Assembly (NCBI GenBank): GCA_947381965.1
Contig: CANCXX010000008.1
Location: forward strand, 1-64,000
Reading direction: 5' to 3'
DNA from: an uncultured bacterium
GTDB lineage: Bacteria; Bacillota; Clostridia; Lachnospirales; Lachnospiraceae
Length of the DNA stretch: 64,000 bases
Shown here: one piece after another, positions 1-64,000 of the stretch
Numbering within the stretch: position 1 is the stretch's first letter
How the letters are laid out: every line of letters begins with the position of its first letter
Position numbers and translations under genes: made by a program
Notes under the pieces: model-generated
The model's input: the letters and a program-made list of their open reading frames with translations, nothing else
Told to the model about the DNA's origin: nothing
The model's database searches: none

Positions 1-3000
1 CCTGCCTATCCTGCTGCCAAATTGTGCTATTTTTTGCTCCATTTCTTCTTTCAATGGATTGGGTTCTCCGGTTTCCTCCGAAAAAAGCAGAACTTCTTTA
101 TGCTCCTCCCAGTCCCCTATGGCAAGATAAACCTTCCAGCTGTCATTTTCCAAATCCTGCACAGTAATGTCCATACCAGAATTATAGACAAAATGGCCGA
201 TCCCTATTCTCCACTTTTCCTGCATTTCGCCATCTTCATATTCGTAAATATCTGTACTGCCCCAACGCCAGTTGCTTCCGCCATATACCTGAATCACCAA
301 CATTCCATCTGTAATGATTGTTCCCTGATAAGGGTCCCCGTAAACGCCGCCCATTCCTGGCCCAAGTGTTTCCAGCGGCGTAAGAGGGATAAAAGCACCC
401 TCCGGCCGGCTGATAAACGGATATATATACCGCTCTCCTGACCACTGGGAGTCCTCTGACCAGTCCACAAGTCCGATAATTGCCATATCCAGCCTGCCAT
501 CGCCGTCAATATCTCCTTTTACCAGCCCTCCCGCCTTAATATTTTCTCCGGGATAATACTGGTCCAGATATGCCTGTGCCACATCTCCTGTCTGTTCGCC
601 GCCTCCAAAAGTAACCCATGGCCGAAATACCAGTTTTCCAATATCCTGTCCCGGATTGCCTGCCACATTAAGGGAATACAGCTTATCCATTTCTTTAACA
701 GGCGTGTAGTCTTCTATTTGGTTTCCGCTAAGTCCCAGATATTCCAGTTCCGTCATGTTTTTTAAAGGTCCGATGTCCCGGATTTGATTTGCATCCAGCG
801 CAAGGTTAAACAGATGCGTCATTCCTTCAAGGGCTGTAATATCCTGTATTTCATTATCTGCAAGGCCAAGAGCCTTAAGAGCATCCAGTTTTCCAAGAGG
901 CGTAATGTCCCTCAGCTGATTGGAAGTTAAATTCAGCTTTTCCAGACCTCCAATCTCTCCCAGCGCTTCTATGTCCGTAATCCTGTTTCCCTGAAGTCCC
1001 ACTTCCTTTAACCTGGGCAGATAAGTAAGGGGGGTAATGTCTGTCAGGTTATTATTTGCCAGCGACAATATTTCCAGTTCCCTGCAGTTAACAATGGGAG
1101 AAACATCTGTAAGCTCATTTCCAAAAAGAGAAAGCTCCGTAAGCTGGGGCAGTTCCTCTAAAAAAGAAATATCTGTAAGGCCGCAGTGAATCATTCCCAA
1201 AGTGGACAGCTTTGGAAGCTGCCTTAGGAAATCCCCGGATTCCACCAAAACCCCTTCCACAAAAAGGGACTGAAGCTCCGGAACCATGTCGCCTGTAATA
1301 TCCAGAGAAATATCCCCACCCCCTGACTGCTCCACTGTCAATTCGGAAAGATGGGGCAGCTTACTTAAATCCTTAAACGTTCCAACCCCTTCCGAATTAC
1401 GGATCAGAAGCTGCTGAATCCCTAGAATTTCTTCTACGGCCGGAACCTTCCCGTCATAGCAGTCGCAGGCAGAATATACACTTTTCTGCACAGCTTCATC
1501 CTGCCAAATCATTTCATCTTCTGGCAGTCCTTCGTCCCACAGCTCATAAAAGGTTCCTTCCAGCAATTTGTTTTGCAGCACTTCCTCAATTATTTCTTTA
1601 TTTTTTTGTTCTTTTTTATAAGCTCTGGAGCTTCCCTTCTGATCTCTCCATTTTGCAGTTTCACTAATTATGTTTTTCATATCAGTAATATCATTTGGGG
1701 AGGCCGCATCGTTTTTGTCTTTTTGTACAGAGCAAAAGCCCTGTACCTGAACCATTTCATCATCCGTAACAAAAAAGAATCCTGATTCTCCCTTGTTTGT
1801 CTGGTATAGAACCGCACACCCGTCCTCTTGTCCTGCCTCCCGATCATAGTACACCTGCCAGGTATAATGTGTAAAATCTTCATCTCCAAGAATGGTTTCA
1901 CAAATTTTCCACAAAGCTTCATAGTCTGTTTCTCCTGCGTCCTTTTCAAAGTCCCAGGACTTATAAAGATAGCGGGCTATCTTTACCCTATCCTCTCCGT
2001 CGCCAATCCAGACTGCGGCCGGCTGCCTATCTTCTGTCCAAAGTGCCCCTTCCCACAGATTGTCTTTATCATCTGTGGGCTCTATGGCGGCCTCTACAGT
2101 AAGCTTATACCAGTCCATTTCCTTTGCATCCATAAGGGATTTTACAAATCTTTCCGCTGCCGGATCGCTTAATACTGCCATTACGATTCTGTCTTTTCCG
2201 CTTTGCCCATTTTCTTCCTCCCGTTCCCAGCCCGGCCAAATATTACCCCCGGTTTCAGCCTCATATTTTCCCTTAAGCTCTTCCTTAAAACGGAAAACCT
2301 GCTGATAATATTCTGGTAAGTGCTGTTTTAAATAGTACAGCTTGTAAAGATCCTTTTCCATCAGAGCGGAAAAATACAGAATCTCTTCCCCTTCAATCAA
2401 AGTTACCTGACTTTCACATGAAATCATCCATGCAGAATCTTTTCTTGCAACACAGTTTTCCTCCCATCTGTTTGCAATCGCATAACATAAATCCCCTCCA
2501 TCCTGCGGCTTCAGAAAAGAAAGATTATAACACTGGCGGATATTACCTGAATAATGATTGAATGTACAAATGCCTGCACGGAATCCCTTAAGACGCCACC
2601 CGGAAGTAATCTCCATACTGCCCTCAAATCCGCATTTTTCAATTTCTCCATAGTTTGTCGTACAAATTCCTGCCATTTTATCGTAATTTGTAATGTCCTT
2701 GTTGGTGCTTGCCAGCTTTCCCCCAAAGACGCAGTCGCTGATAAATGAAAAATTATCCTGGCAAATTCCTCCTACGGAGGAATCTCCCCGGATATAGGAT
2801 TTTCTTATGGAAAGGTCATATATTTTCCCGGCATTTTCCTTTACCAGACCATATCCATAAATACTGTAAAGGCCATAAATGGTACACCCATTTCCATCAA
2901 AATCGCCGGAAAAGCTGTCCACTTTTTCTATTTTCTTCTTTGGAGGGCAGTTCTCCCATTGATCATAATCTGAAATATTATTAAGATAAATATCATTCAT

Positions 3001-3261
3001 CAGACGGCCTTTGATAAACGGATCTTCTTCCGCCCATTTCCAAAACCGATTGTAGTCATCCGCCGTATATATCTGGTAATACCCATTATTTTCCGTTAAA
3101 AACCCAATCGTTTCTGAAGCAGAAGGAACAAGACGGCATACCAGACAAATACTTCCTGCCCCTGCCGCTATAAGCACTGCCATTGCTGCAAGTAAGGCCT
3201 CCGCCACTTTCCTTCCCCTGCCAGCCCTTACCTTTTTTCTGCCTTTCTCCGCCTTGTTCAT
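1..3261 (-). CDS. Large membrane-anchored leucine-rich-repeat surface protein, 3' end outside window
   Basis: An open minus-strand frame of 1087 codons starts at ATG 3261 and runs off the left edge without a stop. The start is preceded by GGGAGGAG at 5-nt spacing. A basic N-terminus is followed by one hydrophobic segment (about residues 23-43), a signal anchor. Residues ~95-225 hold GLUG-like repeats (SVGGICQDN, MAGICTTNYGEIEKC). About residues 665-855 form an internalin-type LRR array with the recurring pattern L..N.I.DI.PL. Near residue 913 is a Ca-binding-like FG-GAP/VCBS motif, DIDGDGRLDMAI. The protein probably sits outside the cell and binds a ligand or surface, but the ligand is unknown. 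It appears monocistronic, and its C-terminal anchoring cannot be judged here. Confidence 0.85.
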   Translation of the reverse strand, partial: MNKAEKGRKKVRAGRGRKVAEALLAAMAVLIAAGAGSICLVCRLVPSASETIGFLTENNGYYQIYTADDYNRFWKWAEEDPFIKGRLMNDIYLNNISDYDQWENCPPKKKIEKVDSFSGDFDGNGCTIYGLYSIYGYGLVKENAGKIYDLSIRKSYIRGDSSVGGICQDNFSFISDCVFGGKLASTNKDITNYDKMAGICTTNYGEIEKCGFEGSMEITSGWRLKGFRAGICTFNHYSGNIRQCYNLSFLKPQDGGDLCYAIANRWEENCVARKDSAWMISCESQVTLIEGEEILYFSALMEKDLYKLYYLKQHLPEYYQQVFRFKEELKGKYEAETGGNIWPGWEREEENGQSGKDRIVMAVLSDPAAERFVKSLMDAKEMDWYKLTVEAAIEPTDDKDNLWEGALWTEDRQPAAVWIGDGEDRVKIARYLYKSWDFEKDAGETDYEALWKICETILGDEDFTHYTWQVYYDREAGQEDGCAVLYQTNKGESGFFFVTDDEMVQVQGFCSVQKDKNDAASPNDITDMKNIISETAKWRDQKGSSRAYKKEQKNKEIIEEVLQNKLLEGTFYELWDEGLPEDEMIWQDEAVQKSVYSACDCYDGKVPAVEEILGIQQLLIRNSEGVGTFKDLSKLPHLSELTVEQSGGGDISLDITGDMVPELQSLFVEGVLVESGDFLRQLPKLSTLGMIHCGLTDISFLEELPQLTELSLFGNELTDVSPIVNCRELEILSLANNNLTDITPLTYLPRLKEVGLQGNRITDIEALGEIGGLEKLNLTSNQLRDITPLGKLDALKALGLADNEIQDITALEGMTHLFNLALDANQIRDIGPLKNMTELEYLGLSGNQIEDYTPVKEMDKLYSLNVAGNPGQDIGKLVFRPWVTFGGGEQTGDVAQAYLDQYYPGENIKAGGLVKGDIDGDGRLDMAIIGLVDWSEDSQWSGERYIYPFISRPEGAFIPLTPLETLGPGMGGVYGDPYQGTIITDGMLVIQVYGGSNWRWGSTDIYEYEDGEMQEKWRIGIGHFVYNSGMDITVQDLENDSWKVYLAIGDWEEHKEVLLFSEETGEPNPLKEEMEQKIAQFGSRIGR

Positions 3262-3392
3262 ATAACTCCTCCCTTGTAACCCTTACAAATCTGCTTTTTG
3301 TGTTTATTGTACACCCAGCTGATGTTAAATCCATTGTACAACCATCCGCCATCAAAAAAGCATCATTTTTGCATCAAAGTTGCATCATTTAC

Positions 3393-3538
3393 GTTACTAT
3401 TCACGGCCTGGGAGCCGCTCATAGCAACAATTCGGAGCGATATTCCAAGTTTTGCTTCACAAAAATCGCCCCTCACTCCTGCATCATGTTCTCACGGAAT
3501 GCGCAACAAGTGCGCATTCCTGACCCGTGAATAGTAAC
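3393..3538. mobile_element. Miniature inverted-repeat element (MITE-like), 146 bp
   Basis: The ends are perfect 14-bp inverted repeats: GTTACTATTCACGG at 3393-3406 and its complement at 3525-3538. The element is flanked by a perfect 8-bp direct repeat, TCATTTAC, at 3385-3392 and 3539-3546, the expected target-site duplication. Inside the right part is a perfect 10-bp hairpin (GGAATGCGCA, 3496-3520). It has no coding capacity, so it would have to be moved in trans by a full-length transposase. It lies between two divergent genes, upstream of the AraC-type regulator. No second copy was seen in this window. Confidence 0.8.
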
Positions 3539-3644
3539 TCATTTACAGATAAGGAACAGTTAAGAACAAAAAAAGACAGGATTTTTGTCTCTGAATCGGA
3601 TATACTGGCCTTAAGTTATTAAGAGACGAAAACAGGAGGGAACA

Positions 3645-4538
3645 ATGGACTGGCTGGCAAGTTTAAAAAAGGCAATTGATTACATGGAAGAAAATCTTCT
3701 TGCAGATATTGGAGCGGCGGAGGTGGCGGATGCGGTACATATATCCTCTTTCTACTTTCAGAAAGGGTTTAAAATTGTCACCGGATATTCCATTGGAGAA
3801 TATTTAAGAAACCGCAGGCTGTATCTGGCAGGAATCGATGTAATAAAAGGAGGGGAGGAGAAAATAATTGATCTGGCCTATAAATATGGGTATGATACGC
3901 CTGAAAGCTTTACCAGAGCATTCTCCCGTTTTCACGGCCTCTCTCCCATGCAGCTTCGGACACAGCCCCATCAGATAAAAGTCTTTCAGCCCTTAATAAT
4001 TAAAATTTCAATACTAGGAGGAAACAAAATGGATTTTACAGTTGAAAAAAGGCAGGCCATGAAAATGATTGGATTTGAGAGGGTATTTTCTTATGATAGC
4101 TCTTATCAGGAAATCCCCAAATTCTGGAATGAATTTTGCGGGCAGTACTGCAGGCGCAGTTTTTCATCCGGTCCGGCAGATGAAGACATCCGCCAGACGA
4201 TTGCAGAGTGCATGGTGGGAGAATACGGAGTCTGTGTAGAAGAGGAAACCGTTGAAAATCAGTTCCGTTATTATATTGCAGGCGTATACCAGGGAGGCAA
4301 AATACCGGAAGGCATGACTGTCTTTGAAATTCCCGCCAGTGAATGGGTCAAATTTAAGTGCATCGGACCTATGCCGGAAGCCCTGCAGACAGTTAACACC
4401 CGGATTTTCAAGGAATGGCTTCCCGGCAATCAGGAATTTGATATAGCCTTCCATATCAACATTGAATGGTATTCCAATGGGGATCCCCAAAGCGATAATT
4501 ATGAAAGCGGTATCTGGCTGCCTGTGAAACGGTTATAA
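3645..4538 (+). CDS. AraC-family regulator with C-terminal GyrI-like effector-binding domain
   Basis: 297 aa; GGAGGG lies 5 nt before the ATG. Residues ~8-108 form a double helix-turn-helix of the AraC/XylS type, placed at the N-terminus as in Rob/SoxS relatives (motif YGYDTPESFTRAFSRFHG). Residues ~129-297 resemble the GyrI/BmrR small-molecule-binding fold (VEKRQAMKMIGFERVF, then FEIPASEWVKFKC). The family usually senses a hydrophobic or cationic drug-like ligand and activates transporters. No transporter gene adjoins it on the same strand. A second consensus ribosome-binding site lies exactly at the domain boundary and is listed separately. Convergent with the permease at 4607-5374. Confidence 0.9.
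   Translation: MDWLASLKKAIDYMEENLLADIGAAEVADAVHISSFYFQKGFKIVTGYSIGEYLRNRRLYLAGIDVIKGGEEKIIDLAYKYGYDTPESFTRAFSRFHGLSPMQLRTQPHQIKVFQPLIIKISILGGNKMDFTVEKRQAMKMIGFERVFSYDSSYQEIPKFWNEFCGQYCRRSFSSGPADEDIRQTIAECMVGEYGVCVEEETVENQFRYYIAGVYQGGKIPEGMTVFEIPASEWVKFKCIGPMPEALQTVNTRIFKEWLPGNQEFDIAFHINIEWYSNGDPQSDNYESGIWLPVKRL
4016..4031 (+). promoter_or_regulatory. Internal Shine-Dalgarno and in-frame ATG inside the AraC-GyrI gene
   Basis: AGGAGG at 4016-4021 is followed 7 nt later by ATG at 4029, in frame as codon 129. This is exactly where the GyrI-like domain begins. Translation from here would give a free ~169-residue effector domain without the DNA-binding part. Confidence 0.5.
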
Positions 4539-4554
4539 TTTTTAAAATGAGCCG

Positions 4555-4583
4555 GCCTGGAATCAGCGATAATGATTCCAGGC
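4555..4583. terminator. Hairpin between convergent genes
   Basis: An 11-bp perfect stem, GCCTGGAATCA, pairs with 4573-4583 across a 7-nt loop. It sits between the stop codons of the convergent genes at 4538 and 4607. The U-tracts on both sides are weak, so this is a probable bidirectional terminator rather than a textbook one. Confidence 0.6.
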
Positions 4584-4606
4584 TGTTCCTTGTAAAATTA
4601 TTCAGG

Positions 4607-5374
4607 CTATTTGATATAATTCACCAATAAAATAGCTGCTCCCAAAACTGCAAGCACTATGCCTGTAGCACGGTTTAAGGTAACTGCACTGGCCTTATTT
4701 GCAAATCTGGCAGCAATTCTTGCCCAGAGCAGAGTGGAGGCCACACAAAAAACCAGACACCAGATATCCGGCATACCGCCTATGGCAAAGTGACTTACCG
4801 AACCCGTAAAAGCTGTGAATGTCATAATAAAAACACTGGTTCCCACTGCAGTCTTTAATTCATATCCCAATACGCCGGTCAGAATAAGAAGCATCATCAT
4901 TCCCCCGCCTGCACCGATAAATCCGCAGATAAATCCCACAATGGTTCCACAGATAATGGACTGTACCACCCTTTTTCCGGCACTGACCGCCGCCATGGAT
5001 TCTTTGGTTGTCATAACCGGTTTTACAATAAATTTAATTCCCAGCATTAATGTCATAAAAACAGAAAAGCTTCCCATGGTGGTATTAGGTACCAGGCTGG
5101 CCACAAAACTTCCCACAAGAGTAAACGCAAGAACTGCCGCCATCATAATCACACCGTTGCGTATATCCAGATTTTTATTTTTTCCATATGTATATGCGCT
5201 TATGGCGCTTGCAAGGACATCACTGGCAAGCGCAATTCCCACAGCTTCATAAGCCGGAATCCCCAAAAACGTAATCAGCATGGGACTAATCACCGCCGCC
5301 GCGCTCATACCGGCAAACCCGGTGCCAAGTCCTGCCCCAATTCCTGCCAGAAAACAAATAACAAATTTGTACAT
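4607..5374 (-). CDS. TauE/SafE-family (sulfite exporter-like) membrane permease
   Basis: 255 aa starting at ATG 5374. AAGGAGG lies 9 nt upstream. A longer reading that runs into the preceding gene in another frame was discarded. The protein is almost wholly hydrophobic, with about eight membrane segments arranged as two half-repeats, each with a Gly-rich loop (GIGAGLGTGFAG near the N-terminus, GFIGAGGG near residue 160). This is the signature of TauE/SafE/TSUP exporters of sulfur- or carbon-containing organic anions. The substrate cannot be told from sequence. The start overlaps the MarR stop as TAATG, so the two are translationally coupled and the MarR protein probably controls this exporter. 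Confidence 0.85.
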   Translation of the reverse strand: MYKFVICFLAGIGAGLGTGFAGMSAAAVISPMLITFLGIPAYEAVGIALASDVLASAISAYTYGKNKNLDIRNGVIMMAAVLAFTLVGSFVASLVPNTTMGSFSVFMTLMLGIKFIVKPVMTTKESMAAVSAGKRVVQSIICGTIVGFICGFIGAGGGMMMLLILTGVLGYELKTAVGTSVFIMTFTAFTGSVSHFAIGGMPDIWCLVFCVASTLLWARIAARFANKASAVTLNRATGIVLAVLGAAILLVNYIK

Positions 5375-5817
5375 TACTCTGCTTCCTCCTTCAAATAATG
5401 ATAAATATTTTTCAGCATATGTGCATTGCATTTTTTCATAATATTGATATCCTCTTCCGGAATATCCTGAAACATAACCGCCACAAACTCCTCCTGGGCC
5501 GCCCTGCCGTCTTTTATGATATTCGAAGATCCTTCGCATAGTTTCAGGTGCGCCGTTTTCCGGTTATCTGCTGTAAACTCTTTTCGTATGTATCCTTCTG
5601 CCTCCAATGTTTTAATGGAAGATGATACCTGTGACTTCGACAAATACCTGACAGAAATCATATCGGAAGCTGTGTCAAAACAAGGATTATTGGCCAGAAA
5701 TAAAAGAATATCCAACTCCATCCGGGTAATATCATGTTTCTTACAAACCCACTCCACACACTTTGCGTAGAGCGCTTTCACTGCACTTTGATGTTCCCAT
5801 GGATTTAATGGTAACAT
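5374..5817 (-). CDS. MarR-family transcriptional regulator
   Basis: 147 aa; AAAGGAGG precedes the ATG at 5817. The winged helix-turn-helix is visible at residues ~30-95 (DILLFLANNP, SVRYLSKSQVSSSIKTLEAEGYI, then a wing with RK..TADNRK). This is the normal length for a MarR dimer. It is the first gene of a two-gene operon with the TSUP permease and has a dyad operator in its own promoter (5832-5845). It therefore probably represses itself and the exporter until a ligand binds. Confidence 0.88.
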   Translation of the reverse strand: MLPLNPWEHQSAVKALYAKCVEWVCKKHDITRMELDILLFLANNPCFDTASDMISVRYLSKSQVSSSIKTLEAEGYIRKEFTADNRKTAHLKLCEGSSNIIKDGRAAQEEFVAVMFQDIPEEDINIMKKCNAHMLKNIYHYLKEEAE

Positions 5818-5831
5818 ATGTCCTCCTTTTT

Positions 5832-5874
5832 GTTCTTTTTAGAACTATTTTAGTACAAAAAAAATAATTGTCAA
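5832..5874 (-). promoter_or_regulatory. Promoter and dyad operator of the MarR-permease operon
   Basis: On the minus strand, TTGACA (5874-5869) and TAAAAT (5852-5847) are separated by 16 bp. Immediately downstream the dyad GTTCT-AAAA-AGAAC occupies 5832-5845, between the -10 box and the ribosome-binding site, a good position for MarR repression. Confidence 0.7.
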
Positions 5875-5896
5875 GAAGAAATATTCCGTTATTATC

Positions 5897-5935
5897 ACCA
5901 AAAAACAAATCGGGCAGGTATTTCTTTCCCTGCCC
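5897..5935 (-). terminator. Intrinsic terminator of the surface-glycan operon
   Basis: The stem GGGCAGG (5929-5935 with 5912-5918) is followed on the minus strand by a U-rich run (GATTTGTTTTTTGG). It lies just after the cytidylyltransferase stop, closing the long minus-strand locus. Confidence 0.75.
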
Positions 5936-5948
5936 AACTCCTCAAACG

Positions 5949-6623
5949 CTATGTCTCCATCATCCACCGGAATCTCTCCAAATCCCCCACTGTTGTTATC
6001 TTAAAATTATCTTCCTCCCCCGGTATAAGCGCAATGTCCATCCCCGCCATCACAGCAGGCTCTGTGGAACCGTTAATTTTCAAAATTCCGTCAGGTAAAA
6101 GCCTTTGATTCGCCTTCAAATACTTACCAAGCACAAAGGCTTCTGGTGACTGTCCTGCAAAAATTTTTTCCCTGTCAATAAGAGCGGTAATTCTGCCTCT
6201 CTCACCCATATAAACCGTATCTTTTATTGGAATTACCGGAATCACACCATCATGCCCCTGGCAGGCGCTTATACATTCTGTTATCAGCTGCTCCGTTATC
6301 AATGGTCTTGCTCCATCATGAATGATTACAAGGTCCTTTTCATCTGCAAAATAACTGATATCCGTTAACCCATTATAGATGGAAAGCTGTCTGTTTTTTC
6401 CAGGTATGGAAAACCCTTTTAATTTTTTGCCTGCCCACTTTAATATAAGTTCATGCCACTTTTCATCTGCCACAATCCACACAGCGTCTATTTTATAATG
6501 TTTTTCAAAAGCAGCAAGACAGCGGCTTATAACCGGCTCTCCCTTAACCTCAATGTATTGTTTGGGAAGGCTGCCTCCAATCCTTGTTCCCGTACCGCCT
6601 GCAAGTATCAATGCGATATTCAT
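5949..6623 (-). CDS. IspD/TarI-like CTP:polyol- or sugar-phosphate cytidylyltransferase
   Basis: 224 aa. The N-terminal nucleotide-binding motif LILAGGTGTRIGGSLPKQY contains the G-G-x-G-x-R...P-K-Q signature of the IspD family. IHDGARPLI (~residue 104) and the C-terminal ITTVGDLE also fit. The family makes CDP-methylerythritol (IspD) or CDP-ribitol/CDP-glycerol-like donors (TarI). Here the neighbours are a pentulose-phosphate epimerase-like gene 10 bp upstream and glycan transferases, not isoprenoid genes. An activated polyol or pentulose for the glycan is therefore more likely than MEP-pathway work. This is the last gene of the locus. An alternative role as the housekeeping IspD cannot be excluded. 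Confidence 0.8.
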   Translation of the reverse strand: MNIALILAGGTGTRIGGSLPKQYIEVKGEPVISRCLAAFEKHYKIDAVWIVADEKWHELILKWAGKKLKGFSIPGKNRQLSIYNGLTDISYFADEKDLVIIHDGARPLITEQLITECISACQGHDGVIPVIPIKDTVYMGERGRITALIDREKIFAGQSPEAFVLGKYLKANQRLLPDGILKINGSTEPAVMAGMDIALIPGEEDNFKITTVGDLERFRWMMET

Positions 6624-6633
6624 CTTTCCCCCA

Positions 6634-7296
6634 TTAGAATCTTAATCCCCGTATTCCACTTAAGATTTCACTATAAATCTTATTCTTACCAAAAAGCAAA
6701 GAAGACCCCAGCACAAAGCCATCCACCCCCTTAGGTGCGAATTCCAGTATCTTATCTGCACTGCAGGCTCCATCCCAGTAGAGTCCAAAGTGCATTTCAT
6801 CCTTTAACGCCAAAAGCTTTGTAATTTTCTTTCCCACATAAGGCATAAACATTTGTCCGGCATTACCAGGGTTTACCGTCATTACAAGCACCTTTTTTAC
6901 AATACGAAGCATCTCCATTACCGTTTCCACACTGGTTCCCGGATTAATGGCAATTCCCGGTGTCAGCCCGGCGTTAATGATCTTCTGCAAGGTGGTGGAT
7001 GGATGATACTCCGCCTCCGGATGAATATAAATAACGTCCCCTTTCCTCAAAGCGTGAATAAAAATATCTATCGTATTATTAGGATGTTCAACCATTAAAT
7101 GTACATCTAAGGGCCTTTTGGCCACAGACGCAATATAACGCATGTCATTCAGGGACATTGCATAATTGGGTACATACCGTCCATCCATGATGTCAATATG
7201 AAAAGAATCAATACCGCCTGCTTCTAATTCGGCTACTTCATGTTCAAGATTTCCGTAATTGGCGCACATCATGGATGCCATCAGTTCAAAATTCAT
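6634..7296 (-). CDS. Ribulose-phosphate 3-epimerase-like protein
   Basis: 220 aa with AAGGGAG before the ATG. It has the Rpe TIM-barrel landmarks: FHIDIMDGRYVPN (metal-binding H and D), DVHLMVEHP, VNPGNAGQMFMPYV, and the late WDGAC...GVDGFVLGSS phosphate-binding region. The family interconverts D-ribulose 5-phosphate and D-xylulose 5-phosphate or related ketose phosphates. The late motif WDGACSAD departs from the usual VDGG, so the substrate may differ. It sits between the DUF4422 transferase and the cytidylyltransferase, suggesting it supplies a pentulose or hexulose phosphate for CDP activation. Confidence 0.8.
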   Translation of the reverse strand: MNFELMASMMCANYGNLEHEVAELEAGGIDSFHIDIMDGRYVPNYAMSLNDMRYIASVAKRPLDVHLMVEHPNNTIDIFIHALRKGDVIYIHPEAEYHPSTTLQKIINAGLTPGIAINPGTSVETVMEMLRIVKKVLVMTVNPGNAGQMFMPYVGKKITKLLALKDEMHFGLYWDGACSADKILEFAPKGVDGFVLGSSLLFGKNKIYSEILSGIRGLRF

Positions 7297-7403
7297 TCTT
7301 TTCTCCCTTAATATTTTGCTCTAATTTCCTTTCCCAAAAATACTTTATTTTCCTCTGTTGTTTTTGTATATTTTCATTCATCATTAATTCTGTCTGTTTT
7401 TCA

Positions 7404-8498
7404 CTATGTAAGCATCAGTCTCCCGGTATGTACAATATTCAGGTTATTCTTATGGTACAAAAAGTATAATGTCAGCAGGCTTTCTCCCAGATAACCTATA
7501 TACCTGTCTGCCCGTTCCCTTCCTTTTGGAATGCTCAGCTCCTCTGTACGTTCCAAAATTGGAAAAAGCCATTGACAGTATGTTCTAAGCACTTCTTTTC
7601 TTGCGATCAGCATGTTATAATTGTAAAAATATTGCTGTGAGAAAATTTCTTCATATGCAGCGGCATAAGCCGGTTGTAATTCTTTTAACGCCTGAAGCAT
7701 AGCGTTCCAGTCTGAGTCCTTTACATATCTGGTATGATGTTCCCTGATATCGGGCGCATATAACATTGGAAAAGGGAGAATTACATCCACTTCCTTTTCC
7801 TGAATCCTTTTAAAGTCTTCCCTTTTTATGTCCAAAATTCTTCGGTATTGTACTAGTCCATAATAGGCTGTACTATTTTCGTTACTTTCAAACTCCTGCT
7901 TCCATATCCAGTAAAGGGCTGTGAGTTCACAGTAATTTGCATTTTTCACAGAAATATTATCACCTGTATTATCACAGCAATTGGCTATTTGAGCATTGGC
8001 AAGGTCTGCTCCGACCTGAATAGGCACAATCCAGTCAGGAGTTTCATATTCTTTCTGCAAAGGCTTATCTTTTAAACTTCTTGCCATATAAACCCGTACA
8101 TTATAAACTTCATCATGTAATAAAGAAAAATTTTTTAACTGGCGGTAATACTTCTCCATAAGTTTTGCTTCACGCACAGAATCAATACATGTATAATTGT
8201 TAAATCCGCACTTTGCCAAAACAGAACAGATTACCGGATGTATATCTTCTGGTGTGGCAATTAGAATATGCAGCTCCTCTTTATTCAGATATTCCCTTGT
8301 AATTGCTGAAATTTCCTTTACAGGAAGATTCATTAGTTTATGGGGATTATTCTGCAGAGAAGTTACAGCAAAACAATCAATCGGATACGCCGGATATAAG
8401 TGTTTGACAGCTTGTCCTACTCCTAATGCTATAGAATGAGCGCCATATATAATTAGTTTCTTTATAGGCTCATCTTCTCCCGCCATTTCGTAAAACAT
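7404..8498 (-). CDS. DUF4422 capsular glycosyltransferase with N-terminal PglD-like Rossmann module
   Basis: 364 aa. Residues ~12-105 form a small Rossmann module (LIIYGAHSIALGVGQAVKH ... ILIATPEDIHPVI). Residues ~120-364 match the DUF4422 capsular polysaccharide transferase fold, with IPIQVGADLAN, NYCELTALYWIWK and YYGLVQYRRIL. DUF4422 proteins transfer hexoses, often galactose, onto surface glycans from the cytoplasmic side. An AAGGAG sits about 12 nt before the ATG, longer than ideal, and a second Met at residue 5 is a possible start. It is one of nine locus proteins that carry the Rossmann module. Confidence 0.8.
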   Translation of the reverse strand: MFYEMAGEDEPIKKLIIYGAHSIALGVGQAVKHLYPAYPIDCFAVTSLQNNPHKLMNLPVKEISAITREYLNKEELHILIATPEDIHPVICSVLAKCGFNNYTCIDSVREAKLMEKYYRQLKNFSLLHDEVYNVRVYMARSLKDKPLQKEYETPDWIVPIQVGADLANAQIANCCDNTGDNISVKNANYCELTALYWIWKQEFESNENSTAYYGLVQYRRILDIKREDFKRIQEKEVDVILPFPMLYAPDIREHHTRYVKDSDWNAMLQALKELQPAYAAAYEEIFSQQYFYNYNMLIARKEVLRTYCQWLFPILERTEELSIPKGRERADRYIGYLGESLLTLYFLYHKNNLNIVHTGRLMLT

Positions 8499-8540
8499 AG
8501 CCTTTTTTACTCCTTATTTATATTTTAATGTAATATACTG

Positions 8541-9719
8541 CTATATTCTTTTTATATGTTTAGAACATTGTCCTATCATCTCATCTGAAAGAACAATATA
8601 ATTTGATAATTCAAACTTTATTAGATTGTTAATTATTTCCTGTCTGTATAAGTTCGTTACACAAACAATTATTAGTGCCTCAGGATAATCGGCTTTCAAC
8701 TGATTTATTTCCAATACCGGTTTTTTTTCACATATTTTCTCATCATCGTTCAAATTAGAAACAACAAATCCATTAATTTTTTCTGTCTGATGTAATTGTA
8801 ACCATTGCAAAAATAACTTTCCGACTTTTCCTTTTCCGTATAAAAAAACATTATTGCTGTGAAGAATTTTGTCATATATCTCTTCAAGAATATTGTCTAG
8901 CCGGATGCTCCACTCCTTCCTGCTTATAAAAACTTTATTTTCTCCCAAATCTCTTTCAAATTTATGAGTGTTTTCTAAAACAGCAAATATTTTATTTTCA
9001 TCATTGTCTTTTGAAAACCTATCATGTGTTTCTATCACAAAAGTTTTACACATATTTAACCATTCACAATCCCCATTTTCAAAAATTGCATATTCTGCTC
9101 CCTCTATATCCATTTTAACCAGATAATCTTTCAGCTTATATTTCCTGACAATATCGTTTATTGTAATTGCATAAGTTCCCTCTTCATCGTCCTGCTCGCA
9201 TTCACTAACATAAAATCCCCCCTCTGTAGGTGTATTACTCGGATAAACCAAATATGTACTTTCATTAACTTTTACATACACATTTCTAAACCATACTGCA
9301 CAGTTTAGACAAATTACATTTTTAAAATTTTGCATATTTCTCTCCAGAACAGAAAAATTTTTCTGTTCTGGTTCAACAGCAATAATTTTTCGTTCAGGGT
9401 ATTTTATTGCATACATAAATGAAAACAAACCTATATTTGCCCCTAAATCAATAAAAGAGTTACAATCCCCATTTTCTAAGAGATCATACTCCCCTTCCGT
9501 ATAATCCCCTTCAGCATTTCCAATATATATACTTTCTAAAAAATCCAAGTCTCTGGAAAACAACCTGACATATAAGAAATGATTTTTATACATTAGCCTT
9601 ACTAACCTTTTTCCTATTAACCTGATATAGCAATGTTTATGAAGCCAATGTATAAATAAATATTTAATACCATATCCAATGCCAAATACTTCAAATACTT
9701 TTTGTATTCTATGTAACAT
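8541..9719 (-). CDS. FkbM-family methyltransferase with C-terminal PglD-like Rossmann module
   Basis: 392 aa from ATG 9719, which has AAGGAG at 7-nt spacing. A TTG five codons upstream is less likely. Residues ~80-260 carry the FkbM SAM-binding core: FIDLGANIGLFSFMYA, then IAVEPEQKNFSVLERN, and VKMDIEGAEY. Residues ~285-385 are the Rossmann module (VFLYGKGKVGKLFLQWLQ, GFVVSN, ALIIVCVTNLYRQEI). That module is strikingly close to the N-terminal one of the radical SAM protein at 15266-16405. The predicted role is O-methylation of a glycan residue in the cytoplasm. Confidence 0.85.
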   Translation of the reverse strand: MLHRIQKVFEVFGIGYGIKYLFIHWLHKHCYIRLIGKRLVRLMYKNHFLYVRLFSRDLDFLESIYIGNAEGDYTEGEYDLLENGDCNSFIDLGANIGLFSFMYAIKYPERKIIAVEPEQKNFSVLERNMQNFKNVICLNCAVWFRNVYVKVNESTYLVYPSNTPTEGGFYVSECEQDDEEGTYAITINDIVRKYKLKDYLVKMDIEGAEYAIFENGDCEWLNMCKTFVIETHDRFSKDNDENKIFAVLENTHKFERDLGENKVFISRKEWSIRLDNILEEIYDKILHSNNVFLYGKGKVGKLFLQWLQLHQTEKINGFVVSNLNDDEKICEKKPVLEINQLKADYPEALIIVCVTNLYRQEIINNLIKFELSNYIVLSDEMIGQCSKHIKRI

Positions 9720-9741
9720 TACTGACTCCTTCAACAGTTTT

Positions 9742-11010
9742 CTACTTCATGCACAAGTATTCATATATTTTACTTCCAACACAGCATTCCCCGGCCCCTT
9801 TCTCTTCTCCCTGATATGTATGAACCAGGGCTTCAATCAGCATATGCAGTGTATCCTCTTCCCTCTCTATATGAACTGGTTTTCTAAAAAAATCTCTTGC
9901 ATGTTCCATGCTTTGAATGATTTTATGAATTTGCCGGACAGATTTCTCATCAAGACTACAATCTAAAATTTTATAATCCATTTTTTTTGTATCAATTTCA
10001 TACATACATTTATTTTTTAAAGAATAAACTCCCAGATAACGCTTTTCTCTAACATATTCTAATATATACATACAGCGCATCAACGGTTCTTCCATATCTT
10101 CTTCCGCCCGCTTCTCATTCTCTATAGAAAATTTTCTAATTTCCAGTGTATTGATATCCACATACAAAATTTCATTTGCATCACATGGAATCAGCCATAC
10201 ATGTGACCCTATACATCTGATATCTATAAACATCCAGTTGCCTGCAGTATCTCTATCATAGTCTAATAAAGGCTGTTGTCTGTTTACAAAATCATATATA
10301 CCAAATCCTGTCGGAAATTGATCCAGTATTTTTACTTCATTGCTATTTTTCTCCCATATATAGATTCTTTTTTTCTTTCCCCCCAGCCAGAATTTTCTTC
10401 CATCAAATTCAATTCTGCTTATTTCATCCTCCACCTGATGCAGTAAATACAGCTTCCTCTCCTTTGTCAGACAATCAAACCTGCATACTCCCACAGGATT
10501 GTTTAACACCGTATAAATACAATTATCACTATATGCACTTCTAAGTGATATTTCCTGTCCACCTTCCGTTATGTTATAATATTTATCAATGCACCGTCTG
10601 GAAATATCCAGTTCTATAACCTGCTTTAATCCTATAGACACAACATATAATTTATCCTTAACGCACCAAGCCTGTACACATTTCAGTCTTATTCTGTCCG
10701 GATTATAAATCTCGATTTCTTTCCATGAATCATCTGATATATGATAACACCATATCTCTTCTGCGTTATTTGGCAGACAGAAAATCAGCTCTCCATGCTT
10801 CACACATACAGGATACTGTCGAAAACCCAAAAACTGTTTTATTGGTATCTTTGAGACAAATACCGTTTCCCCTGTTATCTGCTCCATCCGAAAAAGACAA
10901 TTCATTCGAGCGCTTGTAAACCATACCTCTTTTCCGCTAATCTGCCACCCATCAGTCCACATTAGCGCTCCCAATTCATCTCCAAAAAAACCTCCTGTCA
11001 TTTTCTCCAT
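9742..11010 (-). CDS. Unrecognised cytoplasmic protein with beta-propeller-like repeats
   Basis: 422 aa from ATG 11010, with AGGAG 7 nt upstream. A TTG codon earlier was rejected. No signal peptide or membrane segment is visible. Residues ~20-340 contain repeated strand-turn-strand units rich in W, Y and Asp turns (VWFTSARMNCLFRME, LIFCLPNNAEEIWCY, LYVVSIGLKQVIELD, FWLGGKKKRIYIWEK, VWLIPCDANEILYVD). They are spaced about 45-55 residues apart, as in a six- or seven-bladed propeller. The last 80 residues are helical and charged. No catalytic motif is recognised. It lies between two FkbM methyltransferases, so it may be a scaffold or sensor for the glycan enzymes, but that is inference only. Confidence 0.7.
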   Translation of the reverse strand: MEKMTGGFFGDELGALMWTDGWQISGKEVWFTSARMNCLFRMEQITGETVFVSKIPIKQFLGFRQYPVCVKHGELIFCLPNNAEEIWCYHISDDSWKEIEIYNPDRIRLKCVQAWCVKDKLYVVSIGLKQVIELDISRRCIDKYYNITEGGQEISLRSAYSDNCIYTVLNNPVGVCRFDCLTKERKLYLLHQVEDEISRIEFDGRKFWLGGKKKRIYIWEKNSNEVKILDQFPTGFGIYDFVNRQQPLLDYDRDTAGNWMFIDIRCIGSHVWLIPCDANEILYVDINTLEIRKFSIENEKRAEEDMEEPLMRCMYILEYVREKRYLGVYSLKNKCMYEIDTKKMDYKILDCSLDEKSVRQIHKIIQSMEHARDFFRKPVHIEREEDTLHMLIEALVHTYQGEEKGAGECCVGSKIYEYLCMK

Positions 11011-11050
11011 CAAGTCTCTCCTGTCTGTATATTTTTTTCTCAGGCCATTC

Positions 11051-12331
11051 TTATTTCTGTTCCTTATTTTTCACTTCAGCCAGTAAAATAGTTCCTGTAA
11101 AGATTGTATTTGTTACTGATTTATATATTTTAAATTGATACCCCAGGTTTAACTTGTCCAAATAGGGAATTATTTTGAAAAAATCTGTTGCCGTATGATG
11201 CAGATGTATAATCAATGCCGGTTTTTGGGAAATCATGGTTTCTTCCGCCCCTTGTACTGCATCATATTCCATACCTTCTACATGCAGCTTTATTAACTCT
11301 AATTGAATATTTCTTTTTTTAACAAAATCGTCTATGCTGGTAACTCCAACCGTTTCTTCCGTATACTGTCTGCTATCATACGGAACCATGGTGCTCCAGT
11401 TAGATTCCGCGTTTTTGGAAATAATACTTTTACCCGATTTTCTACCTACAGCTTCATTTATAATTTCAATATTATCCACGTTATTTAATCTTATTGTCTC
11501 TCTAATCAGGCTGCAGTTGCTTTCCATAGGCTCCAGTGCATACACTTTTCCTTTTGTTTTTTTGGCAAATAATAATGACGTATCTCCTATAAATGCGCCG
11601 CAATCTAATATATCTTTTGAATTTGTAAATGTCTCTTCTGAAAACCATTCCATACCATACTGATAAAACAATACAAGCGGATCAAAATACTTTTTAGGCA
11701 ATACATATTCTTTATATCTGTATAGTTGTCCCTCCCGGATTATTTCAGAGTAAAAGTTGTTTTGTAATATTTCAATTTTTCTTTTTTCAGATGGACTAAA
11801 GATGTCAATTTCTTCATGAGAACAGGATAATATAACCCTGATTCTATCTAACAACTGCTCTATGATTTTTATATTTTCTTCATCCAAATGTGAACATAAT
11901 TCCTGAAAATCTTCTTTAGATTTTGTAGTTTCCAACAAATACTCATCCTGATATTGTTTCAAAGTATTTCTTTCATGTCTGGCATGTATATACAGGTACT
12001 TTCTATCCTCCTGCATTTTTTTTATTGCTTGATCATCAATAACTATATATCTGAAAATACCAGCTTCTTTCAGATTATCTATAATTTCCGAATGATACTT
12101 CAAAGACACTGCAATAACTATCAGCATTTTCTCATCTGGCTTAACTTCATATATTGAAAAGATATTTCTGCCTGATTCAGTCTTTTTTTCTGTAGGTTGT
12201 GTTTCTATAAAGAATGCAATTTCAATATCTTTTCTTTTACACTCTTTTTCAACCATTTTTCCAATTTTCCCATACCCGTATATGACAATTTTAATACCCT
12301 TTTCAAACTCTTTTTTTAAATATGTAAACAT
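11051..12331 (-). CDS. FkbM-family methyltransferase with N-terminal PglD-like Rossmann module
   Basis: 426 aa; AAAGGTGA precedes the ATG. Residues ~12-105 are the Rossmann module (IVIYGYGKIGKMVEKECK, LIVIAVSLKYHSEII). Residues ~215-400 are the methyltransferase, with ILDCGAFIGDTSLLFA (SAM loop), VYALEPMESNCSLIRE, IKLHVEGMEYD and the closing ALIIHLHH. The module is at the opposite end from the FkbM enzyme at 8541-9719. A mostly helical stretch (~110-210) links the halves. Probable glycan O-methyltransferase. It begins 12 bp after the radical SAM gene stop, in the same operon. Confidence 0.83.
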   Translation of the reverse strand: MFTYLKKEFEKGIKIVIYGYGKIGKMVEKECKRKDIEIAFFIETQPTEKKTESGRNIFSIYEVKPDEKMLIVIAVSLKYHSEIIDNLKEAGIFRYIVIDDQAIKKMQEDRKYLYIHARHERNTLKQYQDEYLLETTKSKEDFQELCSHLDEENIKIIEQLLDRIRVILSCSHEEIDIFSPSEKRKIEILQNNFYSEIIREGQLYRYKEYVLPKKYFDPLVLFYQYGMEWFSEETFTNSKDILDCGAFIGDTSLLFAKKTKGKVYALEPMESNCSLIRETIRLNNVDNIEIINEAVGRKSGKSIISKNAESNWSTMVPYDSRQYTEETVGVTSIDDFVKKRNIQLELIKLHVEGMEYDAVQGAEETMISQKPALIIHLHHTATDFFKIIPYLDKLNLGYQFKIYKSVTNTIFTGTILLAEVKNKEQK

Positions 12332-12343
12332 ATTTTCACCTTT

Positions 12344-13579
12344 CTATATCCATTCTGTAATTTCCTGCCTGCTTCTTGTCCAATCAAATTTAGGGGAAAG
12401 TCCACTGCAATATCTGCAGTATGTTCTGGGTTTTGAAGCAAATTCCAATATCTCTTTCATATCCTGTACTTTATAAATATCGAGATAATCCCCATCTGTA
12501 AGGCGCAGATTTTGATTATACTTTTTATTAAATATACGATAAGACTGACATGAGAAGGGACAGCCATAAAGCTTTCCTTCCATTAGGAAATTACCATAAT
12601 TTGAAACGTGGCAATTTGCAAAGCTTTTAACGGGATTACTGGTTCCTTCCAAATTAATAATCTTTTTAAAGCTTTTCTTTACAAAGTGATCTCCGGTTCC
12701 TTCAAAAAACTTAAAACTTACATTTTCTTCACTGGCTTTTCTCTTCATTTCTTCAAAATTAAGATTAATGGGATATTTCGTGTTAACTATTGTTACTTTA
12801 TTTTCTCTACATACCCTCCAAAATTCTTCATTTTGTCTTAATAATAAAAGTCCATTTGTAGTCAATCTGATTATTGCATATGGAAAAGACTCCCTTACAT
12901 CTTTCAGTATTTTATTAAGTTCCGGATGCAATAATGGTTCTCCTCCCATAACCGCTATTTGTACAATATTATCTCCCTTAAACAGCTCTGACATCCTTTT
13001 GATATCCCTGTGTATCGTTTCCTCCGGCACAAAATAGGGATCTGCTATACAGGCAAAATGATCGCACCCCTTACATCTCAAGTTACAATGATCTAAAATA
13101 TTAACAACCATATATTCTATGCAGGGTCTGGGAATAAACTTAAACATACTATTTTTTAATAAACTAATTTGCTCCTGAATTACTTGCGCTTCCCCCTTTG
13201 CTCCCATATTTCTATCCGCTGTATTTTCTGCAATCCATTGAAATAAACTGTTTGTTATATAATATACTTCTTTAAAATGATAATCCTTTATTTCACTCCG
13301 GATTTCGGAATGTAAGTTTTCCATAGTGCATACTAATAAAATTGTTTTTTCCGTTTTCTCCCTTTGTGTTCCAATTTCAACCACAGGTATATCTGATAAT
13401 TTATCCGGGTTACATTTTTTAGAAGATACAAATATATTGTTTATAATCATTCCTTTGGATATGCAGTATTTCAGCACTATTTTAGCCACTTTCCCAGCAC
13501 CGTATAAAGCTAATTTATTATTTTGCAAAGTCTCAACCAGCTCATCCGGTTTATTCAAATACTTCATTTCATTATCCAT
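12344..13579 (-). CDS. Radical SAM enzyme with N-terminal PglD-like Rossmann module
   Basis: 411 aa. Residues ~20-115 are the Rossmann module (LALYGAGKVAKIVLKYC ... ILLVCTMENLHSEI). The radical SAM core follows at ~155-330, with the 4Fe-4S ligands CNLRCKGCDHF (CxxxCxxC). The SAM-binding GGEPLLHPEL and the strand IIRLTTNGLLLL follow. Further Cys residues near the C-terminus (CPFSCQS and CRYCSG) could bind an auxiliary cluster. The reaction is unknown. In glycan loci such proteins could modify a sugar, lipid or peptide carrier. A second enzyme of the same design lies at 15266-16405. Confidence 0.85.
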   Translation of the reverse strand: MDNEMKYLNKPDELVETLQNNKLALYGAGKVAKIVLKYCISKGMIINNIFVSSKKCNPDKLSDIPVVEIGTQREKTEKTILLVCTMENLHSEIRSEIKDYHFKEVYYITNSLFQWIAENTADRNMGAKGEAQVIQEQISLLKNSMFKFIPRPCIEYMVVNILDHCNLRCKGCDHFACIADPYFVPEETIHRDIKRMSELFKGDNIVQIAVMGGEPLLHPELNKILKDVRESFPYAIIRLTTNGLLLLRQNEEFWRVCRENKVTIVNTKYPINLNFEEMKRKASEENVSFKFFEGTGDHFVKKSFKKIINLEGTSNPVKSFANCHVSNYGNFLMEGKLYGCPFSCQSYRIFNKKYNQNLRLTDGDYLDIYKVQDMKEILEFASKPRTYCRYCSGLSPKFDWTRSRQEITEWI

Positions 13580-13623
13580 ACTAATTTATCTCCAATTCTC
13601 ATTTCTCTTCAAGCTGTGAATAC

Positions 13624-14979
13624 TTAGTATTCCATTCCTGTGAATAAGTAGTACTCTATCCTCTCATTAGATATATCTGCCTTTTTTAACTGTCTTGCTA
13701 TATCCATATAGTGAAACTCATTTGCTATAATATATAGTGCATCCGGATATAATCTCTTACTTTCTTCCAAAGATAATATGTCTTTTCCAAACAACTGCTC
13801 TTTCTGCATTTTTTCATCATTATCACAAAATCCAACTACACTTTTAACGCCATTTTTATGTAACAGAATATATAGTCGGTTTCCACACAGACCAGCGCCA
13901 AAAATAATTATTTTATTCCAATTTTCTGCTTTTTCAATAATTAATTGCTGCGCATCCTGTTTCTGTTTATATTCATAATACAAACGCTGCAGATAACTTC
14001 TTTTATCCTCAATAAGCATCCTGATTTCTGTCAAACGGGAATACTTCAGACAATTTGGCAATAAATAACCTTTTTCCATTCCCCATATATATTCTTCCCG
14101 TATCTTGTCCAAAATGGAATCCATTTCCTCTGGTAATTCTCCATACTCCAATAACAGTCTTGCTACACGGTCCTTTACACTTGAACCGGTAAATCTTGCA
14201 AAGCACATCCACCAGTGCCAGCACATATTGTCAGAATTATTAATCAGAAAATCTTTTACAAATAAAAATTCATTGAAAAGATTGACTAATCCCTTCGGGT
14301 TTCTGATTGAGCTGTTTTCATTATCCTTCCTGTAATTATAAAGCCCATCCTCAATATACATCATCCTTCCGGCCTTGCACATAATCTGAACTTCTAATCC
14401 CCAATCCTGATACGCCGCCCCTGGGGTTTCATTTAATAATATATTTTTATCCCTCAAAAATTGGGTTTTATAAATCCCATTACATGTGGAATTATCCCGC
14501 CACATAATTTCCGGATAATCAGAGCCATTAATTACCACATTGTACATCCCCTCAAATTGCTTGCTCCCCAAAATCTGGGTTCTCCAAAAGACACGATGTT
14601 TTTCATCCACATTAATAAATGAATAGTAATTACACTTTGCACTGTCAAGATTATTTTTCTTTGCTGCATCATAAAGAAGTTCAAACATATTTTTCTCTAT
14701 ATAATCGTCGGTCTCCACAAAACCGATATATTCCCCACGCGCTAAAGCAATTCCCTGATTTTCCTGATACCCAAAACTTTTTTTGTCTGAATCCACAATC
14801 TTTATTCTGGAATCTCTCTTGGCAAATTCGGCAAGGATTTCTCTTGTTCCATCAGTAGAGCCTGCATCAATACAAATTATCTCAATATCCTGCAATGATT
14901 GATTCACGACGCTTTCCAGACACTCGCCAATATATTTTGCAACATTATAGGATGGCATAATAACTGATACTTTGCACAT
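13624..14979 (-). CDS. GT2 glycosyltransferase with C-terminal PglD-like Rossmann module
   Basis: 451 aa from ATG 14979 (AGAGAGGAAA upstream). The longer open frame upstream reads into a miniature element and is not used. Residues ~1-220 are a GT-A fold (VSVIMPSYNVAKYIGECLES, IDAGSTDGT, and ETDDY as the DxD-like metal site). Residues ~360-450 are the Rossmann module (IIIFGAGLCGNRLYILLHK, VVGFCDND). The predicted job is transfer of one sugar from a nucleotide donor to the growing glycan at the inner membrane face. The miniature element at 15009-15223 sits in the leader of this gene. Confidence 0.87.
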   Translation of the reverse strand: MCKVSVIMPSYNVAKYIGECLESVVNQSLQDIEIICIDAGSTDGTREILAEFAKRDSRIKIVDSDKKSFGYQENQGIALARGEYIGFVETDDYIEKNMFELLYDAAKKNNLDSAKCNYYSFINVDEKHRVFWRTQILGSKQFEGMYNVVINGSDYPEIMWRDNSTCNGIYKTQFLRDKNILLNETPGAAYQDWGLEVQIMCKAGRMMYIEDGLYNYRKDNENSSIRNPKGLVNLFNEFLFVKDFLINNSDNMCWHWWMCFARFTGSSVKDRVARLLLEYGELPEEMDSILDKIREEYIWGMEKGYLLPNCLKYSRLTEIRMLIEDKRSYLQRLYYEYKQKQDAQQLIIEKAENWNKIIIFGAGLCGNRLYILLHKNGVKSVVGFCDNDEKMQKEQLFGKDILSLEESKRLYPDALYIIANEFHYMDIARQLKKADISNERIEYYLFTGMEY

Positions 14980-15008
14980 ATTCGTTTTCCTCTCTTTTTT
15001 ATTTATAG

Positions 15009-15223
15009 TAGGTAATTGCGAAACTCGTAAACTTGCCAAATATTCTGACAATCTATTCTACGAAAAGCCTTATGCACCATGGAATCAAAACCATAGAAGG
15101 CAATAGGAACGCTACCCGACTGTCTTCTGTCCTGCTGGGCTTGATGGAATGCACGGTGCAACAGGATTTGAGTGGAATATATTGTCAGAATATTTCCATA
15201 ACTTCAAGTTTCGCAATTACCTA
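15009..15223. mobile_element. Miniature inverted-repeat element, copy A (215 bp)
   Basis: Terminal inverted repeats of 17 bp are perfect (TAGGTAATTGCGAAACT at 15009-15025 and its complement at 15207-15223). A second perfect 15-bp pair lies at 15038-15052 and 15181-15195, so the whole end region folds as an arm of about 43 bp. A perfect 10-bp direct repeat, TTATTTATAG, flanks it (14999-15008 and 15224-15233). A second, very similar copy in the same orientation is at 46810-47011. Copy A has about 13 bp more near the left arm. No transposase is encoded. It lies inside the glycan operon, just upstream of a GT2 start. Confidence 0.85.
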
Positions 15224-15265
15224 TTATTTATAGGATTCTCAAAAAACTTTATTAGTATTTTTTAC

Positions 15266-16405
15266 CTATATCCATTCATCCAATTGTTTCTTTGAACACT
15301 CAAATGGAATAAGTGTTTTTTCATCAGTCAGTTTACAATATCTGCATAGCTGCATAGGGCGTGTCAGAAATTCGGAAATTTCATCAGCGCTTTGGGCATC
15401 ATAAATATTTATTCCATTATTATCCAAAATTTCAATTTGTTTTAATCCAAAGTAATCTTTTAAATGATGAAGATTTGCCCCCACAACACATGAATACATT
15501 TTCCCATGACTTAGGAATATACAAAAATTGCCTCTGTAGCATTTATGGAAATTTTCTTCTATTGGCTGTTTCCCCTCAATGTCAAAATGATAATTCTCCA
15601 GAATTTTATTCCCGGCTTCATCTGTTACCATGGCAAATGGACGGTAAACAATTCCATACTTTTCTGCCTTTTTTTGTATTGCATTATAGTCAACTTTGAT
15701 TGGATAATGTGTGGGTCTAAATTCAATATTGTATTCTTTTGCGGCAATCCAAAACTTTTCTTCCATTTGAGGCATCAGAATCCCATTTGTAATTAACGCA
15801 ATTGTTCCTTTGGGGAAACAGGTTCTGGCCACCCGGAAAAATTCTGTAATATCCGGATGAAGCAGGGGCTCTCCGCCCAAAAGTTCCATATATTCCAAAT
15901 TTCCATGATATAACTCTGACAGCCTTTGACAATCCCTTTGAAATTCTTCCACCGATAAAAACTCTTCTTTTGCCAGCGGACTGCAATGAAAACACCCTCG
16001 GCAATTTAAATTACAGTGTTCCGTAATATGAACTTCAAACTTCAGGGATTTTCTTGGTGTCAGATGCGTTACATCTATAGAGCATTTTTTAATCATGTCG
16101 TCGGAAAGCAGTATATAATCTGACAGTTCATACCTTGAAAGCATATCCGCAATTTCTGCTCTGTATAAGTTCTTTACACAAACAATAATCAATGCACCGG
16201 GATACGTTAGTTTTACATTACTTACCTCAATCACAGGTCTGTCCATACACACTCTCTCATTATCTGCCTGTGAAACAACAAATCCCTTTACATAGTCATC
16301 CAGATGACGGAATTGCAGCCACTGCATAAACGTTCTGGCTACACCCCCTTTTCCATACAAAAGAACCTCCTGATGATTCTTAATATTTCCTATCATTTCA
16401 TTCAT
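15266..16405 (-). CDS. Radical SAM enzyme with N-terminal PglD-like Rossmann module (second)
   Basis: 379 aa from ATG 16405, which has GGAGG at 7-nt spacing. A longer reading into the neighbouring gene was discarded. Residues ~13-110 are the Rossmann module (VLLYGKGGVARTFMQWLQ, ALIIVCVKNLYRAEI). The radical SAM core follows: CNLNCRGCFHC (CxxxCxxC), LLGGEPLLHPDI and IALITNGILM. Late Cys residues include CYRGNFC and CRYCK. It resembles the enzyme at 12344-13579 in size and layout but differs through most of its length. The two may act in series or on different substrates. Confidence 0.85.
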   Translation of the reverse strand: MNEMIGNIKNHQEVLLYGKGGVARTFMQWLQFRHLDDYVKGFVVSQADNERVCMDRPVIEVSNVKLTYPGALIIVCVKNLYRAEIADMLSRYELSDYILLSDDMIKKCSIDVTHLTPRKSLKFEVHITEHCNLNCRGCFHCSPLAKEEFLSVEEFQRDCQRLSELYHGNLEYMELLGGEPLLHPDITEFFRVARTCFPKGTIALITNGILMPQMEEKFWIAAKEYNIEFRPTHYPIKVDYNAIQKKAEKYGIVYRPFAMVTDEAGNKILENYHFDIEGKQPIEENFHKCYRGNFCIFLSHGKMYSCVVGANLHHLKDYFGLKQIEILDNNGINIYDAQSADEISEFLTRPMQLCRYCKLTDEKTLIPFECSKKQLDEWI

Positions 16406-16442
16406 TTTTTTTCCTCCATCTCTTATTTTTCTTTCTGGCAAT

Positions 16443-17669
16443 TTATACTTTCTGTGCAATTTTATCAATTAAGTCAGAAAGCAAAATCGTATTAGTATAT
16501 TTTTGTTTAGTCAAGTTCCCGATAATTGACTTTCCCGTTTCATTTAATGGCGTTACAACTATCAAAGTATCCTTATTTATACAGGAAAGATCCTGTATTA
16601 CTTTTATGTCATAAAATGAAGTAATTCTCCGGTCCACTCCATACAATATACTGATTTCAGAATCCTTTAACTCCCAAAACAGTAATTTTGCCATATCGCC
16701 TAAACCATATAGGATTATCTCCGAAATATTTTTTTCCTTTAAATAATCAGAAATGCCATATTTCTTTTTACATAGTTCCTTAAGCAATACCATATAGTAA
16801 AAAATCACTTTTTTTTCATACTTCTGTGGCAGCATTCGTCCTATTTCACATAAAATATTCTGCGTCTCATCATTATCATCATTTAACACCATTTCTAAAT
16901 AATCATGACCAATTCTGCGCAGTAATTTTTTTTGAAGTAATTCCAAATGATATTCTTTTGCCAGCTGAAAGTTATCTCTTATCCCTCTTAAACAATCTAC
17001 AATCCTCATCTTTCTTTCCAGTGTCTGATGCGTATTTTTCCTAAAGCAGTACAACTCTACAGGCAATACCCAAAACTTTTCAGCCTGCAGCATAGCCTTA
17101 AGAAAAAAAGGAGGATCCTGATATCTTCTGTAATGTGGAAATACAATATGATTTTTTTTAAGCATATCCCTTTCAAATATATAACATTGGTAATGAAAGT
17201 CCTCCTGATAATCTCTATAATATATTAATTTTCCATCCGGCCTGCCTGCACAAATCTCTCTATGTAAATTAGCAATTTGGATTTCACCGGTTTGGGAATC
17301 AAATATTTGAAGAAACCCTCCACAAATCTTCACATGGTTTTTTTGACAGGCCTCTGTCATTTTATCCAGTGCATAACAATCCACGTAACAATCATCCGCA
17401 TCCAGAAAGCATACAAATTTTCCCCTGGCGATTTCCAGGCCTCTGTTTCTCGCAGGTCCTGCACCGCTGTTTTCCTGTGCAATAACAGATATATATTTAT
17501 ATTTTTCTGCATATGTACTTAAAATATCCAGCGAACGGTCTGTAGAACCATCATCAATACATATAATTTCTTTTGGAAAAACGGTCTGTGTAATTGCACT
17601 TTCCAAACATTTGCTTATAGTTTCTTCCGCATTATATACTGGAATAATAATTGATACTTTTATCTCCAT
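16443..17669 (-). CDS. GT2 glycosyltransferase with C-terminal PglD-like Rossmann module
   Basis: 408 aa from ATG 17669 (GGGAG, 9-nt spacing). Residues 1-220 are GT-A (VSIIIPVYNAEETISKCLES, IDDGSTDRS, the metal site LDADD). Residues ~310-400 are the Rossmann module, the most degenerate in the set (IILYGLGDMAKLLFWEL, TLIVVTPLNETGKSII). A middle helical region (~225-300) resembles that of the next gene. It belongs to the minus-strand glycan operon. The acceptor and donor are unknown. Confidence 0.87.
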   Translation of the reverse strand: MEIKVSIIIPVYNAEETISKCLESAITQTVFPKEIICIDDGSTDRSLDILSTYAEKYKYISVIAQENSGAGPARNRGLEIARGKFVCFLDADDCYVDCYALDKMTEACQKNHVKICGGFLQIFDSQTGEIQIANLHREICAGRPDGKLIYYRDYQEDFHYQCYIFERDMLKKNHIVFPHYRRYQDPPFFLKAMLQAEKFWVLPVELYCFRKNTHQTLERKMRIVDCLRGIRDNFQLAKEYHLELLQKKLLRRIGHDYLEMVLNDDNDETQNILCEIGRMLPQKYEKKVIFYYMVLLKELCKKKYGISDYLKEKNISEIILYGLGDMAKLLFWELKDSEISILYGVDRRITSFYDIKVIQDLSCINKDTLIVVTPLNETGKSIIGNLTKQKYTNTILLSDLIDKIAQKV

Positions 17670-17728
17670 GATATATTTCTCCCATATCTGCAAGCTTTAC
17701 TATATCTTTTTATTCTGCTTCATTAAGG

Positions 17729-18970
17729 TTATACCATAACATCATTCCACCCTATGATATTGTGTTCATCAGCCCCCATTGAAACCAGTTCTTTTTCTAT
17801 ACTATATCTAACCTGTTCATCTTCAACTGCAATCAAAATCCGGTCATATTGATATGTGACAACTTCCTCAATACCGTGAATCTCCACTCCTTTGTATACC
17901 TCTCCTGCCTTATACTTATCAATCCACAGATATTCAACGGTCGTCTCATTTAAAAGAATATTTTGACATTTTTTCCCTGCATTACCTGCTCCATAAAGAA
18001 TCATTTTTTCTATCCCTTCCAGGAATTTTTTTAATTTTTGGACTTCTGCATATTTCTGATATTCATCTGCAGTACTCTTTTGAATCAAAAGCGCATACAA
18101 AGGCTCTATTTTATATTCTTGTTCTGTCTGACCTATTGCTTTTTCTGCTGTAAGCATCAACTCTAACAATTCTATGTTATGAATATCCAATCCCTCATAT
18201 AATACTTTGAAATAATCATTATTTATTCTTTTTAATGTCAGTTTAAACAGATTAATTAATCCTTTTTCCCAGGCAAACATTAAATTAAAATACAGACCTC
18301 TGAATAAGTCATTTGTTTTTTCTTTGTTATATAATATTCTTTTGTGTCCAAATCTGTATCCGTAAAATTCAACACCGGCAATCCTAAAAGCTCCTGCACA
18401 AAATAAGGCCTGCACCAGAAAAGGAGGATCCTGATAACGCAGAAGGGAAGGGAATGCAAGATTATTTTTTTCCAGAAATACTTTCCTAAACAGGTAATTC
18501 TGATAGCCGTAATCGTACTGAAAATCAGTATATGATACAACTGTCGTATTTTTGTCTTTCAGATAATCTCTTAGTATTTTATTCTTAATCACATTTCCAT
18601 CTGAAAAATTCTGCTGTAATCCTGCACATATGTCTTCATCATAATCTGAAGCATATCTGTATAACTGCCAAAGAGAAGCATTTTCAATAAAGAAATCATC
18701 TGCATCCAAAAAACAGACATACTCTCCAGCAGCTTTTCTTATTCCAAGGTTTCTTGCAGGTCCCGCACCGCGTCCAGGCTGTGTGAGCAATTGAATATTA
18801 TGAAATTTACCTGCAAATTCCTTTATGATCTCAACAGAATGATCATTGCTTCCATCATCTATACATATCAATTCTTTTTCTTCTAGTGTCTGTTTTACGA
18901 AACTCTCCAATGCTTTTTTGATATATTTTTCTTCATTGTAAACTGGCATAATAACTGATACTTTTATCAT
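17729..18970 (-). CDS. GT2 glycosyltransferase with C-terminal PglD-like Rossmann module
   Basis: 413 aa; GGGGG precedes the ATG. The GT-A core is clear (VSVIMPVYNEEKYIKKALES, IDDGSNDHS, FLDADDFF), as is GRGAGPARNLGI, which is shared with the preceding GT2. Residues ~315-410 carry the Rossmann module (MILYGAGNAGKKCQNILL, ILIAVEDEQVRYSI). The N-terminal halves of this protein and of 16443-17669 look like products of a gene duplication. Confidence 0.87.
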   Translation of the reverse strand: MIKVSVIMPVYNEEKYIKKALESFVKQTLEEKELICIDDGSNDHSVEIIKEFAGKFHNIQLLTQPGRGAGPARNLGIRKAAGEYVCFLDADDFFIENASLWQLYRYASDYDEDICAGLQQNFSDGNVIKNKILRDYLKDKNTTVVSYTDFQYDYGYQNYLFRKVFLEKNNLAFPSLLRYQDPPFLVQALFCAGAFRIAGVEFYGYRFGHKRILYNKEKTNDLFRGLYFNLMFAWEKGLINLFKLTLKRINNDYFKVLYEGLDIHNIELLELMLTAEKAIGQTEQEYKIEPLYALLIQKSTADEYQKYAEVQKLKKFLEGIEKMILYGAGNAGKKCQNILLNETTVEYLWIDKYKAGEVYKGVEIHGIEEVVTYQYDRILIAVEDEQVRYSIEKELVSMGADEHNIIGWNDVMV

Positions 18971-19018
18971 TTATATACCCCCACATATCATAATCTGTGT
19001 CCCAATGGCGCCATAGCC

Positions 19019-20326
19019 TTACATATCAGCTCCCATTGATTTGGGAACAATTATATTATGGAACCCCAATATAGACAGCTTCTCCTTTATCTCTTCCCGG
19101 TATTTTTTTGTCACCCCAACAATTACTGCCGTTTCTTCTCTATTATCTATGTATTCTCCAATATACTTAATTGGATAGTTTTCTATAAATGTCAAATTGC
19201 TCTCTGCATCCGATACCGCAAACCCCAGACATTTTCTTCTGTCATCCTCACTTAATCCTTTGAATATGCGTTTACCAACCATACCTGCGCCATATATAAG
19301 AAAACTTTCAAATTTCAGTAGATTTTCATGAATTTCATCTTTTAATCCTGCAAATGAGAAATATGCCTCCTTTGGCATGTACATCACAAAAAGTAATTCA
19401 TCTTTCAACTCTTCTGGCATACTACTAATGTCAAGAATACCTGTATGTTCATAATATCTGAATTCTTCACTAATCTTATACAAAGTTTCTTTTTTCTCGT
19501 TATCGTAGCTTCGTGACAGTGCATATCTGCAACTCTCATACTCCCGCCGGAAAAATTCCGGGAGATATTCATGATACATATAATCCATCTTCAGTAATTT
19601 ATTTAATGTCATTCTGTATTCCATAAATACTTTGTCTATGCCGCTCCTGCCTGATATTGACGAATTAGGATTATCATGTCTATAATTATAAAACGCCCGT
19701 GACAACACCATAATTCTCTCTGCAAGAATCAATGATAAAAAGCAAAAGCCAGTATCCTGGAATGCTGCTCCCGCAGTCTCATTATGAAAAATACTGTTTT
19801 CCAAAAGGAATTTTTTGCGAAACAATCCTGCAGGATTGATATACTTTCCCTGAAGTATATTCGTATCATTTCTTGGATTTAATACTCTTTCATACATTTG
19901 CAAATCATTATATATTGTATGTTTTTCAAAAACGCGCCGTCCTTTTTCATCATAGAACCATCTGTAATCTGAATTTACTATATCAAGCTCATACTGTTTT
20001 GCCGCTCCATATAATGTATGCAGCATATCATTCTCAATATAGTCATCCGGTTCAATAATACTGATGTACTCCCCCTTTGCTTGTCTTATGCCAAGATTGA
20101 CAGTATGTCCATATCCTTTATTTTCTTTTGTAATAACTTTAATTCTTTTGTCTGCCAGGGCATATCGTCTTAAAACGGCAAGACTATCGTCTGTAGAACC
20201 ATCATCAATACAAATTATTTCAAGTTTGTCAAGTGACTGTGCCAGCACGCTATCCACACATTCCTTTAAATAAGGAAATGCGTTATAAACCGGAATCACC
20301 ACTGACACTTTAATTCCTTCCGTCAT
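19019..20326 (-). CDS. GT2 glycosyltransferase with C-terminal PglD-like Rossmann module
   Basis: 435 aa, starting 3 nt after the glf stop, with its AGAGGA site inside the end of glf. The GT-A core has VSVVIPVYNAFPYLKECVDS, IDDGSTDDS and EPDDYIENDM. Residues ~345-430 are the Rossmann module (FLIYGAGMVGKRIFKGL, AVIVGVTKKYREEI). It is probably translationally coupled to glf. That fits, but does not prove, use of a UDP-galactofuranose donor. Confidence 0.87.
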   Translation of the reverse strand: MTEGIKVSVVIPVYNAFPYLKECVDSVLAQSLDKLEIICIDDGSTDDSLAVLRRYALADKRIKVITKENKGYGHTVNLGIRQAKGEYISIIEPDDYIENDMLHTLYGAAKQYELDIVNSDYRWFYDEKGRRVFEKHTIYNDLQMYERVLNPRNDTNILQGKYINPAGLFRKKFLLENSIFHNETAGAAFQDTGFCFLSLILAERIMVLSRAFYNYRHDNPNSSISGRSGIDKVFMEYRMTLNKLLKMDYMYHEYLPEFFRREYESCRYALSRSYDNEKKETLYKISEEFRYYEHTGILDISSMPEELKDELLFVMYMPKEAYFSFAGLKDEIHENLLKFESFLIYGAGMVGKRIFKGLSEDDRRKCLGFAVSDAESNLTFIENYPIKYIGEYIDNREETAVIVGVTKKYREEIKEKLSILGFHNIIVPKSMGADM

Positions 20327-20329
20327 GCT

Positions 20330-21427
20330 TCAGTATCCTCTTAAAAGCTTTCCAGACAAATCAAGCGCCGCTTTGACCGTATCTTGCATATCATAATATT
20401 GATAGCTGCCCAGACGTCCGCCAAAAATTACTTTTCTCTCTTTGTCTGCATCTTTTCTGTACCTCTCATATCTTTTCATGTTTTCCATATCATTGATTGG
20501 ATAATACGGTTCCATTCCCTTCTTCCATGCTAAGGGATATTCTCTGGAGATAACAGTTTTTTCCTGTTGCCCAAATACAAAATGTTTATGTTCAATCACT
20601 CTGGTATAAGGAACCTCTGCACCTGTATAATTTACAACTGCAACTCCCTGATAATTATCCGTATTCAATACTTCCGTTTCAAAACGCAGGCTGCGGTATT
20701 CAAGTTCTCCATATTTATAATTAAAATAAGAATCTATTGTTCCGCTGTATAATATTTTATAAGCCTTATTCCCCAATTCACGGTTATCCAGATAGTCTGT
20801 TTCAAGCATCACATCACAATTGCAAAACATCTTTTCAAAAACAGGGGTAAAGCCTTCTATGGGAATTCCCTGATACCTGTCCAGGTAATAATTATTATCG
20901 TAGGTAAATCTAAGAGGAATTCTTTTCATAATAGAGGCCGGAAGCTGGCTGCACCTTTTTCCCCACTGTTTTTCCGTATATCCTTTAATTAACTTTTCAT
21001 AAATATCAACACCAGCCATGCCAATTGCATGTTCCTCTAAATTACGGGCTGGCCGGTTTACTTCCACACTTTGCTCTGCAATCATTTTCTTCGCTTCATC
21101 TGGTGTTTTAATTCCCCACAACCTTGAAAATGTATTCATATTAAAAGGAAGATTGTATAATTCATCCTTATATATTGCCACAGGAGAATTAATAAAATGA
21201 TTAAACTCCGCAAACTGCTGCATATATTCCCATATTCTTTTATCTGAAGTCCGAAAAATATGCGCTCCATACTTATGTACAATTATTTTTTCTATCTCCT
21301 CTGTGTAACAATTTCCCCCAATATGGTTGCGTTTTTCTACAACCAGACACTTCTTTCCATGCTTTGATAGTTCACAGGCCAGTACAGCATTAAACAATCC
21401 GGCGCCTACCAACAAATAATCATACAT
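20330..21427 (-). CDS. glf: UDP-galactopyranose mutase
   Basis: 365 aa, the usual length. GAGGAGGG lies 8 nt before the ATG. The N-terminal FAD-binding GAGLFNAVLACELSKHG (GxGxxxA) ends in the acidic strand VVEK and is followed by RNHIGGN. GAHIFRTSD, the R-rich YTEKQWGKRC and the late FGGRLGSYQYYDM are conserved Glf landmarks. It converts UDP-galactopyranose to UDP-galactofuranose using reduced flavin in the cytoplasm. Its presence predicts galactofuranose in the surface glycan. It is the third gene of the operon, directly followed by a GT2 gene. Confidence 0.95.
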   Translation of the reverse strand: MYDYLLVGAGLFNAVLACELSKHGKKCLVVEKRNHIGGNCYTEEIEKIIVHKYGAHIFRTSDKRIWEYMQQFAEFNHFINSPVAIYKDELYNLPFNMNTFSRLWGIKTPDEAKKMIAEQSVEVNRPARNLEEHAIGMAGVDIYEKLIKGYTEKQWGKRCSQLPASIMKRIPLRFTYDNNYYLDRYQGIPIEGFTPVFEKMFCNCDVMLETDYLDNRELGNKAYKILYSGTIDSYFNYKYGELEYRSLRFETEVLNTDNYQGVAVVNYTGAEVPYTRVIEHKHFVFGQQEKTVISREYPLAWKKGMEPYYPINDMENMKRYERYRKDADKERKVIFGGRLGSYQYYDMQDTVKAALDLSGKLLRGY

Positions 21428-21442
21428 AAAAATATCCCTCCT

Positions 21443-22465
21443 CTACACCTCAAATATTGATTTTTCCGGGAGCAGCTTAGCAAATGCCTGATTAATTGCA
21501 GACTTGATTTTCTCAAATTCTTTCCATGAACATTCTTCATTTAAACTAACCATCTGCCATTCCTGATTTTTGATGGAATCTGCAATTTCTTTATAATTTT
21601 CTGACGTAACCAAAAACGATTTTCCAAGAGTCCTTCTTGGAATAAAATTACCTTCACATAACTGCCAATAACGAATAAGATATTGGGATAAATCTGTTTC
21701 TCCGCGAAACCGATTCATTGAAGCCCTGTGCAAAGTCTCCGGCTCTGTTTCCCATAATTTTTGCAGTGTTTCCTTTTTCATTGCATTTGCCATGTGCGGG
21801 TCACGAAAACCGCAAAAATTATTCCAATAGTGTAATCCTTCATTTCTATGTACAAGATCACCATATGCCTCACAAAACCATTTGTCATAATTTTTCTTTT
21901 GCACTTCCCGCTTGCAAAAATGCCGGTTAATAAAAAGAATGTTATTAGCCTTCATCCGGCATGACCACCCGGAAATCGAACCAATATCCACCGGCATAAT
22001 TGGATTTTCCACTGCTTCGTCACAAACTCTGTTATCTTTAAAAAAATATGTTTCAGCAATAGACTGTAAGGGGAACACATCATCATTAAACAATATAAAA
22101 TTTTCTGATAATTCCTTTATTCTATGAACATTCATTTCAATTGTATTAGAATTAAATGTAGGCAGATATTCCTGTGGGATATAATCACTATGTCTGACTA
22201 TTTGAAGCTTTGAGCAGCTTTGCTTTAGAAATACGGGTACATGACCCCAGGTTAAAAAAAATATCTTATGTACCCATGGCATGAATCTTTCTACCGCCCG
22301 GAACCAGTATTGCAAATTACCCCAATTAAACCATCGGACGTCAGAATTTGCTTTTATCTCTATATTCTGTTTTTGCAGGCAGATTAACTTTTCCTCTTTC
22401 CATTTGGGGTCAGAACCATCTACCCAGGGAATTACAATATCAACCAAATTACTTTTGTCATTCAT
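21443..22465 (-). CDS. Stealth-family sugar-phosphate transferase
   Basis: 340 aa; GAGGG before the ATG. The family signature is present: CR1 IVIPWVDGSDPKW at residue ~10, then a CR2-like FILFNDDVF with the Asp pair, and CR3-like FCGFRDPHMANAMKKE. Stealth proteins are hexose-1-phosphate transferases that build phosphodiester-linked capsules, as in GlcNAc-1-P polymers. Here one could add a phosphosugar to the glycan alongside the TagF-like transferase upstream, predicting a phosphate-containing, teichoic-like polymer. Confidence 0.88.
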   Translation of the reverse strand: MNDKSNLVDIVIPWVDGSDPKWKEEKLICLQKQNIEIKANSDVRWFNWGNLQYWFRAVERFMPWVHKIFFLTWGHVPVFLKQSCSKLQIVRHSDYIPQEYLPTFNSNTIEMNVHRIKELSENFILFNDDVFPLQSIAETYFFKDNRVCDEAVENPIMPVDIGSISGWSCRMKANNILFINRHFCKREVQKKNYDKWFCEAYGDLVHRNEGLHYWNNFCGFRDPHMANAMKKETLQKLWETEPETLHRASMNRFRGETDLSQYLIRYWQLCEGNFIPRRTLGKSFLVTSENYKEIADSIKNQEWQMVSLNEECSWKEFEKIKSAINQAFAKLLPEKSIFEV

Positions 22466-22494
22466 TACGCCCTCTTTTTATCAAAAACGCTCCT

Positions 22495-23844
22495 TTACTT
22501 AAGAACCTCTATATTCTGCATCATAACAGGCTTTCCTGTTTCTCTGTACAGACGCACAATACTGCTTAAATCTCCATAATACGCATCGCTCAAACACACC
22601 GCCCTGTTCATATCCGGGCTGTCATCATAAATTCCCCATGCCTCTTTCCTATATTGCTCTACAATTTTGTGATACTCCTGTCTAAGTTCCGGGCGCATAC
22701 TGTCTATAGTCGCTTTAATCAATGGGTGGGGACGCCACAGAAGTACTGCCTCCTCCTGATTTTGTTTAAAAACATCAAACACATATCTTATCTTTCTTAA
22801 CATTTTTTCTTCATACTTCAGCAGCGCTGATACACTGGTATTGTATAGAATAACTTTTTTCCAGCTTCCATTTTTTTTTCGGATAATTTTCAGCCATGCC
22901 TCCGGAATTTTTATATTCTCACGTTTTGTACTTAGCACCTTATCTATCTTAGGAGACCCCAAACCTAAAATTTTTTCTTCCCATGTTTTTTTGGTATTTT
23001 TCCCCATTTCTTTTGTAAGAACATTAATATATATCCGCCGCATATCTTCTGACTGCACCACTACCTTATCCGCATAAAATACTCCTGGCACCGTACAGAA
23101 ATGCTGCATACTTTCCACAACTTCTTTATTTTGAGGATCTATTTCATTTAATATAAAATAAGGCACATAAACTAATCTTTCTGTAAACTTCTTTAGATTT
23201 ATGGAATAAAAAAAGGGATGTACACTGGTAACATGATTACTGTCATCGTAAGGATTATGGATATAAATCATATCTGGTCTGCGCTTCTCAAAATCATACC
23301 TGTTATAATCTACCACAGGAACATATTCAGGATATAAATCTCCTTCATAATGAAGCTCCCGAAAACTTCCATCCGGATTCTTATCATAATAAGGAATGGG
23401 AATTACATACGCATCACAGTCCGGATCTTCCTCTGCCGCCTTCCAGATACTTTCCAGCGAATCCCACATAGATGCCTTATATGGCAGAAACACGATTTCT
23501 GTTCGTACTTTAATATCATTTTTCACACTGTTCTTTATTTGTATCAGAGACTTCCGCAGACTTTTATACAGCTTATCTGCATTTTTTATCTGTTTACCTG
23601 GAATTTCTTCATGTATCTGGTAAACAAGCTCACAATAATCTTCCAGTAAGGAGATTGTCCGAACTTCCTCCCCTTCCGTCGTTTCAATCAAACCGCCCAT
23701 TCTGATTGCAATATCCTGGCATTGTTCCAGTAAATTCAGTGTTATGTCATAATTTCTGGTTTCAAATGCCCTTTTCACTGCTCCATGGGCGCGTTCAAGC
23801 AGATTGATGAATTGGTCAACCTGATTTTTCTGTGTTTTTCTCAT
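22495..23844 (-). CDS. TagF/TagB-like (CDP-glycerol glycerophosphotransferase-type) GT-B protein
   Basis: 449 aa, first gene of the glycan operon. An N-terminal helical region (~1-110) precedes a GT-B-like body. The C-terminal part has LLWRPHPLIKATI and SDAYYGDLSSIVRLYRETGKPV, matching the SD...D.SS....Y...KP pattern of the glycerophosphotransferase family. The middle has VPYFILNEIDPQ and YADKVVVQSEDMRRIY. The activated polyol phosphate donor might be made by the cytidylyltransferase at the operon end. The assignment is at family level only, because the first two thirds are diverged. Confidence 0.7.
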   Translation of the reverse strand: MRKTQKNQVDQFINLLERAHGAVKRAFETRNYDITLNLLEQCQDIAIRMGGLIETTEGEEVRTISLLEDYCELVYQIHEEIPGKQIKNADKLYKSLRKSLIQIKNSVKNDIKVRTEIVFLPYKASMWDSLESIWKAAEEDPDCDAYVIPIPYYDKNPDGSFRELHYEGDLYPEYVPVVDYNRYDFEKRRPDMIYIHNPYDDSNHVTSVHPFFYSINLKKFTERLVYVPYFILNEIDPQNKEVVESMQHFCTVPGVFYADKVVVQSEDMRRIYINVLTKEMGKNTKKTWEEKILGLGSPKIDKVLSTKRENIKIPEAWLKIIRKKNGSWKKVILYNTSVSALLKYEEKMLRKIRYVFDVFKQNQEEAVLLWRPHPLIKATIDSMRPELRQEYHKIVEQYRKEAWGIYDDSPDMNRAVCLSDAYYGDLSSIVRLYRETGKPVMMQNIEVLK

Positions 23845-23876
23845 TCTTTGAACCCTTAATGAATTTAAACGTCTTC

Positions 23877-23896
23877 ATAACATCATTTCATGTTAT
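23877..23896. promoter_or_regulatory. Dyad in the leader of the glycan operon
   Basis: The 7-bp perfect inverted repeat ATAACAT / ATGTTAT has a 6-nt spacer and lies 33 bp upstream of the first glycan gene (start 23844). It could be an operator or leader hairpin. No consensus promoter pair could be fixed with confidence around it. Confidence 0.35.
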
Positions 23897-23919
23897 AAAT
23901 TCTTTATTTTTAAATAAGG

Positions 23920-24242
23920 TACATTGGTCATCTTCCGATGATACAGGTTGTTCCCATAGGTTTTTCCTGTTTCGCTCCCTGGTACATCACAAAGTATTAC
24001 GCTCACATGCTTTAACCTGCATTTTACTTACCTGTTATGGCATAGCAATTTGTGTTCCCAGAGTCCTGGCATACCCAATACGCGGGCATCTATTTTCTTC
24101 CCGCCTTCTAATGCCGTAATATCTTTTTTATATCATAAACTTCTGCCCAGTCCCTGGTTAAAACAAAATAATGTTTCTCCCTCCGGGTTAAATCAAGATT
24201 CATCACCTTTATTTATCTGAACATTTGTTTTTCTGATCTGAA
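23920..24242 (-). ncRNA. Candidate omega-like guide RNA region downstream of the dead TnpB gene
   Basis: About 320 nt without a gene follow the TnpB-like stop on the same strand, where TnpB elements encode their guide RNA. The stretch contains a stem TCATC-GGAA-GATGA with a GNRA-type tetraloop (23928-23941, minus strand). The hexamer TGTACC occurs twice on the minus strand, once on each side of this stem. The block GGGAGCGAAACAGG looks structured. If it is a scaffold, the guide would read into 23900-23920, towards the glycan operon promoter. The limits are guesses. Confidence 0.4.
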
Positions 24243-25547
24243 TTACATTTCGTTTTTTCCACGATTTCTTATATTTTGTGCAGCATTGTGTTTTTCCTGT
24301 GTCTGATACCCACATACCTGGCAGATAAATGTTCCTTCTCTCTTATATCCATCTGCTCCGCACCTGCTGCACTCACTGCTGATTCCCTTGCCAAACACTT
24401 CCACAACTTTTACTGATTTTTCCTGACATTTTTGATACAGTCTGTTTTTGATATACCCTCTCTGCCAGAGATTAACAGAATGATTAATTGCTTTATCTCC
24501 CTCGTGTTTTTTAGGAGGCGGCAGTCTGGGAATAAAAATAACTGCTGGTTTTTCTGTTTTTAAAAAACGATTTAGTTCCATATTGATATAGCTGTGCATC
24601 TGTTCCGTCATCCGATGTTTTCTGGCAGTATATTTTTTCCTACCATATAAATCTCCTTTGTCCGCTTTATGCTTTACTGCCTGTTCCCTAATCCAGTCCG
24701 AAAGTTGAATCTGATACTCTCCAAGCCTTTCACCATAAACATGTCCTTCGTCGGTAGTAAGCATTGTATACATTCCCAAAGCCAGACCCGTCTGTCTTTT
24801 ATAATCTTTGTTTCTTTGGATTTTCACATCTATGGGGACATTAATTTCTATGTTTCCTTCCTGCGGATAAAGCTTTATACCTATCTGTCTGTTATACTGG
24901 TTATTGTCTGTAAGAGGTATAAATACACGTTTTCTTTTTTCTTTAATGGTTATATAAATTCCATGATTGCCATAGCGGTAAGCTCTTTCTGTCAATGAAA
25001 ATCCATCTGAATTTTCCGAATACTGCTTCACATGTAAACTTCTTACCTGTCTGCATAAATAATTATTCAGTTTTTTAGTGTTCACATTTTTAGAAAGCTG
25101 TTCGTATTTTTCCTGCAGCTCAGCCTTCAATTTAACTGGCTTGTGATTTAATACTTCTTCAAAAGCATTACTTACCTTTAACAAGTACCTTAAGTAATGC
25201 TTTTCCTCATCAGTAAACCCTTCATTAGAATTAACTCTCTTAAGTACTGCCGTTTTCGTTTTGGTCCACTGGCTTTTGATATTTCCAATAGCCTCAAAAA
25301 CGGCAAGATTAAAATAAACAAACGGCAGTTCCAACTCGTTCCGCAGTCCTGTTTCAATCATTTCATTTTGCACAGTATATCCCGGATAAATTTTTGACAA
25401 ACTGTTTATCCCGCCAAAACGGGCATATACATAATTTTTCACCTTGTTATAATCATCTGCAATTTCCTGAAGCTTCTCCATATCCTTGCCGGAAATTACT
25501 TTGCTGTTATATTGGTGAACTGTTTTACATACTTTTTCTGGCGGCAT
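24243..25547 (-). CDS. TnpB homologue with all three RuvC catalytic acids replaced (TldR-like)
   Basis: 434 aa, full length, no frameshift. The C-terminal RuvC-like half is recognisable by QTGLALGMY (RuvC-I), VIFIPRLPPPKKH (RuvC-II), a zinc ribbon with C393, C396, C409 and C412, and QEKHNAAQNI (RuvC-III). In active TnpB these read G-x-D-L-G, I-E-D-L and D-x-NAA. Here the acids are Ala256, Pro340 and Lys419. The zinc finger and overall fold residues are kept, so this is not simple decay. The established parallel is TldR, nuclease-dead TnpB that acts as an RNA-guided repressor. A recombinase gene lies upstream on the same strand and the glycan operon downstream. The start has only a weak AGGAT site. 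Function is inferred. Confidence 0.85.
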   Translation of the reverse strand: MPPEKVCKTVHQYNSKVISGKDMEKLQEIADDYNKVKNYVYARFGGINSLSKIYPGYTVQNEMIETGLRNELELPFVYFNLAVFEAIGNIKSQWTKTKTAVLKRVNSNEGFTDEEKHYLRYLLKVSNAFEEVLNHKPVKLKAELQEKYEQLSKNVNTKKLNNYLCRQVRSLHVKQYSENSDGFSLTERAYRYGNHGIYITIKEKRKRVFIPLTDNNQYNRQIGIKLYPQEGNIEINVPIDVKIQRNKDYKRQTGLALGMYTMLTTDEGHVYGERLGEYQIQLSDWIREQAVKHKADKGDLYGRKKYTARKHRMTEQMHSYINMELNRFLKTEKPAVIFIPRLPPPKKHEGDKAINHSVNLWQRGYIKNRLYQKCQEKSVKVVEVFGKGISSECSRCGADGYKREGTFICQVCGYQTQEKHNAAQNIRNRGKNEM

Positions 25548-25603
25548 TTTTGCATCCTACTAATTTCATCGGGCCTGTTTTTATGATTTCTTTTATAGTT
25601 TCC

Positions 25604-25627
25604 TTGCACAAGGTATACTTTTTGCAA
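25604..25627. promoter_or_regulatory. Imperfect palindromic recombinase-type site (site 1)
   Basis: A 24-bp imperfect palindrome, symmetrical at 20 of 24 positions, centred on GGTATAC and starting TTGCACAAGG. It resembles the perfect palindrome 125 bp away at 25729-25752. It lies between the recombinase gene and the TnpB-like gene, 57 bp before the latter. Confidence 0.5.
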
Positions 25628-25728
25628 AGATTTTTATGGTCCAAATTACCAGAAAAAAATTATTAATTATCTTGAAAATTTGACGATAATATATTAGAAT
25701 AAACTAGATTCTTTTAAGTTATCTGTTC

Positions 25729-25752
25729 TTGCAAAAGGTATACCTTTTGCAA
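25729..25752. promoter_or_regulatory. Perfect 24-bp palindrome, probable recombinase binding site (site 2)
   Basis: Each half reads TTGCAAAAGGTA, giving a perfect 24-bp palindrome with central AT. Small serine recombinases bind sites of this size and symmetry (about 26 bp, central 2-bp crossover). It lies 33 bp after the recombinase stop. Its spacing of 125 bp from site 1 is close to twelve helical turns. A res-like site or operator pair is the best guess. Confidence 0.55.
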
Positions 25753-25785
25753 ATAATTGTGTTTTTATTGTAAAAATGTCTTTTT

Positions 25786-26403
25786 TCACAACAAAATATC
25801 CATTTCTTCTTTTTTAAATCCTCTTGCCCGCCTATAAAATGTATCTGTTGTAAGATTACACTGCATTGCCGCCTCCTTTGCCGATATTTCCTTTGCCATC
25901 CATTTACCATATATCTGACTGAAGTTTTCCGGTACAGGCTTTTTAGGTCTTCCAAACTGTACCCCCCGCAGTTTTGCCGCTTCAATGCCCTCCCGCTGTC
26001 TGTTTCTAATGTTGCACCTCTCATTTTCACTAACATAGCTAAACAACGCCAGTACTAAATCTGCAATCAAAGTTCCAAGCAAATCCTTTCCTCTTCTGGT
26101 ATCCAAAAGCGGCATATCCATCACCACTACATCCACCTTCTTCTCCTTTGTCAAAACTCTCCACTGTTCCAATATTTCCTCATAATTCCTGCCCAGCCGG
26201 TCAATACTTTTGATATACAGTAAATCATCTGGCCTTAGCTTCCTTAACAACTTTTTATACATAGGACGTTCAAAATCCTTTCCTGATTGTTTATCTATAA
26301 AAATATTTTTTAGAGGTACATGAATTTCCCCCATGGCAATCATCTGCCTGTCCTCATTTTGTTCTTTTGTGCTGACCCGAACATATCCATAAGTACTTCC
26401 CAT
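25786..26403 (-). CDS. Small serine recombinase (resolvase/invertase type)
   Basis: 205 aa; AGGAGGGG precedes the ATG. The N-terminal catalytic domain has the nucleophile Ser11 in YVRVSTKEQ, plus SIDRLGRN with R69 and R72. The E-helix region ERCNIRNRQREGIEAA follows. The C-terminal ~45 residues, after GRPKK, form a Hin/resolvase-like helix-turn-helix (ISAKEAAMQCNLTTDTFYRR). This order is that of resolvases and invertases, not of IS607 TnpA, whose DNA-binding domain is N-terminal. It cuts and rejoins DNA at short palindromic sites, probably the pair at 25604-25752. It forms a two-gene unit with the dead TnpB. Confidence 0.92.
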   Translation of the reverse strand: MGSTYGYVRVSTKEQNEDRQMIAMGEIHVPLKNIFIDKQSGKDFERPMYKKLLRKLRPDDLLYIKSIDRLGRNYEEILEQWRVLTKEKKVDVVVMDMPLLDTRRGKDLLGTLIADLVLALFSYVSENERCNIRNRQREGIEAAKLRGVQFGRPKKPVPENFSQIYGKWMAKEISAKEAAMQCNLTTDTFYRRARGFKKEEMDILL

Positions 26404-26510
26404 AACCCCTCCTGTTTCCCCAAAGCATATGCACTTTAGTTCTAAAATTCTTTATTTACATATTTTAAGTGAAATGATAAAGCAGAGCCAGCACAGGTAC
26501 TTTATCCATG

Positions 26511-26572
26511 AAAATAAAAAAGCCTGATGGAAAATATTTCATTGTCTTAACAATGTCATACCTTCCATCAGG
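26511..26572 (-). terminator. Intrinsic terminator downstream of the stator operon
   Basis: Stem CCTGATGGAA (26523-26532) pairs with 26563-26572. A second small hairpin sits in the loop (ATTGT/ACAAT, 26541-26554). On the minus strand the stem is followed by CTTTTTTATTTT, a clear U-tract. Confidence 0.8.
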
Positions 26573-26671
26573 TCATATCACCAGCTGATATTCAATTTAC
26601 AATCATACGGCTTCCCACACTTAAATATTAACCGCTTACCGATTTGATATATTCTTAAGGCAAGATCGTGT

Positions 26672-27562
26672 TTACTGGGATAAAATACCGGAAATTTTTT
26701 CAATCATTTCGTCTTCTTTTAAGCGGAATTTAATTTCCACACGTCTTGAAGCCGCCATATCCACATTATTTTCAGAACCGCCTGTCTTATAGACAGGATT
26801 GCTCCATGACTTTCCGTTAACGGTAAGAAGTTTTTGAAGCTGTTCAATCTTTGTCTCACTAAGGCCATTTCTTTTATCCAGACAGAAATCAGCCACCGCA
26901 TTGGCACGGGCATAAGACAGTTCCATATTACTCTGATACCCGCCATCGGTATCTGTGTGGCCCTCAATAATTATTTCCGCTATATATCCCCGAAACTGGT
27001 CCTGCAGCAGCACGTCCAGATACATGGGAATAATTTCCCGCAAGGTTTCCTTGCTGTCTGTAGTAAGGGTAGCGCTGTTATACCTGAAAAGCACATCAGA
27101 AGAAAACGTAATGGAACCAGTCTGGGCGTCTACTTTCATACTTGAATTGTTAAAAGCAGACTGCAAAGCTCCGATAATATCAGTCCGGATTCCCACAATA
27201 TCCTGTAGCTCCTTTTTGGTTGTTGTAAGTTCTTCCCTTGCATTCTCAATCTCCAGATAAGCATTGTTTAGCTCTTCCTGGGTAAGCGCGGCCTGGGCAT
27301 AAGCTTGTTGAAGTTCCTCCAAGGACTCAGACAGCTCTTTATTGGATTTTTCTATCTCTTTTTGTGAATCTTCCAGGTCTGCCCTTGCAAGATCAAGTTC
27401 CAGGCGTGTCCGGTCCAGATCGTCAGTCTTTTGTTTATAAATAGAAAGCGTTATTGCAATAATCAGGATAAAAAGCAAAAGTAAAGCCGCCATCATATCC
27501 GAATAGGACTGCCAGAAACTATGCTCTGCAAAGGCTTCCCTGTTCTTACGTTTATTTTTCAT
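26672..27562 (-). CDS. MotB/OmpA-type stator subunit (ZorB-like)
   Basis: 296 aa. One N-terminal membrane segment (~22-40) is preceded by SYSDMMAALLLLF, whose Asp22 is the conserved proton-carrying residue of MotB-type plugs. A long coiled coil follows (~45-125). An OmpA-like peptidoglycan-binding domain (~155-290) has IIIEGHTDTDGGYQSNMELS, LSYARANAVADFC and ASRRVEIKFRL. The gene overlaps the upstream MotA-like gene by 11 bp. Together they form a proton-driven stator anchored in the cell wall. Relatives include flagellar MotB and anti-phage ZorB. No flagellar or Zorya effector gene is adjacent. Confidence 0.87.
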   Translation of the reverse strand: MKNKRKNREAFAEHSFWQSYSDMMAALLLLFILIIAITLSIYKQKTDDLDRTRLELDLARADLEDSQKEIEKSNKELSESLEELQQAYAQAALTQEELNNAYLEIENAREELTTTKKELQDIVGIRTDIIGALQSAFNNSSMKVDAQTGSITFSSDVLFRYNSATLTTDSKETLREIIPMYLDVLLQDQFRGYIAEIIIEGHTDTDGGYQSNMELSYARANAVADFCLDKRNGLSETKIEQLQKLLTVNGKSWSNPVYKTGGSENNVDMAASRRVEIKFRLKEDEMIEKISGILSQ

Positions 27563-28715
27563 ACAGGTCCCTCATTTGTTCAAACGCATATAACTGGCCG
27601 GTGATATCGTCACTCATCTCATCACAGGCCGCCTTTATTGTCTCTTTCTGCGCATTCAGCTCTTTTGCGAACTTTTCCTGTCTGTCCATAATCTGGGCAA
27701 GGGCTGACTGCACATTTCGGTTTACATCCACCAGAGCAGTAACGGCATCGATCATTTCATTTGCATTTGCTGCACTTGCCGCCTGTGCTTTTCCGGCCTC
27801 CCTTAAAATACTGCCAAGCTCCCCAAATTCTGTTCCCAGCGCCTCCTGCATCTGACTGGTAAACTGGTTCACAATCCGTTCCAGTCCTTCCGTCTGCTCT
27901 GCTGAACTATCCTTCATAATTTCCAGCATCTGTCTTAGCATACCGGACATCCCAGCCTGATACACCACCATTGCAGCAGAATTTTCTTCCTCCTTTGCAC
28001 TTCCCGGCTGTACAGTCTGACGGAACATACAAAGAAATTCATCAAGTTTTTCATAAGCATCTGACATAATACTGCGGTAAACAATATTAAAAACCAGCGA
28101 GAAGAATATACCGTACACGGAAGTGTGAAAAGCCACCTTCATACCGGAAAGCAAAGTTCCCACATTGTCAGAAACTGTAAAAATATCGTCTCCGCTAAAT
28201 GAGCCAAGCCCCATGGAAAGACCAAGAAAGGTTCCTAAAATACCAAGACCTGTAAGCGTGCCTGAAATACCAGAGTTAAAAAAATTCATTCCCACCCGGT
28301 CCAGCAAATCCTCATTAATATATTCTTCCACATCACAGGAGCCGTTCACCCCCCGCCTGCTGCTTAGGCTTTTCACCCGCAAGCGGTATTTATTAAATGC
28401 AATCCTTAATTCTTCGTTTTCAAAAACGTCATTGCGATTCTGATAACTTCCCCAAAGATTTTTGCCATTTGCTTCCTTGTATTCCTTCTGAAATCTGCCG
28501 GTAAAAACCATCAGCTCATCCGTTACGTCATTTAGTCTGACAAAGCTTACCACTGAAATCAAAAACAAAATGCCAATAATTATCAAAAACCCCACATTAA
28601 TGGCTAAATTTACTGTTGAGACTTCCCCTCCGGTAAACACGCCATTTAAATACAAAACAAAAGCCGCTACAACTGCGTACACCAAAAATAGTATATAATA
28701 GAGTCTGTTTTTCAT
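27552..28715 (-). CDS. MotA/TolQ/ExbB-type proton channel subunit with long helical tail (ZorA-like)
   Basis: 387 aa from ATG 28715 (GGGAG, 5-nt spacing). Another ATG four codons upstream lacks a good site. Two N-terminal membrane segments (~5-25, ~35-60) and a cytoplasmic loop precede the channel pair. GTLTGLGILGTFLGLSMGLG matches the TolQ/ExbB/MotA pore motif, followed by TM4 near residues 190-220. The last ~170 residues are an alanine- and glutamate-rich helical tail reaching into the cytoplasm, as in ZorA but shorter. It acts with the next gene as an ion-driven stator. The tail's partner is unknown. Confidence 0.82.
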   Translation of the reverse strand: MKNRLYYILFLVYAVVAAFVLYLNGVFTGGEVSTVNLAINVGFLIIIGILFLISVVSFVRLNDVTDELMVFTGRFQKEYKEANGKNLWGSYQNRNDVFENEELRIAFNKYRLRVKSLSSRRGVNGSCDVEEYINEDLLDRVGMNFFNSGISGTLTGLGILGTFLGLSMGLGSFSGDDIFTVSDNVGTLLSGMKVAFHTSVYGIFFSLVFNIVYRSIMSDAYEKLDEFLCMFRQTVQPGSAKEEENSAAMVVYQAGMSGMLRQMLEIMKDSSAEQTEGLERIVNQFTSQMQEALGTEFGELGSILREAGKAQAASAANANEMIDAVTALVDVNRNVQSALAQIMDRQEKFAKELNAQKETIKAACDEMSDDITGQLYAFEQMRDLYEK

Positions 28716-28904
28716 CCGTTCTCCCATCCCGCACCATTAAATGAGACGTTTTTATCTTTCATTCTTCCAGTGCGTCTTCTTTATACAGTATCCCAAGGTT
28801 GCTTTTTTAAACGTACCATATTTTTACTGACAACTCAACGGGCTTAAAAAATTCTTAATAATAATTAAAAGTAATTATAATAATTAAAGCTCAAAATTGT
28901 AATT
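28716..28904. other. AT-rich intergenic region
   Basis: This gap lies between the stator operon start and the LacI regulator stop. It contains a very AT-rich stretch (28845-28890) with two near-identical copies of TAATAATTAAA. It must hold the stator operon promoter, but no strong consensus boxes were identified. Confidence 0.3.
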
Positions 28905-29945
28905 TCAGATATGTACCAGCTCTCTGACCGACTCTTTTTCCAACAGCTCTCCCTGAAACAGCAGATTTTTATTCCCGCAGTCTCCATTCATCAAATCATA
29001 AAGCTGCCTGAAAATCGTTTCCCCAATTTCCTCCACAGGCTGTAACATTGTAGTCAGCTTTGGCTGAAGATAATCCCCGATTTCCACTCCATCAAACCCC
29101 GCCACAGAAATATCCTCCGGAATTTTCAGTCCGGCTTCCCTAATTGCCCGGTAAGCTCCCACCGCCATCATATCTGATGTTGCATAAACAGCGCTAAACG
29201 CCTGACCGGACTTGAGAAGCTTCTGGGTCGCCGCATAACCATTTGTCATAGAATATGGTTCTCCTATATCGGAAAACGGAATTATCAGATGGGTATTGGG
29301 AGAAATTCCATTATCCTCCAACGCCTTAAGATAGCCTGCCAGCCTTAGTTTTCCCACGGAGGAGTCTTTCTCTTCCGCTGAAAGAATTGCAATATCCCTG
29401 TGTCCTTTCCGGATAAGATAATTGGTCATCCGGTAGCTTTCCTGCAAATCATCTACGGCCACATGGGAATACAGCGTACAGTTCTCGTCTCCGCAAATAG
29501 CCCCTACAGTCCCTAATACAAAAGGAACCTTTATTTTATCCAGCTCGCCTTCCGGGTGATAGTAGTTAAATCCAAGAAAAATAATACCTTTTAATCTCTT
29601 TTCCTTGGTAAGCTCCAGCGCCACCGCCACCTCGTCTTCCTCATAATCTACCTGCTGCAGAATCATAGTCATTCTGTGTTTTTTTAATTCAATATCCAAA
29701 ACCTTGATTATGCTGTTAAAAAGCGGATTGGTAATGCCCCTCACCAAAACAGCTACTCCATTAGACTCTGTTCTTTTTAAATTTCTTGCACTGTTGTTGG
29801 GAATATATCCATACTGTTCAATCACACGCTGAATCTGCTGCCTTGTTTCCGGCCTGATATCCGGGTGGTTATTAATCGCTCTTGATACCGTGCTAACCCC
29901 AACTCCACAAATTCTTGCAATATCTTTAATTGTAACTTCCGGCAT
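28905..29945 (-). CDS. LacI-family transcriptional regulator
   Basis: 346 aa; GAGGGG lies 8 nt before the ATG. The N-terminal HTH and hinge are textbook LacI (TIKDIARICGVGVSTVSRAI, then YIPNNSARNLK). A periplasmic-binding-protein-like sensor domain (~60-335) follows, with AVYATSDMMAVGAYRAI and ISVAGFDGVEIGDYLQP. It probably senses a sugar and represses carbohydrate genes. The target is not evident locally. The nearby GH3 glucosidase has its own AraC-type neighbour. A chemoreceptor gene lies upstream with a terminator between. Confidence 0.92.
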   Translation of the reverse strand: MPEVTIKDIARICGVGVSTVSRAINNHPDIRPETRQQIQRVIEQYGYIPNNSARNLKRTESNGVAVLVRGITNPLFNSIIKVLDIELKKHRMTMILQQVDYEEDEVAVALELTKEKRLKGIIFLGFNYYHPEGELDKIKVPFVLGTVGAICGDENCTLYSHVAVDDLQESYRMTNYLIRKGHRDIAILSAEEKDSSVGKLRLAGYLKALEDNGISPNTHLIIPFSDIGEPYSMTNGYAATQKLLKSGQAFSAVYATSDMMAVGAYRAIREAGLKIPEDISVAGFDGVEIGDYLQPKLTTMLQPVEEIGETIFRQLYDLMNGDCGNKNLLFQGELLEKESVRELVHI

Positions 29946-29971
29946 AGGTAATTCCCCTCTTTTCTCTGTTC

Positions 29972-30001
29972 AAAAACAGAACTCACCATTACAGTGAGTT
30001 C
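29972..30001 (-). terminator. Intrinsic terminator of the chemoreceptor gene
   Basis: Perfect 8-bp stem GAACTCAC (29979-30001), then CTGTTTTTG on the minus strand. It lies between the chemoreceptor stop and the LacI start. Confidence 0.78.
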
Positions 30002-30062
30002 CGTTTTACTGGTAATTCGTTTTTTCAAAAGAATATCCTTTCACTTCACCAGACATCTTTTA

Positions 30063-32090
30063 TCAGCTGTTTTTTAATGAAAAGCGGCCGATAAGCTCTT
30101 TCAGGTTCTGTGCCTGCGCTGCTAATTCCACGCTGGACGATGCACTCTCCTGTGCGGTCGTTGAATTCATTGTAACAGCATCAGACATCTGTTCAAATCC
30201 TATATTAATCTGTGCGATTGCACTTGCCTCTTCCCCTGCTGCGTCAGCAATCTCTCCAATAATATTTGTAATCTCACTGGTACTGTCCACAACCTGCGAA
30301 AGGGATCTGGCTGTTTCATTAACAATATTGGTGCCGTTTTCAACGGTTTCAATTGACTTTATAATTAATTTTGCAGTATTCTGGGCCGCTTTTGCGCTTT
30401 CCTCCGCAAGACTGCGCACCTCTTCCGCCACAACAGAAAATCCTCTTCCGGCTTCCCCGGCCCGTGCCGCCTCAATTGCCGCATTTAAGGACAACAGGTT
30501 GGTCTGGTCTGCAATATCCTCAATGTTCTGGATAATATCGCCAATCTTTGCGGAACCCTCTTTGATATCTGCCATGGCGCTTATCATAGACTGCATCTGC
30601 TGGTTGCAGACTTCCACATTTTTCTTTGCTTCAAGAGAACGCTGGTTAGCTTTGGCAGCATTGTCTGCCGTAAGTTTTACCTGATCTGAAACATTTGTAA
30701 TGGCTGCAGTCAGTTCTTCCAGCACGCTTGCCTGGTCAGTGGTGCTGTCCGCCAGATTTTTTGCTCCCTGGGAAACATCGTCCGAATGATCCGCCACAAG
30801 GTCTGCGGCGCTGTTCATCTGTGTCATGGTTTCATTTAAGGAACCGATAATTGTTTCTATGGATTCCTTCAGGCTGACAAAATCACCGGTAAAACCCGCT
30901 TCTGTCTGTATATCCAAATTCCCGGATGACAACTGTGCAAGCACTCTGGTAATGTCTGAAATATACAAATTCAGGCTCCGGACCGTGTGCTCTAAGTTGC
31001 TGGAAAGAATGGCCAGCTCATTTCCCGTGTTTATTACCTCAACCGGTGTTTTCAGGTCTCCTTCCGCAAGCTTTACCAGACGTTTGGTAACGGTATCAAC
31101 CGGATAAATAATGTCTTTGATATGGCGTGACATCAGCATAATATTTCCCACTAAAAGAAGGAGGCCAATTATGCTGTTGACAAGCACGGAAACTATCACC
31201 ATTGATGTAAATTCTCTGTTTGGCGCGGTAATAATCAGACGCCATTCTTCGTGGCCTTTCACCGGGCAGTATGCAGCAAACATACTTTTGCCATTCTGCC
31301 TGTAAGTAATCGTGCCTGCTTCTGTGCTGGAAAGGATTTTCTTGGTTGCCTTTGCCTGGGAAGCATTCTTCCCATCCTTTTCATTTAGTAAAACCGCATT
31401 CTCCTGATCTGCAATTTTTTGTTCATCCCTATGGAATATTACGGTACCTTCTTTGTTTATGATATAGGCATGGCCTGTTTTTCCAAATGTAATTTCCCCG
31501 ATTTTATCATTTACGGATTTTACCAGATCAACTATGTAGACTGTCCCCACAATTTTATCATCATTATAAACAGGCGCACCTGATATAATAATAATGTCGC
31601 CATTGAGACGATTTATAATTGGTTCGCCTACAAAAACATCCCCCTTGGAGGTTGTCTGGAAATGGAGCTGATCGTTAAAATCAAAATCCCCATAATTCGA
31701 ATAACCCATCCCGTTTAATTCTACAAAACCCACTTCATCATAATGATTTTGTGCTCTGACGCCTTCCATCGCTCTTAATTTTTCTTCTTTGGATGCCCCG
31801 GTATCCCTAATCGTCTCCAAAGCGGCCACATTCATTGCGTTTACTTCCAATGTATGCAGTGTCTGTTCCACTGCAGAGGAAGTTGAATTTAATGCAACAT
31901 TCGCCATCTCCCGTAATGTATTCATGTTGCTGAAATACATAAAAACCCCGGATACTACAATAAGTGCAATTACCACAAGCAGAAACAGGCGAGTAACCTG
32001 TGAAACCAGAAGCTTTTGCAGTGTCTGTTCCGGTACCTGTTTTCCTGCCACCTCTGCTGTTTTGGGATTTTGCTTTTTTGTCTCTTTCAT
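30063..32090 (-). CDS. Methyl-accepting chemotaxis protein with dCache sensor domain
   Basis: 675 aa from ATG 32090 (GGGGGCGG upstream). A GTG eight codons earlier is a weaker alternative. TM1 is at ~28-48. A dCache-type periplasmic domain (~55-290) has [35 protein letters not shown] and [19 protein letters not shown]2 lies near 298-320, then HAMP (~320-375). The signalling hairpin carries the highly conserved tip [20 protein letters not shown]. It would sense an extracellular solute, often an amino acid or carboxylate, and control CheA. No che or flagellar genes are in the window. Confidence 0.94.
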
Positions 32091-32168
32091 TTTCCGCCCC
32101 CTGTTTTTCTTCACCTATTTTCCAGTGCCCATCCGGTCAGAAATTATTCCTTCGAATTGCCCAAAATT

Positions 32169-32197
32169 AGCATAACATTTCAAAAGGATATTGTCAA
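32169..32197 (-). promoter_or_regulatory. Consensus promoter of the chemoreceptor gene
   Basis: On the minus strand TTGACA (32197-32192) and TATGCT (32174-32169) are separated by exactly 17 bp. They lie about 80 bp upstream of the start. Confidence 0.8.
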
Positions 32198-32427
32198 TGT
32201 GCAATCCTCCTTCCTAAATACAAACATAAAATTATCTAAAATGCACAATATATTTTATAAAAGCAGACGGAAGTTTTCATTTGGCAAAATAGTTGTTTGT
32301 CTTTATCTGGTATGGCTAAAAATATCAATATTGGCACTGTAAACCAATCCACCTCTTATGTATGATAAAAAACAGGCCATAGCTATTGCTGAAAACAAAA
32401 CTGTATTTATCATCAGGAGGTATATTT

Positions 32428-32973
32428 ATGTCAACTATAGATACCACAGCAAGCACAAACCGTACTACAATCTCTATCTACCGGATGGCAGCCACCGCCA
32501 TGTTTATGGCAATGAATATCGTTTTAAGTTCCTTCAGTATTCCGGTTCCCGGCGGTCATCTTTACTTATGCGATATTGGGATCTGCACAGCAGGCATTCT
32601 GCTGGATCCTTTCAGCGCTTTTATTGCAGGAGGAATGGGCTCTTTTCTTGGAGATTTTTTCTTTTACCCTGCCCCCATGTTTGTCTCTCTTGCTGCTCAC
32701 GGACTGCAGGCTGTTACAATCTCTCTTTGTACCCGGCATGTTTTCCCCAAAAGGAAAGTCTTTGGCTCCTGCCTTGGGGTATCTGCCGGCGCTGTCATAA
32801 TGGTCACAGGCTATACCCTTGGCAGAGCGTTCATTTACAGCACCCCGGAATATGCGGTCATTAAGCTTCCTTTTGAAATTTTACAGGCAGCAATAGGCGC
32901 AGTAACCTCTCTGCTGCTGTGTTTCCGCTTTAGACTGTCGGATTTCTATCGAAAACTGTCTCACCTTTCGTAA
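32428..32973 (+). CDS. ECF transporter substrate-binding (S) component
   Basis: 181 aa from ATG 32428, with AGGAGG at 6-nt spacing. A longer upstream reading was dropped. It has about six membrane segments and the typical ECF S-component start, RMAATAMFMAMNIVLSSFSI, whose AxxxA helix docks EcfT. GGHLYLCDIGI and FSAFIAGGMGSFLGDFFFYP follow. S-components bind a vitamin or metal and use a shared EcfAAT module encoded elsewhere. The ligand is not determinable, and no riboswitch was recognised in the leader. It is the only plus-strand gene in this stretch. Confidence 0.85.
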   Translation: MSTIDTTASTNRTTISIYRMAATAMFMAMNIVLSSFSIPVPGGHLYLCDIGICTAGILLDPFSAFIAGGMGSFLGDFFFYPAPMFVSLAAHGLQAVTISLCTRHVFPKRKVFGSCLGVSAGAVIMVTGYTLGRAFIYSTPEYAVIKLPFEILQAAIGAVTSLLLCFRFRLSDFYRKLSHLS

Positions 32974-33016
32974 AAGCTGTCTTTCTTACTATTTTACAGC
33001 AATAAGGTCCTTTTCC

Positions 33017-33060
33017 AAAAACAAAAAGGCTCCGGTATGTACCCAGAAAGTACACCGGAG
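33017..33060 (-). terminator. Terminator between convergent S-component and amidotransferase genes
   Basis: Stem CTCCGGT (33030-33036) with ACCGGAG (33054-33060), extended by GTAC pairing. On the minus strand CCTTTTTGTTTTT follows, so it terminates the amidotransferase gene. It may also serve the plus-strand gene. Confidence 0.78.
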
Positions 33061-33082
33061 TCCAGCCTGATTTCTTTTAAAA

Positions 33083-33724
33083 TTATAACTGCTTCACAAA
33101 ATAGGTCAGCAGTTCGGCGCCATCTGCCGCGTCCATTCTGTGAAAATCAAAACATAATCGTTCCGGGTGCCATTGGACCCCGGCCACCGGAAGGTATTCA
33201 TGTGTTAAAGCCTCCACCACGCCATCATCTGCAAATTGTACATAACGGATTCCCCGTCCAGGGCGGTCCACCCCCTGATGATGGGCGCTGTTTACACAAA
33301 AGCGGTGCCCATAAATTTTTTCCAGAAATGAACCCTTCTGTGCTCTCGTCTCATGTATTTGGTCTGCTCCCTGATATTCGTGGGCATGACTGTCTGCCAG
33401 ATGCTGATATATGTCGCCGCCAAACCAGATATTGATAAGCTGCATTCCCTTGCAGATTCCTAAAACCGGTTTTTTATCCTGTACAAAATCACTTAAAATG
33501 GTAAGCTGCACCCGGTCAAGCACAGGATCAAACAACCGGGTGCCGCAGGGAAGCTGCCCAAATAATTTAGGGTCAATATCTCCCCCGCCCGGTAAAATCA
33601 ATCCATCATATAAGGAGCTGTCCGGCACATGCAGGGAGGTCTCCACGTGGACTCCCATATGCCGCAGCGCTTTTTCATAATTTGCGGTTTTTCCATCTTC
33701 TCCGGCAATCAATATTCTCTTCAA
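33083..33724 (-). CDS. Class-I glutamine amidotransferase, gamma-glutamyl-GABA hydrolase type (peptidase C26)
   Basis: 213 aa beginning with TTG 33724, supported by an AAGGAAGAG site. Landmarks are LILPGGGDIDPKLFG, the nucleophile elbow LGICKGMQLIN (Cys in GICKG), NSAHHQG, and VAGVQWHPE with the catalytic His and Glu. This architecture matches PuuD-like enzymes that hydrolyse gamma-glutamyl-amide compounds in polyamine breakdown. No other puu genes are adjacent, so the true substrate is open. It appears monocistronic. Confidence 0.88.
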   Translation of the reverse strand: MKRILIAGEDGKTANYEKALRHMGVHVETSLHVPDSSLYDGLILPGGGDIDPKLFGQLPCGTRLFDPVLDRVQLTILSDFVQDKKPVLGICKGMQLINIWFGGDIYQHLADSHAHEYQGADQIHETRAQKGSFLEKIYGHRFCVNSAHHQGVDRPGRGIRYVQFADDGVVEALTHEYLPVAGVQWHPERLCFDFHRMDAADGAELLTYFVKQL

Positions 33725-33819
33725 ATTTCTCTTCCTTGCATATGATTTCTTTTAATATATGTGCCGGAGCCAAAAACTTGAATATTCTCAGTAACGCCAG
33801 ATGTTTTTATAGGCTTACA

Positions 33820-36591
33820 CTAATGGAAATTTGCAATTTCTGAAAGCGGCTTATCAAACACAAACCGGATTTCCTTTGCCTTCAGCCCGCTTTGTCCAAA
33901 ATAAAGCCTGAGTATTTCATATTTATTGGGGAAAAACATATCTCTTTCAATCGTTGTACTGCTTCCGCCAGTTCCGCTGAAGGTAAATACTGCGCAGGGA
34001 ACACTGCCACAAAGCAGCGATACTGGAATTTGGGATAATTCTCCCAAGTCAGAGGCAGCGGTCATCTGTGCCTTATATCCTCCCGGTTCTTCCAGATCAA
34101 GCGCAAACACATAATTGTTTCCCTTTCTGGTGTCAATTTCTTCCAGAGAAATTATGACTTCCCCGCCAGTGACCTTATAATAAATAACCTCCTGCTGCAT
34201 TTCAAGAGATTTAGCTTCCCCGCCCACAATTTCTACTTTTTCTTCTCTTCCGATCATTCTCTCATACGCATGGGTGTTCATCAAAAAGCGGCAAATGTTC
34301 ATGGCATTTCTCTGCAGCTCCCCAAGTGTAAGACTTCCTTCTGAAAGGCAGGACAGTGTATTGTCCCCGGCGCCTTTATCCGCTTCCGGACAGACCATGT
34401 AAAGGTCATTCTGGGCTTTGGTCATGGCCGCCAGATTCGTTCTTACTGCCGTTTTCCCTTCATCGTTCATCTTGGCCCACCAGTCAGTCATCACAATCCC
34501 GTCAAATCCCCATTCCTGCCGAAGTATTACTGTGTTTAAATCATAATTTCCTGCAGTCCAAAGACCGTTTACCCCGCCGTAGGTGGTCATAATAGAATCT
34601 GCCCCGCCTTCCCCCACGGCAATCTCAAAGCCTTTCAGATAAATTTCCCTAAGCGCTCTTTCTGATATCACACAATTAATATTACTGCGCTGAGTTTCCT
34701 GATTATTGGCGCAAAAATGCTTGATAGTCCCTGTAACCCCTGCTTTATGCAGCCCACGTATCTGGGCTGCTGCCATTTTTCCTGTAAGCAGCGGATCCTC
34801 CGAAAAATATTCAAAATTTCTGCCGTTTAAGGGATGTCTGTGAATATTCATTCCAGGGCCAAGAAGCGCATCTATTTTATTTTTTACCATTTCCACACCG
34901 GTAAAAGTATATAGCTCTTCCACCAGTTCCGTATTAAACGTACAGGCAAGAAGCGTTCCGTTTGGCAGGGAAAAAGCCTTCATTCCACTGTCCAAACGCA
35001 TACCGGAGGGGCCGTCCGTACAGCACCCGCAGGGAATGCCAAAACTTTTAAGGCTTTCCGATATTCCTCCAAAAGCAGCTGCAGTTCCGGCCGTCACCTT
35101 AGGACTTCCCATCCCTTCTCCCCGGATAATGCAGGAAAGATCCTCTTCCGACAGCTGCGCAATAAAAGTTTCCATGGATATTCTGCCTTCCTTCACATCT
35201 GAAAGCTTATATCCTTTATCGCCGGTCAGCTTAAACTCCCTGGGCAGATTGTCCGCTCTTTTGCTGGAAGGGCTGTTTATCCGGGCTGGCGCCTCTTCAC
35301 AGGTAAACGCCATCTCCCCCTTTTCATTTCTGCAGGGCCTTATCCTTCTAAACTTCCGTTCCGGCGCCATAGCCTGTGTACATTGCCGGATAATTTCTGT
35401 ATGCTCTAAAGAAAAGCTGCCTGCCTCCTTTAAGCTCCAAAGACTGTTTCCTGCAAAAACCCTATAGGCGCCTGCCTCCAATACATAGCAGGACGGAGCG
35501 CCTGCAGCGCCGGTTTCATCATAGGAAGCAAAAACTTCAAAAGGTATGGAAAAGGAGAGAACCTCTTTTTCTTCCGGCGCAAGTTCTTGTGTTTTTGCAA
35601 AAGCCGCCAGCGTCTTATCGGGTTTTCCCAATGCCCCCCAGGGAGCGCGTATATAAATCTGCACCACCTCTTTTCCCGGACATCCCCCAGTATTTTTTAC
35701 CTGCACCTTAATGGTTACTGTTTTGTTCTCCACCTGGAAGGCCTGTGTCTGTATTTCAAAATCCGTATAGGAAAGACCAAAGCCAAAAGGATACTGTACC
35801 TTGTCTTTCCCACCGGTTTCAAAATACCGGTATCCTACATAAATATCCTCTTCATAGACATCTTTATCCAGATTTCCAAAATTGTTGTGTGATGGATAAT
35901 CCTCCAGCCGGTAAGCAATTGTATCTGAAAGCTTGCCGGAAGGATTTACCCGCCCGGTAAGCACATCCACCGTCCCAAGGCCGCCTGTCTGACCTCCCTG
36001 CCAGGCATAAAGTACGCTCTCCGGCCGATATTTGTCCACAAACCCCATGTCCATAATATTGCCTACATTAAGCACCACCACCATTTTATCAAATGCCTTC
36101 CGCACCTTTAAAAGCATATCCTCCTCTGGAGCCGTAAGCAGATAGGAACCGGGATGATTTAAATTATCCTGATCCTCCCCTGCCGTTCTGCCAATCACCA
36201 CCAGCCCATAATCCGATTCCTCTGCAGCCTGTTGTACCACTTTGTCAGAAAGAGGCATTTCCTCCTGTGACCATGGCTCATTTCCCCAGCCAATGCCTTC
36301 ATTAAAAGGATGTTCCTTTTCCCATTCCTGGTAAATCCCCAAAAGACTCTGATTAACTGTAATATCCTCCTCTTCCAGCAGAGCATCTAAAATCCCTGTT
36401 ACCTTGTCCACATTAACCATCCCCCCGGATCCTGTCCCGCTTTTATAATAATGAGACTGTATCCGTCCAAAGACTGCTATTTTTGCTCCCTTAGGAAGGG
36501 GCAGTACATTCCTTTCATTGCGCAGCAGCACCTGGCCCTCCGCCACGGTCCGCCTTGCGCATATTCCATATTTCTCCCAATCTAAAATCAT
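33820..36591 (-). CDS. Circularly permuted GH3 beta-glucosidase
   Basis: 923 aa from ATG 36591 (GGGAG upstream). Domain order is reversed from usual GH3. The alpha/beta-sandwich (GH3-C) comes first (~20-235, VVVLNVGNIMDMGFV, WQGGQTGGLGTVDVL). A fibronectin-III-like domain follows (~250-350, YPFGFGLSYTDF). Then comes the TIM barrel (~490-790) with the nucleophile Asp in GIVMTDWWA, and GPGMNIHRHPLNGRNFEYFSE, TIKHFCANNQ. This permuted form is known from rumen and gut Clostridia. The protein is cytoplasmic (no signal peptide) and probably hydrolyses imported beta-glucosides. The AraC regulator diverges from it and may control it. Confidence 0.92.
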   Translation of the reverse strand: MILDWEKYGICARRTVAEGQVLLRNERNVLPLPKGAKIAVFGRIQSHYYKSGTGSGGMVNVDKVTGILDALLEEEDITVNQSLLGIYQEWEKEHPFNEGIGWGNEPWSQEEMPLSDKVVQQAAEESDYGLVVIGRTAGEDQDNLNHPGSYLLTAPEEDMLLKVRKAFDKMVVVLNVGNIMDMGFVDKYRPESVLYAWQGGQTGGLGTVDVLTGRVNPSGKLSDTIAYRLEDYPSHNNFGNLDKDVYEEDIYVGYRYFETGGKDKVQYPFGFGLSYTDFEIQTQAFQVENKTVTIKVQVKNTGGCPGKEVVQIYIRAPWGALGKPDKTLAAFAKTQELAPEEKEVLSFSIPFEVFASYDETGAAGAPSCYVLEAGAYRVFAGNSLWSLKEAGSFSLEHTEIIRQCTQAMAPERKFRRIRPCRNEKGEMAFTCEEAPARINSPSSKRADNLPREFKLTGDKGYKLSDVKEGRISMETFIAQLSEEDLSCIIRGEGMGSPKVTAGTAAAFGGISESLKSFGIPCGCCTDGPSGMRLDSGMKAFSLPNGTLLACTFNTELVEELYTFTGVEMVKNKIDALLGPGMNIHRHPLNGRNFEYFSEDPLLTGKMAAAQIRGLHKAGVTGTIKHFCANNQETQRSNINCVISERALREIYLKGFEIAVGEGGADSIMTTYGGVNGLWTAGNYDLNTVILRQEWGFDGIVMTDWWAKMNDEGKTAVRTNLAAMTKAQNDLYMVCPEADKGAGDNTLSCLSEGSLTLGELQRNAMNICRFLMNTHAYERMIGREEKVEIVGGEAKSLEMQQEVIYYKVTGGEVIISLEEIDTRKGNNYVFALDLEEPGGYKAQMTAASDLGELSQIPVSLLCGSVPCAVFTFSGTGGSSTTIERDMFFPNKYEILRLYFGQSGLKAKEIRFVFDKPLSEIANFH

Positions 36592-36606
36592 TTTTCTCTC
36601 CCTGCC

Positions 36607-36629
36607 TATCCCAGACATTACCTGGGATA
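36607..36629. promoter_or_regulatory. Inverted repeat before the glucosidase ribosome-binding site
   Basis: Perfect 8-bp arms TATCCCAG / CTGGGATA with a 7-nt spacer, 16 bp upstream of the glucosidase start. A second, shorter dyad TTTGGA / TCCAAA lies near 36650-36668. Either could be an operator, and the first could also form a leader hairpin. Confidence 0.45.
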
Positions 36630-36761
36630 CATTACCAATTGTGACTTTGGAAGTAAACCTCCAAATTTATCACCTTTTATTTATTGTTCCGCTTTAATAG
36701 TAATTTTAAAGAAAAAGCAAATGCCTGCCTATATCTTTTTTAATCAATAAGTAGGATGATA

Positions 36762-36791
36762 TTGACATTCCATAAATAGTATTATTATAAT
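36762..36791 (+). promoter_or_regulatory. Promoter of the AraC-family regulator
   Basis: TTGACA (36762-36767) and TATAAT (36786-36791) with an 18-bp spacer. It would give a leader of about 155 nt before the start at 36952. Confidence 0.75.
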
Positions 36792-36806
36792 TTATATAGA
36801 TTTACT

Positions 36807-36907
36807 GCCTGATTTTAATCCCGTTGGAATCAGGCCAAGAAGCTTGCTTCCTTTACTCATGGCAGGCGTCCGCAAGCTTTGCTGACATACTTCCATTGGG
36901 CGCCTGC
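36807..36907 (+). promoter_or_regulatory. Leader with overlapping inverted repeats before the AraC gene
   Basis: Three perfect inverted repeats occur in the long leader: GCCTGATT/AATCAGGC (36807-36835), AAGCTTGC/GCAAGCTT (36840-36879) and GCAGGCG/CGCCTGC (36862-36907). The last two interlock, so they cannot form together, which would allow alternative folds. No known riboswitch class was recognised. Confidence 0.45.
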
Positions 36908-36951
36908 AGACATAAAAGAGGCCCTTTTATTACGGCTGTATAGGAATAGAT

Positions 36952-37809
36952 ATGAACAATTATGCACACGAGATCATTAATGACGACACAAGACTTCAGC
37001 TTTACTTTGTACTGATCAGCGGCAGCAACCATTATTCCCCTCCCCACTGGCATGGGCATTTGGAAATTATCTTCATCCAAAAGGGATATATGACCGCCTG
37101 TATTAATGACCAGAAGTTTACTCTTCAAAGGAACGATATGCTGGTGGTAAACCCAAGGGAAATCCATTCCACCAAAATCTGGGGGGATGCCGATTATCTG
37201 CTTTTGCAGATTCCCTACGATTACCTTTCCAGAGTAATCAACAATGTTTCCCTGCTGCAGTTTCAGGAATACTTTCCATCCATTACTATGAGCGCCACCC
37301 AAAGACAGCTTTGTGACTGTCTTTTTGAACTGGCCAGAACCTACACAGAAAAAGAGGACGGCTACCTGCTTCATTTTTCTTCTCTGGTTTACGAGTTTCT
37401 TTACATTCTGTACCGTAACTATTCCCACCGGATAAGTCAGGAGGCAAGAGAAAAGGATAACCACAATCTTGAACGGATGAATGAGGTTATCCAGTATGTA
37501 AAAAATAATTATAAAAATAATATTTCCTTAAATGATGCTGCCCGTCTCTTAAATGTCAGCCCGGAATACTTCTGCCGTTTATTTAAAAAACACACCGGAC
37601 AGACCTTTCTGGAATACTTAAATGCGGTGCGCATGATCCATTTTTATCAGGATCTTAATGGAACCAGCTACAGTATTACAGAATTGATGGCGCGGAACGG
37701 AATTACAAACTATAAGGTCTTTATCCGCACATTTAAAGAAACCTACGGCATGACTCCTAATCAGCTCCGTAATAGAAAACAACCTTCAGACAAACCAATT
37801 GCTTTATGA
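36952..37809 (+). CDS. AraC-family regulator with N-terminal cupin sensor
   Basis: 285 aa. The N-terminal cupin (~20-95) has PPHWHGHLEIIFIQKG and a loop NPREIHSTKIW. A helical linker follows. The C-terminal AraC DNA-binding domain (~185-275) has two helix-turn-helices (ISLNDAARLLNVSPEYFCRL, then ITNYKVFIRTFKETYGMTP). The layout is that of sugar-responsive activators. Divergent from the GH3 glucosidase, with a shared 360-bp promoter region, so regulation of that gene is likely. Confidence 0.92.
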   Translation: MNNYAHEIINDDTRLQLYFVLISGSNHYSPPHWHGHLEIIFIQKGYMTACINDQKFTLQRNDMLVVNPREIHSTKIWGDADYLLLQIPYDYLSRVINNVSLLQFQEYFPSITMSATQRQLCDCLFELARTYTEKEDGYLLHFSSLVYEFLYILYRNYSHRISQEAREKDNHNLERMNEVIQYVKNNYKNNISLNDAARLLNVSPEYFCRLFKKHTGQTFLEYLNAVRMIHFYQDLNGTSYSITELMARNGITNYKVFIRTFKETYGMTPNQLRNRKQPSDKPIAL

Positions 37810-37823
37810 CTAAATAAAAGAGC

Positions 37824-38726
37824 TTAATCCAGAGACAGAATATCAAAAAAGTCAGGCCCATCCATGTTCTGTGAGCGGTAGCGCATCAGGTACCCTTTCA
37901 TTTCCGGGTACTGGCCGCCCATCTGTGCCAAAATTTCATTATAATTTTCCTCTGTCAGGCATCCGGCTCTGGTAAAAGCTTCATAATACTCAGGCTCGTT
38001 TCCATGTTCCCCAAAGACTACCTCCCAGGCGGCCCCGGAGGAACAGCCTTTCGTGTGGGCGCGTAAATAAGCAGAAAGCTCTTCTCCAAATTCACTGGAA
38101 AGTCCTATATCATTTATCAGCCGCAAAAGACAAAGCCCCGCCTTTTCTCTCCGGCGCCCTGCCAGATAAAGATCCATATTTGCCACAATATCTTCTTCCC
38201 CACAATAAACCATTTTTGTATAGCCTTCCTCGTCCGGGCGCAAAAGGAACTCCCGGAGCTTTTCATCAAACCGCTTAAGCCATAGCGCCTCTCCTGCCTC
38301 TTTGGGCGTAAAAAGATAATCTGCCTCCAGCTTTACCGGCACCGCACCCAAAAGCTTTCCTATCTGCTTTTGCCTCTTACTGTCCTTATCAGGAAGATAT
38401 ATGCCGGAAAGCCGTTCACACTCTTTAAAAATTCCCCTGCCAAGGGACAGGTTTTCTTTGGGAAACCAGATACTTTCCAGACTGCTGCAGTAAGCAAATG
38501 CCCAGTCACCAATTTTCCTTAAAGTATCAGGCAGATAAAGCTCTTTTACGGACTTGCAGCTTAAAAATGCCTTTTTCCCCAGTTTCGTAACCGGAAGGTT
38601 TTCTATTTCTTGTGGAATTGTTACCCTGCTGCTGTATGTTTTACAGGACACTAAAGTAATCTCCTCCTTATTCACATAATACACCAGTCTCCCGCCTGCA
38701 ATCTCCCATTCTTTTTCCAATCCCAT
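37824..38726 (-). CDS. BspA-type leucine-rich repeat protein, cytoplasmic
   Basis: 300 aa from ATG 38726 (GAGAGG, 5-nt spacing). A TTG six codons upstream was rejected. Residues ~38-115 contain three to four BspA-like LRR units (VTKLGKKAFLSCKSVKELYL, LRKIGDWAFAYCSSLESIWF, GIFKECERLSGIYL). The remaining ~180 residues are helical with no recognised motif. There is no signal peptide, so unlike many BspA proteins it is probably intracellular. It starts 21 bp after the MoxR gene and forms a three-gene operon with the MoxR ATPase and VWA protein. Confidence 0.8.
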   Translation of the reverse strand: MGLEKEWEIAGGRLVYYVNKEEITLVSCKTYSSRVTIPQEIENLPVTKLGKKAFLSCKSVKELYLPDTLRKIGDWAFAYCSSLESIWFPKENLSLGRGIFKECERLSGIYLPDKDSKRQKQIGKLLGAVPVKLEADYLFTPKEAGEALWLKRFDEKLREFLLRPDEEGYTKMVYCGEEDIVANMDLYLAGRRREKAGLCLLRLINDIGLSSEFGEELSAYLRAHTKGCSSGAAWEVVFGEHGNEPEYYEAFTRAGCLTEENYNEILAQMGGQYPEMKGYLMRYRSQNMDGPDFFDILSLD

Positions 38727-38747
38727 ATAATCCTCTCCCGCCAAATG

Positions 38748-40295
38748 CTACAGTTCCTTCCCATCCAAATCCAGCGCGGAAATTTCTTCTATCAGATCAT
38801 TGCTCCGCTCAGAAAGCATCAGTTCCTTATTATGCCTGTCATAAGCCTCACAGCCAAACTGTCCGATAAAACGGGCGCTGTTATTGTTTATCGTAAGCTC
38901 TGTTACCAAAATCAACATTTCATTGCCCTTTGCAAATGCCTCCTCCACAAAAGCAAAAAGATTTTCAAGACGTCTTCCTGTCCTTGCGGTTCTTGTTTTC
39001 AGAGAGAAAGTCTGTTTGTCAAAAAGTGTCTTTAAAAGAGAGAACGCCTCTTTTCCCTCCAGCGGCCCTTCCAGAAGAATCTGCTTTTTAGACTCTTCCA
39101 GGAATTTAAGAATCCGCCTGCTCTTCCTTTTTTCTCCTTCTGAAAAACTGCCTGCCGCCTGTGCAGCCTCCATCTGCTTCTTTTGTCCCTGTATCTGATT
39201 TTCCAGCATCTGGGAAATGGAAATCTGCTTTTCCCTGCTGTCTTTTGCGCTCTTGTCAAGAACTGCTTTTACCGCCTTTAAATTCTTTAAAAGCTCCATC
39301 AGATAATCACTGGTTTCCATATCCTCCCGTATTTCGCTTTGCACTTTGTCCATCAGCATTCCAAGAAGAGAGAGCCGTTCATCAAAAGCCGCCACCCTTG
39401 CCCGCTCTATCGTCTGCGCCTGTGCCTCTCCCTCCAATATCTCCTCTGTCTGATATTCTCTTTTATACTTGTTAAATAAATCATAATAGGCTGTAAATTC
39501 TTTTACCACCCGCTCATTGCGGATATATTGTTCCACAAGGGTTTCATCCGCCTGCATTCCCTCTTCCTCATAAAGAGACAAAATTTCCGACAAGTCCTCC
39601 CAGCCTCTGGCTGTCACATAACTTCTGCCGTCCACTGTTGTCTCTATCCTGTAAAAATACTCCTTTTTCAGTTCAAGAAAACTCAAAATTGCAGCATGAA
39701 GCCCCCTTTGCTGGGCATATTCCTTCCATGCCTTATAGTCAGCCTCCACACAAAGCACCTTCAGTCTGTCCATAGTCACCACATCAAACTCCCGTACGGA
39801 TTTATTGTACTCCGGCGGATTTCCTGCGGTTACAATAATCCAGCCATCCGGCACTTTATGTCTGCCAAAGACTTTATATTGTAAAAACTGCAGCATAGAA
39901 GGCGCCAGGGTTTCTGACACACAATTTATTTCATCCAAAAAAAGAATGCCTTCCAAAATACCGCTTTTTTCCATTACTTCATATACAGAGGCAATAATTT
40001 CACTCATGGTATATTCCGATACGTCATACTTCATCCCTTTATACTCCCGGTGGGAAATAAAAGGGAGTCCAAGGGCTGATTGTCTGGTGTGATGAGTCAT
40101 GGAATAAGAAACCAGTGCAATGTGAAGCTCCTGGGCAATCTGTTCCATGATAGCCGTTTTGCCAATTCCCGGCGCTCCAAGCAGAAAAATGGGGCGCTGA
40201 CGCACCACCGGAATCCGGTATTCCCCAAATTCATCCCTTTTCAGATACAGCCGCACCGTATTTTCAATATAATCCTTTGCCTGTTTAATATTCAT
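38748..40295 (-). CDS. MoxR-family AAA+ ATPase
   Basis: 515 aa from ATG 40295 (GGGGGAG upstream). The AAA+ core at ~30-230 shows Walker A GAPGIGKTA, Walker B ILFLDEIN and sensor-1 VTAGNPPEY, with a MoxR-like lid. The C-terminal half (~260-515) is helical and coiled-coil rich, longer than a minimal MoxR (about 330 aa). MoxR proteins act as chaperones with a VWA partner, which here is the gene directly upstream (13-bp gap). The target is unknown. The LRR protein downstream is a candidate substrate or adaptor. Confidence 0.88.
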   Translation of the reverse strand: MNIKQAKDYIENTVRLYLKRDEFGEYRIPVVRQRPIFLLGAPGIGKTAIMEQIAQELHIALVSYSMTHHTRQSALGLPFISHREYKGMKYDVSEYTMSEIIASVYEVMEKSGILEGILFLDEINCVSETLAPSMLQFLQYKVFGRHKVPDGWIIVTAGNPPEYNKSVREFDVVTMDRLKVLCVEADYKAWKEYAQQRGLHAAILSFLELKKEYFYRIETTVDGRSYVTARGWEDLSEILSLYEEEGMQADETLVEQYIRNERVVKEFTAYYDLFNKYKREYQTEEILEGEAQAQTIERARVAAFDERLSLLGMLMDKVQSEIREDMETSDYLMELLKNLKAVKAVLDKSAKDSREKQISISQMLENQIQGQKKQMEAAQAAGSFSEGEKRKSRRILKFLEESKKQILLEGPLEGKEAFSLLKTLFDKQTFSLKTRTARTGRRLENLFAFVEEAFAKGNEMLILVTELTINNNSARFIGQFGCEAYDRHNKELMLSERSNDLIEEISALDLDGKEL

Positions 40296-40308
40296 AATCT
40301 CCCCCTGG

Positions 40309-41589
40309 TTATTCCATCTCTTCAAAATCCAGCAGCACCCTCACCGCCCAGGGCGGTACCTGAGGTCCTTCATCACCATTATCCGGAAAAACAAACATTA
40401 CATCATAAGAAGGCATTCTTTTCGGATACACCCCATAACCGTCCGTAAAATACAGAAGTCCTTTTAAATTTTCAAATTCACCCTTTTCAATCAGCCCGTC
40501 CACATAAGAAAACGCAGGCCTGAAATCCGTTGCCCCAAAGCCTGTCAGCTTTTCATGTCCCAGAAAATAATCCAAATCCTCCCTGCAGGTGATTTTGGTA
40601 TCCTTTTGCACTTCATGATCACACTGTATAATATGCACATTCATTTTGCGGAAAAAGTTATCTTCCCCGCTTAGTATCCCATAGGTTTTCTGCAAAAAAG
40701 ACTTTACCAGCGATCCCCGGCAGGATGCGGATGTATCAATGGCTATCACAAACTCTTTTATTTTTCTGCTGTCCTTATATTCCAACGGTTCCACCAATGG
40801 CATATTTCCATATCTGGAAAGCCCATAAGTATAGTAAATATAGTCAAACTCATCATCATTCACCTGCATGTCCTCATTGGACACCATAAATTTTTTTAAA
40901 AGATGCCTGTAGGGATATCTGTCCTTTGCTGCCTCCAAAAGGCTTTTTTCCATGCTCTCCGATTTGGTTTTTCCAGCGGAAAAAGACTTTAAATCCGCCT
41001 GTACTCTCTCACTTAACTTTTTCCACTGCCGGGCAGTAATTACAAGCTCTTCTGAAGGTTCCCAGAAATGGTGTGAATCCATAAAAAAAAGCTTTGAAAG
41101 CTCTTTCTTTTCTTTTTCACTTATCCCCCAATTTTTTAAATATCTGTATATCCTTTCCGCTGTAAGCCCACCTGCATCTTCCTTAATTATTTGAAGCTTC
41201 CGTTCTGCCTCCTGGTCACGCAAAAGCGCTGTCCCAGGCATTTTAAGTTCAAGCACGGCTGCCTCTGCTGCAATATCCGATGCAAGGCTCCAGCACTCCC
41301 GGTCCACCCTGTCAAAGCGAAAGCTGTGGGCAAAAATCATATGAAACAATATATGCAGATACATCCGTACTGCAAAAGCCGGTTCCTCTCTGTAATTTTT
41401 CAGAAGAAAAACCGGATCATAATTCATTTGGGCTCCGTCACAGGCAAAACCGGCAAGCCCTTCCTGGGGTTTTGGCAAAAGCGCTGATACTGCCACATCC
41501 AGGAAACGCATATTCACCAGAATCATATCCCTTGCATAAACCATAACCTTCTCTGCCAGGGGTTTTGCTTTATCGTATAACTTGCTCAT
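40309..41589 (-). CDS. VWA/DUF2201-type protein, MoxR partner
   Basis: 426 aa from ATG 41589. The N-terminal region (~20-150) resembles the DUF2201 metallopeptidase-like domain. Its HExxH site reads HILFHMIFAH, so the catalytic Glu is missing and the peptidase is probably inactive. The C-terminal VWA-like domain (~270-420) has a full MIDAS: DTSAS, the Thr in GFGATDF and the Asp in YFTDGYG. VWA proteins bind a client through a metal ion while MoxR supplies ATP-driven remodelling. First gene of the VWA-MoxR-LRR cassette. Confidence 0.85.
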   Translation of the reverse strand: MSKLYDKAKPLAEKVMVYARDMILVNMRFLDVAVSALLPKPQEGLAGFACDGAQMNYDPVFLLKNYREEPAFAVRMYLHILFHMIFAHSFRFDRVDRECWSLASDIAAEAAVLELKMPGTALLRDQEAERKLQIIKEDAGGLTAERIYRYLKNWGISEKEKKELSKLFFMDSHHFWEPSEELVITARQWKKLSERVQADLKSFSAGKTKSESMEKSLLEAAKDRYPYRHLLKKFMVSNEDMQVNDDEFDYIYYTYGLSRYGNMPLVEPLEYKDSRKIKEFVIAIDTSASCRGSLVKSFLQKTYGILSGEDNFFRKMNVHIIQCDHEVQKDTKITCREDLDYFLGHEKLTGFGATDFRPAFSYVDGLIEKGEFENLKGLLYFTDGYGVYPKRMPSYDVMFVFPDNGDEGPQVPPWAVRVLLDFEEME

Positions 41590-41653
41590 ATTCCGCCCTC
41601 TCCAACTGCCCCTTTCTGATGCCCGCAACAGCCTGACGCCTTGCCATCAGTTT

Positions 41654-42142
41654 TCAGTATCCCCTGACTCCGTCCAGCGACTCATCATTGTCAACCCATT
41701 CCCGGACTTTAATCATACGGTAGGTATCCCTGTCATCCCTTATATAGACTTTTTCAATTCCGGCATTAATCATTACACGCTTACACATAGAACAGCTGTT
41801 GGAATTTGGAATATATTTTCCTGTCTGTGCGTCCACACCTGCCAAATACATATCGCTTCCTATCATTTTATCCCTGGACGCGCTGATGATCGCATTCATT
41901 TCCGCATGAACGCTGCGGCACAGCTCATACCGCTCCCCTCTTGGGATCTGAAGCTCCTGCCTGATACATTTTCCCGTATCCGTGCAATTTTTCCGTCCCC
42001 TTGGCGCACCCACATAACCTGTAGATATCACTTCATCATTTTTTACAATCACCGCACCATATTTTCTTCTTAAACAAGTGCTCCTCATAGATACTGTCTC
42101 CGCAAGATCCAGATAATAATTGATTTTGTCCCGACGCTCCAT
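41654..42142 (-). CDS. dCMP/cytidine deaminase family protein (ComEB-like)
   Basis: 162 aa from ATG 42142, with GGGAGG upstream. A longer frame overlapping the next gene was rejected. The zinc site is HAEMNAI (His and catalytic Glu), with SCSMCKR supplying two Cys. STCLRRKYGAVIVKND and TGYVGAPRG match dCMP deaminase landmarks. It converts dCMP to dUMP for thymidylate synthesis. It may also act like ComEB, whose role in competence is uncertain. It lies in a run with the MraY-like transferase. Confidence 0.9.
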   Translation of the reverse strand: MERRDKINYYLDLAETVSMRSTCLRRKYGAVIVKNDEVISTGYVGAPRGRKNCTDTGKCIRQELQIPRGERYELCRSVHAEMNAIISASRDKMIGSDMYLAGVDAQTGKYIPNSNSCSMCKRVMINAGIEKVYIRDDRDTYRMIKVREWVDNDESLDGVRGY

Positions 42143-42174
42143 ATAAATCTTCCTCCCCGGAAAAGCAAGGTTAT

Positions 42175-43137
42175 TTACAGCAACAGCAGACAAACCACTG
42201 CCACTGAAACCACAATCTGTATAATGGCAAACCGGGTGTCCGTCTGGGTATTGGACCAGCCCATTACTTTCCGCACATGGTCGTGCAGCGGCGTTCTGAC
42301 ATTTTTCAGAATATGGATTTTAAATGCCCGGATAAGTGACAATTTCAAAAGTCCCAGTCCTCCATCCAGAATAAATACAACCGCCACCGGAATGTACAAA
42401 AAAGGACTTCCGCTTTTCAGGGCCACAATACTGATAAAAATCCCCATTGCGCGGCTTCCCGCATCCCCCATAAGCAGACGGCTTGGGGCTGCATTATACC
42501 ACAAATATCCCAGCAGACAGATAATAAACATTAAAATTAAAAAAGAAAAATTATCCTGATGCCCCAAAATACTGTCAATCACGTAAAATGAAGCCAGCGT
42601 AATAATTGCAAGTGTGCCTGAAAGCCCGTCCACACCGTCAGAACAGTTGGTTACGTTGATAGAAACCCATACCAGTATTACCGTCAAAATTCCAAACAAA
42701 ACCGGAGGAATTGTAATGTCCGTTCCCATTGTGGCAATTCTTACAATGTTGGAATTAAAATGCAGATAAGTAACCGCCACAATCACTGCAATTGCCAAAT
42801 CAAGCAGCCCTTTTTTTAATGCCCCCCAGGGATGCTCTGACGCATCATCCATAAATCCGGTAAACATTTCCGCCGTTACCAGCGCAAGATAAATCACAAT
42901 TTCCAGATTAACAGGTGCAAAAAGAAGGGACGCCGCAACAAACACCAATATAAAAATAATCCCTGCGCCTCTGGGCTTTCCCGCCGAAAGCTTACCGTCG
43001 TGGGCAAATTCCCTGCCTGCGTCCTTTGGCAGCAGGTTACAAAGTTTATGAGTAAAAAAGCATGTCCCCGCAAATGCCAGAAGCAGTCCCAAAGCCGCCG
43101 CTACCGGATAATTTTCTTTTAATATAAAGCCTGCCAA
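42175..43137 (-). CDS. MraY/WecA-type polyprenyl-phosphate sugar-1-phosphate transferase
   Basis: 320 aa beginning with TTG 43137, which has GGGGGAGG at 7-nt spacing. About ten membrane segments. Catalytic landmarks are FMDDASEHP, NCSDGVDGLSG (usually NxxDGxDGL) and LMGDAGSRAMG. A late TPLHDHVRKVMGW corresponds to the TPLHHHFE loop of MraY. It transfers a phosphosugar, MurNAc-pentapeptide-P or a HexNAc-1-P, to undecaprenyl phosphate. The MraY-like loop favours peptidoglycan, but there are no mur genes nearby, so it may be a paralogue for another polymer. Confidence 0.85.
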   Translation of the reverse strand: MAGFILKENYPVAAALGLLLAFAGTCFFTHKLCNLLPKDAGREFAHDGKLSAGKPRGAGIIFILVFVAASLLFAPVNLEIVIYLALVTAEMFTGFMDDASEHPWGALKKGLLDLAIAVIVAVTYLHFNSNIVRIATMGTDITIPPVLFGILTVILVWVSINVTNCSDGVDGLSGTLAIITLASFYVIDSILGHQDNFSFLILMFIICLLGYLWYNAAPSRLLMGDAGSRAMGIFISIVALKSGSPFLYIPVAVVFILDGGLGLLKLSLIRAFKIHILKNVRTPLHDHVRKVMGWSNTQTDTRFAIIQIVVSVAVVCLLLL

Positions 43138-43181
43138 TGTTTTTCCTCCCCCAGTCAGTTTATGTACTCAGATAATCCGCT

Positions 43182-43874
43182 TTATTTTATCCCCAATGCC
43201 TCTTTCGCCAGTTCATCTGCCATATCATTGTATTTATCATTGGAATGCCCGGCCACTTTTACAAACCGGATATCCACCTGCCTACAGGCCTTGTCATAGA
43301 AAGCCTTGTACGCTTTGGTGCCTTCCTTGTTTGTTTTCCATTCTCCCAGACACCATCTGGCAATTCCTTCATAGTCATGGTAAATCGCAATGGCAGGAAG
43401 CTTATGGTCAAGCGCATATTGCATAGCCGCTTCAGCGCCTTTGATTTCTCCCGCCACATTTCGCATGGAAGAAAGCTCCTTATCGCTGAACTTACGGTTA
43501 AACCGCTCCTCTCCGCCTTCCTTAAGCACCACCATACCATATGAAAATTCTCTGGTAATCTTGTTGTAACTGCCATCTACATATATTTTAACACAATCCT
43601 GGCCATTCAAAACATCTTTTGCCGGAAAATTCCTTTTAGATGCTCCCGTTCTAAGCGCAGGTTTCTTTAATTCCGGTTCCATTTCCGCTTCTTTCTGCCC
43701 GGAAGCCTCTTCTATCCTCCTGCCTCCATCCAGATAGCAAACTGCCTCTTCCTGTGTTTTAAAGCTTTTAAAAACAGCGCCTGAATATCCGTTTACACTT
43801 GCCTGGCACTCCTCCCAGGTTCTGAAAATTCCCGTTTTTTTTCCTGCCTTTACTGCATAATACTTTCCAGCCAC
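43182..43874 (-). CDS. Ribonuclease H1 with N-terminal viroplasmin-like hybrid-binding domain
   Basis: 230 aa with a GTG start at 43874 supported by AGGAGG 6 nt away. Residues ~3-48 form the small hybrid-binding domain (YYAVKAGKKTGIFRTWEEC, FKSFKTQEEA). Residues ~90-228 form the RNase H fold with catalytic acids in IYVDGSYN, EIKGAEAAM, IYHDYEGIARW and YNDMADELAKEA. It cuts the RNA strand of RNA-DNA hybrids. It is the last in the direction upstream of a 350-bp gap and seems to have its own promoter. Confidence 0.92.
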   Translation of the reverse strand: MAGKYYAVKAGKKTGIFRTWEECQASVNGYSGAVFKSFKTQEEAVCYLDGGRRIEEASGQKEAEMEPELKKPALRTGASKRNFPAKDVLNGQDCVKIYVDGSYNKITREFSYGMVVLKEGGEERFNRKFSDKELSSMRNVAGEIKGAEAAMQYALDHKLPAIAIYHDYEGIARWCLGEWKTNKEGTKAYKAFYDKACRQVDIRFVKVAGHSNDKYNDMADELAKEALGIK

Positions 43875-44225
43875 AAAAAACCTCCTGCCTGTATAAAACT
43901 ATATCTCCATATCGTTTAACCATCCCAAAATGTTATCCGTTTACATTTTTCATCAAATTAATCAGGATTTTATGTCATAAAAGTCCAAAATGTATCTCAC
44001 CTGCATATCATCTGGCTATTTATGCGATAACTGACGCTTTACAGTTATATTATTGTCCGTATATACTATACTTGTAAAAGGGGTTTGCGGTGACGGTCTT
44101 CAAAGGGCGTTGCCGCTTCGTGTTTTATTTCCGCATACGGCAGACCTGGCTGACATAACGCCTGTGCAGCCACACTACATGCTTGATAACGCCCGCCAGA
44201 TACACCGTTTTAATGGATATGGGGG
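43875..44225. other. Gene-free interval with a plus-strand promoter-like sequence
   Basis: No supported gene. TTTACA (44038-44043) and TATACT (44062-44067) with an 18-bp spacer form a plausible plus-strand promoter reading into a more GC-rich stretch (44080-44200) of unknown nature, then into the 3' end of the orphan gene at 44226. A small RNA or antisense transcript is possible. The left half must contain the RNase H promoter. Confidence 0.35.
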
Positions 44226-44651
44226 TTATTTACTGCCATGTATAAGCTTCTTCACTGCCTCTTCTATCTCTTTATCTGACTTAAAAGGTGAAACATTTTG
44301 TATCTTTGCAAGCACTTTCAGGTCATTGCTGTTAAGGGCAATCACATGTTCTTTTTCCCTCTCAGGCAAAGGAATTACATAAGCATCCATTTCTTTTTCC
44401 AGTTCATTCAGTTTACGCATACTGTTGGTAAGCTGCACTCTGCCCAAATTCACGGCGTCAAGTATTTCTTCATAATTTTCAGTAATCCGGTAGTTATCCG
44501 GAATATCCTCATATACTTCCGCCGGATTCTCCACAATACCTGATTCATGGCCATTCCCATAGACATACCTGTTATCTTTCACATTTCTGTCCAAGAAATT
44601 CAGCGTCTGGGTAATCTTTCCACCTTCAACTGTTATAATGAGCTTTGCCAT
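44226..44651 (-). CDS. Unrecognised 141-residue protein
   Basis: 141 aa with a strong AGGAGG before the ATG. It is mixed alpha/beta, acidic and soluble, with no signal peptide and no motif I recognise. It starts MAKLIITVEGGKI, has a Tyr/Asn-rich middle (RYVYGNGHESGIVENP), and ends with a helical stretch. A conserved-looking extended -10 promoter and a 9-bp leader hairpin (44685-44718) lie upstream. It appears monocistronic. Confidence 0.75.
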   Translation of the reverse strand: MAKLIITVEGGKITQTLNFLDRNVKDNRYVYGNGHESGIVENPAEVYEDIPDNYRITENYEEILDAVNLGRVQLTNSMRKLNELEKEMDAYVIPLPEREKEHVIALNSNDLKVLAKIQNVSPFKSDKEIEEAVKKLIHGSK

Positions 44652-44684
44652 AGCACTTCCTCCTAATTAACGCTCCACTGCCGC

Positions 44685-44718
44685 CCATACAGGCACCATT
44701 AACCAGAAACCTGTATGG
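44685..44718 (-). promoter_or_regulatory. Leader hairpin of the 141-residue orphan
   Basis: Perfect 9-bp stem CCATACAGG / CCTGTATGG with a 16-nt loop, located 34 nt before the start. No U-tract follows on the minus strand, so it is more likely a leader structure than a terminator. An extended -10 box (TGATACAAT) lies upstream. Confidence 0.45.
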
Positions 44719-44816
44719 AGGGTCAATGTTTTTCTCTTTACATTAATTGTATCAAATTAATGATTCAATAGCCAGCCCATGTGTTGAATGAATTTCCAGT
44801 TTTTATGCTGAAGCCG

Positions 44817-46169
44817 TTAATCCGCCATTACATATTCTGCCAGGTCAGTAAGTGTATTTACTGTTACGTCCGGCTGTATTTCTGCCTTTGCCCCACTGTC
44901 TATACCAGTTCTTACAAAGGCGGTACGACATCCTGCCGCCGCCCCTGCCATAATGTCTTTTTCACTGTCACCTGCCATCCATGACCGGGATAAATCGATG
45001 TTAAACTCTTCCGCCGCCCTTAATAACATACCGGGCTTTGGTTTCCGGCATTCACAGTCAATTTTCAGTTCCGGGATTTCTCCCTCATATCCCTTATCCG
45101 GATGATGCGGACAATAATAAATGGCGTCTACATATGCCCCTTCCTCACCAAGAAGCGTCTCCATCTTATTATGTATCTGCTCCAATTCCTGAACCGTAAC
45201 CTCTCCTCTTGCAATCACAGGCTGATTAGTGACTACTATCACCAGATAACCGGAAGCATTCATTTTCCGTACAGCCTGCGCCACTCCCGGCAAAAGCTCA
45301 AAATCGTCAATATTGCAAAGAAATCCTACATGTTTATTAATGACGCCGTCCCTGTCAAGAAATATTGCCTTTTGTTTATTATGTAGATTTCTCTCCCGTA
45401 CACGTCCTGCCCCATAGTCCTGGCACACAGCCGCATACCGCTCCGGCGTTCCCATGTCCCTGACATACTCCGGGCTGTCATAGCAGATCAGACTGCCGCT
45501 GCCTGCCAAAGGCCCTAATATCTGACGGTCAAGGTCCACTGTGATTATCCTGCCATCTTCCCCAGCTGTTCCAACTTTATCCGCTTCAATGCCGCAAAAG
45601 TCCAGTACCTTTGGACTAAGAATATGAAGCCCTGCATTCACACGGTTTTTGTACCATCTGGGGCGTTTGTCCTCTCTTAAAAGCCATTCTTTCACATTGC
45701 CTTCTCTGTCGGCAACAATAAGGCTGCTGTCATAGGGATGGGAATTGGGATGGGTAAACAAGGTTGCCATTTTCCCATGCGATTTATGAAATTGAGCAAA
45801 ACGGTTAAAATTAATATCGAAGAGAGAATCCCCGATCAGCAGGAAAAAATCTTCTGTCAGCCTATCCTTAATTTTAAACAAAGCGCCGGCGTTTCCAAGA
45901 GGCTGTCTCTCCACGAAATACTCAATATGAACGTCAAAAGGTCTGCCCGTTGCCGGAGATATACCGCTTCCGTCTCCAAAATAATCCATGATAACTTCTC
46001 CCAGGTGACTTACAGTTATAATAATATCTGTAAATCCCTGATCCCGCAGACATTCTATTTCATGCTCAAGCACCGGTTTATCTGCAATCTTAATCATTGG
46101 CTTGGGAATATCCGAAGCCAGTGAAGATATTCTTGTGCCCTTTCCGCCTGCCATTATTACTGTTTTCAA
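44817..46169 (-). CDS. Sugar-1-phosphate nucleotidyltransferase fused to GmhB-type HAD phosphatase
   Basis: 450 aa with a TTG start at 46169 (AGGAG, 8-nt spacing). Residues ~1-235 form a nucleotidyltransferase (VIMAGGKGTRISSLASDIPK, then IGDSLFDINF). Residues ~265-450 form a HAD-IIIA phosphatase of the GmhB/histidinol-phosphatase type, with FLDRDGVINKHVGFL, YYCPHH plus CECRKP (a zinc-binding loop) and MAGDSEKDIMAG. These are two steps of the D,D-heptose pathway (heptose-1,7-bisphosphate to 1-phosphate, then NDP-heptose), probably GDP-heptose for an S-layer or surface glycan. The isomerase and kinase are not in the window. Confidence 0.87.
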   Translation of the reverse strand: MKTVIMAGGKGTRISSLASDIPKPMIKIADKPVLEHEIECLRDQGFTDIIITVSHLGEVIMDYFGDGSGISPATGRPFDVHIEYFVERQPLGNAGALFKIKDRLTEDFFLLIGDSLFDINFNRFAQFHKSHGKMATLFTHPNSHPYDSSLIVADREGNVKEWLLREDKRPRWYKNRVNAGLHILSPKVLDFCGIEADKVGTAGEDGRIITVDLDRQILGPLAGSGSLICYDSPEYVRDMGTPERYAAVCQDYGAGRVRERNLHNKQKAIFLDRDGVINKHVGFLCNIDDFELLPGVAQAVRKMNASGYLVIVVTNQPVIARGEVTVQELEQIHNKMETLLGEEGAYVDAIYYCPHHPDKGYEGEIPELKIDCECRKPKPGMLLRAAEEFNIDLSRSWMAGDSEKDIMAGAAAGCRTAFVRTGIDSGAKAEIQPDVTVNTLTDLAEYVMAD

Positions 46170-46208
46170 GAAATAGTCTCCTTTCCCTCTGTCATTTTCA
46201 GACAGCTT

Positions 46209-46778
46209 TTATATTCCCAAACGATATGCTTTTTGGTATGCCCCCTCCCACTGCCCCCTTTCCTTTAGGATATGGGCCACAAAATCCCTTACCGCGCCTT
46301 CTCCGCCTTTATACGCAGTAACGTAATCTGCCGCATCCAAAACCTCAGGAACAGCATCTGCCGGACACCCAATATATCCTGTCAGCCACATAGGTTTTAA
46401 ATCATTTAAGTCGTCCCCAATATAGGCAACATTTTCCTTTTGATAACCGTTTTTCTCCATATACGCTTCCAGCCAGGCAGCTTTATCCGCTATATGCTGT
46501 TCCACATGGGAAACATGCAGTTCCTTCATTCTTCTGGTGGTTGCGTAACACTCTCTTCCTGTGAGAACTATTACCTCAATTCCCACAGCTCTGGCACAAA
46601 AAAATCCGGCGGCGTCACGCGTATTAAACTTTTTCAGCTCATTTCCATGCTCATCATAATACACGCCCCCATCTGTCAGTGTCCCATCCACATCACATAT
46701 AATGACCTTTAATTTAGCCAGCTTACTTTCTGTTTTTACGACATCCGTCATATCGGAAACACAATTAGAGGTATTCAT
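46209..46778 (-). CDS. KdsC/YrbI-type HAD phosphatase
   Basis: 189 aa. HAD motif I is ICDVDGTLTDGG, followed by GVYYDEHGNELKKFNTRDAA, which is typical of KdsC. The Thr of VLTGRECYATTRR and the final Asp pair in AYIGDDLNDL follow. KdsC removes phosphate from KDO-8-phosphate. In Gram-positives without LPS the same family often serves other 3-deoxy or nonulosonic acids. It lies 39 bp upstream of the nucleotidyltransferase-GmhB fusion and is probably co-transcribed. A miniature element lies 31 bp before its start. Confidence 0.88.
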   Translation of the reverse strand: MNTSNCVSDMTDVVKTESKLAKLKVIICDVDGTLTDGGVYYDEHGNELKKFNTRDAAGFFCARAVGIEVIVLTGRECYATTRRMKELHVSHVEQHIADKAAWLEAYMEKNGYQKENVAYIGDDLNDLKPMWLTGYIGCPADAVPEVLDAADYVTAYKGGEGAVRDFVAHILKERGQWEGAYQKAYRLGI

Positions 46779-46809
46779 CCCTTATCCTTCCTTTCGTATA
46801 CATTGACAG

Positions 46810-47011
46810 TAGGTACTTGCGAAACTCGTAAACTTGCTAAATATTCTGCGAAAAGCCTTATGCACCATGGAATCAAGACCATAGAAGGCAGGAGGAATGC
46901 TACCCGACTGTTTTCTGCCCTGCTGGGCTTGATGGAATGTCCGGTGTAACAGGATTTGAGTGGAATATATTATCAGAATATTTCCACAACTTCAAGTTTC
47001 GCAATTACATA
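46810..47011. mobile_element. Miniature inverted-repeat element, copy B (202 bp)
   Basis: Second copy of the element at 15009-15223, in the same orientation and very similar over its length. It begins TAGGTACTTGCGAAACT and ends with the near-complement. It is flanked by a 10-bp direct repeat with one mismatch (ACATTGACAG at 46800-46809, ACATTTACAG at 47012-47021). It lacks about 13 bp present near the left arm of copy A. It inserted just upstream of the KdsC-like gene and so may supply or disturb its promoter. Confidence 0.83.
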
Positions 47012-47127
47012 ACATTTACAGTTATGTAATGCCCGCAGCGTCCATCTGTATGTCAGTACTATTTATTATACATGCCATTGGCAGAATAAATCAATCGGAT
47101 ATTTTGTCACAAGTAATTCCTTATAAA

Positions 47128-47161
47128 TTCAGGAGGCAGCGCTGCCGCTTTGCCTCCTGAA
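47128..47161 (-). terminator. Hairpin after the DUF3783 gene
   Basis: Perfect 11-bp stem TTCAGGAGGCA / TGCCTCCTGAA with a 12-nt loop, directly after the stop at 47181. The following minus-strand sequence TTTATAAGG is only weakly U-rich. Confidence 0.6.
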
Positions 47162-47180
47162 TCCGGTACACAGTTTCAAA

Positions 47181-47558
47181 TTATGTTGCTGAGTGCATAG
47201 CCGCATGTTCCCTTTGCAGCTCATGAAACAAAGTAAAGGCATCCCAATTCCGGTTTACCTGAGTTAATACCGCTTTATATGGAATTTTCCCACATGCCGG
47301 GTTGGAACGGAGCATGGAAAGAAGGCCTTCCAGCTTATCCTCCCGTAATCCGGCAAATACCATCATTTGTCCTCCAAGCTCCCATTTCTGACTGCTTAAT
47401 ACGGAAGGCAGGCTCTCCCCTGCCGCCAGTGCCCCAAGCGGCATTCCATAGCCTTCCACAGGCACCAGCCTGTCCGGAATCTGCAAAAGGGACAGCACTG
47501 CCTGTACCGCTTTAAGTTGCGATTCGTCTTTAAAATTAAATAATAAAACTCTTTCCAT
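47181..47558 (-). CDS. DUF3783-like protein of unknown function
   Basis: 125 aa from ATG 47558 with GGTGG upstream. An earlier Met overlapping the preceding gene was rejected. A ferredoxin-like N-terminal part (VLLFNFKDESQLKAVQAVLS) is followed by MMVFAGLREDKLEGLLSML and a C-terminal KAVLTQVNRNWDAFTLFHEL, which matches my memory of DUF3783. It is cytoplasmic. It lies 16 bp after the wall glucosaminidase stop and is probably co-transcribed. Confidence 0.75.
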   Translation of the reverse strand: MERVLLFNFKDESQLKAVQAVLSLLQIPDRLVPVEGYGMPLGALAAGESLPSVLSSQKWELGGQMMVFAGLREDKLEGLLSMLRSNPACGKIPYKAVLTQVNRNWDAFTLFHELQREHAAMHSAT

Positions 47559-47574
47559 CCTCATATCCACCTGG

Positions 47575-50500
47575 TTATTTATCACCTTTTTTCTTAAATA
47601 TCAGATACGCACCGATTCCAATCACTGCGCTTGCCAAAAGAATCACTATAATAAACCCTGCTGCCCTGCCCGGTTCTTTTGCCGGAAGTTCTTCCTTTGC
47701 CTGTGCCTCCTCTTCCATCTGCCGTACTTTCGCTGTTTCCATTTCATCAGCCTTTTCCATAAGCAGATTTTCTTTTGTGTCATCGCTGATAATAATCACG
47801 TAATCGGAGGCATGTCTAAACTCAAATACCGCTTTTCTCATATTACTTACCAAAGCGGCGCACATAAACTCGAAGTCTCCCTTTTCCTCATTATAATAAA
47901 ACAGGTTCGCATACTGTCCGGGCTGTGCGTTATCCAGTTCCACGGATAAAGCTGCTGTAAAACCAAAGGCTCCTTCATGGGCTAGTGACATTTCAACGTA
48001 ATTTTCTCCTGCTGTCAGTATTGCCAGCTTATCTTTTGGTATTTTACTGTTTCCAAGGGTCACTGTCAGGTTAATATCCGTAAGCGCATCCTCTTCTATC
48101 TTACTGCCATTTATTGTCCAGCTTATCTTGTCACTCATTACAAGAATCACTTCTCTCCCCTGCGCCTTAATCTGCTCTAAGGTTTGGGCATAAATCATAT
48201 TTGCCTCTTTCATATCCAGCGTAAGAGGAGCGCTTTCTTCTGTTTCCGTTAAAGGTCTGGGCGTTGCTGCTGCCACTGTAACCCCCAGAGAGTTTGTATT
48301 CTCTGTAATATTTAAGCTCCCCTGCGTATTGCTTTTGCTGCTTTCCAGGGCTGGTGAAGCTAATGTAACGGGCGCTTCTGCCGGCTGTCCGCTTTCTGTC
48401 TTTTGTCCTTCATTTGCACTTGCCGTTCCTTCTGTTTCAGATGCTGTTCCAGAATCGTCTTCCGGCTTTTGATTTTCTTCCGTCCCAGATGCTTCCGGCT
48501 GTGAGGCTTGTGTCTCTGGTTTCTTTGTAGCTTCCGCTTCTGTCCTTGCAGTGGGAACCGGCTCCCATTCAGGCGCTGTTATCATACCATCCGGCCTTTT
48601 AGAGGGGCTGGCTGCAGGTAAAGAAGTTGCAGTTGGCGACGGACTGGCAGCTACCGGTTTTCCCCCAGGTGACGGACTACCTTCCGGCACCGGCTCCCAT
48701 GTAGGCATCGTAATAATTCCCGTATCAGGCGTCTTTGAGGGACTGGCCGTTGCTATAGGCGTTGCCGCAGGAACCTTTTCATCCCCCGGCGCAGTAGGTT
48801 TCACTGTTGCGTCAGGCTGTTTGGTTGGTATAACTGCTGTTGGTGTGGCGCTGGCTTTAGGCATAGCCGTTGGACTGGCCGTTGGTTTTGTTGTCGGCTT
48901 TGTTGTTGGTAAGGCCGTAGCTGCAGCATTGCCTGAAGGATTGTTTGTGGGCGTAACCACAGCTCCAGGCGAAGCTGCCGCCTCTGCTGTTGGCGTTGCC
49001 TTTGATGCGGCACTGGCCCTTGGACTGGCACTGGCTGTCGGCACAGCCGTTGGTACAACACTGGCGGCGGGTGTGGCTGTTGGCCTTACGCTGGCCGTGG
49101 GTGTGGCCTTGGGTGTTACACTGGCCGTTGGTGTGGCTGCAGGCGTTGCACTGGCGGTGGGCGCTGTGGTGGGCGTTGCACTGACCGTCGGTGCTGCCGT
49201 GGGCCTTACGCTGGCCGTTGGCGTGGCTGCAGGCGTTACACTGGCGGTGGGCGCTGCCGTGGGCGTTGCACTGGCCGTTGGTGTTGCCGTGGGCGTTGCA
49301 CTGGCCGTTGGTGTTGCCGTAGGCGTTGCACTGGCGGTGGGTGTGGCTGTTGGCCTTACACTGGCTGTGGGGGTGGCCGTTGCTCCGGCTGTAGGCTGGG
49401 GACAGGCAGTTGCCGGCATATTCCGGTATACTGGAATTTTAAACACAAAAGGATTATCCAAAGCGCCTGTTCCTGTGTATGCTTTCTTTACCATCTGGGA
49501 TTCGCTGTAAGGAGCCATAATATTCTGCATATACTGGTGGGTATACAAAGAACCGTCACTGGCATCCACATCAAATTTTTGTAGATAAAGAGTGTCCTGT
49601 CCCCTTAAAATATAATTTTTTGCAAGTATCACAGAACCGCCATTTAACGCCTTATAGCGGGTATTCCACCCTTCCTTTACCGCTCTTGCAAGTCCGGTTT
49701 CAATTACCTGTTTTGTAGTAGTTCCAAAAGCGCCGATGTTAAAATAATTGTAATATCCTTTATACCCTTTTGTCTCTGTATAGTTGCCGGAAATAAGCGG
49801 CGAAGTGCCTTTTCCCTGTTCCTGATAAACCCGACAGGCCAGATGAAAAGGGCTAACCTTAAGGGAGACGCCTATCTGATAAAAAGCATCCGCATAAGTC
49901 ATACCGGCTTCTGGCAGCTCTCCTTTCATAAAGGTAGTATTTAAAATATTCTGCACCGCCGCCTTTGAATGATAGGATGGATTGTATGTAAGCTGCTCAA
50001 ACTGAAAAATTCTGGTTTCGTCCAGGAAATTTCTTGGGTCCAGATAATACTGGACCGCCGCATTGGTTGCAAAATACCATCCCGGACTGTGCTTATCTCC
50101 CTTATAGGCAGCCCCCATACTTTCACTGATTAAATTTCTGTCCTTATAATCCTCATTTTTAACAACACTCTGCCACTCCAGCTTTGTGTCCTGCTTAACA
50201 AAAATCCAGTTTGGGTGCGCCTGCTTTAAACGCCGCAGAGGATCCTGATAAGAAGCTGGAAACAGTTCAATATCCGGGTATCCGTCAGGCTGTGCCGCAA
50301 ACATTGCGCTCTGTGGGAAAAAGCTGTCTTCCCACTCCAGAAACAGCTCATTGGAGTATGCCAGATACCCTCTTTCTATGTAACCGGAATAAGAAGTTCC
50401 ATTTACTTCTAAATCTGCCTGATACCAGATATTGTAATCCTCATCCAGCCCTATTCCTTTTATGATTACGGTGGCGCCTGACGCCGCGCTGACCACAGCC

Positions 50501-50847
50501 TCACTATTTAAGTCAGGTTCTCTTCTCACCTTATACGCATCGCACAGGTAGACAAGAGCCATCACCGTCTCCTTTGACGTAATAGAACGAAGCGCCTCTT
50601 TTGCTTCTTTCAAATAGGCTTCTATCTCCAAATCTTCTTCGTACCCGCCGCTATCATCATCCGTATTATGGTTTTCCACGTCTTTTTCTTCCTGGGTTCC
50701 GTCCTCTTGTTCTGTCTCACTTTCCAAGACTTCTTCCCCCAAACCGGATGGCTCCACACCCTTTTCCGATGCCTGTACCCCAATAAGTGGCTGGAACAAA
50801 ACAGCCACACTTAATACAAATGCTATAACAGTTTTGCTTTTTTTCAT
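47575..50847 (-). CDS. Secreted, membrane-anchored N-acetylglucosaminidase with Pro/Thr-rich repeats
   Basis: 1090 aa. A signal peptide (VIAFVLSVAVLFQPLIGVQA, ~8-27) is followed by an acidic low-complexity stretch. An SH3-like domain (~95-165) and a glucosaminidase domain (~205-460, CRVYQEQGKGTSPLISG with the probable catalytic Glu, YYNYFNIGAFG) follow. Then come ~200 residues of tandem Pro-Thr-Ala-Ser repeats (~485-690), a further disordered region and a beta-rich domain near 900-1020. A C-terminal membrane helix (IIVILLASAVIGIGAYLIF) ends in KKKGDK. It would trim peptidoglycan glycan strands outside the cell, and the repeats act as a flexible wall-spanning spacer. Confidence 0.9.
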   Translation of the reverse strand: MKKSKTVIAFVLSVAVLFQPLIGVQASEKGVEPSGLGEEVLESETEQEDGTQEEKDVENHNTDDDSGGYEEDLEIEAYLKEAKEALRSITSKETVMALVYLCDAYKVRREPDLNSEAVVSAASGATVIIKGIGLDEDYNIWYQADLEVNGTSYSGYIERGYLAYSNELFLEWEDSFFPQSAMFAAQPDGYPDIELFPASYQDPLRRLKQAHPNWIFVKQDTKLEWQSVVKNEDYKDRNLISESMGAAYKGDKHSPGWYFATNAAVQYYLDPRNFLDETRIFQFEQLTYNPSYHSKAAVQNILNTTFMKGELPEAGMTYADAFYQIGVSLKVSPFHLACRVYQEQGKGTSPLISGNYTETKGYKGYYNYFNIGAFGTTTKQVIETGLARAVKEGWNTRYKALNGGSVILAKNYILRGQDTLYLQKFDVDASDGSLYTHQYMQNIMAPYSESQMVKKAYTGTGALDNPFVFKIPVYRNMPATACPQPTAGATATPTASVRPTATPTASATPTATPTASATPTATPTASATPTAAPTASVTPAATPTASVRPTAAPTVSATPTTAPTASATPAATPTASVTPKATPTASVRPTATPAASVVPTAVPTASASPRASAASKATPTAEAAASPGAVVTPTNNPSGNAAATALPTTKPTTKPTASPTAMPKASATPTAVIPTKQPDATVKPTAPGDEKVPAATPIATASPSKTPDTGIITMPTWEPVPEGSPSPGGKPVAASPSPTATSLPAASPSKRPDGMITAPEWEPVPTARTEAEATKKPETQASQPEASGTEENQKPEDDSGTASETEGTASANEGQKTESGQPAEAPVTLASPALESSKSNTQGSLNITENTNSLGVTVAAATPRPLTETEESAPLTLDMKEANMIYAQTLEQIKAQGREVILVMSDKISWTINGSKIEEDALTDINLTVTLGNSKIPKDKLAILTAGENYVEMSLAHEGAFGFTAALSVELDNAQPGQYANLFYYNEEKGDFEFMCAALVSNMRKAVFEFRHASDYVIIISDDTKENLLMEKADEMETAKVRQMEEEAQAKEELPAKEPGRAAGFIIVILLASAVIGIGAYLIFKKKGDK
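48870..49400 (-). repeat. In-frame tandem repeats encoding Pro/Thr/Ala/Ser linker
   Basis: The DNA consists of imperfect ~30-bp units (plus-strand GCACTGGCCGTTGGTGTTGC) encoding blocks such as TASATPTATP. The units near 49040-49370 are most alike, pointing to expansion by slippage or unequal recombination. Copy number is likely to vary between strains. Confidence 0.8.
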
Positions 50848-50878
50848 ACGTACCTCTACAAATTCCTGTGTCTTCTTC

Positions 50879-50968
50879 TAGAGCATGTTTGAAAAATGCT
50901 TCCCAGCAAATGTGGGGACGCGGTTTTCCGCGTGCAGATGTTGGAAATAATTTTTCAAACACGCTCTA
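50879..50968. repeat. Short palindromic MITE-like element upstream of the wall hydrolase
   Basis: Ends of 18 bp match at 17 positions in inverted orientation (AGAGCATGTTTGAAAAAT at 50880-50897; partner 50950-50967). The interior has the hairpin ACGCGG-TTTT-CCGCGT (50919-50934). The whole ~90 bp folds on itself. No target duplication is visible. It lies between sigF and the glucosaminidase gene. Confidence 0.6.
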
Positions 50969-51041
50969 ACATTCATCCGGCTGTTACCTGCAAAATTTTA
51001 CTATACAAAAAAAACAATGTCAATCATATAAAATCCTGTCT

Positions 51042-51767
51042 TTAAGTCCCTGCCATTTTCTGCCGCATATCCAGCAGAATCTTCTTTTCCATCCGGCTTA
51101 CCTGCACCTGACTGGTTCCCAGGACCTGGGCAACTTCTGTCTGTGTTTTTCCTTGAAAGTATCGTAATTTTATCAATGTCTGTTCCCTTTCCGAAAGATT
51201 TTCCATAAGCTGCTGTACCACCAAATGGTTCAAAAGCGTTTCCTGCTCATTTTGTTTTTCGTCTGCAAGCTGGTCCACCATAAATATCTCATTTCCATCA
51301 TTTTGATAAACAGACTTATAAATAGACTCTACCTGAACGCAGGCTTCCATCGCAAGCATCATTTCTTCCACCGTAAGCCCGGCTTCTGCTGCTACCTCTT
51401 CAACGGAAGGCTCCCTGTTTAATTTACTGCCAAGTCTTTCCTTTGCACATTTTACTTTTATGCCGTTTTCTTTTAAAGTCCGGGAAACCTTCACCATACC
51501 ATCATCCCGTATAAAACGTTTAATTTCTCCTGTAATAAGAGGCACTGCATAGGTAGAAAATTTCACGTCATAGCTTGTGTCAAATTTGTCTATGGACTTT
51601 ATCAGACCAATCACTCCGATTTGAAATAAGTCCTCCGCATCATATCCTCTTCCCCAGAAACGCTTGACTATATGACGGACCAGTCCCAGATTTTGCTCTA
51701 TCAGTACTTCTCTTGCTTCCTTTTCTCCTGCCTGTGCTCTCTCGATAAGTACTGCATTTTCCATCAT
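51042..51767 (-). CDS. sigF: Sporulation sigma factor SigF
   Basis: 241 aa, the normal length. Region 2 has EDLFQIGVIGLIKSIDKFD and FSTYAVPLITGEIKRFIRDD. Region 3 and region 4 follow, the latter ending with the helix-turn-helix TQTEVAQVLGTSQVQVSRME. It is the third gene of the spoIIA operon, 3 bp after spoIIAB. SigF directs early forespore transcription after SpoIIAA frees it from SpoIIAB. Strong evidence for a spore-forming host. Confidence 0.96.
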   Translation of the reverse strand: MMENAVLIERAQAGEKEAREVLIEQNLGLVRHIVKRFWGRGYDAEDLFQIGVIGLIKSIDKFDTSYDVKFSTYAVPLITGEIKRFIRDDGMVKVSRTLKENGIKVKCAKERLGSKLNREPSVEEVAAEAGLTVEEMMLAMEACVQVESIYKSVYQNDGNEIFMVDQLADEKQNEQETLLNHLVVQQLMENLSEREQTLIKLRYFQGKTQTEVAQVLGTSQVQVSRMEKKILLDMRQKMAGT

Positions 51768-51770
51768 ATG

Positions 51771-52289
51771 TTATTCCTCTTGCCTGATCCATGAGGAGGT
51801 TCCCAGCTTTTTCTTCATAAGCACCGTAGTGCCGCATCCGGGCGCCGACTCCACCTCCAGGTCGTCCATAAAGGCTTCCATAAACGCAAACCCCATGCCG
51901 GACCTGTCCATCTCCGGTTTTGTTGTAAAAAGAGGTTCCATTGCCTGTTCAATGTCCTCAATTCCCCTTCCCTTATCTTTAATCTCCACATGCAGTACAT
52001 CCTCTTCTATCAGACAGCGCAGATACACCTGAGGCTCACCGTCCAGCTGCTTTTCCTGCCGGAACTGCCCGTCATAACCATGAATGATGGCATTGGTAAC
52101 TGCCTCCGAAACTGCAGTCTTAATATCCGATATCTCTTCTATTGTGGGATTTAAAGGCGTCACAAAGGCTGCCACCGCAATCCTTGCAAATGCCTCATTT
52201 ACTGAAATGGCATCAAACACGATCTCCATTTCATTGTGCAGAATCATGTCACTCTTTATCCTGCTTCCAACCTTCTGATCTGTTTCCAT
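51771..52289 (-). CDS. spoIIAB: Anti-sigma F factor SpoIIAB
   Basis: 172 aa; GGAGG 8 nt before the ATG supports this start, giving about 15 extra N-terminal residues relative to the usual ~146-residue protein. GHKL kinase boxes are clear: N-box EAVTNAIIHGYDG, G1 KDKGRGIEDI, G2 RSGMGFAFMEAF and GCGTT. It binds SigF and phosphorylates SpoIIAA on Ser. It lies between spoIIAA and sigF with tight spacing. Confidence 0.95.
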   Translation of the reverse strand: METDQKVGSRIKSDMILHNEMEIVFDAISVNEAFARIAVAAFVTPLNPTIEEISDIKTAVSEAVTNAIIHGYDGQFRQEKQLDGEPQVYLRCLIEEDVLHVEIKDKGRGIEDIEQAMEPLFTTKPEMDRSGMGFAFMEAFMDDLEVESAPGCGTTVLMKKKLGTSSWIRQEE

Positions 52290-52334
52290 CTTCTTTTCCT
52301 CCGGAATACTAGTTCTGTAATTGCACTTCCATTT

Positions 52335-52643
52335 TTATTCCATTATTTCTATTACTTTATGTAACCCGCAGATCATCAAAGTCCTCTTAATCCGCGTATC
52401 TGCATTGACAGCAAACACTTTTCCGCCAAAATAGGATATTTTTTTATATCTTCCTATAATAATACCAATACCTGAACTATCCATAAAGTGGGTGTCTTCA
52501 AAATCAAAAACAATATTCCCCACCCCGTCCTTCATAATATACTCATCCGCCTTTCTGCTTATATAAGCTGACTGGTGATGATCCACCTCTTCCGGCATTT
52601 TAACCATCAGGTAATTCTCAATAACCCTAAAATTATCTTCCAT
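52335..52643 (-). CDS. spoIIAA: Anti-sigma F factor antagonist SpoIIAA
   Basis: 102 aa STAS-domain protein. The phosphorylatable Ser is in HFMDSSGIGIIIGRY. AGGAGGG precedes the ATG directly after a terminator-like hairpin. Unphosphorylated SpoIIAA releases SigF from SpoIIAB in the forespore. First gene of the operon, preceded by a sigma-H-like promoter. Confidence 0.95.
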   Translation of the reverse strand: MEDNFRVIENYLMVKMPEEVDHHQSAYISRKADEYIMKDGVGNIVFDFEDTHFMDSSGIGIIIGRYKKISYFGGKVFAVNADTRIKRTLMICGLHKVIEIME

Positions 52644-52656
52644 GCGCTTCCCTCCT

Positions 52657-52692
52657 AAAAAAAGAGAACAAACTTAAAGCTTGTCCTCTTTT
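52657..52692 (-). terminator. Terminator of the TPR gene, overlapping the spoIIA start region
   Basis: Arms 52660-52671 (AAAAGAGAACAA) and 52681-52692 pair with one mismatch. On the minus strand the hairpin is followed by a run of seven U, then at once by the spoIIAA ribosome-binding site AGGAGGG. Confidence 0.75.
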
Positions 52693-52695
52693 GTA

Positions 52696-52723
52696 ATTCC
52701 ATATAAATTCAAAGTATCACCTT
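52696..52723 (-). promoter_or_regulatory. Sigma-H-type promoter of the spoIIA operon
   Basis: On the minus strand AAGGTGATA (52723-52715) resembles the sigma-H -35 element and GGAATT, with GAAT at 52699-52696, the -10 element, about 12-14 bp apart. The predicted start falls near 52688, inside the terminator hairpin above. Confidence 0.6.
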
Positions 52724-52762
52724 ATTATCCGCCGGTAAATATCTTCATAGTAAGCGGTAAGT

Positions 52763-54190
52763 TTATTGCTCCGCATTGTTAATTTCAGCCAGATAGGTTT
52801 CTGACCGGTTTGCCTTAACCGTGCCGGGGAAATCGTCAATTACTTTTGCATAAACCTCTTTTGCCTTATCAATTTCGCCTGTTGCCCGGTAACAGTTCCC
52901 CAGATAAAACAGAGCATCGCCATTTTTCTCATCATACTGATAAGCTTTTAACAGGTTCGGAAGTGCAGCCTCAAACTCCTCCGCCCGGTAGCTGGTATGT
53001 CCAATGTTATAGTAGTAATCTGCCAGTTTATCACTCACCTGTGCAAGAAGACTGTTATATAAACTGGTGTATGCCTCTGTTTTGTACTGCCCGTCTTCTT
53101 CAGATTCTTCTCCGTCCAGCGCTTCCAGGCAGGCCGCAATCGCCTCCACGTTGCCGGGGTTTTTCAGATAAGTATCCACCGCCATCATAAGACCATCTGT
53201 CACCCTGATAGTGCCGTCTGTTCCCTGATAAGAAGCCACTTGCTCCGAAAGCTCTGCATTTTCCTTGGTAAGCCTTTGTATTTCTTTCTCCTGTTCATCT
53301 ATGGTAGCTGATTTGGCGTCAGACTGCTCGCTGACCTCTCTTAAGCTATCCGCGATACCCGCCTTGGCATTTTGAACCTGCCCCGGTAAGATCAAAAAGC
53401 AGGCAATTGCAAGTCCAATAATCACCCCAATTCCTAAGTTAAGCAGTGAAGAAACGCCTTTTGACTCTTTTACATTGACCGGCTGGATAATTGTCTCATT
53501 TCCGCTGCGATAGCGCACAACATTATCCCCCCGGGAAGGCTTTTTCCTGGATGTATTTTTTACTGCCGCCTCCGGAGAAAGCATACTTTCCACTTCCCTT
53601 TGGTACCGCAGCGTGGTGGTATTGTTAATGTCTATCTGGCTGCACTTATAAAGCTCCTTTTGGGCCTTATCCCATTCCTCCGTATTAATGTAAAGAAGTG
53701 CAAGAAGCTGATGGGCCCGGACAAACTTCGGATTATAAGAAAGGACCTTTTTTAACTGTATAATAGCCAGATCAGAGCTGTCCTGCCTACAATAAAGCAG
53801 GGCCTGATTATACTTTTTAATTGTCTGATTTATAGAGTCCAGACGGGACTGATTGGCCTGTATCAAATCAATGTAATCATCCGCAATATTTTTCTTGGGG
53901 CGTAAATTTTTACTGATTACCCACTCTTCAAGCGCCGTCACCACTTCGCCCATCTCAAAATAAACAAGCCCTAAAAGATTTCTTGCATCTACATTATTTT
54001 TATTAAATTTTATACTCTGCCGTAAGCTGACTATGGCCCCTGATAAATCTCTTACAGAAGCTTTTTCCAGCCCATCATTATAAAAACGGTTGGAGATAAA
54101 CATAATCTTTTTATAAAGAGTTACGTCCACGCCACATCCCGTACAAAAATCATATTCTGACAAACGGCATCCACAATTATAACAATTCAT
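52763..54190 (-). CDS. Zinc-ribbon TPR membrane protein
   Basis: 475 aa; AAGGAG before the ATG. A zinc ribbon opens the protein (NCYNCGCRLSEYDFCTGCG). TPR units occupy ~35-205. A single membrane helix (LNLGIGVIIGLAIACFLIL) lies near ~250, followed by a coiled coil (~290-320) and more TPR units at ~380-465 (ADYYYNIGHTSYRAEEFEAA, DALFYLGNCYRATGEIDKAK). The N-terminal half is probably cytoplasmic and the C-terminal half external. It is likely a scaffold; partners are unknown. Downstream of the 50-residue protein gene and folC. Confidence 0.85.
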   Translation of the reverse strand: MNCYNCGCRLSEYDFCTGCGVDVTLYKKIMFISNRFYNDGLEKASVRDLSGAIVSLRQSIKFNKNNVDARNLLGLVYFEMGEVVTALEEWVISKNLRPKKNIADDYIDLIQANQSRLDSINQTIKKYNQALLYCRQDSSDLAIIQLKKVLSYNPKFVRAHQLLALLYINTEEWDKAQKELYKCSQIDINNTTTLRYQREVESMLSPEAAVKNTSRKKPSRGDNVVRYRSGNETIIQPVNVKESKGVSSLLNLGIGVIIGLAIACFLILPGQVQNAKAGIADSLREVSEQSDAKSATIDEQEKEIQRLTKENAELSEQVASYQGTDGTIRVTDGLMMAVDTYLKNPGNVEAIAACLEALDGEESEEDGQYKTEAYTSLYNSLLAQVSDKLADYYYNIGHTSYRAEEFEAALPNLLKAYQYDEKNGDALFYLGNCYRATGEIDKAKEVYAKVIDDFPGTVKANRSETYLAEINNAEQ

Positions 54191-54200
54191 GCCGTTCTCC

Positions 54201-54353
54201 TTACTCTTGTTCCTCGTCTTTTTTGGTTTTCTCTGCCATCCTTATCAGTATATCCGCCATGTCCGTCAAATCCTGGCTTGTTATGGCCTCTTCCGCGTCC
54301 TCCACCTCAAGGCTGGGACGGAACTTCTTTAATTCCTCTTCAAAATCAATCAT
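54201..54353 (-). CDS. Small acidic protein, 50 residues, overlapping folC
   Basis: ATG at 54353, TAA at 54203-54201, 50 residues starting MIDFEEELKKFRPSLEVEDA. It is strongly acidic and helical, with Asp/Glu runs and a Lys/Glu-rich tail. AGGAG lies about 8 nt upstream inside folC. The gene overlaps the folC stop by 8 bp and ends 10 bp before the TPR protein start, so it is sandwiched in a coupled operon. It is too short for many gene finders. No function is recognised. Confidence 0.7.
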   Translation of the reverse strand: MIDFEEELKKFRPSLEVEDAEEAITSQDLTDMADILIRMAEKTKKDEEQE

Positions 54354-55647
54354 TCTGCATTCTCCTCATCAGGAACTTTATCTGTCCTATTAAATATAGC
54401 GATCCGGCAATATATATGATATCCTCCTTTTTTCTGTGCTTTAGCAAATGCAGATATGCCTCCTGCACATTGTCAAAAAAAACGGAGGGAACTTCCTTAT
54501 ACTGCTTCCAAACTGTTTTTAATCTGTCTGCGGAAGCGCTTCTGTCTGATTCCAGAGTTGCCACCGCCGCTCCTGCAAAAAGCGCCGAATCAGCAATTTC
54601 CCGTATCATTACATCATAACGCTTATCTTCCACAACGCCAAACAATATCCATCTTTTTCCACTGCAGCCATCTCTCCTGACCGTATCCAGCAAAGCGGCT
54701 ATTCCATCTTCATTATGGGCGCCATCCAGAAAAATTCCCGGCAAAGCCTCTTCCATCCTGCCTGGCCAGCGGGCCTGCCATAACCCCTGCCGTATAACCT
54801 TTGGCGAAATTCTCTTATCACCAAGCGCACCTGCCGCTACCAGGGCTAAAGACGCGTTTTCCGTCTGATAAAGGGCAGTTGTCCCCAGTGAAAGACTAAC
54901 ATAATTATAATAACCACAATGAAAAGAAAAATCAATGCTTTTATTGCCTATATTCACATTCAAAATATCATCTTTTTTGATGATAATCGCCGGACTTTCC
55001 ATTTTTTTTGCATATTCCGTCAAAACTCTTGTGCTCTCTTCCCGTTTATCAACAAAAACCACAGGCACTCCCGGCTTAATAATTCCTGCCTTTTCCGCCG
55101 CTATTTTTTCAATGGTATCTCCAAGATACTGCATATGGTCCAATCCAATTTCCGTAATCACACAGACCTCCGGCCTGGAAATACAATTTGTGGCATCCAG
55201 CCTTCCTCCCATACCTGTCTCTAAAATAAGATATTCCGGCTCCTTTTCCTTGAAGTACACCATTGCCATTAAAAAAAGAAACTCAAAAAAAGAAGGATGT
55301 TCATGCCCTTTTTTTGCTTCCGCCTCTGCAAGCTCCTTTACCTGCCTGAAGACCTGCACAAAAGCTTCCTCTGAAATCATTTCACTGCCAAAAGATATTC
55401 TTTCCCTCATACTTTCAAGATGGGGTGATATAAACATTCCCACGCTGCATCCGCCTTGAAGCAGAATGGAGCGCAAATAAGCACAAACGGAACCTTTTCC
55501 GTTTGTGCCTGCTATATGGATTATCTTACTTTTTACCCCGTTGCCGGTAATCTTCTCCAACAGTCTTTCTGTGTCTTTAGGAGAATGCTTTCCCGCGAAT
55601 TTGGGAATTGAAAGAATATATGCTTCCGCTTCTTTATATGCTTTCAT
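54346..55647 (-). CDS. folC: Folylpolyglutamate synthase / dihydrofolate synthase
   Basis: 433 aa, typical length. The Mur-ligase-like P-loop is HIAGTNGKGSVCAYLRSIL. Next come FISPHLESMRERI, LETGMGGRLDATN and ITEIGLDHMQYLGDTIEKIA. The C-terminal domain has FLDGAHNEDGIAAL. It adds glutamate to folates, retaining them in the cell. It follows the FapA-like gene by about 58 bp, with a small perfect palindrome (55663-55681) in between. Confidence 0.95.
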   Translation of the reverse strand: MKAYKEAEAYILSIPKFAGKHSPKDTERLLEKITGNGVKSKIIHIAGTNGKGSVCAYLRSILLQGGCSVGMFISPHLESMRERISFGSEMISEEAFVQVFRQVKELAEAEAKKGHEHPSFFEFLFLMAMVYFKEKEPEYLILETGMGGRLDATNCISRPEVCVITEIGLDHMQYLGDTIEKIAAEKAGIIKPGVPVVFVDKREESTRVLTEYAKKMESPAIIIKKDDILNVNIGNKSIDFSFHCGYYNYVSLSLGTTALYQTENASLALVAAGALGDKRISPKVIRQGLWQARWPGRMEEALPGIFLDGAHNEDGIAALLDTVRRDGCSGKRWILFGVVEDKRYDVMIREIADSALFAGAAVATLESDRSASADRLKTVWKQYKEVPSVFFDNVQEAYLHLLKHRKKEDIIYIAGSLYLIGQIKFLMRRMQND

Positions 55648-55705
55648 AATTATCCCCCGCCTATCGCAGGCACTGCCTGCGAGACTGCAAATATATTTTC
55701 CATCA

Positions 55706-57286
55706 TTAAGATGCCGAAAATGCCAAAACGCTGCTTTCTATCATTCCGTTTTGCTGGAAATACTTCATAAAACAGGTGCTGTGTTCAATGGGCATCTGTA
55801 CCTGTGCCATACCAATCACCGTTCCCCGGTAAATGTTTCCGCTTATACAGATTTCGGAAGACAGACCCTTTGTAATTAATTCCTCCATTGCCTTGCGCTC
55901 TCTTGAACTTTCTCCCAGATCCCTCTTCATAGAGGCAATCTTTGATTCAAGCGTCTTACACCGGTCTTCCATCAATTCAGAAATTTTCCCTGCTTTTTTC
56001 TTGGCATAAATCATTCCAAGTTCCTCTGCCATTTCCTTTATCTCGTCAGAAAGCGCTATTTCCGTTACCTTGGCGCTTTGGTGCTTGGTGTATATTTCTT
56101 TTTCACATCCTACATGGACCACTGTTCGCACCTCAGCCGGGTTTCCAACCTCCGTAGCCGTTATTCCCATCAGTGCATGGGTGTATCCCCCAATAATTGC
56201 TCCCTTTTTCCCGGTAAGCACCACTTCAGCGTCAGTGGAAATTCTGGAATTTAAGATTGTGTTTGCCTGTACATTTCCGCCCGCTACCACAACTGTATGT
56301 TCAATAAAGTCTGCAAATACAGTACCTCTTGCTGAAACCTTCGCCTTCTGCGCGCCCTGAATGCCGCGGCTTAGTATAATATCGCCTCCGGCAAAGAGAT
56401 TAACAGCCTCCACGGTACCTTTTATTTCAATATTCCTGCCGGCACGGACCACCACACCGGACTCCACATTTCCATTAATTACAACATCCCCAAAAAACTC
56501 CACTCTTCCGGTTATCAGCGTAACATCCCCGTTAATTTCATGGAGAGCCTGAATATCTATTTTCCCATTTTTAAGCTCAATCTTACCGTCTTTCATTGCA
56601 ACATAAATATCAGGATCCGCATCATTGGAAATAGCCTGACTGCTGCGTATAGGCGGAACGTCTTTCACCCGGTTTGTAGGCAGAACCTTTCCCCTCACAT
56701 CATACCCTTCCTGTCCTTCCTGGGCATGATGGTAAATCGCCACAACATCGCCTTTCCGCACATTCTGCAGTGAGCTCATATTGGTATAGTCTACCCTGCC
56801 ATTTTCCATAACTTTGGGCGCCCTGCGCTGTTCCGTATCAAATTTATACTCAAAATAACCGTCCTGTCCATCAATGGCTGGCTGTCCCTGGGCAACTACA
56901 ATTTCTCTTTCGTATACCTTCTTCTTAATCATCGCTGCCAGATTGGATCGGTGATAACCGTTTGTCACTCCGTTTTTAATCAAAAAATCCTTCAATTCCT
57001 CCATCGTATAATTATCTTTTCCTCTGGAAGGCACTGTCAGATAAAGCCATGCCGTCATACCGTCATTTGAAACTTTTACATAAGAACCATTTTCCTCAAT
57101 CGTAAGAGGGCTTATATCAACCTCTTCCGCCATATCACTTAAGATCTGGCTTTCCGGCAGCGGCTCTGCCGCCGTCATATTATCAAATATATCCCCGTCA
57201 CTTGATCCTGTAAGCGCCTCAATTTCCTTGCGAAGCTCGTCAAGTTCTTCTTCCGATAAAAAACCTTCATTTTCATTCTCGTTCAT
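55706..57286 (-). CDS. FapA-family (DUF342) polymer-forming protein
   Basis: 526 aa from ATG 57286 (GGAGGGGG upstream). The longer frame upstream lacks a site. An acidic N-terminal region (~1-60) precedes DUF342. The middle is a right-handed beta-helix (~220-390) with repeated turns (GDVVINGNVESGVVVRAGRN, VNLFAGGDIILSRGIQG, ARGTVFADFIEHTVV). A coiled coil follows (~430-480). Such proteins are widespread in Clostridia with poorly defined roles, often signalling or cell-surface related. No signal peptide, so cytoplasmic here. Confidence 0.85.
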   Translation of the reverse strand: MNENENEGFLSEEELDELRKEIEALTGSSDGDIFDNMTAAEPLPESQILSDMAEEVDISPLTIEENGSYVKVSNDGMTAWLYLTVPSRGKDNYTMEELKDFLIKNGVTNGYHRSNLAAMIKKKVYEREIVVAQGQPAIDGQDGYFEYKFDTEQRRAPKVMENGRVDYTNMSSLQNVRKGDVVAIYHHAQEGQEGYDVRGKVLPTNRVKDVPPIRSSQAISNDADPDIYVAMKDGKIELKNGKIDIQALHEINGDVTLITGRVEFFGDVVINGNVESGVVVRAGRNIEIKGTVEAVNLFAGGDIILSRGIQGAQKAKVSARGTVFADFIEHTVVVAGGNVQANTILNSRISTDAEVVLTGKKGAIIGGYTHALMGITATEVGNPAEVRTVVHVGCEKEIYTKHQSAKVTEIALSDEIKEMAEELGMIYAKKKAGKISELMEDRCKTLESKIASMKRDLGESSRERKAMEELITKGLSSEICISGNIYRGTVIGMAQVQMPIEHSTCFMKYFQQNGMIESSVLAFSAS

Positions 57287-57319
57287 TTTATCCCCCTCCT
57301 TTCCATATACAAACAAATA

Positions 57320-57356
57320 CTGCAAAACAGGTTCAGAAGATCGCTCCCCTGAACCT
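57320..57356 (-). terminator. Terminator after valS
   Basis: Perfect 8-bp stem AGGTTCAG (57329-57336 with 57349-57356), followed by GTTTTGC on the minus strand. It separates valS from the FapA-like gene. Confidence 0.65.
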
Positions 57357-57365
57357 ATTGTATCA

Positions 57366-60050
57366 CTAACCACGTAGTTGTTGCAAACGTATCTTGACCT
57401 GTTTCATCATTTGAGTGTATTTTTCCAGCTTTTCTTTTTCTTCCGCAATTTTTGCTTCAGGTGCTTTTGATAAAAACCGCTCATTGCCAAGCAGCCCGTT
57501 TACCCTCTCCAATTCTCCCAAAAGACGCTTTTCCTCTTTCTCAAGGCGTATGATTTCCTGCTTTGTGTCAACCAATTCCGCAAATGGAATATAAAGAGTT
57601 GCACCTGCAATCACTACTGATACTGCATCCTTGTCAATTCCCGCTTTGTCTTTTTGGATATTTGTCTCCGATGCGTACGCAAGGGACTGGAAAAAAAGCC
57701 TGCCCTCTGTAAAAGCTGATAAAATTTCTTCCTGTTCACTTACCACAAATACCTTTGCTTTTCTGCTAGGGGGAACGTTCATCTCTGAACGTATGTTGCG
57801 GATACCTCTCACCGCTTCTTTTATAATTTCAATTTCCTTTTCTTCTTTTTCAAAATTCCGTTTTTCATTGTAAACCGGCCAGGAGGAAACCATAATTGAC
57901 TCTTCCGCCCACTGCAGCGTGCAGAAAATTTCCTCCGTAACAAAGGGCATATAAGGATGAAGAAGCTTTAACCCGTCAATCAGCACATTCCTCAAGGTCC
58001 ACAGAGCCGCTTTTTTGCTTTCCACATCGTCTGAATTATAAAGCCGGGGTTTCACCATTTCAATATACCAATCGCAAAATTCATCCCATATAAAATCGTA
58101 AATCTTGGAAACCGCAATGCCAAGCTCAAAGCTTTCCATATTGTCAGTTACTTCCTTCACCAGCCTGTTCAGCTTTGAAAGGATCCATTTATCCACAGGC
58201 TCTAAGGAAAGCTCCCCAAAATCTATATTTTCTATGCTTCCTGCCAGCTTTTCATCTGCTGCCATATTCATCATGATAAACCGTGAAGCGTTCCATATTT
58301 TGTTGGCAAAATTTCTGCTCGCCTCCACCCGCTCATAATAAAAACGCATATCATTTCCAGGCGCATTCCCTGTAATCAGGGTAAGCCGCAGGGCATCCGC
58401 TCCATACTGTTCAATGATTTCAAGCGGGTCAATACCATTTCCAAGAGATTTACTCATTTTCCTGCCCTGGGAATCCCTCACAAGGCCATGAAATAATACT
58501 GTTTTAAAGGGCTTTTGTCCCATCTGTTCATAGCCCGAAAAAATCATCCGTATTACCCAGAAGAAAATAATGTCATATCCTGTCACCAGCACATCTGTAG
58601 GATAAAAATACTTAAGATCCTCTGTCTGATTTGGCCATCCCAAGGTTGAAAAAGGCCACAAGGCAGAAGAAAACCATGTATCCAATGTATCCGGATCCTG
58701 GGTAAAATGCTCATGTCCACATTCCGGACAGCTGGAAGGTGCGCTGGCGCTTACCTGAATTTTCCCGCACTTATTGCAGGTATAGGCTGGTATCCTGTGT
58801 CCCCACCAGAGCTGTCTTGAAATACACCAGTCCCTGATGTTGTCCGTCCAGTTAAAATATATTTTTTCCATACGGGAAGGGATCAGCCGGATATCTCCAT
58901 TTTTCACTGCTTCCACCGCTGGCTTAATCAGTTCGTTCATTTTAACAAACCATTGCTGCTTAATCATCGGCTCAATGGTTGTCTTGCACCTGTCATGGGT
59001 TCCCACATTATGGGAGTAATCTTCAATGCGGACCAAAAGCCCCATTTCCTTTAACTCTTCCACAATGGCATTCCTTGCCGCATAACGGTCCATGCCACAG
59101 TATTTACCGCCGTTTTCATTGATAGTGGCATCATCATTTAATATATTAATTTCCGGCAAATTGTGCCTTTTTCCCACCTCAAAATCGTTGGGGTCATGGG
59201 CAGGCGTTATTTTCACCACGCCGGTACCAAATTCCATATCCACATAGGCATCTGCCACCACAGGAATTTCTCTGTTTACAATTGGCAGCATCAGTTTCTT
59301 TCCTATGATATCCTTATAACGTGTATCCTCCGGGTTCACCGCCACTGCCGTATCTCCCAGCATGGTTTCCGGTCTGGTAGTTGCAAATTCCACAAAGCGT
59401 GTGGTGCTTACACTTCCGTCTTCTTCAATCAGCGGATATTTAATATGCCAGAAATGGCCTGCCTGTTCTGCATACTCCACCTCTGCGTCGGAAATAGAGG
59501 TATTGCATACCGGGCACCAGTTGATAATGCGGTTTCCTTTGTAAATCCAGCCTTTTTCATACATCTGGCAGAATACTTCCGTAACCGCCTTATTACAGCC
59601 TTCATCCATGGTAAAGCGCTCTCTGTCCCAGTCACAGGAGGAACCAAGCTTTTTCAGCTGGCTGATGATACGTCCGCCGTATTCCTTTTTCCATTCCCAT
59701 GCCCGCTTTAAGAACCCTTCCCGTCCAAGGTCTTCCTTTTCTATTCCCTCTTCCTTCAGCTTTTCAATAATCTTAACCTCCGTGGCAATGCTGGCATGAT
59801 CTGTCCCCGGCTGCCAGAGAGCATTGTATCCCTGCATTCTTTTAAAGCGGATTAAAATGTCCTGCATAGTGTTGTCCAGCGCATGTCCCATATGAAGCTG
59901 TCCGGTAATATTGGGGGGAGGAATTACAATGGTAAACGGCGTTTTCGCATGATCCACTTCGGCATGGAAATATTTTTTATCCATCCATTTCTGATAAAGT
60001 CTATCCTCAATCCCTTTAGGGTCATAGGTCTTTGCAAGTTCTTTGCTCAT
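57366..60050 (-). CDS. valS: Valine-tRNA ligase
   Basis: 894 aa, the expected length; GGAGG before the ATG. The class-I signatures are [15 protein letters not shown] (HIGH box as HMGH) and KMSKSLGNG. The zinc-binding CNKCGKI and CPECGHEH and the editing domain ([27 protein letters not shown]) are present, with a C-terminal coiled coil. It charges tRNA-Val and edits threonine. Unlike many Firmicute valS genes, the short 60-bp upstream gap shows no T-box. Confidence 0.98.
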
Positions 60051-60110
60051 GGTAATCCTCCATTCTTAATTAGCTGCCAGTTAAATACAGGCTTCCCCTG
60101 CATGTTAAAT

Positions 60111-60365
60111 TTACTTTTCGCAGCCTTTATCTTCCAGGGCATTTTCCTTTTGATTGGCGCTGCCATGGGATGAATACTTTTTAAATAGTACTACAGAAAA
60201 AACAGTAAGCGCAATACCAAAAAGGGCAAAAATAACGGTAAAAATTATCATTAACGCATAATCCTCCCCGCCATGCTCCATTCTCGCCCCATACATTTTA
60301 CAGGCAAGACTAAATAAATAGACTGCCGCCATCAGATAGATAGCCGCTCTTCCTTTCTCTCTCAT
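60111..60365 (-). CDS. Small membrane protein, 84 residues
   Basis: 84 aa with AAGGAG before the ATG. Two membrane helices are visible (AIYLMAAVYLFSLACKMYG and ALMIIFTVIFALFGIALTVF), then a charged tail. No family is recognised. It lies 60 bp upstream of valS on the same strand and may share its transcript. Confidence 0.7.
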   Translation of the reverse strand: MREKGRAAIYLMAAVYLFSLACKMYGARMEHGGEDYALMIIFTVIFALFGIALTVFSVVLFKKYSSHGSANQKENALEDKGCEK

Positions 60366-60456
60366 CTCTTTTCTCCTTATATCCCGCCAGGCGCCTCCTG
60401 TCTATTATACCCCGTAACCCGTACAGAAGCAATCGTAATTTTTTTAGTTCTTCGGG

Positions 60457-61071
60457 CTATATCCCCCATTTTGCTGTCAGCATATGCTCTCCGCTGGTTG
60501 TCACTATGGAATTTTCATCAATCATTGCTCCGCCATATTCCCACCCCAAAAAGTCAAATCCTTCCTTTTGGGGGACAGGCAGCTGACTGCCGTAAGCTTC
60601 TCCGAAGGTTACATAAACTTCCTTTGCTTCTTCTCCTTCTTCAAGCTTTCCGCCGTTTAAGTCAAGCTTTACTCTGATTTGCGCCGGTTCCCATAAGGCA
60701 TATAAGGTAACGTCCTCCACAACTTCATCTTCTTCAAAATTCCATTCTTCAGCCAGAGATATATCCTTCGAAGTCACCCATCCCTTAAAGTCATAGCCTG
60801 CTTTAAAAGGACATTCCGGTTCTCTTATTTTCTCCCCATATCTCCGTTTCTGTTCCGCCACCTGACTGCCCCCGTCTGTGTCAAAGGTTATATAAAACCC
60901 ACCATTTATGGTAAAAAGAACAGTAAGGACAATCACCGTTACAACAGCCCCGATAATCAGGCCGTCCAATACCCGGATAGGGACATCCTTACTGCCATAA
61001 ACGCCCCTTCCAAACCATTTTTTCCCTGAAGGATTATTTGTTTCCTTATTTATTTCTTTCTGCTCTTCCAT
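60457..61071 (-). CDS. Membrane-anchored InlB B-repeat protein
   Basis: 204 aa from ATG 61071. A TTG start at 61101, with its own weak site, would add 10 residues. A cytoplasmic tail is followed by one membrane helix (VLDGLIIGAVVTVIVLTVLF). Two InlB B / Listeria-Bacteroides repeats follow: one with ITFDTDGG...GYDFKGWVT...ALWEP, the other LDLNGGK...GFDFLGWEY...AKWGI. Extracellular beta-grasp-like modules of this kind usually mediate binding. Ligand unknown. Confidence 0.75.
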   Translation of the reverse strand: MEEQKEINKETNNPSGKKWFGRGVYGSKDVPIRVLDGLIIGAVVTVIVLTVLFTINGGFYITFDTDGGSQVAEQKRRYGEKIREPECPFKAGYDFKGWVTSKDISLAEEWNFEEDEVVEDVTLYALWEPAQIRVKLDLNGGKLEEGEEAKEVYVTFGEAYGSQLPVPQKEGFDFLGWEYGGAMIDENSIVTTSGEHMLTAKWGI

Positions 61072-61144
61072 CCTGCTGTTTCCCCAATTACTATTTTCCA
61101 ACTGCCATTCCCTGTTATTTATTTTATCATTACTTTTCCTGCCT

Positions 61145-61180
61145 AAAAAAGAGGATAAGTTCTAATCCAACCTATCCCCT
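61145..61180 (-). terminator. Terminator of the mgl operon
   Basis: A stem of about 10 bp with G-U pairs (61151-61160 with 61171-61180), followed on the minus strand by TTTTTT. It lies just after the mglC stop. Confidence 0.75.
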
Positions 61181-61195
61181 AAAAATATTATCTGC

Positions 61196-62266
61196 CTATT
61201 TGCGAACCAGATACTTTCTCATATCTATGGCACAGGCAACAAGAATAATCACACCCTTGATAATATACTGCCAGTTCTGGTTTATGGAAAGGAACTGCAG
61301 CGCAACGAAAATTATACGCAGAAGGAAAACGCCTGTTACCACGCCGCTTATCTTTCCGGTACCACCTACAAAGGATACACCGCCGATAACGCAGGCCGCA
61401 ATTGCATCACTTTCATAGTTTGCTCCCGTTGTTGCTGTGTTGGAACCAATACGCGCAGACTCTATAAATCCGGTAATTCCATACATTGCACCTGCAAGAG
61501 TATGTACTAAAATAGTGGTTTTCATTACATTAACACCGGATACATTGGCCGCTTCCGGGTTGGAACCCACCGCAAACATGTTCTTTCCAAAGGTGGTTTT
61601 ATTCCAGATAAACCACATAATCGCAACAATGGCACAAGCATACCATACATAGTTTGGAATCGGTGTTCCAAACAAGGATAAATGGCTGCCCGTAACAAAA
61701 TCCTTAAAGGATTTGTCCAGACCGGAAAGGGGCTGTCCATTATTTCCGTTAATCATAATATATATCAGCAAAAGTCCGTTTACAATAAGCTGTGTTGCCA
61801 GTGTTACAATAAATGGATGGAGCTGGAACTTTGCAACAAAAAATCCGTTCACCCATCCCACAAGACCGCCTACCACAATAACAATCAAAACAACCAGAAA
61901 AATAGGCATTACCGGCAGGTCGGGAAACATCTTCGTTCCATAGTCTGCTGCCTGTAAAAGGGAGGCGGAAATACAGGCCGTAAGTCCCACCACACGCCCT
62001 GCGGAAAGGTCTGTACCAGTCAGTACGATACATCCCGCGATACCACAGGCAATAGGAATATATGCCGCTGAAAGGGAAAGAACATTTACAATGGAACCTA
62101 CCGTAAGGAAACGGTTATTCTGGGTATAGGTGTAAATAACTGCAATAATCATCATAATATACATCGCATTATTTACCAGCGCTTCTTTCCAGAACATTTT
62201 CTTATCAGCAGCATCCAGACTCTGATAATTTGCATAACGCTGTTTGATATTGGAAATTGCTTTCAT
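61196..62266 (-). CDS. mglC: Galactose/methyl-galactoside ABC transporter permease
   Basis: 356 aa; GGAG 7 nt before the ATG. About ten membrane segments. The family landmarks are GCIVLTGTDLSAGRVVGLTA, GLVGWVNGFFVAKFQLHPFI and the late AIAACVIGGVSFVGGTGKISG. It forms the channel for sugar imported by the binding protein and powered by MglA. It is the last gene of the operon, 19 bp after mglA. Specificity (galactose, methyl-galactoside or glucose) is inferred from the RbsC/MglC type. Confidence 0.9.
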   Translation of the reverse strand: MKAISNIKQRYANYQSLDAADKKMFWKEALVNNAMYIMMIIAVIYTYTQNNRFLTVGSIVNVLSLSAAYIPIACGIAGCIVLTGTDLSAGRVVGLTACISASLLQAADYGTKMFPDLPVMPIFLVVLIVIVVGGLVGWVNGFFVAKFQLHPFIVTLATQLIVNGLLLIYIMINGNNGQPLSGLDKSFKDFVTGSHLSLFGTPIPNYVWYACAIVAIMWFIWNKTTFGKNMFAVGSNPEAANVSGVNVMKTTILVHTLAGAMYGITGFIESARIGSNTATTGANYESDAIAACVIGGVSFVGGTGKISGVVTGVFLLRIIFVALQFLSINQNWQYIIKGVIILVACAIDMRKYLVRK

Positions 62267-62285
62267 TTATGCTCCAAGCCTCCTT

Positions 62286-63785
62286 TTATACATATTTGGC
62301 AGCAAGAGTCATAATTTCCTCCTGCGTTGTCTTTTTCGCATCCACCTCGCCTGCAAGCCGTCCGCCGGACATTACTAAAATCCTGTCGCAGACTCCCAAA
62401 AGCTCAGGCATCTCAGAAGATACCATAATTACCACTTTTCCCTTATTTACCAGATCAAGAATCAGCTGATAAATTTCATATTTGGCGCCTACGTCAATTC
62501 CTCTTGTAGGTTCGTCCAGGAGCAGAACCTCCGGTTCCGTTAACAGCCATCTGCCCAGAATAACCTTCTGCTGATTTCCTCCGGAAAGAGAACGTATCTT
62601 TGTCTCCTGTGTAGGCGTTTTCGTGTGCATGGCGTCAATGGACCACTGCGTATCCTCTTTCATTGTCTTATCATTTAAATAAAGGTGATATTTCAGATGT
62701 TTTTTCAAACTGGATATCACCGTATTTTCACGGATATTTAAAATACTGAAAATCCCGGTAGCCCTGCGCTCTTCTGTTAAAAGAGCAAAGCCGTTCTTAA
62801 TGGATTCTCTGGAATTCCTGTTTCGGACTACCTTCCCATCCAGTTTAATGGTACCTGACTTTCTGGTTGCCACTCCGAAAATATTTTCCAGGCACTCGGT
62901 CCTGCCGCTGCCGTCAAGACCTGCAAGCCCAACTACCTCTCCTTTTCTCACCTTAAAAGAGACATCCTTAAGAAGAGAATACTGAGCTGTCAAATGCTCT
63001 ACCTCAAGCGCCACTTCTCCCGGTTTATTGGTCTTAGGCGGGAACTGGTTGTTAAGCTCCCGGCCAACCATCAGCCGGATAATTTCTTCCATTGTCAGTT
63101 CTGCCGAGGGCTTTGTGGCCACATAGGTACCGTCTCTCATAACAGTTACTTCATCAGCAATCCTTAAAATTTCCGCCATTTTATGGGAAATATATATAAT
63201 GCCGCAGCCTCTGTCCCTTAGCATATTTATAATCTTAAACAAATGCTCTACCTCTTCCTCTGTCAGGGAAGAAGTGGGTTCATCAAATACAATTACTTTG
63301 GAGTGATAGGAAACAGCCTTTGCTATTTCCACCATCTGCCGCTGGGAGACAGGCATCGTACTCATAACCCGCTTAGGGTCAACATCAATTTCCAGTTCTT
63401 CAAACACTGCCTTTGTATCCTGGTAAATCTTCTTTTCATCTACCATAACCCCTGCAATTTTCGGATACCGTCCCAGCCAGATATTATCCATTACATTCCG
63501 TTTCAGTGCCTGATTCAATTCCTGGTGCACCATTGCCACACCATTTTCCAATGCTTCCTTTGAGCTTTTAAAGTTTACTTCCTTCCCCTCTAAGATAATC
63601 TGCCCTCTATCCTTATTATAGATGCCAAACAGACACTTCATCAGGGTGGACTTTCCGGCTCCGTTCTCGCCCATCAGCGCGTGAACTGTGCCTCTTTTTA
63701 CCGTCAGGGAAACATGATCCAGCGCCTTTACACCGGGAAATTCTTTACAGATGTCTGTCATTTGCAATAGAACATCATGCTCCAT
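62286..63785 (-). CDS. mglA: Galactose/methyl-galactoside ABC transporter ATP-binding protein
   Basis: 499 aa, two fused ATPase domains. The first has Walker [14 protein letters not shown], a signature-like [11 protein letters not shown] and Walker [11 protein letters not shown]. The second has a degenerate P-loop ([17 protein letters not shown]), signature [16 protein letters not shown] and [12 protein letters not shown]. It is the MglA/RbsA type, hydrolysing ATP in the cytoplasm to drive sugar uptake with mglC. GGAGGG lies before the ATG. Confidence 0.93.
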
Positions 63786-63891
63786 ACTCCGCCCTCCATC
63801 ATTATTTTATTTTTTACATTCCCTGCTCTGCTGCGGAAAATTCATTCTCCGCCTCATGCACCAGAGATTTCTTACCGTCTCACATTCATTG

Positions 63892-63923
63892 AAAAAGGCG
63901 GCCGCTATATTCTAACAGCCGCC
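63892..63923 (-). terminator. Attenuating terminator between mglB and mglA
   Basis: Stem GGCGGC / GCCGCC (63897-63902 with 63918-63923), followed on the minus strand by TTTTTC. Placed inside an operon, it probably lets more binding-protein than ATPase message accumulate. Confidence 0.75.
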
Positions 63924-63963
63924 CTTAATTATTTAAGAGTTACAAAATTCATTTTGATGAAAA

Positions 63964-64000
63964 TCATTCTCCAGTATATGCCGCGTAAGGAATATAAATC
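63964..64000 (-). CDS. mglB: C-terminal end of probable mglB sugar-binding protein
   Basis: Only the last 11 codons and the TGA stop (63966-63964) are inside the window. The reading IYIPYAAYTGE resembles the final beta-strand of galactose-binding MglB proteins (xVPY). An mglB gene is expected just upstream of mglA. Another frame reads through to a TAA at 63929, so the frame is a best guess. Confidence 0.45.
   Translation of the reverse strand, partial: IYIPYAAYTGE

What the first reader, a model, noticed from the sequence alone, without database searches (positions are those of the whole stretch)
24243..25547. TnpB homologue with all three RuvC catalytic acids replaced: a TldR-like RNA-guided regulator?
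Aligned by eye to the TnpB core, the RuvC-I Asp is Ala256 (GLALG), the RuvC-II Glu is Pro340 (IPRL) and the RuvC-III Asp is Lys419 (KHNAA). The four zinc-ribbon Cys and the reading frame are intact. Loss of exactly the catalytic residues with the fold kept points to selection for binding without cutting. TldR proteins are the known precedent. The gene sits upstream of, and in line with, a large glycan operon, so it could be a guide-directed switch for surface structure.
Basis: partly seen in the sequence, partly recalled or inferred. Interest (0 to 1): 0.88.

Follow-up and report, generated by a model that had tools for sequence, protein, structure and literature searches.

The report
Dead TnpB heading switchable glycan operons
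In gut Lachnospiraceae a relative of a DNA-cutting protein that has lost its cutting residues sits, with its own structured RNA, between a flippable promoter and genes for surface sugars, so it probably acts as an RNA-carrying regulator of which surface coat the cell makes.

Summary
The ORF (minus strand) is an intact TnpB homologue with all three RuvC acids replaced (A256, P340, K419), one of six such paralogues in this genome. Of 90 loci examined (own six included), 0 has an acid at any of the three positions; the nearest intact relatives found (33-35% identity, intron-bearing elements) keep D, E, D. Close pairs show purifying selection (median dN/dS 0.077).

(1) A covarying, pseudoknotted RNA directly downstream: in five genomes 27 dTnpB loci and 27 RNA loci pair one to one. 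By eye its 3' end matches the RNA end of the intact relatives, and the ten bases at the guide position (RURYYUUAUU) are conserved across loci. (2) An invertible promoter upstream, seen in both orientations among relatives; the window copy reads OFF. A surface-glycan or secreted-protein operon follows.

Best reading: a TldR-like RNA-guided regulator of phase-variable surface operons. RNA and inverton are well supported by sequence. Guide-directed DNA binding is inferred: target-like sites lie in 16 of 85 leaders, not the window's, and none matches its own guide perfectly. Nearest precedent: csrA-linked TldRs with hin and an inverton.

The parts
24243..25547 (-). nuclease-dead TnpB homologue (dTnpB), 434 aa
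   Evidence: intact ORF; PF07282; dead at three RuvC positions
24780..24782 (-). codon of Ala256, RuvC-I Asp position
   Evidence: alignment with 90 loci and with intact relatives L137/L138
24528..24530 (-). codon of Pro340, RuvC-II Glu position
24291..24293 (-). codon of Lys419, RuvC-III Asp position
23913..24217 (-). structured RNA (omega-RNA-like); core 23913-24123 is the covariance-model match, 5' domain to about 24217 by conservation
   Evidence: CM R1 hit G000:C8:23913-24123; covariation in relatives; coordinates
24075..24079 (-). pseudoknot arm 1 (ATTGG)
23923..23927 (-). pseudoknot arm 2 (CCAAT), presumed end of scaffold
23913..23922 (-). guide-position sequence GTACCTTATT (family RTRYYTTATT)
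   Evidence: conservation profile; position equivalent by eye to the guide start in intact relatives
25604..25627 (.). inverton site proximal to dTnpB
   Evidence: inverted-repeat script, sequence
25729..25752 (.). inverton site distal to dTnpB
25672..25700 (+). promoter-like TTGAAA-N17-TAGAAT inside the invertible segment, pointing away from dTnpB (OFF phase)
25786..26403 (-). serine recombinase / DNA invertase, presumed to flip the segment
   Evidence: PF00239 E 3e-25, PHROG 125 DNA invertase
22495..23844 (-). first gene of the glycan operon, Glyphos_transf-like
   Evidence: PF04464 E 1e-6; same family first in 43 of 87 loci
9742..22465 (-). next ten genes of the operon that were tested: Stealth, UDP-galactopyranose mutase, four GT2, two radical SAM, one FkbM methyltransferase, one without hit

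Best explanation
This is a TldR-like RNA-guided regulator built into a phase-variable surface operon. A recombinase flips a promoter segment of roughly 100 bp. In the ON phase one transcript carries dTnpB, then its own pseudoknotted RNA, then the glycan (or secreted-protein) genes. dTnpB binds that RNA to form a ribonucleoprotein that cannot cut. The ten conserved bases after the pseudoknot (RURYYUUAUU) serve as guide. The complex binds DNA sites of the form AAGTWTAT-RTRYYTTATT in the leaders of some of these operons and blocks transcription there, so the locus that is ON can damp its own or sister operons. Shown by sequence: dead active site under selection, RNA partner, inverton in both orientations, operon order. 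Inferred: co-transcription, RNP formation, use of the ten bases as guide, DNA binding, repression.
For: 0 of 90 loci with a catalytic acid; median dN/dS 0.077 over 43 usable of 58 pairs; 29 dead rows on one side of a 100/100 branch, intact L137/L138 on the other. RNA: 25 of 36 predicted pairs with compensatory changes in 28 sequences; named structure on 30 sequences 97.4% of cells paired, 23 of 33 pairs with double changes against 11.1 in shuffles, pseudoknot 100% paired; CM hits 80 of 80 loci given, out of 91 held, 30 of them used to build it; 27 dTnpB and 27 RNA loci one to one in five genomes. Guide position: the two intact relatives' elements are identical up to AACCAG and then diverge; our RNA ends GACCAAU then RURYYUUAUU. 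Target-like sites: 16 of 85 leaders at <=1 mismatch against 0.05 expected; nine perfect matches in five genomes, reversed-pattern control 0, eight of the nine at dTnpB loci. Inverton: 60 of 82 loci with serine-type sites against 0 of 77 control windows; of 238 segment pairs that aligned well, 178 same-phase pairs align forward and 60 opposite-phase pairs reversed. Downstream genes co-directional 379 to 3. Precedent: TldR guides of 6 nt suffice, and most csrA-TldR loci carry hin, with ~120-bp inversions (PMC13418256, section 11 and passages).
Against: Target-like sites are in 16 of 85 leaders; the window's own leader has none. No site matches the guide of its own locus at all ten bases (0 of 20, 1.3 expected); in-genome trans matches 6 of 17 against 3.5 expected, not significant. 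A looser site pattern is not clearly enriched genome-wide (32 against 23 control matches). The insertion flanks of the intact relatives suggest another motif (GGAG) before the target (by eye). CM R1 does not detect the intact relatives' RNA, so that homology rests on eye alignment. The variable R/Y positions lie where a seed would be.
Confidence: 0.58

Rival explanations
1. dTnpB binds the RNA in cis on its own operon mRNA leader and controls translation, processing or elongation of the glycan genes, without DNA targeting. The RURYYUUAUU tail is then an RNA motif, not a guide.
For: The RNA lies inside the operon leader, in many loci ending a few tens of bases before the first start codon; the tail varies almost only by transitions, as expected for an RNA-pairing or protein motif; guide and site states are not concordant within loci.
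Against: The tail sits at the guide position of the intact relatives (by eye), and the second site carries a different conserved 5' flank, as a target-adjacent motif would. No terminator-like site in the window leader (0, shuffles mean 1.5); my stricter script found 0 in 86 leaders but also 0 in shuffles, so it says little.
Confidence: 0.27
2. The RNP acts on the inversion itself, for instance biasing recombination to OFF or to one locus at a time.
For: The inverton adjoins dTnpB; 48 of 57 resolved phases are OFF (90 loci, 33 unresolved), and in five genomes 20 of 27 loci read OFF, none ON, seven undetermined.
Against: A scan for the guide's ten bases (<=1 mismatch) near the loci showed no recurrent hit at the recombination sites; two kinds of sites, serine- and tyrosine-type, serve the same position; two assemblies have two ON loci each (L014 and L047; L032 and L053). 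OFF bias can come from culture or selection.
Confidence: 0.1
3. Decayed transposon relic hitch-hiking in a glycan locus.
For: The three acids are lost; TnpB genes are common mobile passengers (general knowledge).
Against: Full-length frame in 90 of 90, dN/dS median 0.077, covarying RNA one to one, fixed operon position.
Confidence: 0.02

Closest known systems
csrA-associated TldRs of Oscillibacter/Flavonifractor (PMC13418256; section 11 read, other passages by term search)
   Same: nuclease-dead TnpB, cis guide RNA, hin recombinase upstream of most loci, ~120-bp inversions carrying a promoter, four loci in one Oscillibacter strain, surface structure as output
   Different: There flagellin and CsrA, targets inside fliC ORFs, binding shown by RIP-seq and ChIP-seq. 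Here glycan or secreted-protein operons, csrA not linked, one nearly universal guide-position sequence, RNA inside the operon leader, two kinds of inversion sites; relationship by sequence not tested
fliC-associated phage TldR (same paper, passages; original report Wiegand 2024 not held, recalled)
   Same: dead RuvC, RNA-guided, changes a surface structure; L090 is a phage-type contig with such a cassette
   Different: there a prophage repressor of host fliC; here mostly paralogues at the head of the operon itself
TnpB of IStron-like elements (L137, L138; IStron survey PMC4227781 seen in listing only)
   Same: 33-35% full-length identity; RNA downstream ending in CCAG, by eye equivalent to CCAAU
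   Different: D, E, D intact, within an element with a group-I-intron-like 5' part (by eye), variable flank at the guide position
Bacteroides UpxY/UpxZ capsule regulators (PMC7315117, passages)
   Same: works alike: regulators at the start of glycan operons, some promoters inverted stochastically, several loci per genome
   Different: protein antiterminator and its trans inhibitor, no RNA guide; homology not tested

Membership tests
TldR (TnpB-like nuclease-dead repressor) | TnpB homologue with RuvC acids lost | tested here: met
   0 of 90 with any acid at three positions; intact relatives aligned
TldR | retained under selection and linked to non-transposon genes | tested here: met
   dN/dS median 0.077; operon association
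TldR | cis-encoded guide RNA of TnpB type | tested here: met
   structure and one-to-one association; binding by the protein not tested, kinship with known omega-RNA by eye only
TldR | guide matches a DNA target near a regulated gene | tested here: inconclusive
   sites in 16 of 85 leaders, no perfect match in cis
TldR | RNA-guided DNA binding and repression | not testable with these tools
   needs RIP-seq, ChIP-seq, expression
csrA-TldR clade | linked csrA (and fliC) | tested here: not met
   seven CsrA places in five genomes, none near any of the 27 dTnpB loci. fliC was not searched for; none among the 15 window proteins scanned
active TnpB/IS605 or IS607 element | catalytic D, E, D | tested here: not met
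IS607 element | IS607 transposase beside tnpB | tested here: not met
   neighbour scores 22 bits against a 110-bit cutoff for IS607; best as DNA invertase
inverton (phase-variable promoter) | inverted sites, promoter inside, both orientations seen | tested here: met
   in relatives; for the window locus itself only one orientation was seen

The most novel reading that the evidence does not exclude
An RNA-guided mutual-silencing network: the phase-variable surface operons of a Lachnospiraceae genome each carry their own dead TnpB and almost the same short guide, so that whichever locus flips ON makes an RNP that silences sister operons, an RNA-guided counterpart of Bacteroides UpxZ, evolved from an IStron-type nuclease.
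Probability: 0.27. Interest if true: 0.93.

Novelty: new variant of a known kind. Interest (0 to 1): 0.8.

Why it matters
If true, a domesticated relative of the CRISPR nucleases governs surface-coat choice in a major family of gut bacteria. It gives many natural replicates (192 relatives in one scan, seven loci each in two of five genomes looked at whole) of an RNA-guided regulator with a nearly fixed short guide and a covarying scaffold. The coupling of inverton, dead nuclease and RNA can be tested directly in commensals that are already isolated. It also adds to TldRs a lineage whose nearest intact kin found here are IStron-like nucleases.

Tried and rejected
Target inside the first glycan gene (VYVPYF codons): rejected; CCT is enriched (19 of 43 against 21% in the family), but the next Tyr codon is not biased towards TAT (28 of 43 against 77%). 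Cis guide-site concordance and in-genome cross-matching: not significant. Genome-wide targets with a looser pattern: not clearly above control. The stretch upstream of the RNA core read as a -10 promoter: rejected, because in many loci a variable hairpin splits it. Antitermination: no terminator seen, but the script control also gave none. Rfam: no match up to E 1 in L001-L006. Strict one-ON-per-genome exclusion: contradicted by two assemblies with two ON loci. Phages: no match; plasmids: one distant Thermus zinc-ribbon protein. The fold was taken at wrong coordinates (inside the intact relative's gene) and is not used.

Full report
Observation. The ORF at 24243-25547 lies on the minus strand, is full length (434 aa) and has Ala256, Pro340 and Lys419 at the RuvC positions. 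Over its cut-off Pfam finds only the C-terminal zinc-ribbon domain; NCBIfam guided_TnpB scores below its cutoff (51 of 100 bits); PHROG 'transposase' E 3e-15. The genome assembly (96.66% complete, 92 contigs) holds six full-length paralogues, the other five at 51-56% identity, and PF07282 finds no other protein.

Family. A scan of the species-genome collection found 192 relatives and returned the best 80; with six own, three from relatives and one viral contig this gave 90 loci, of which L007 and L011 are the same stretch. All 90 have an intact long frame. 0 of 90 has an acid at any of the three positions; the four zinc cysteines are present in 90 of 90. Genomes with a match: 4 of 60 relatives, own included, and 4 of 391 of the class, own included, so the family is patchy. 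Two of the latter, L137 and L138, are the nearest intact relatives found: GIDKG, VMEQL/VMENL, DTNAS. Their 5' flank looks like a group I intron by eye, as in IStrons. In a tree of 31 sequences the 29 dead rows lie on one side of a 100/100 branch, but L009 is a long branch that meets the intact pair and the bootstrap had not settled, so the deep order is unsure. dN/dS in close pairs: median 0.077, maximum 0.198 (43 usable of 58 pairs).

RNA. The stretch between dTnpB and the operon is conserved in blocks across the six paralogues and relatives. RNAalifold on 28 sequences: 36 pairs, 25 with compensatory changes. On 30 sequences the named structure with pseudoknot is 97.4% paired with 23 of 33 pairs doubly changed (shuffles 11.1 +- 1.8, 0 of 500), slid controls 29-43% paired. 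The five-pair pseudoknot AUUGG/CCAAU is complete in 73 of 84 rows of the fitted alignment; the other eleven are eight half-matches of four long-insert loci, L061 (misaligned there), L136 (four pairs, one compensated) and L009 (not aligned there; UCGC/GCGA by eye); L090 shows two compensated changes. The covariance model finds the RNA in 80 of 80 loci given, out of 91 held, 30 of which built it. In five genomes 33 RNA matches collapse, by my reading of the positions, to 27 places, each just downstream of one of 27 dTnpB loci, none elsewhere. The model does not match the intact relatives, and Rfam gives no match in L001-L006.

Guide position. The two intact elements are identical up to AGAACCAG and then diverge into host genes; by eye, ACGG..ACUGGUACAUCCAAGAC there corresponds to ACGG..AUUGGGUAUGCCAGGAC here, and CCAG to CCAAU. 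After CCAAU our family keeps RTRYYTTATT (positions 0-9), varying almost only by transitions, then a W-rich stretch to about position 15 and little beyond (80 non-redundant of 86 sequences). Sites AAGTWTAT-RTRYYTTATT occur further on in 16 of 85 leaders at <=1 mismatch (0.05 expected). In five genomes there are nine perfect matches, control 0, eight of them at dTnpB loci. Against: no perfect match in cis (0 of 20, 1.3 expected), trans matches 6 of 17 with 3.5 expected, no site in the window leader, looser pattern 32 against 23 control.

Inverton. Of 82 loci with at least 250 bases upstream, 60 have an inverted pair of sites 80-140 bp apart (control windows 0 of 77), and L064 and L085 have duplicated arms. 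Of the other 20, nine have long inverted dyads of tyrosine-recombinase type by eye, with no control run: L023, L060, L079 and L084 250-370 bp apart, L063, L071, L082, L083 and L087 about 1.35 kb apart; L084's dyad differs in sequence from the TTTCGCAGA type of the rest. In L063, L071, L082 and L083 that segment holds an integrase-family gene, which points either way in different loci; two integrases tested are Phage_integrase (L009, L136). Eleven loci show no clear pair. The serine-type segment carries promoters of the kind TTGACTTATTGTCGATAATATATTAGAAT; phase: 9 ON, 48 OFF, 33 unresolved of 90. Of segment pairs with alignment score of at least 100, 178 same-phase pairs align forward and 60 opposite-phase pairs reversed, without exception (the phase call uses part of the same segment). 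Window: sites 25604-25627 and 25729-25752, promoter 25672-25700 on +, OFF. In five genomes 20 of 27 loci read OFF, none ON, seven not determined. Genes of the serine-recombinase cluster lie within the fetched stretch of 10 loci, of the integrase cluster in 8.

Operon. Downstream ORFs of at least 150 aa within 6 kb are co-directional 379 to 3. The first gene is Glyphos_transf-like in 43 of 87 loci and a short membrane-type protein in 14 of 87, followed in 9 of these 14 by a secreted-type protein; neither has a family hit over cut-off. The window operon encodes Stealth, UDP-galactopyranose mutase, GT2, radical SAM and FkbM proteins.

Mechanism and place among known systems. I file it as a TldR-like variant. 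Features met: dead TnpB, selection, cis guide-type RNA, operon link; inconclusive: target; untestable here: binding. The closest report is csrA-TldR with hin and ~120-bp inversions in gut commensals (PMC13418256: section 11 and term passages read; its main text has no 'glycan', 'polysaccharide' or 'Lachnospir'). Here csrA is not linked: seven CsrA places in five genomes, none near the 27 loci. UpxY/UpxZ is a functional analogue (PMC7315117, passages). Library searches for a glycan-linked or Lachnospiraceae TldR listed none, but Wiegand 2024 and Altae-Tran 2023 are not held and may list this clade.

Noticed in passing
window 26672-28727 (-): A MotA/MotB-type pair scoring as ZorB (E 8e-65) and ZorA (E 9e-18) of Zorya defence, directly upstream of the recombinase-dTnpB block.
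   Followed up: partly
L090:208-13213: Phage-type contig (collagen-repeat protein, GH25 lysin) carrying the whole cassette: serine recombinase, inverted sites, dTnpB, RNA, glycan genes; looks like lysogenic conversion of the surface.
   Followed up: partly
L064, L037, L053, L035, L036, L076, L085 upstream regions: Long perfect or near-perfect inverted duplications around the inverton, perhaps assemblies that hold both phases; ON calls for L037, L053 and L085 should be taken with care.
   Followed up: no
L078:8315-8606: The RNA 3' end motif (GACCAATATAT) occurs twice.
   Followed up: no
G062:C23:288423-289880: A dTnpB read as two matches in one open frame (526 aa), apparently with an in-frame insertion near residue 140.
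   Followed up: no
L015:8800-10470 and similar (clusters 3 and 5): A short membrane-type protein plus a secreted-type protein without Pfam or NCBIfam hit over cut-off, recurrent behind dTnpB.
   Followed up: partly
L063, L071, L082, L083 upstream: An integrase-family gene lies inside the presumed invertible segment, so the recombinase gene itself would flip.
   Followed up: partly
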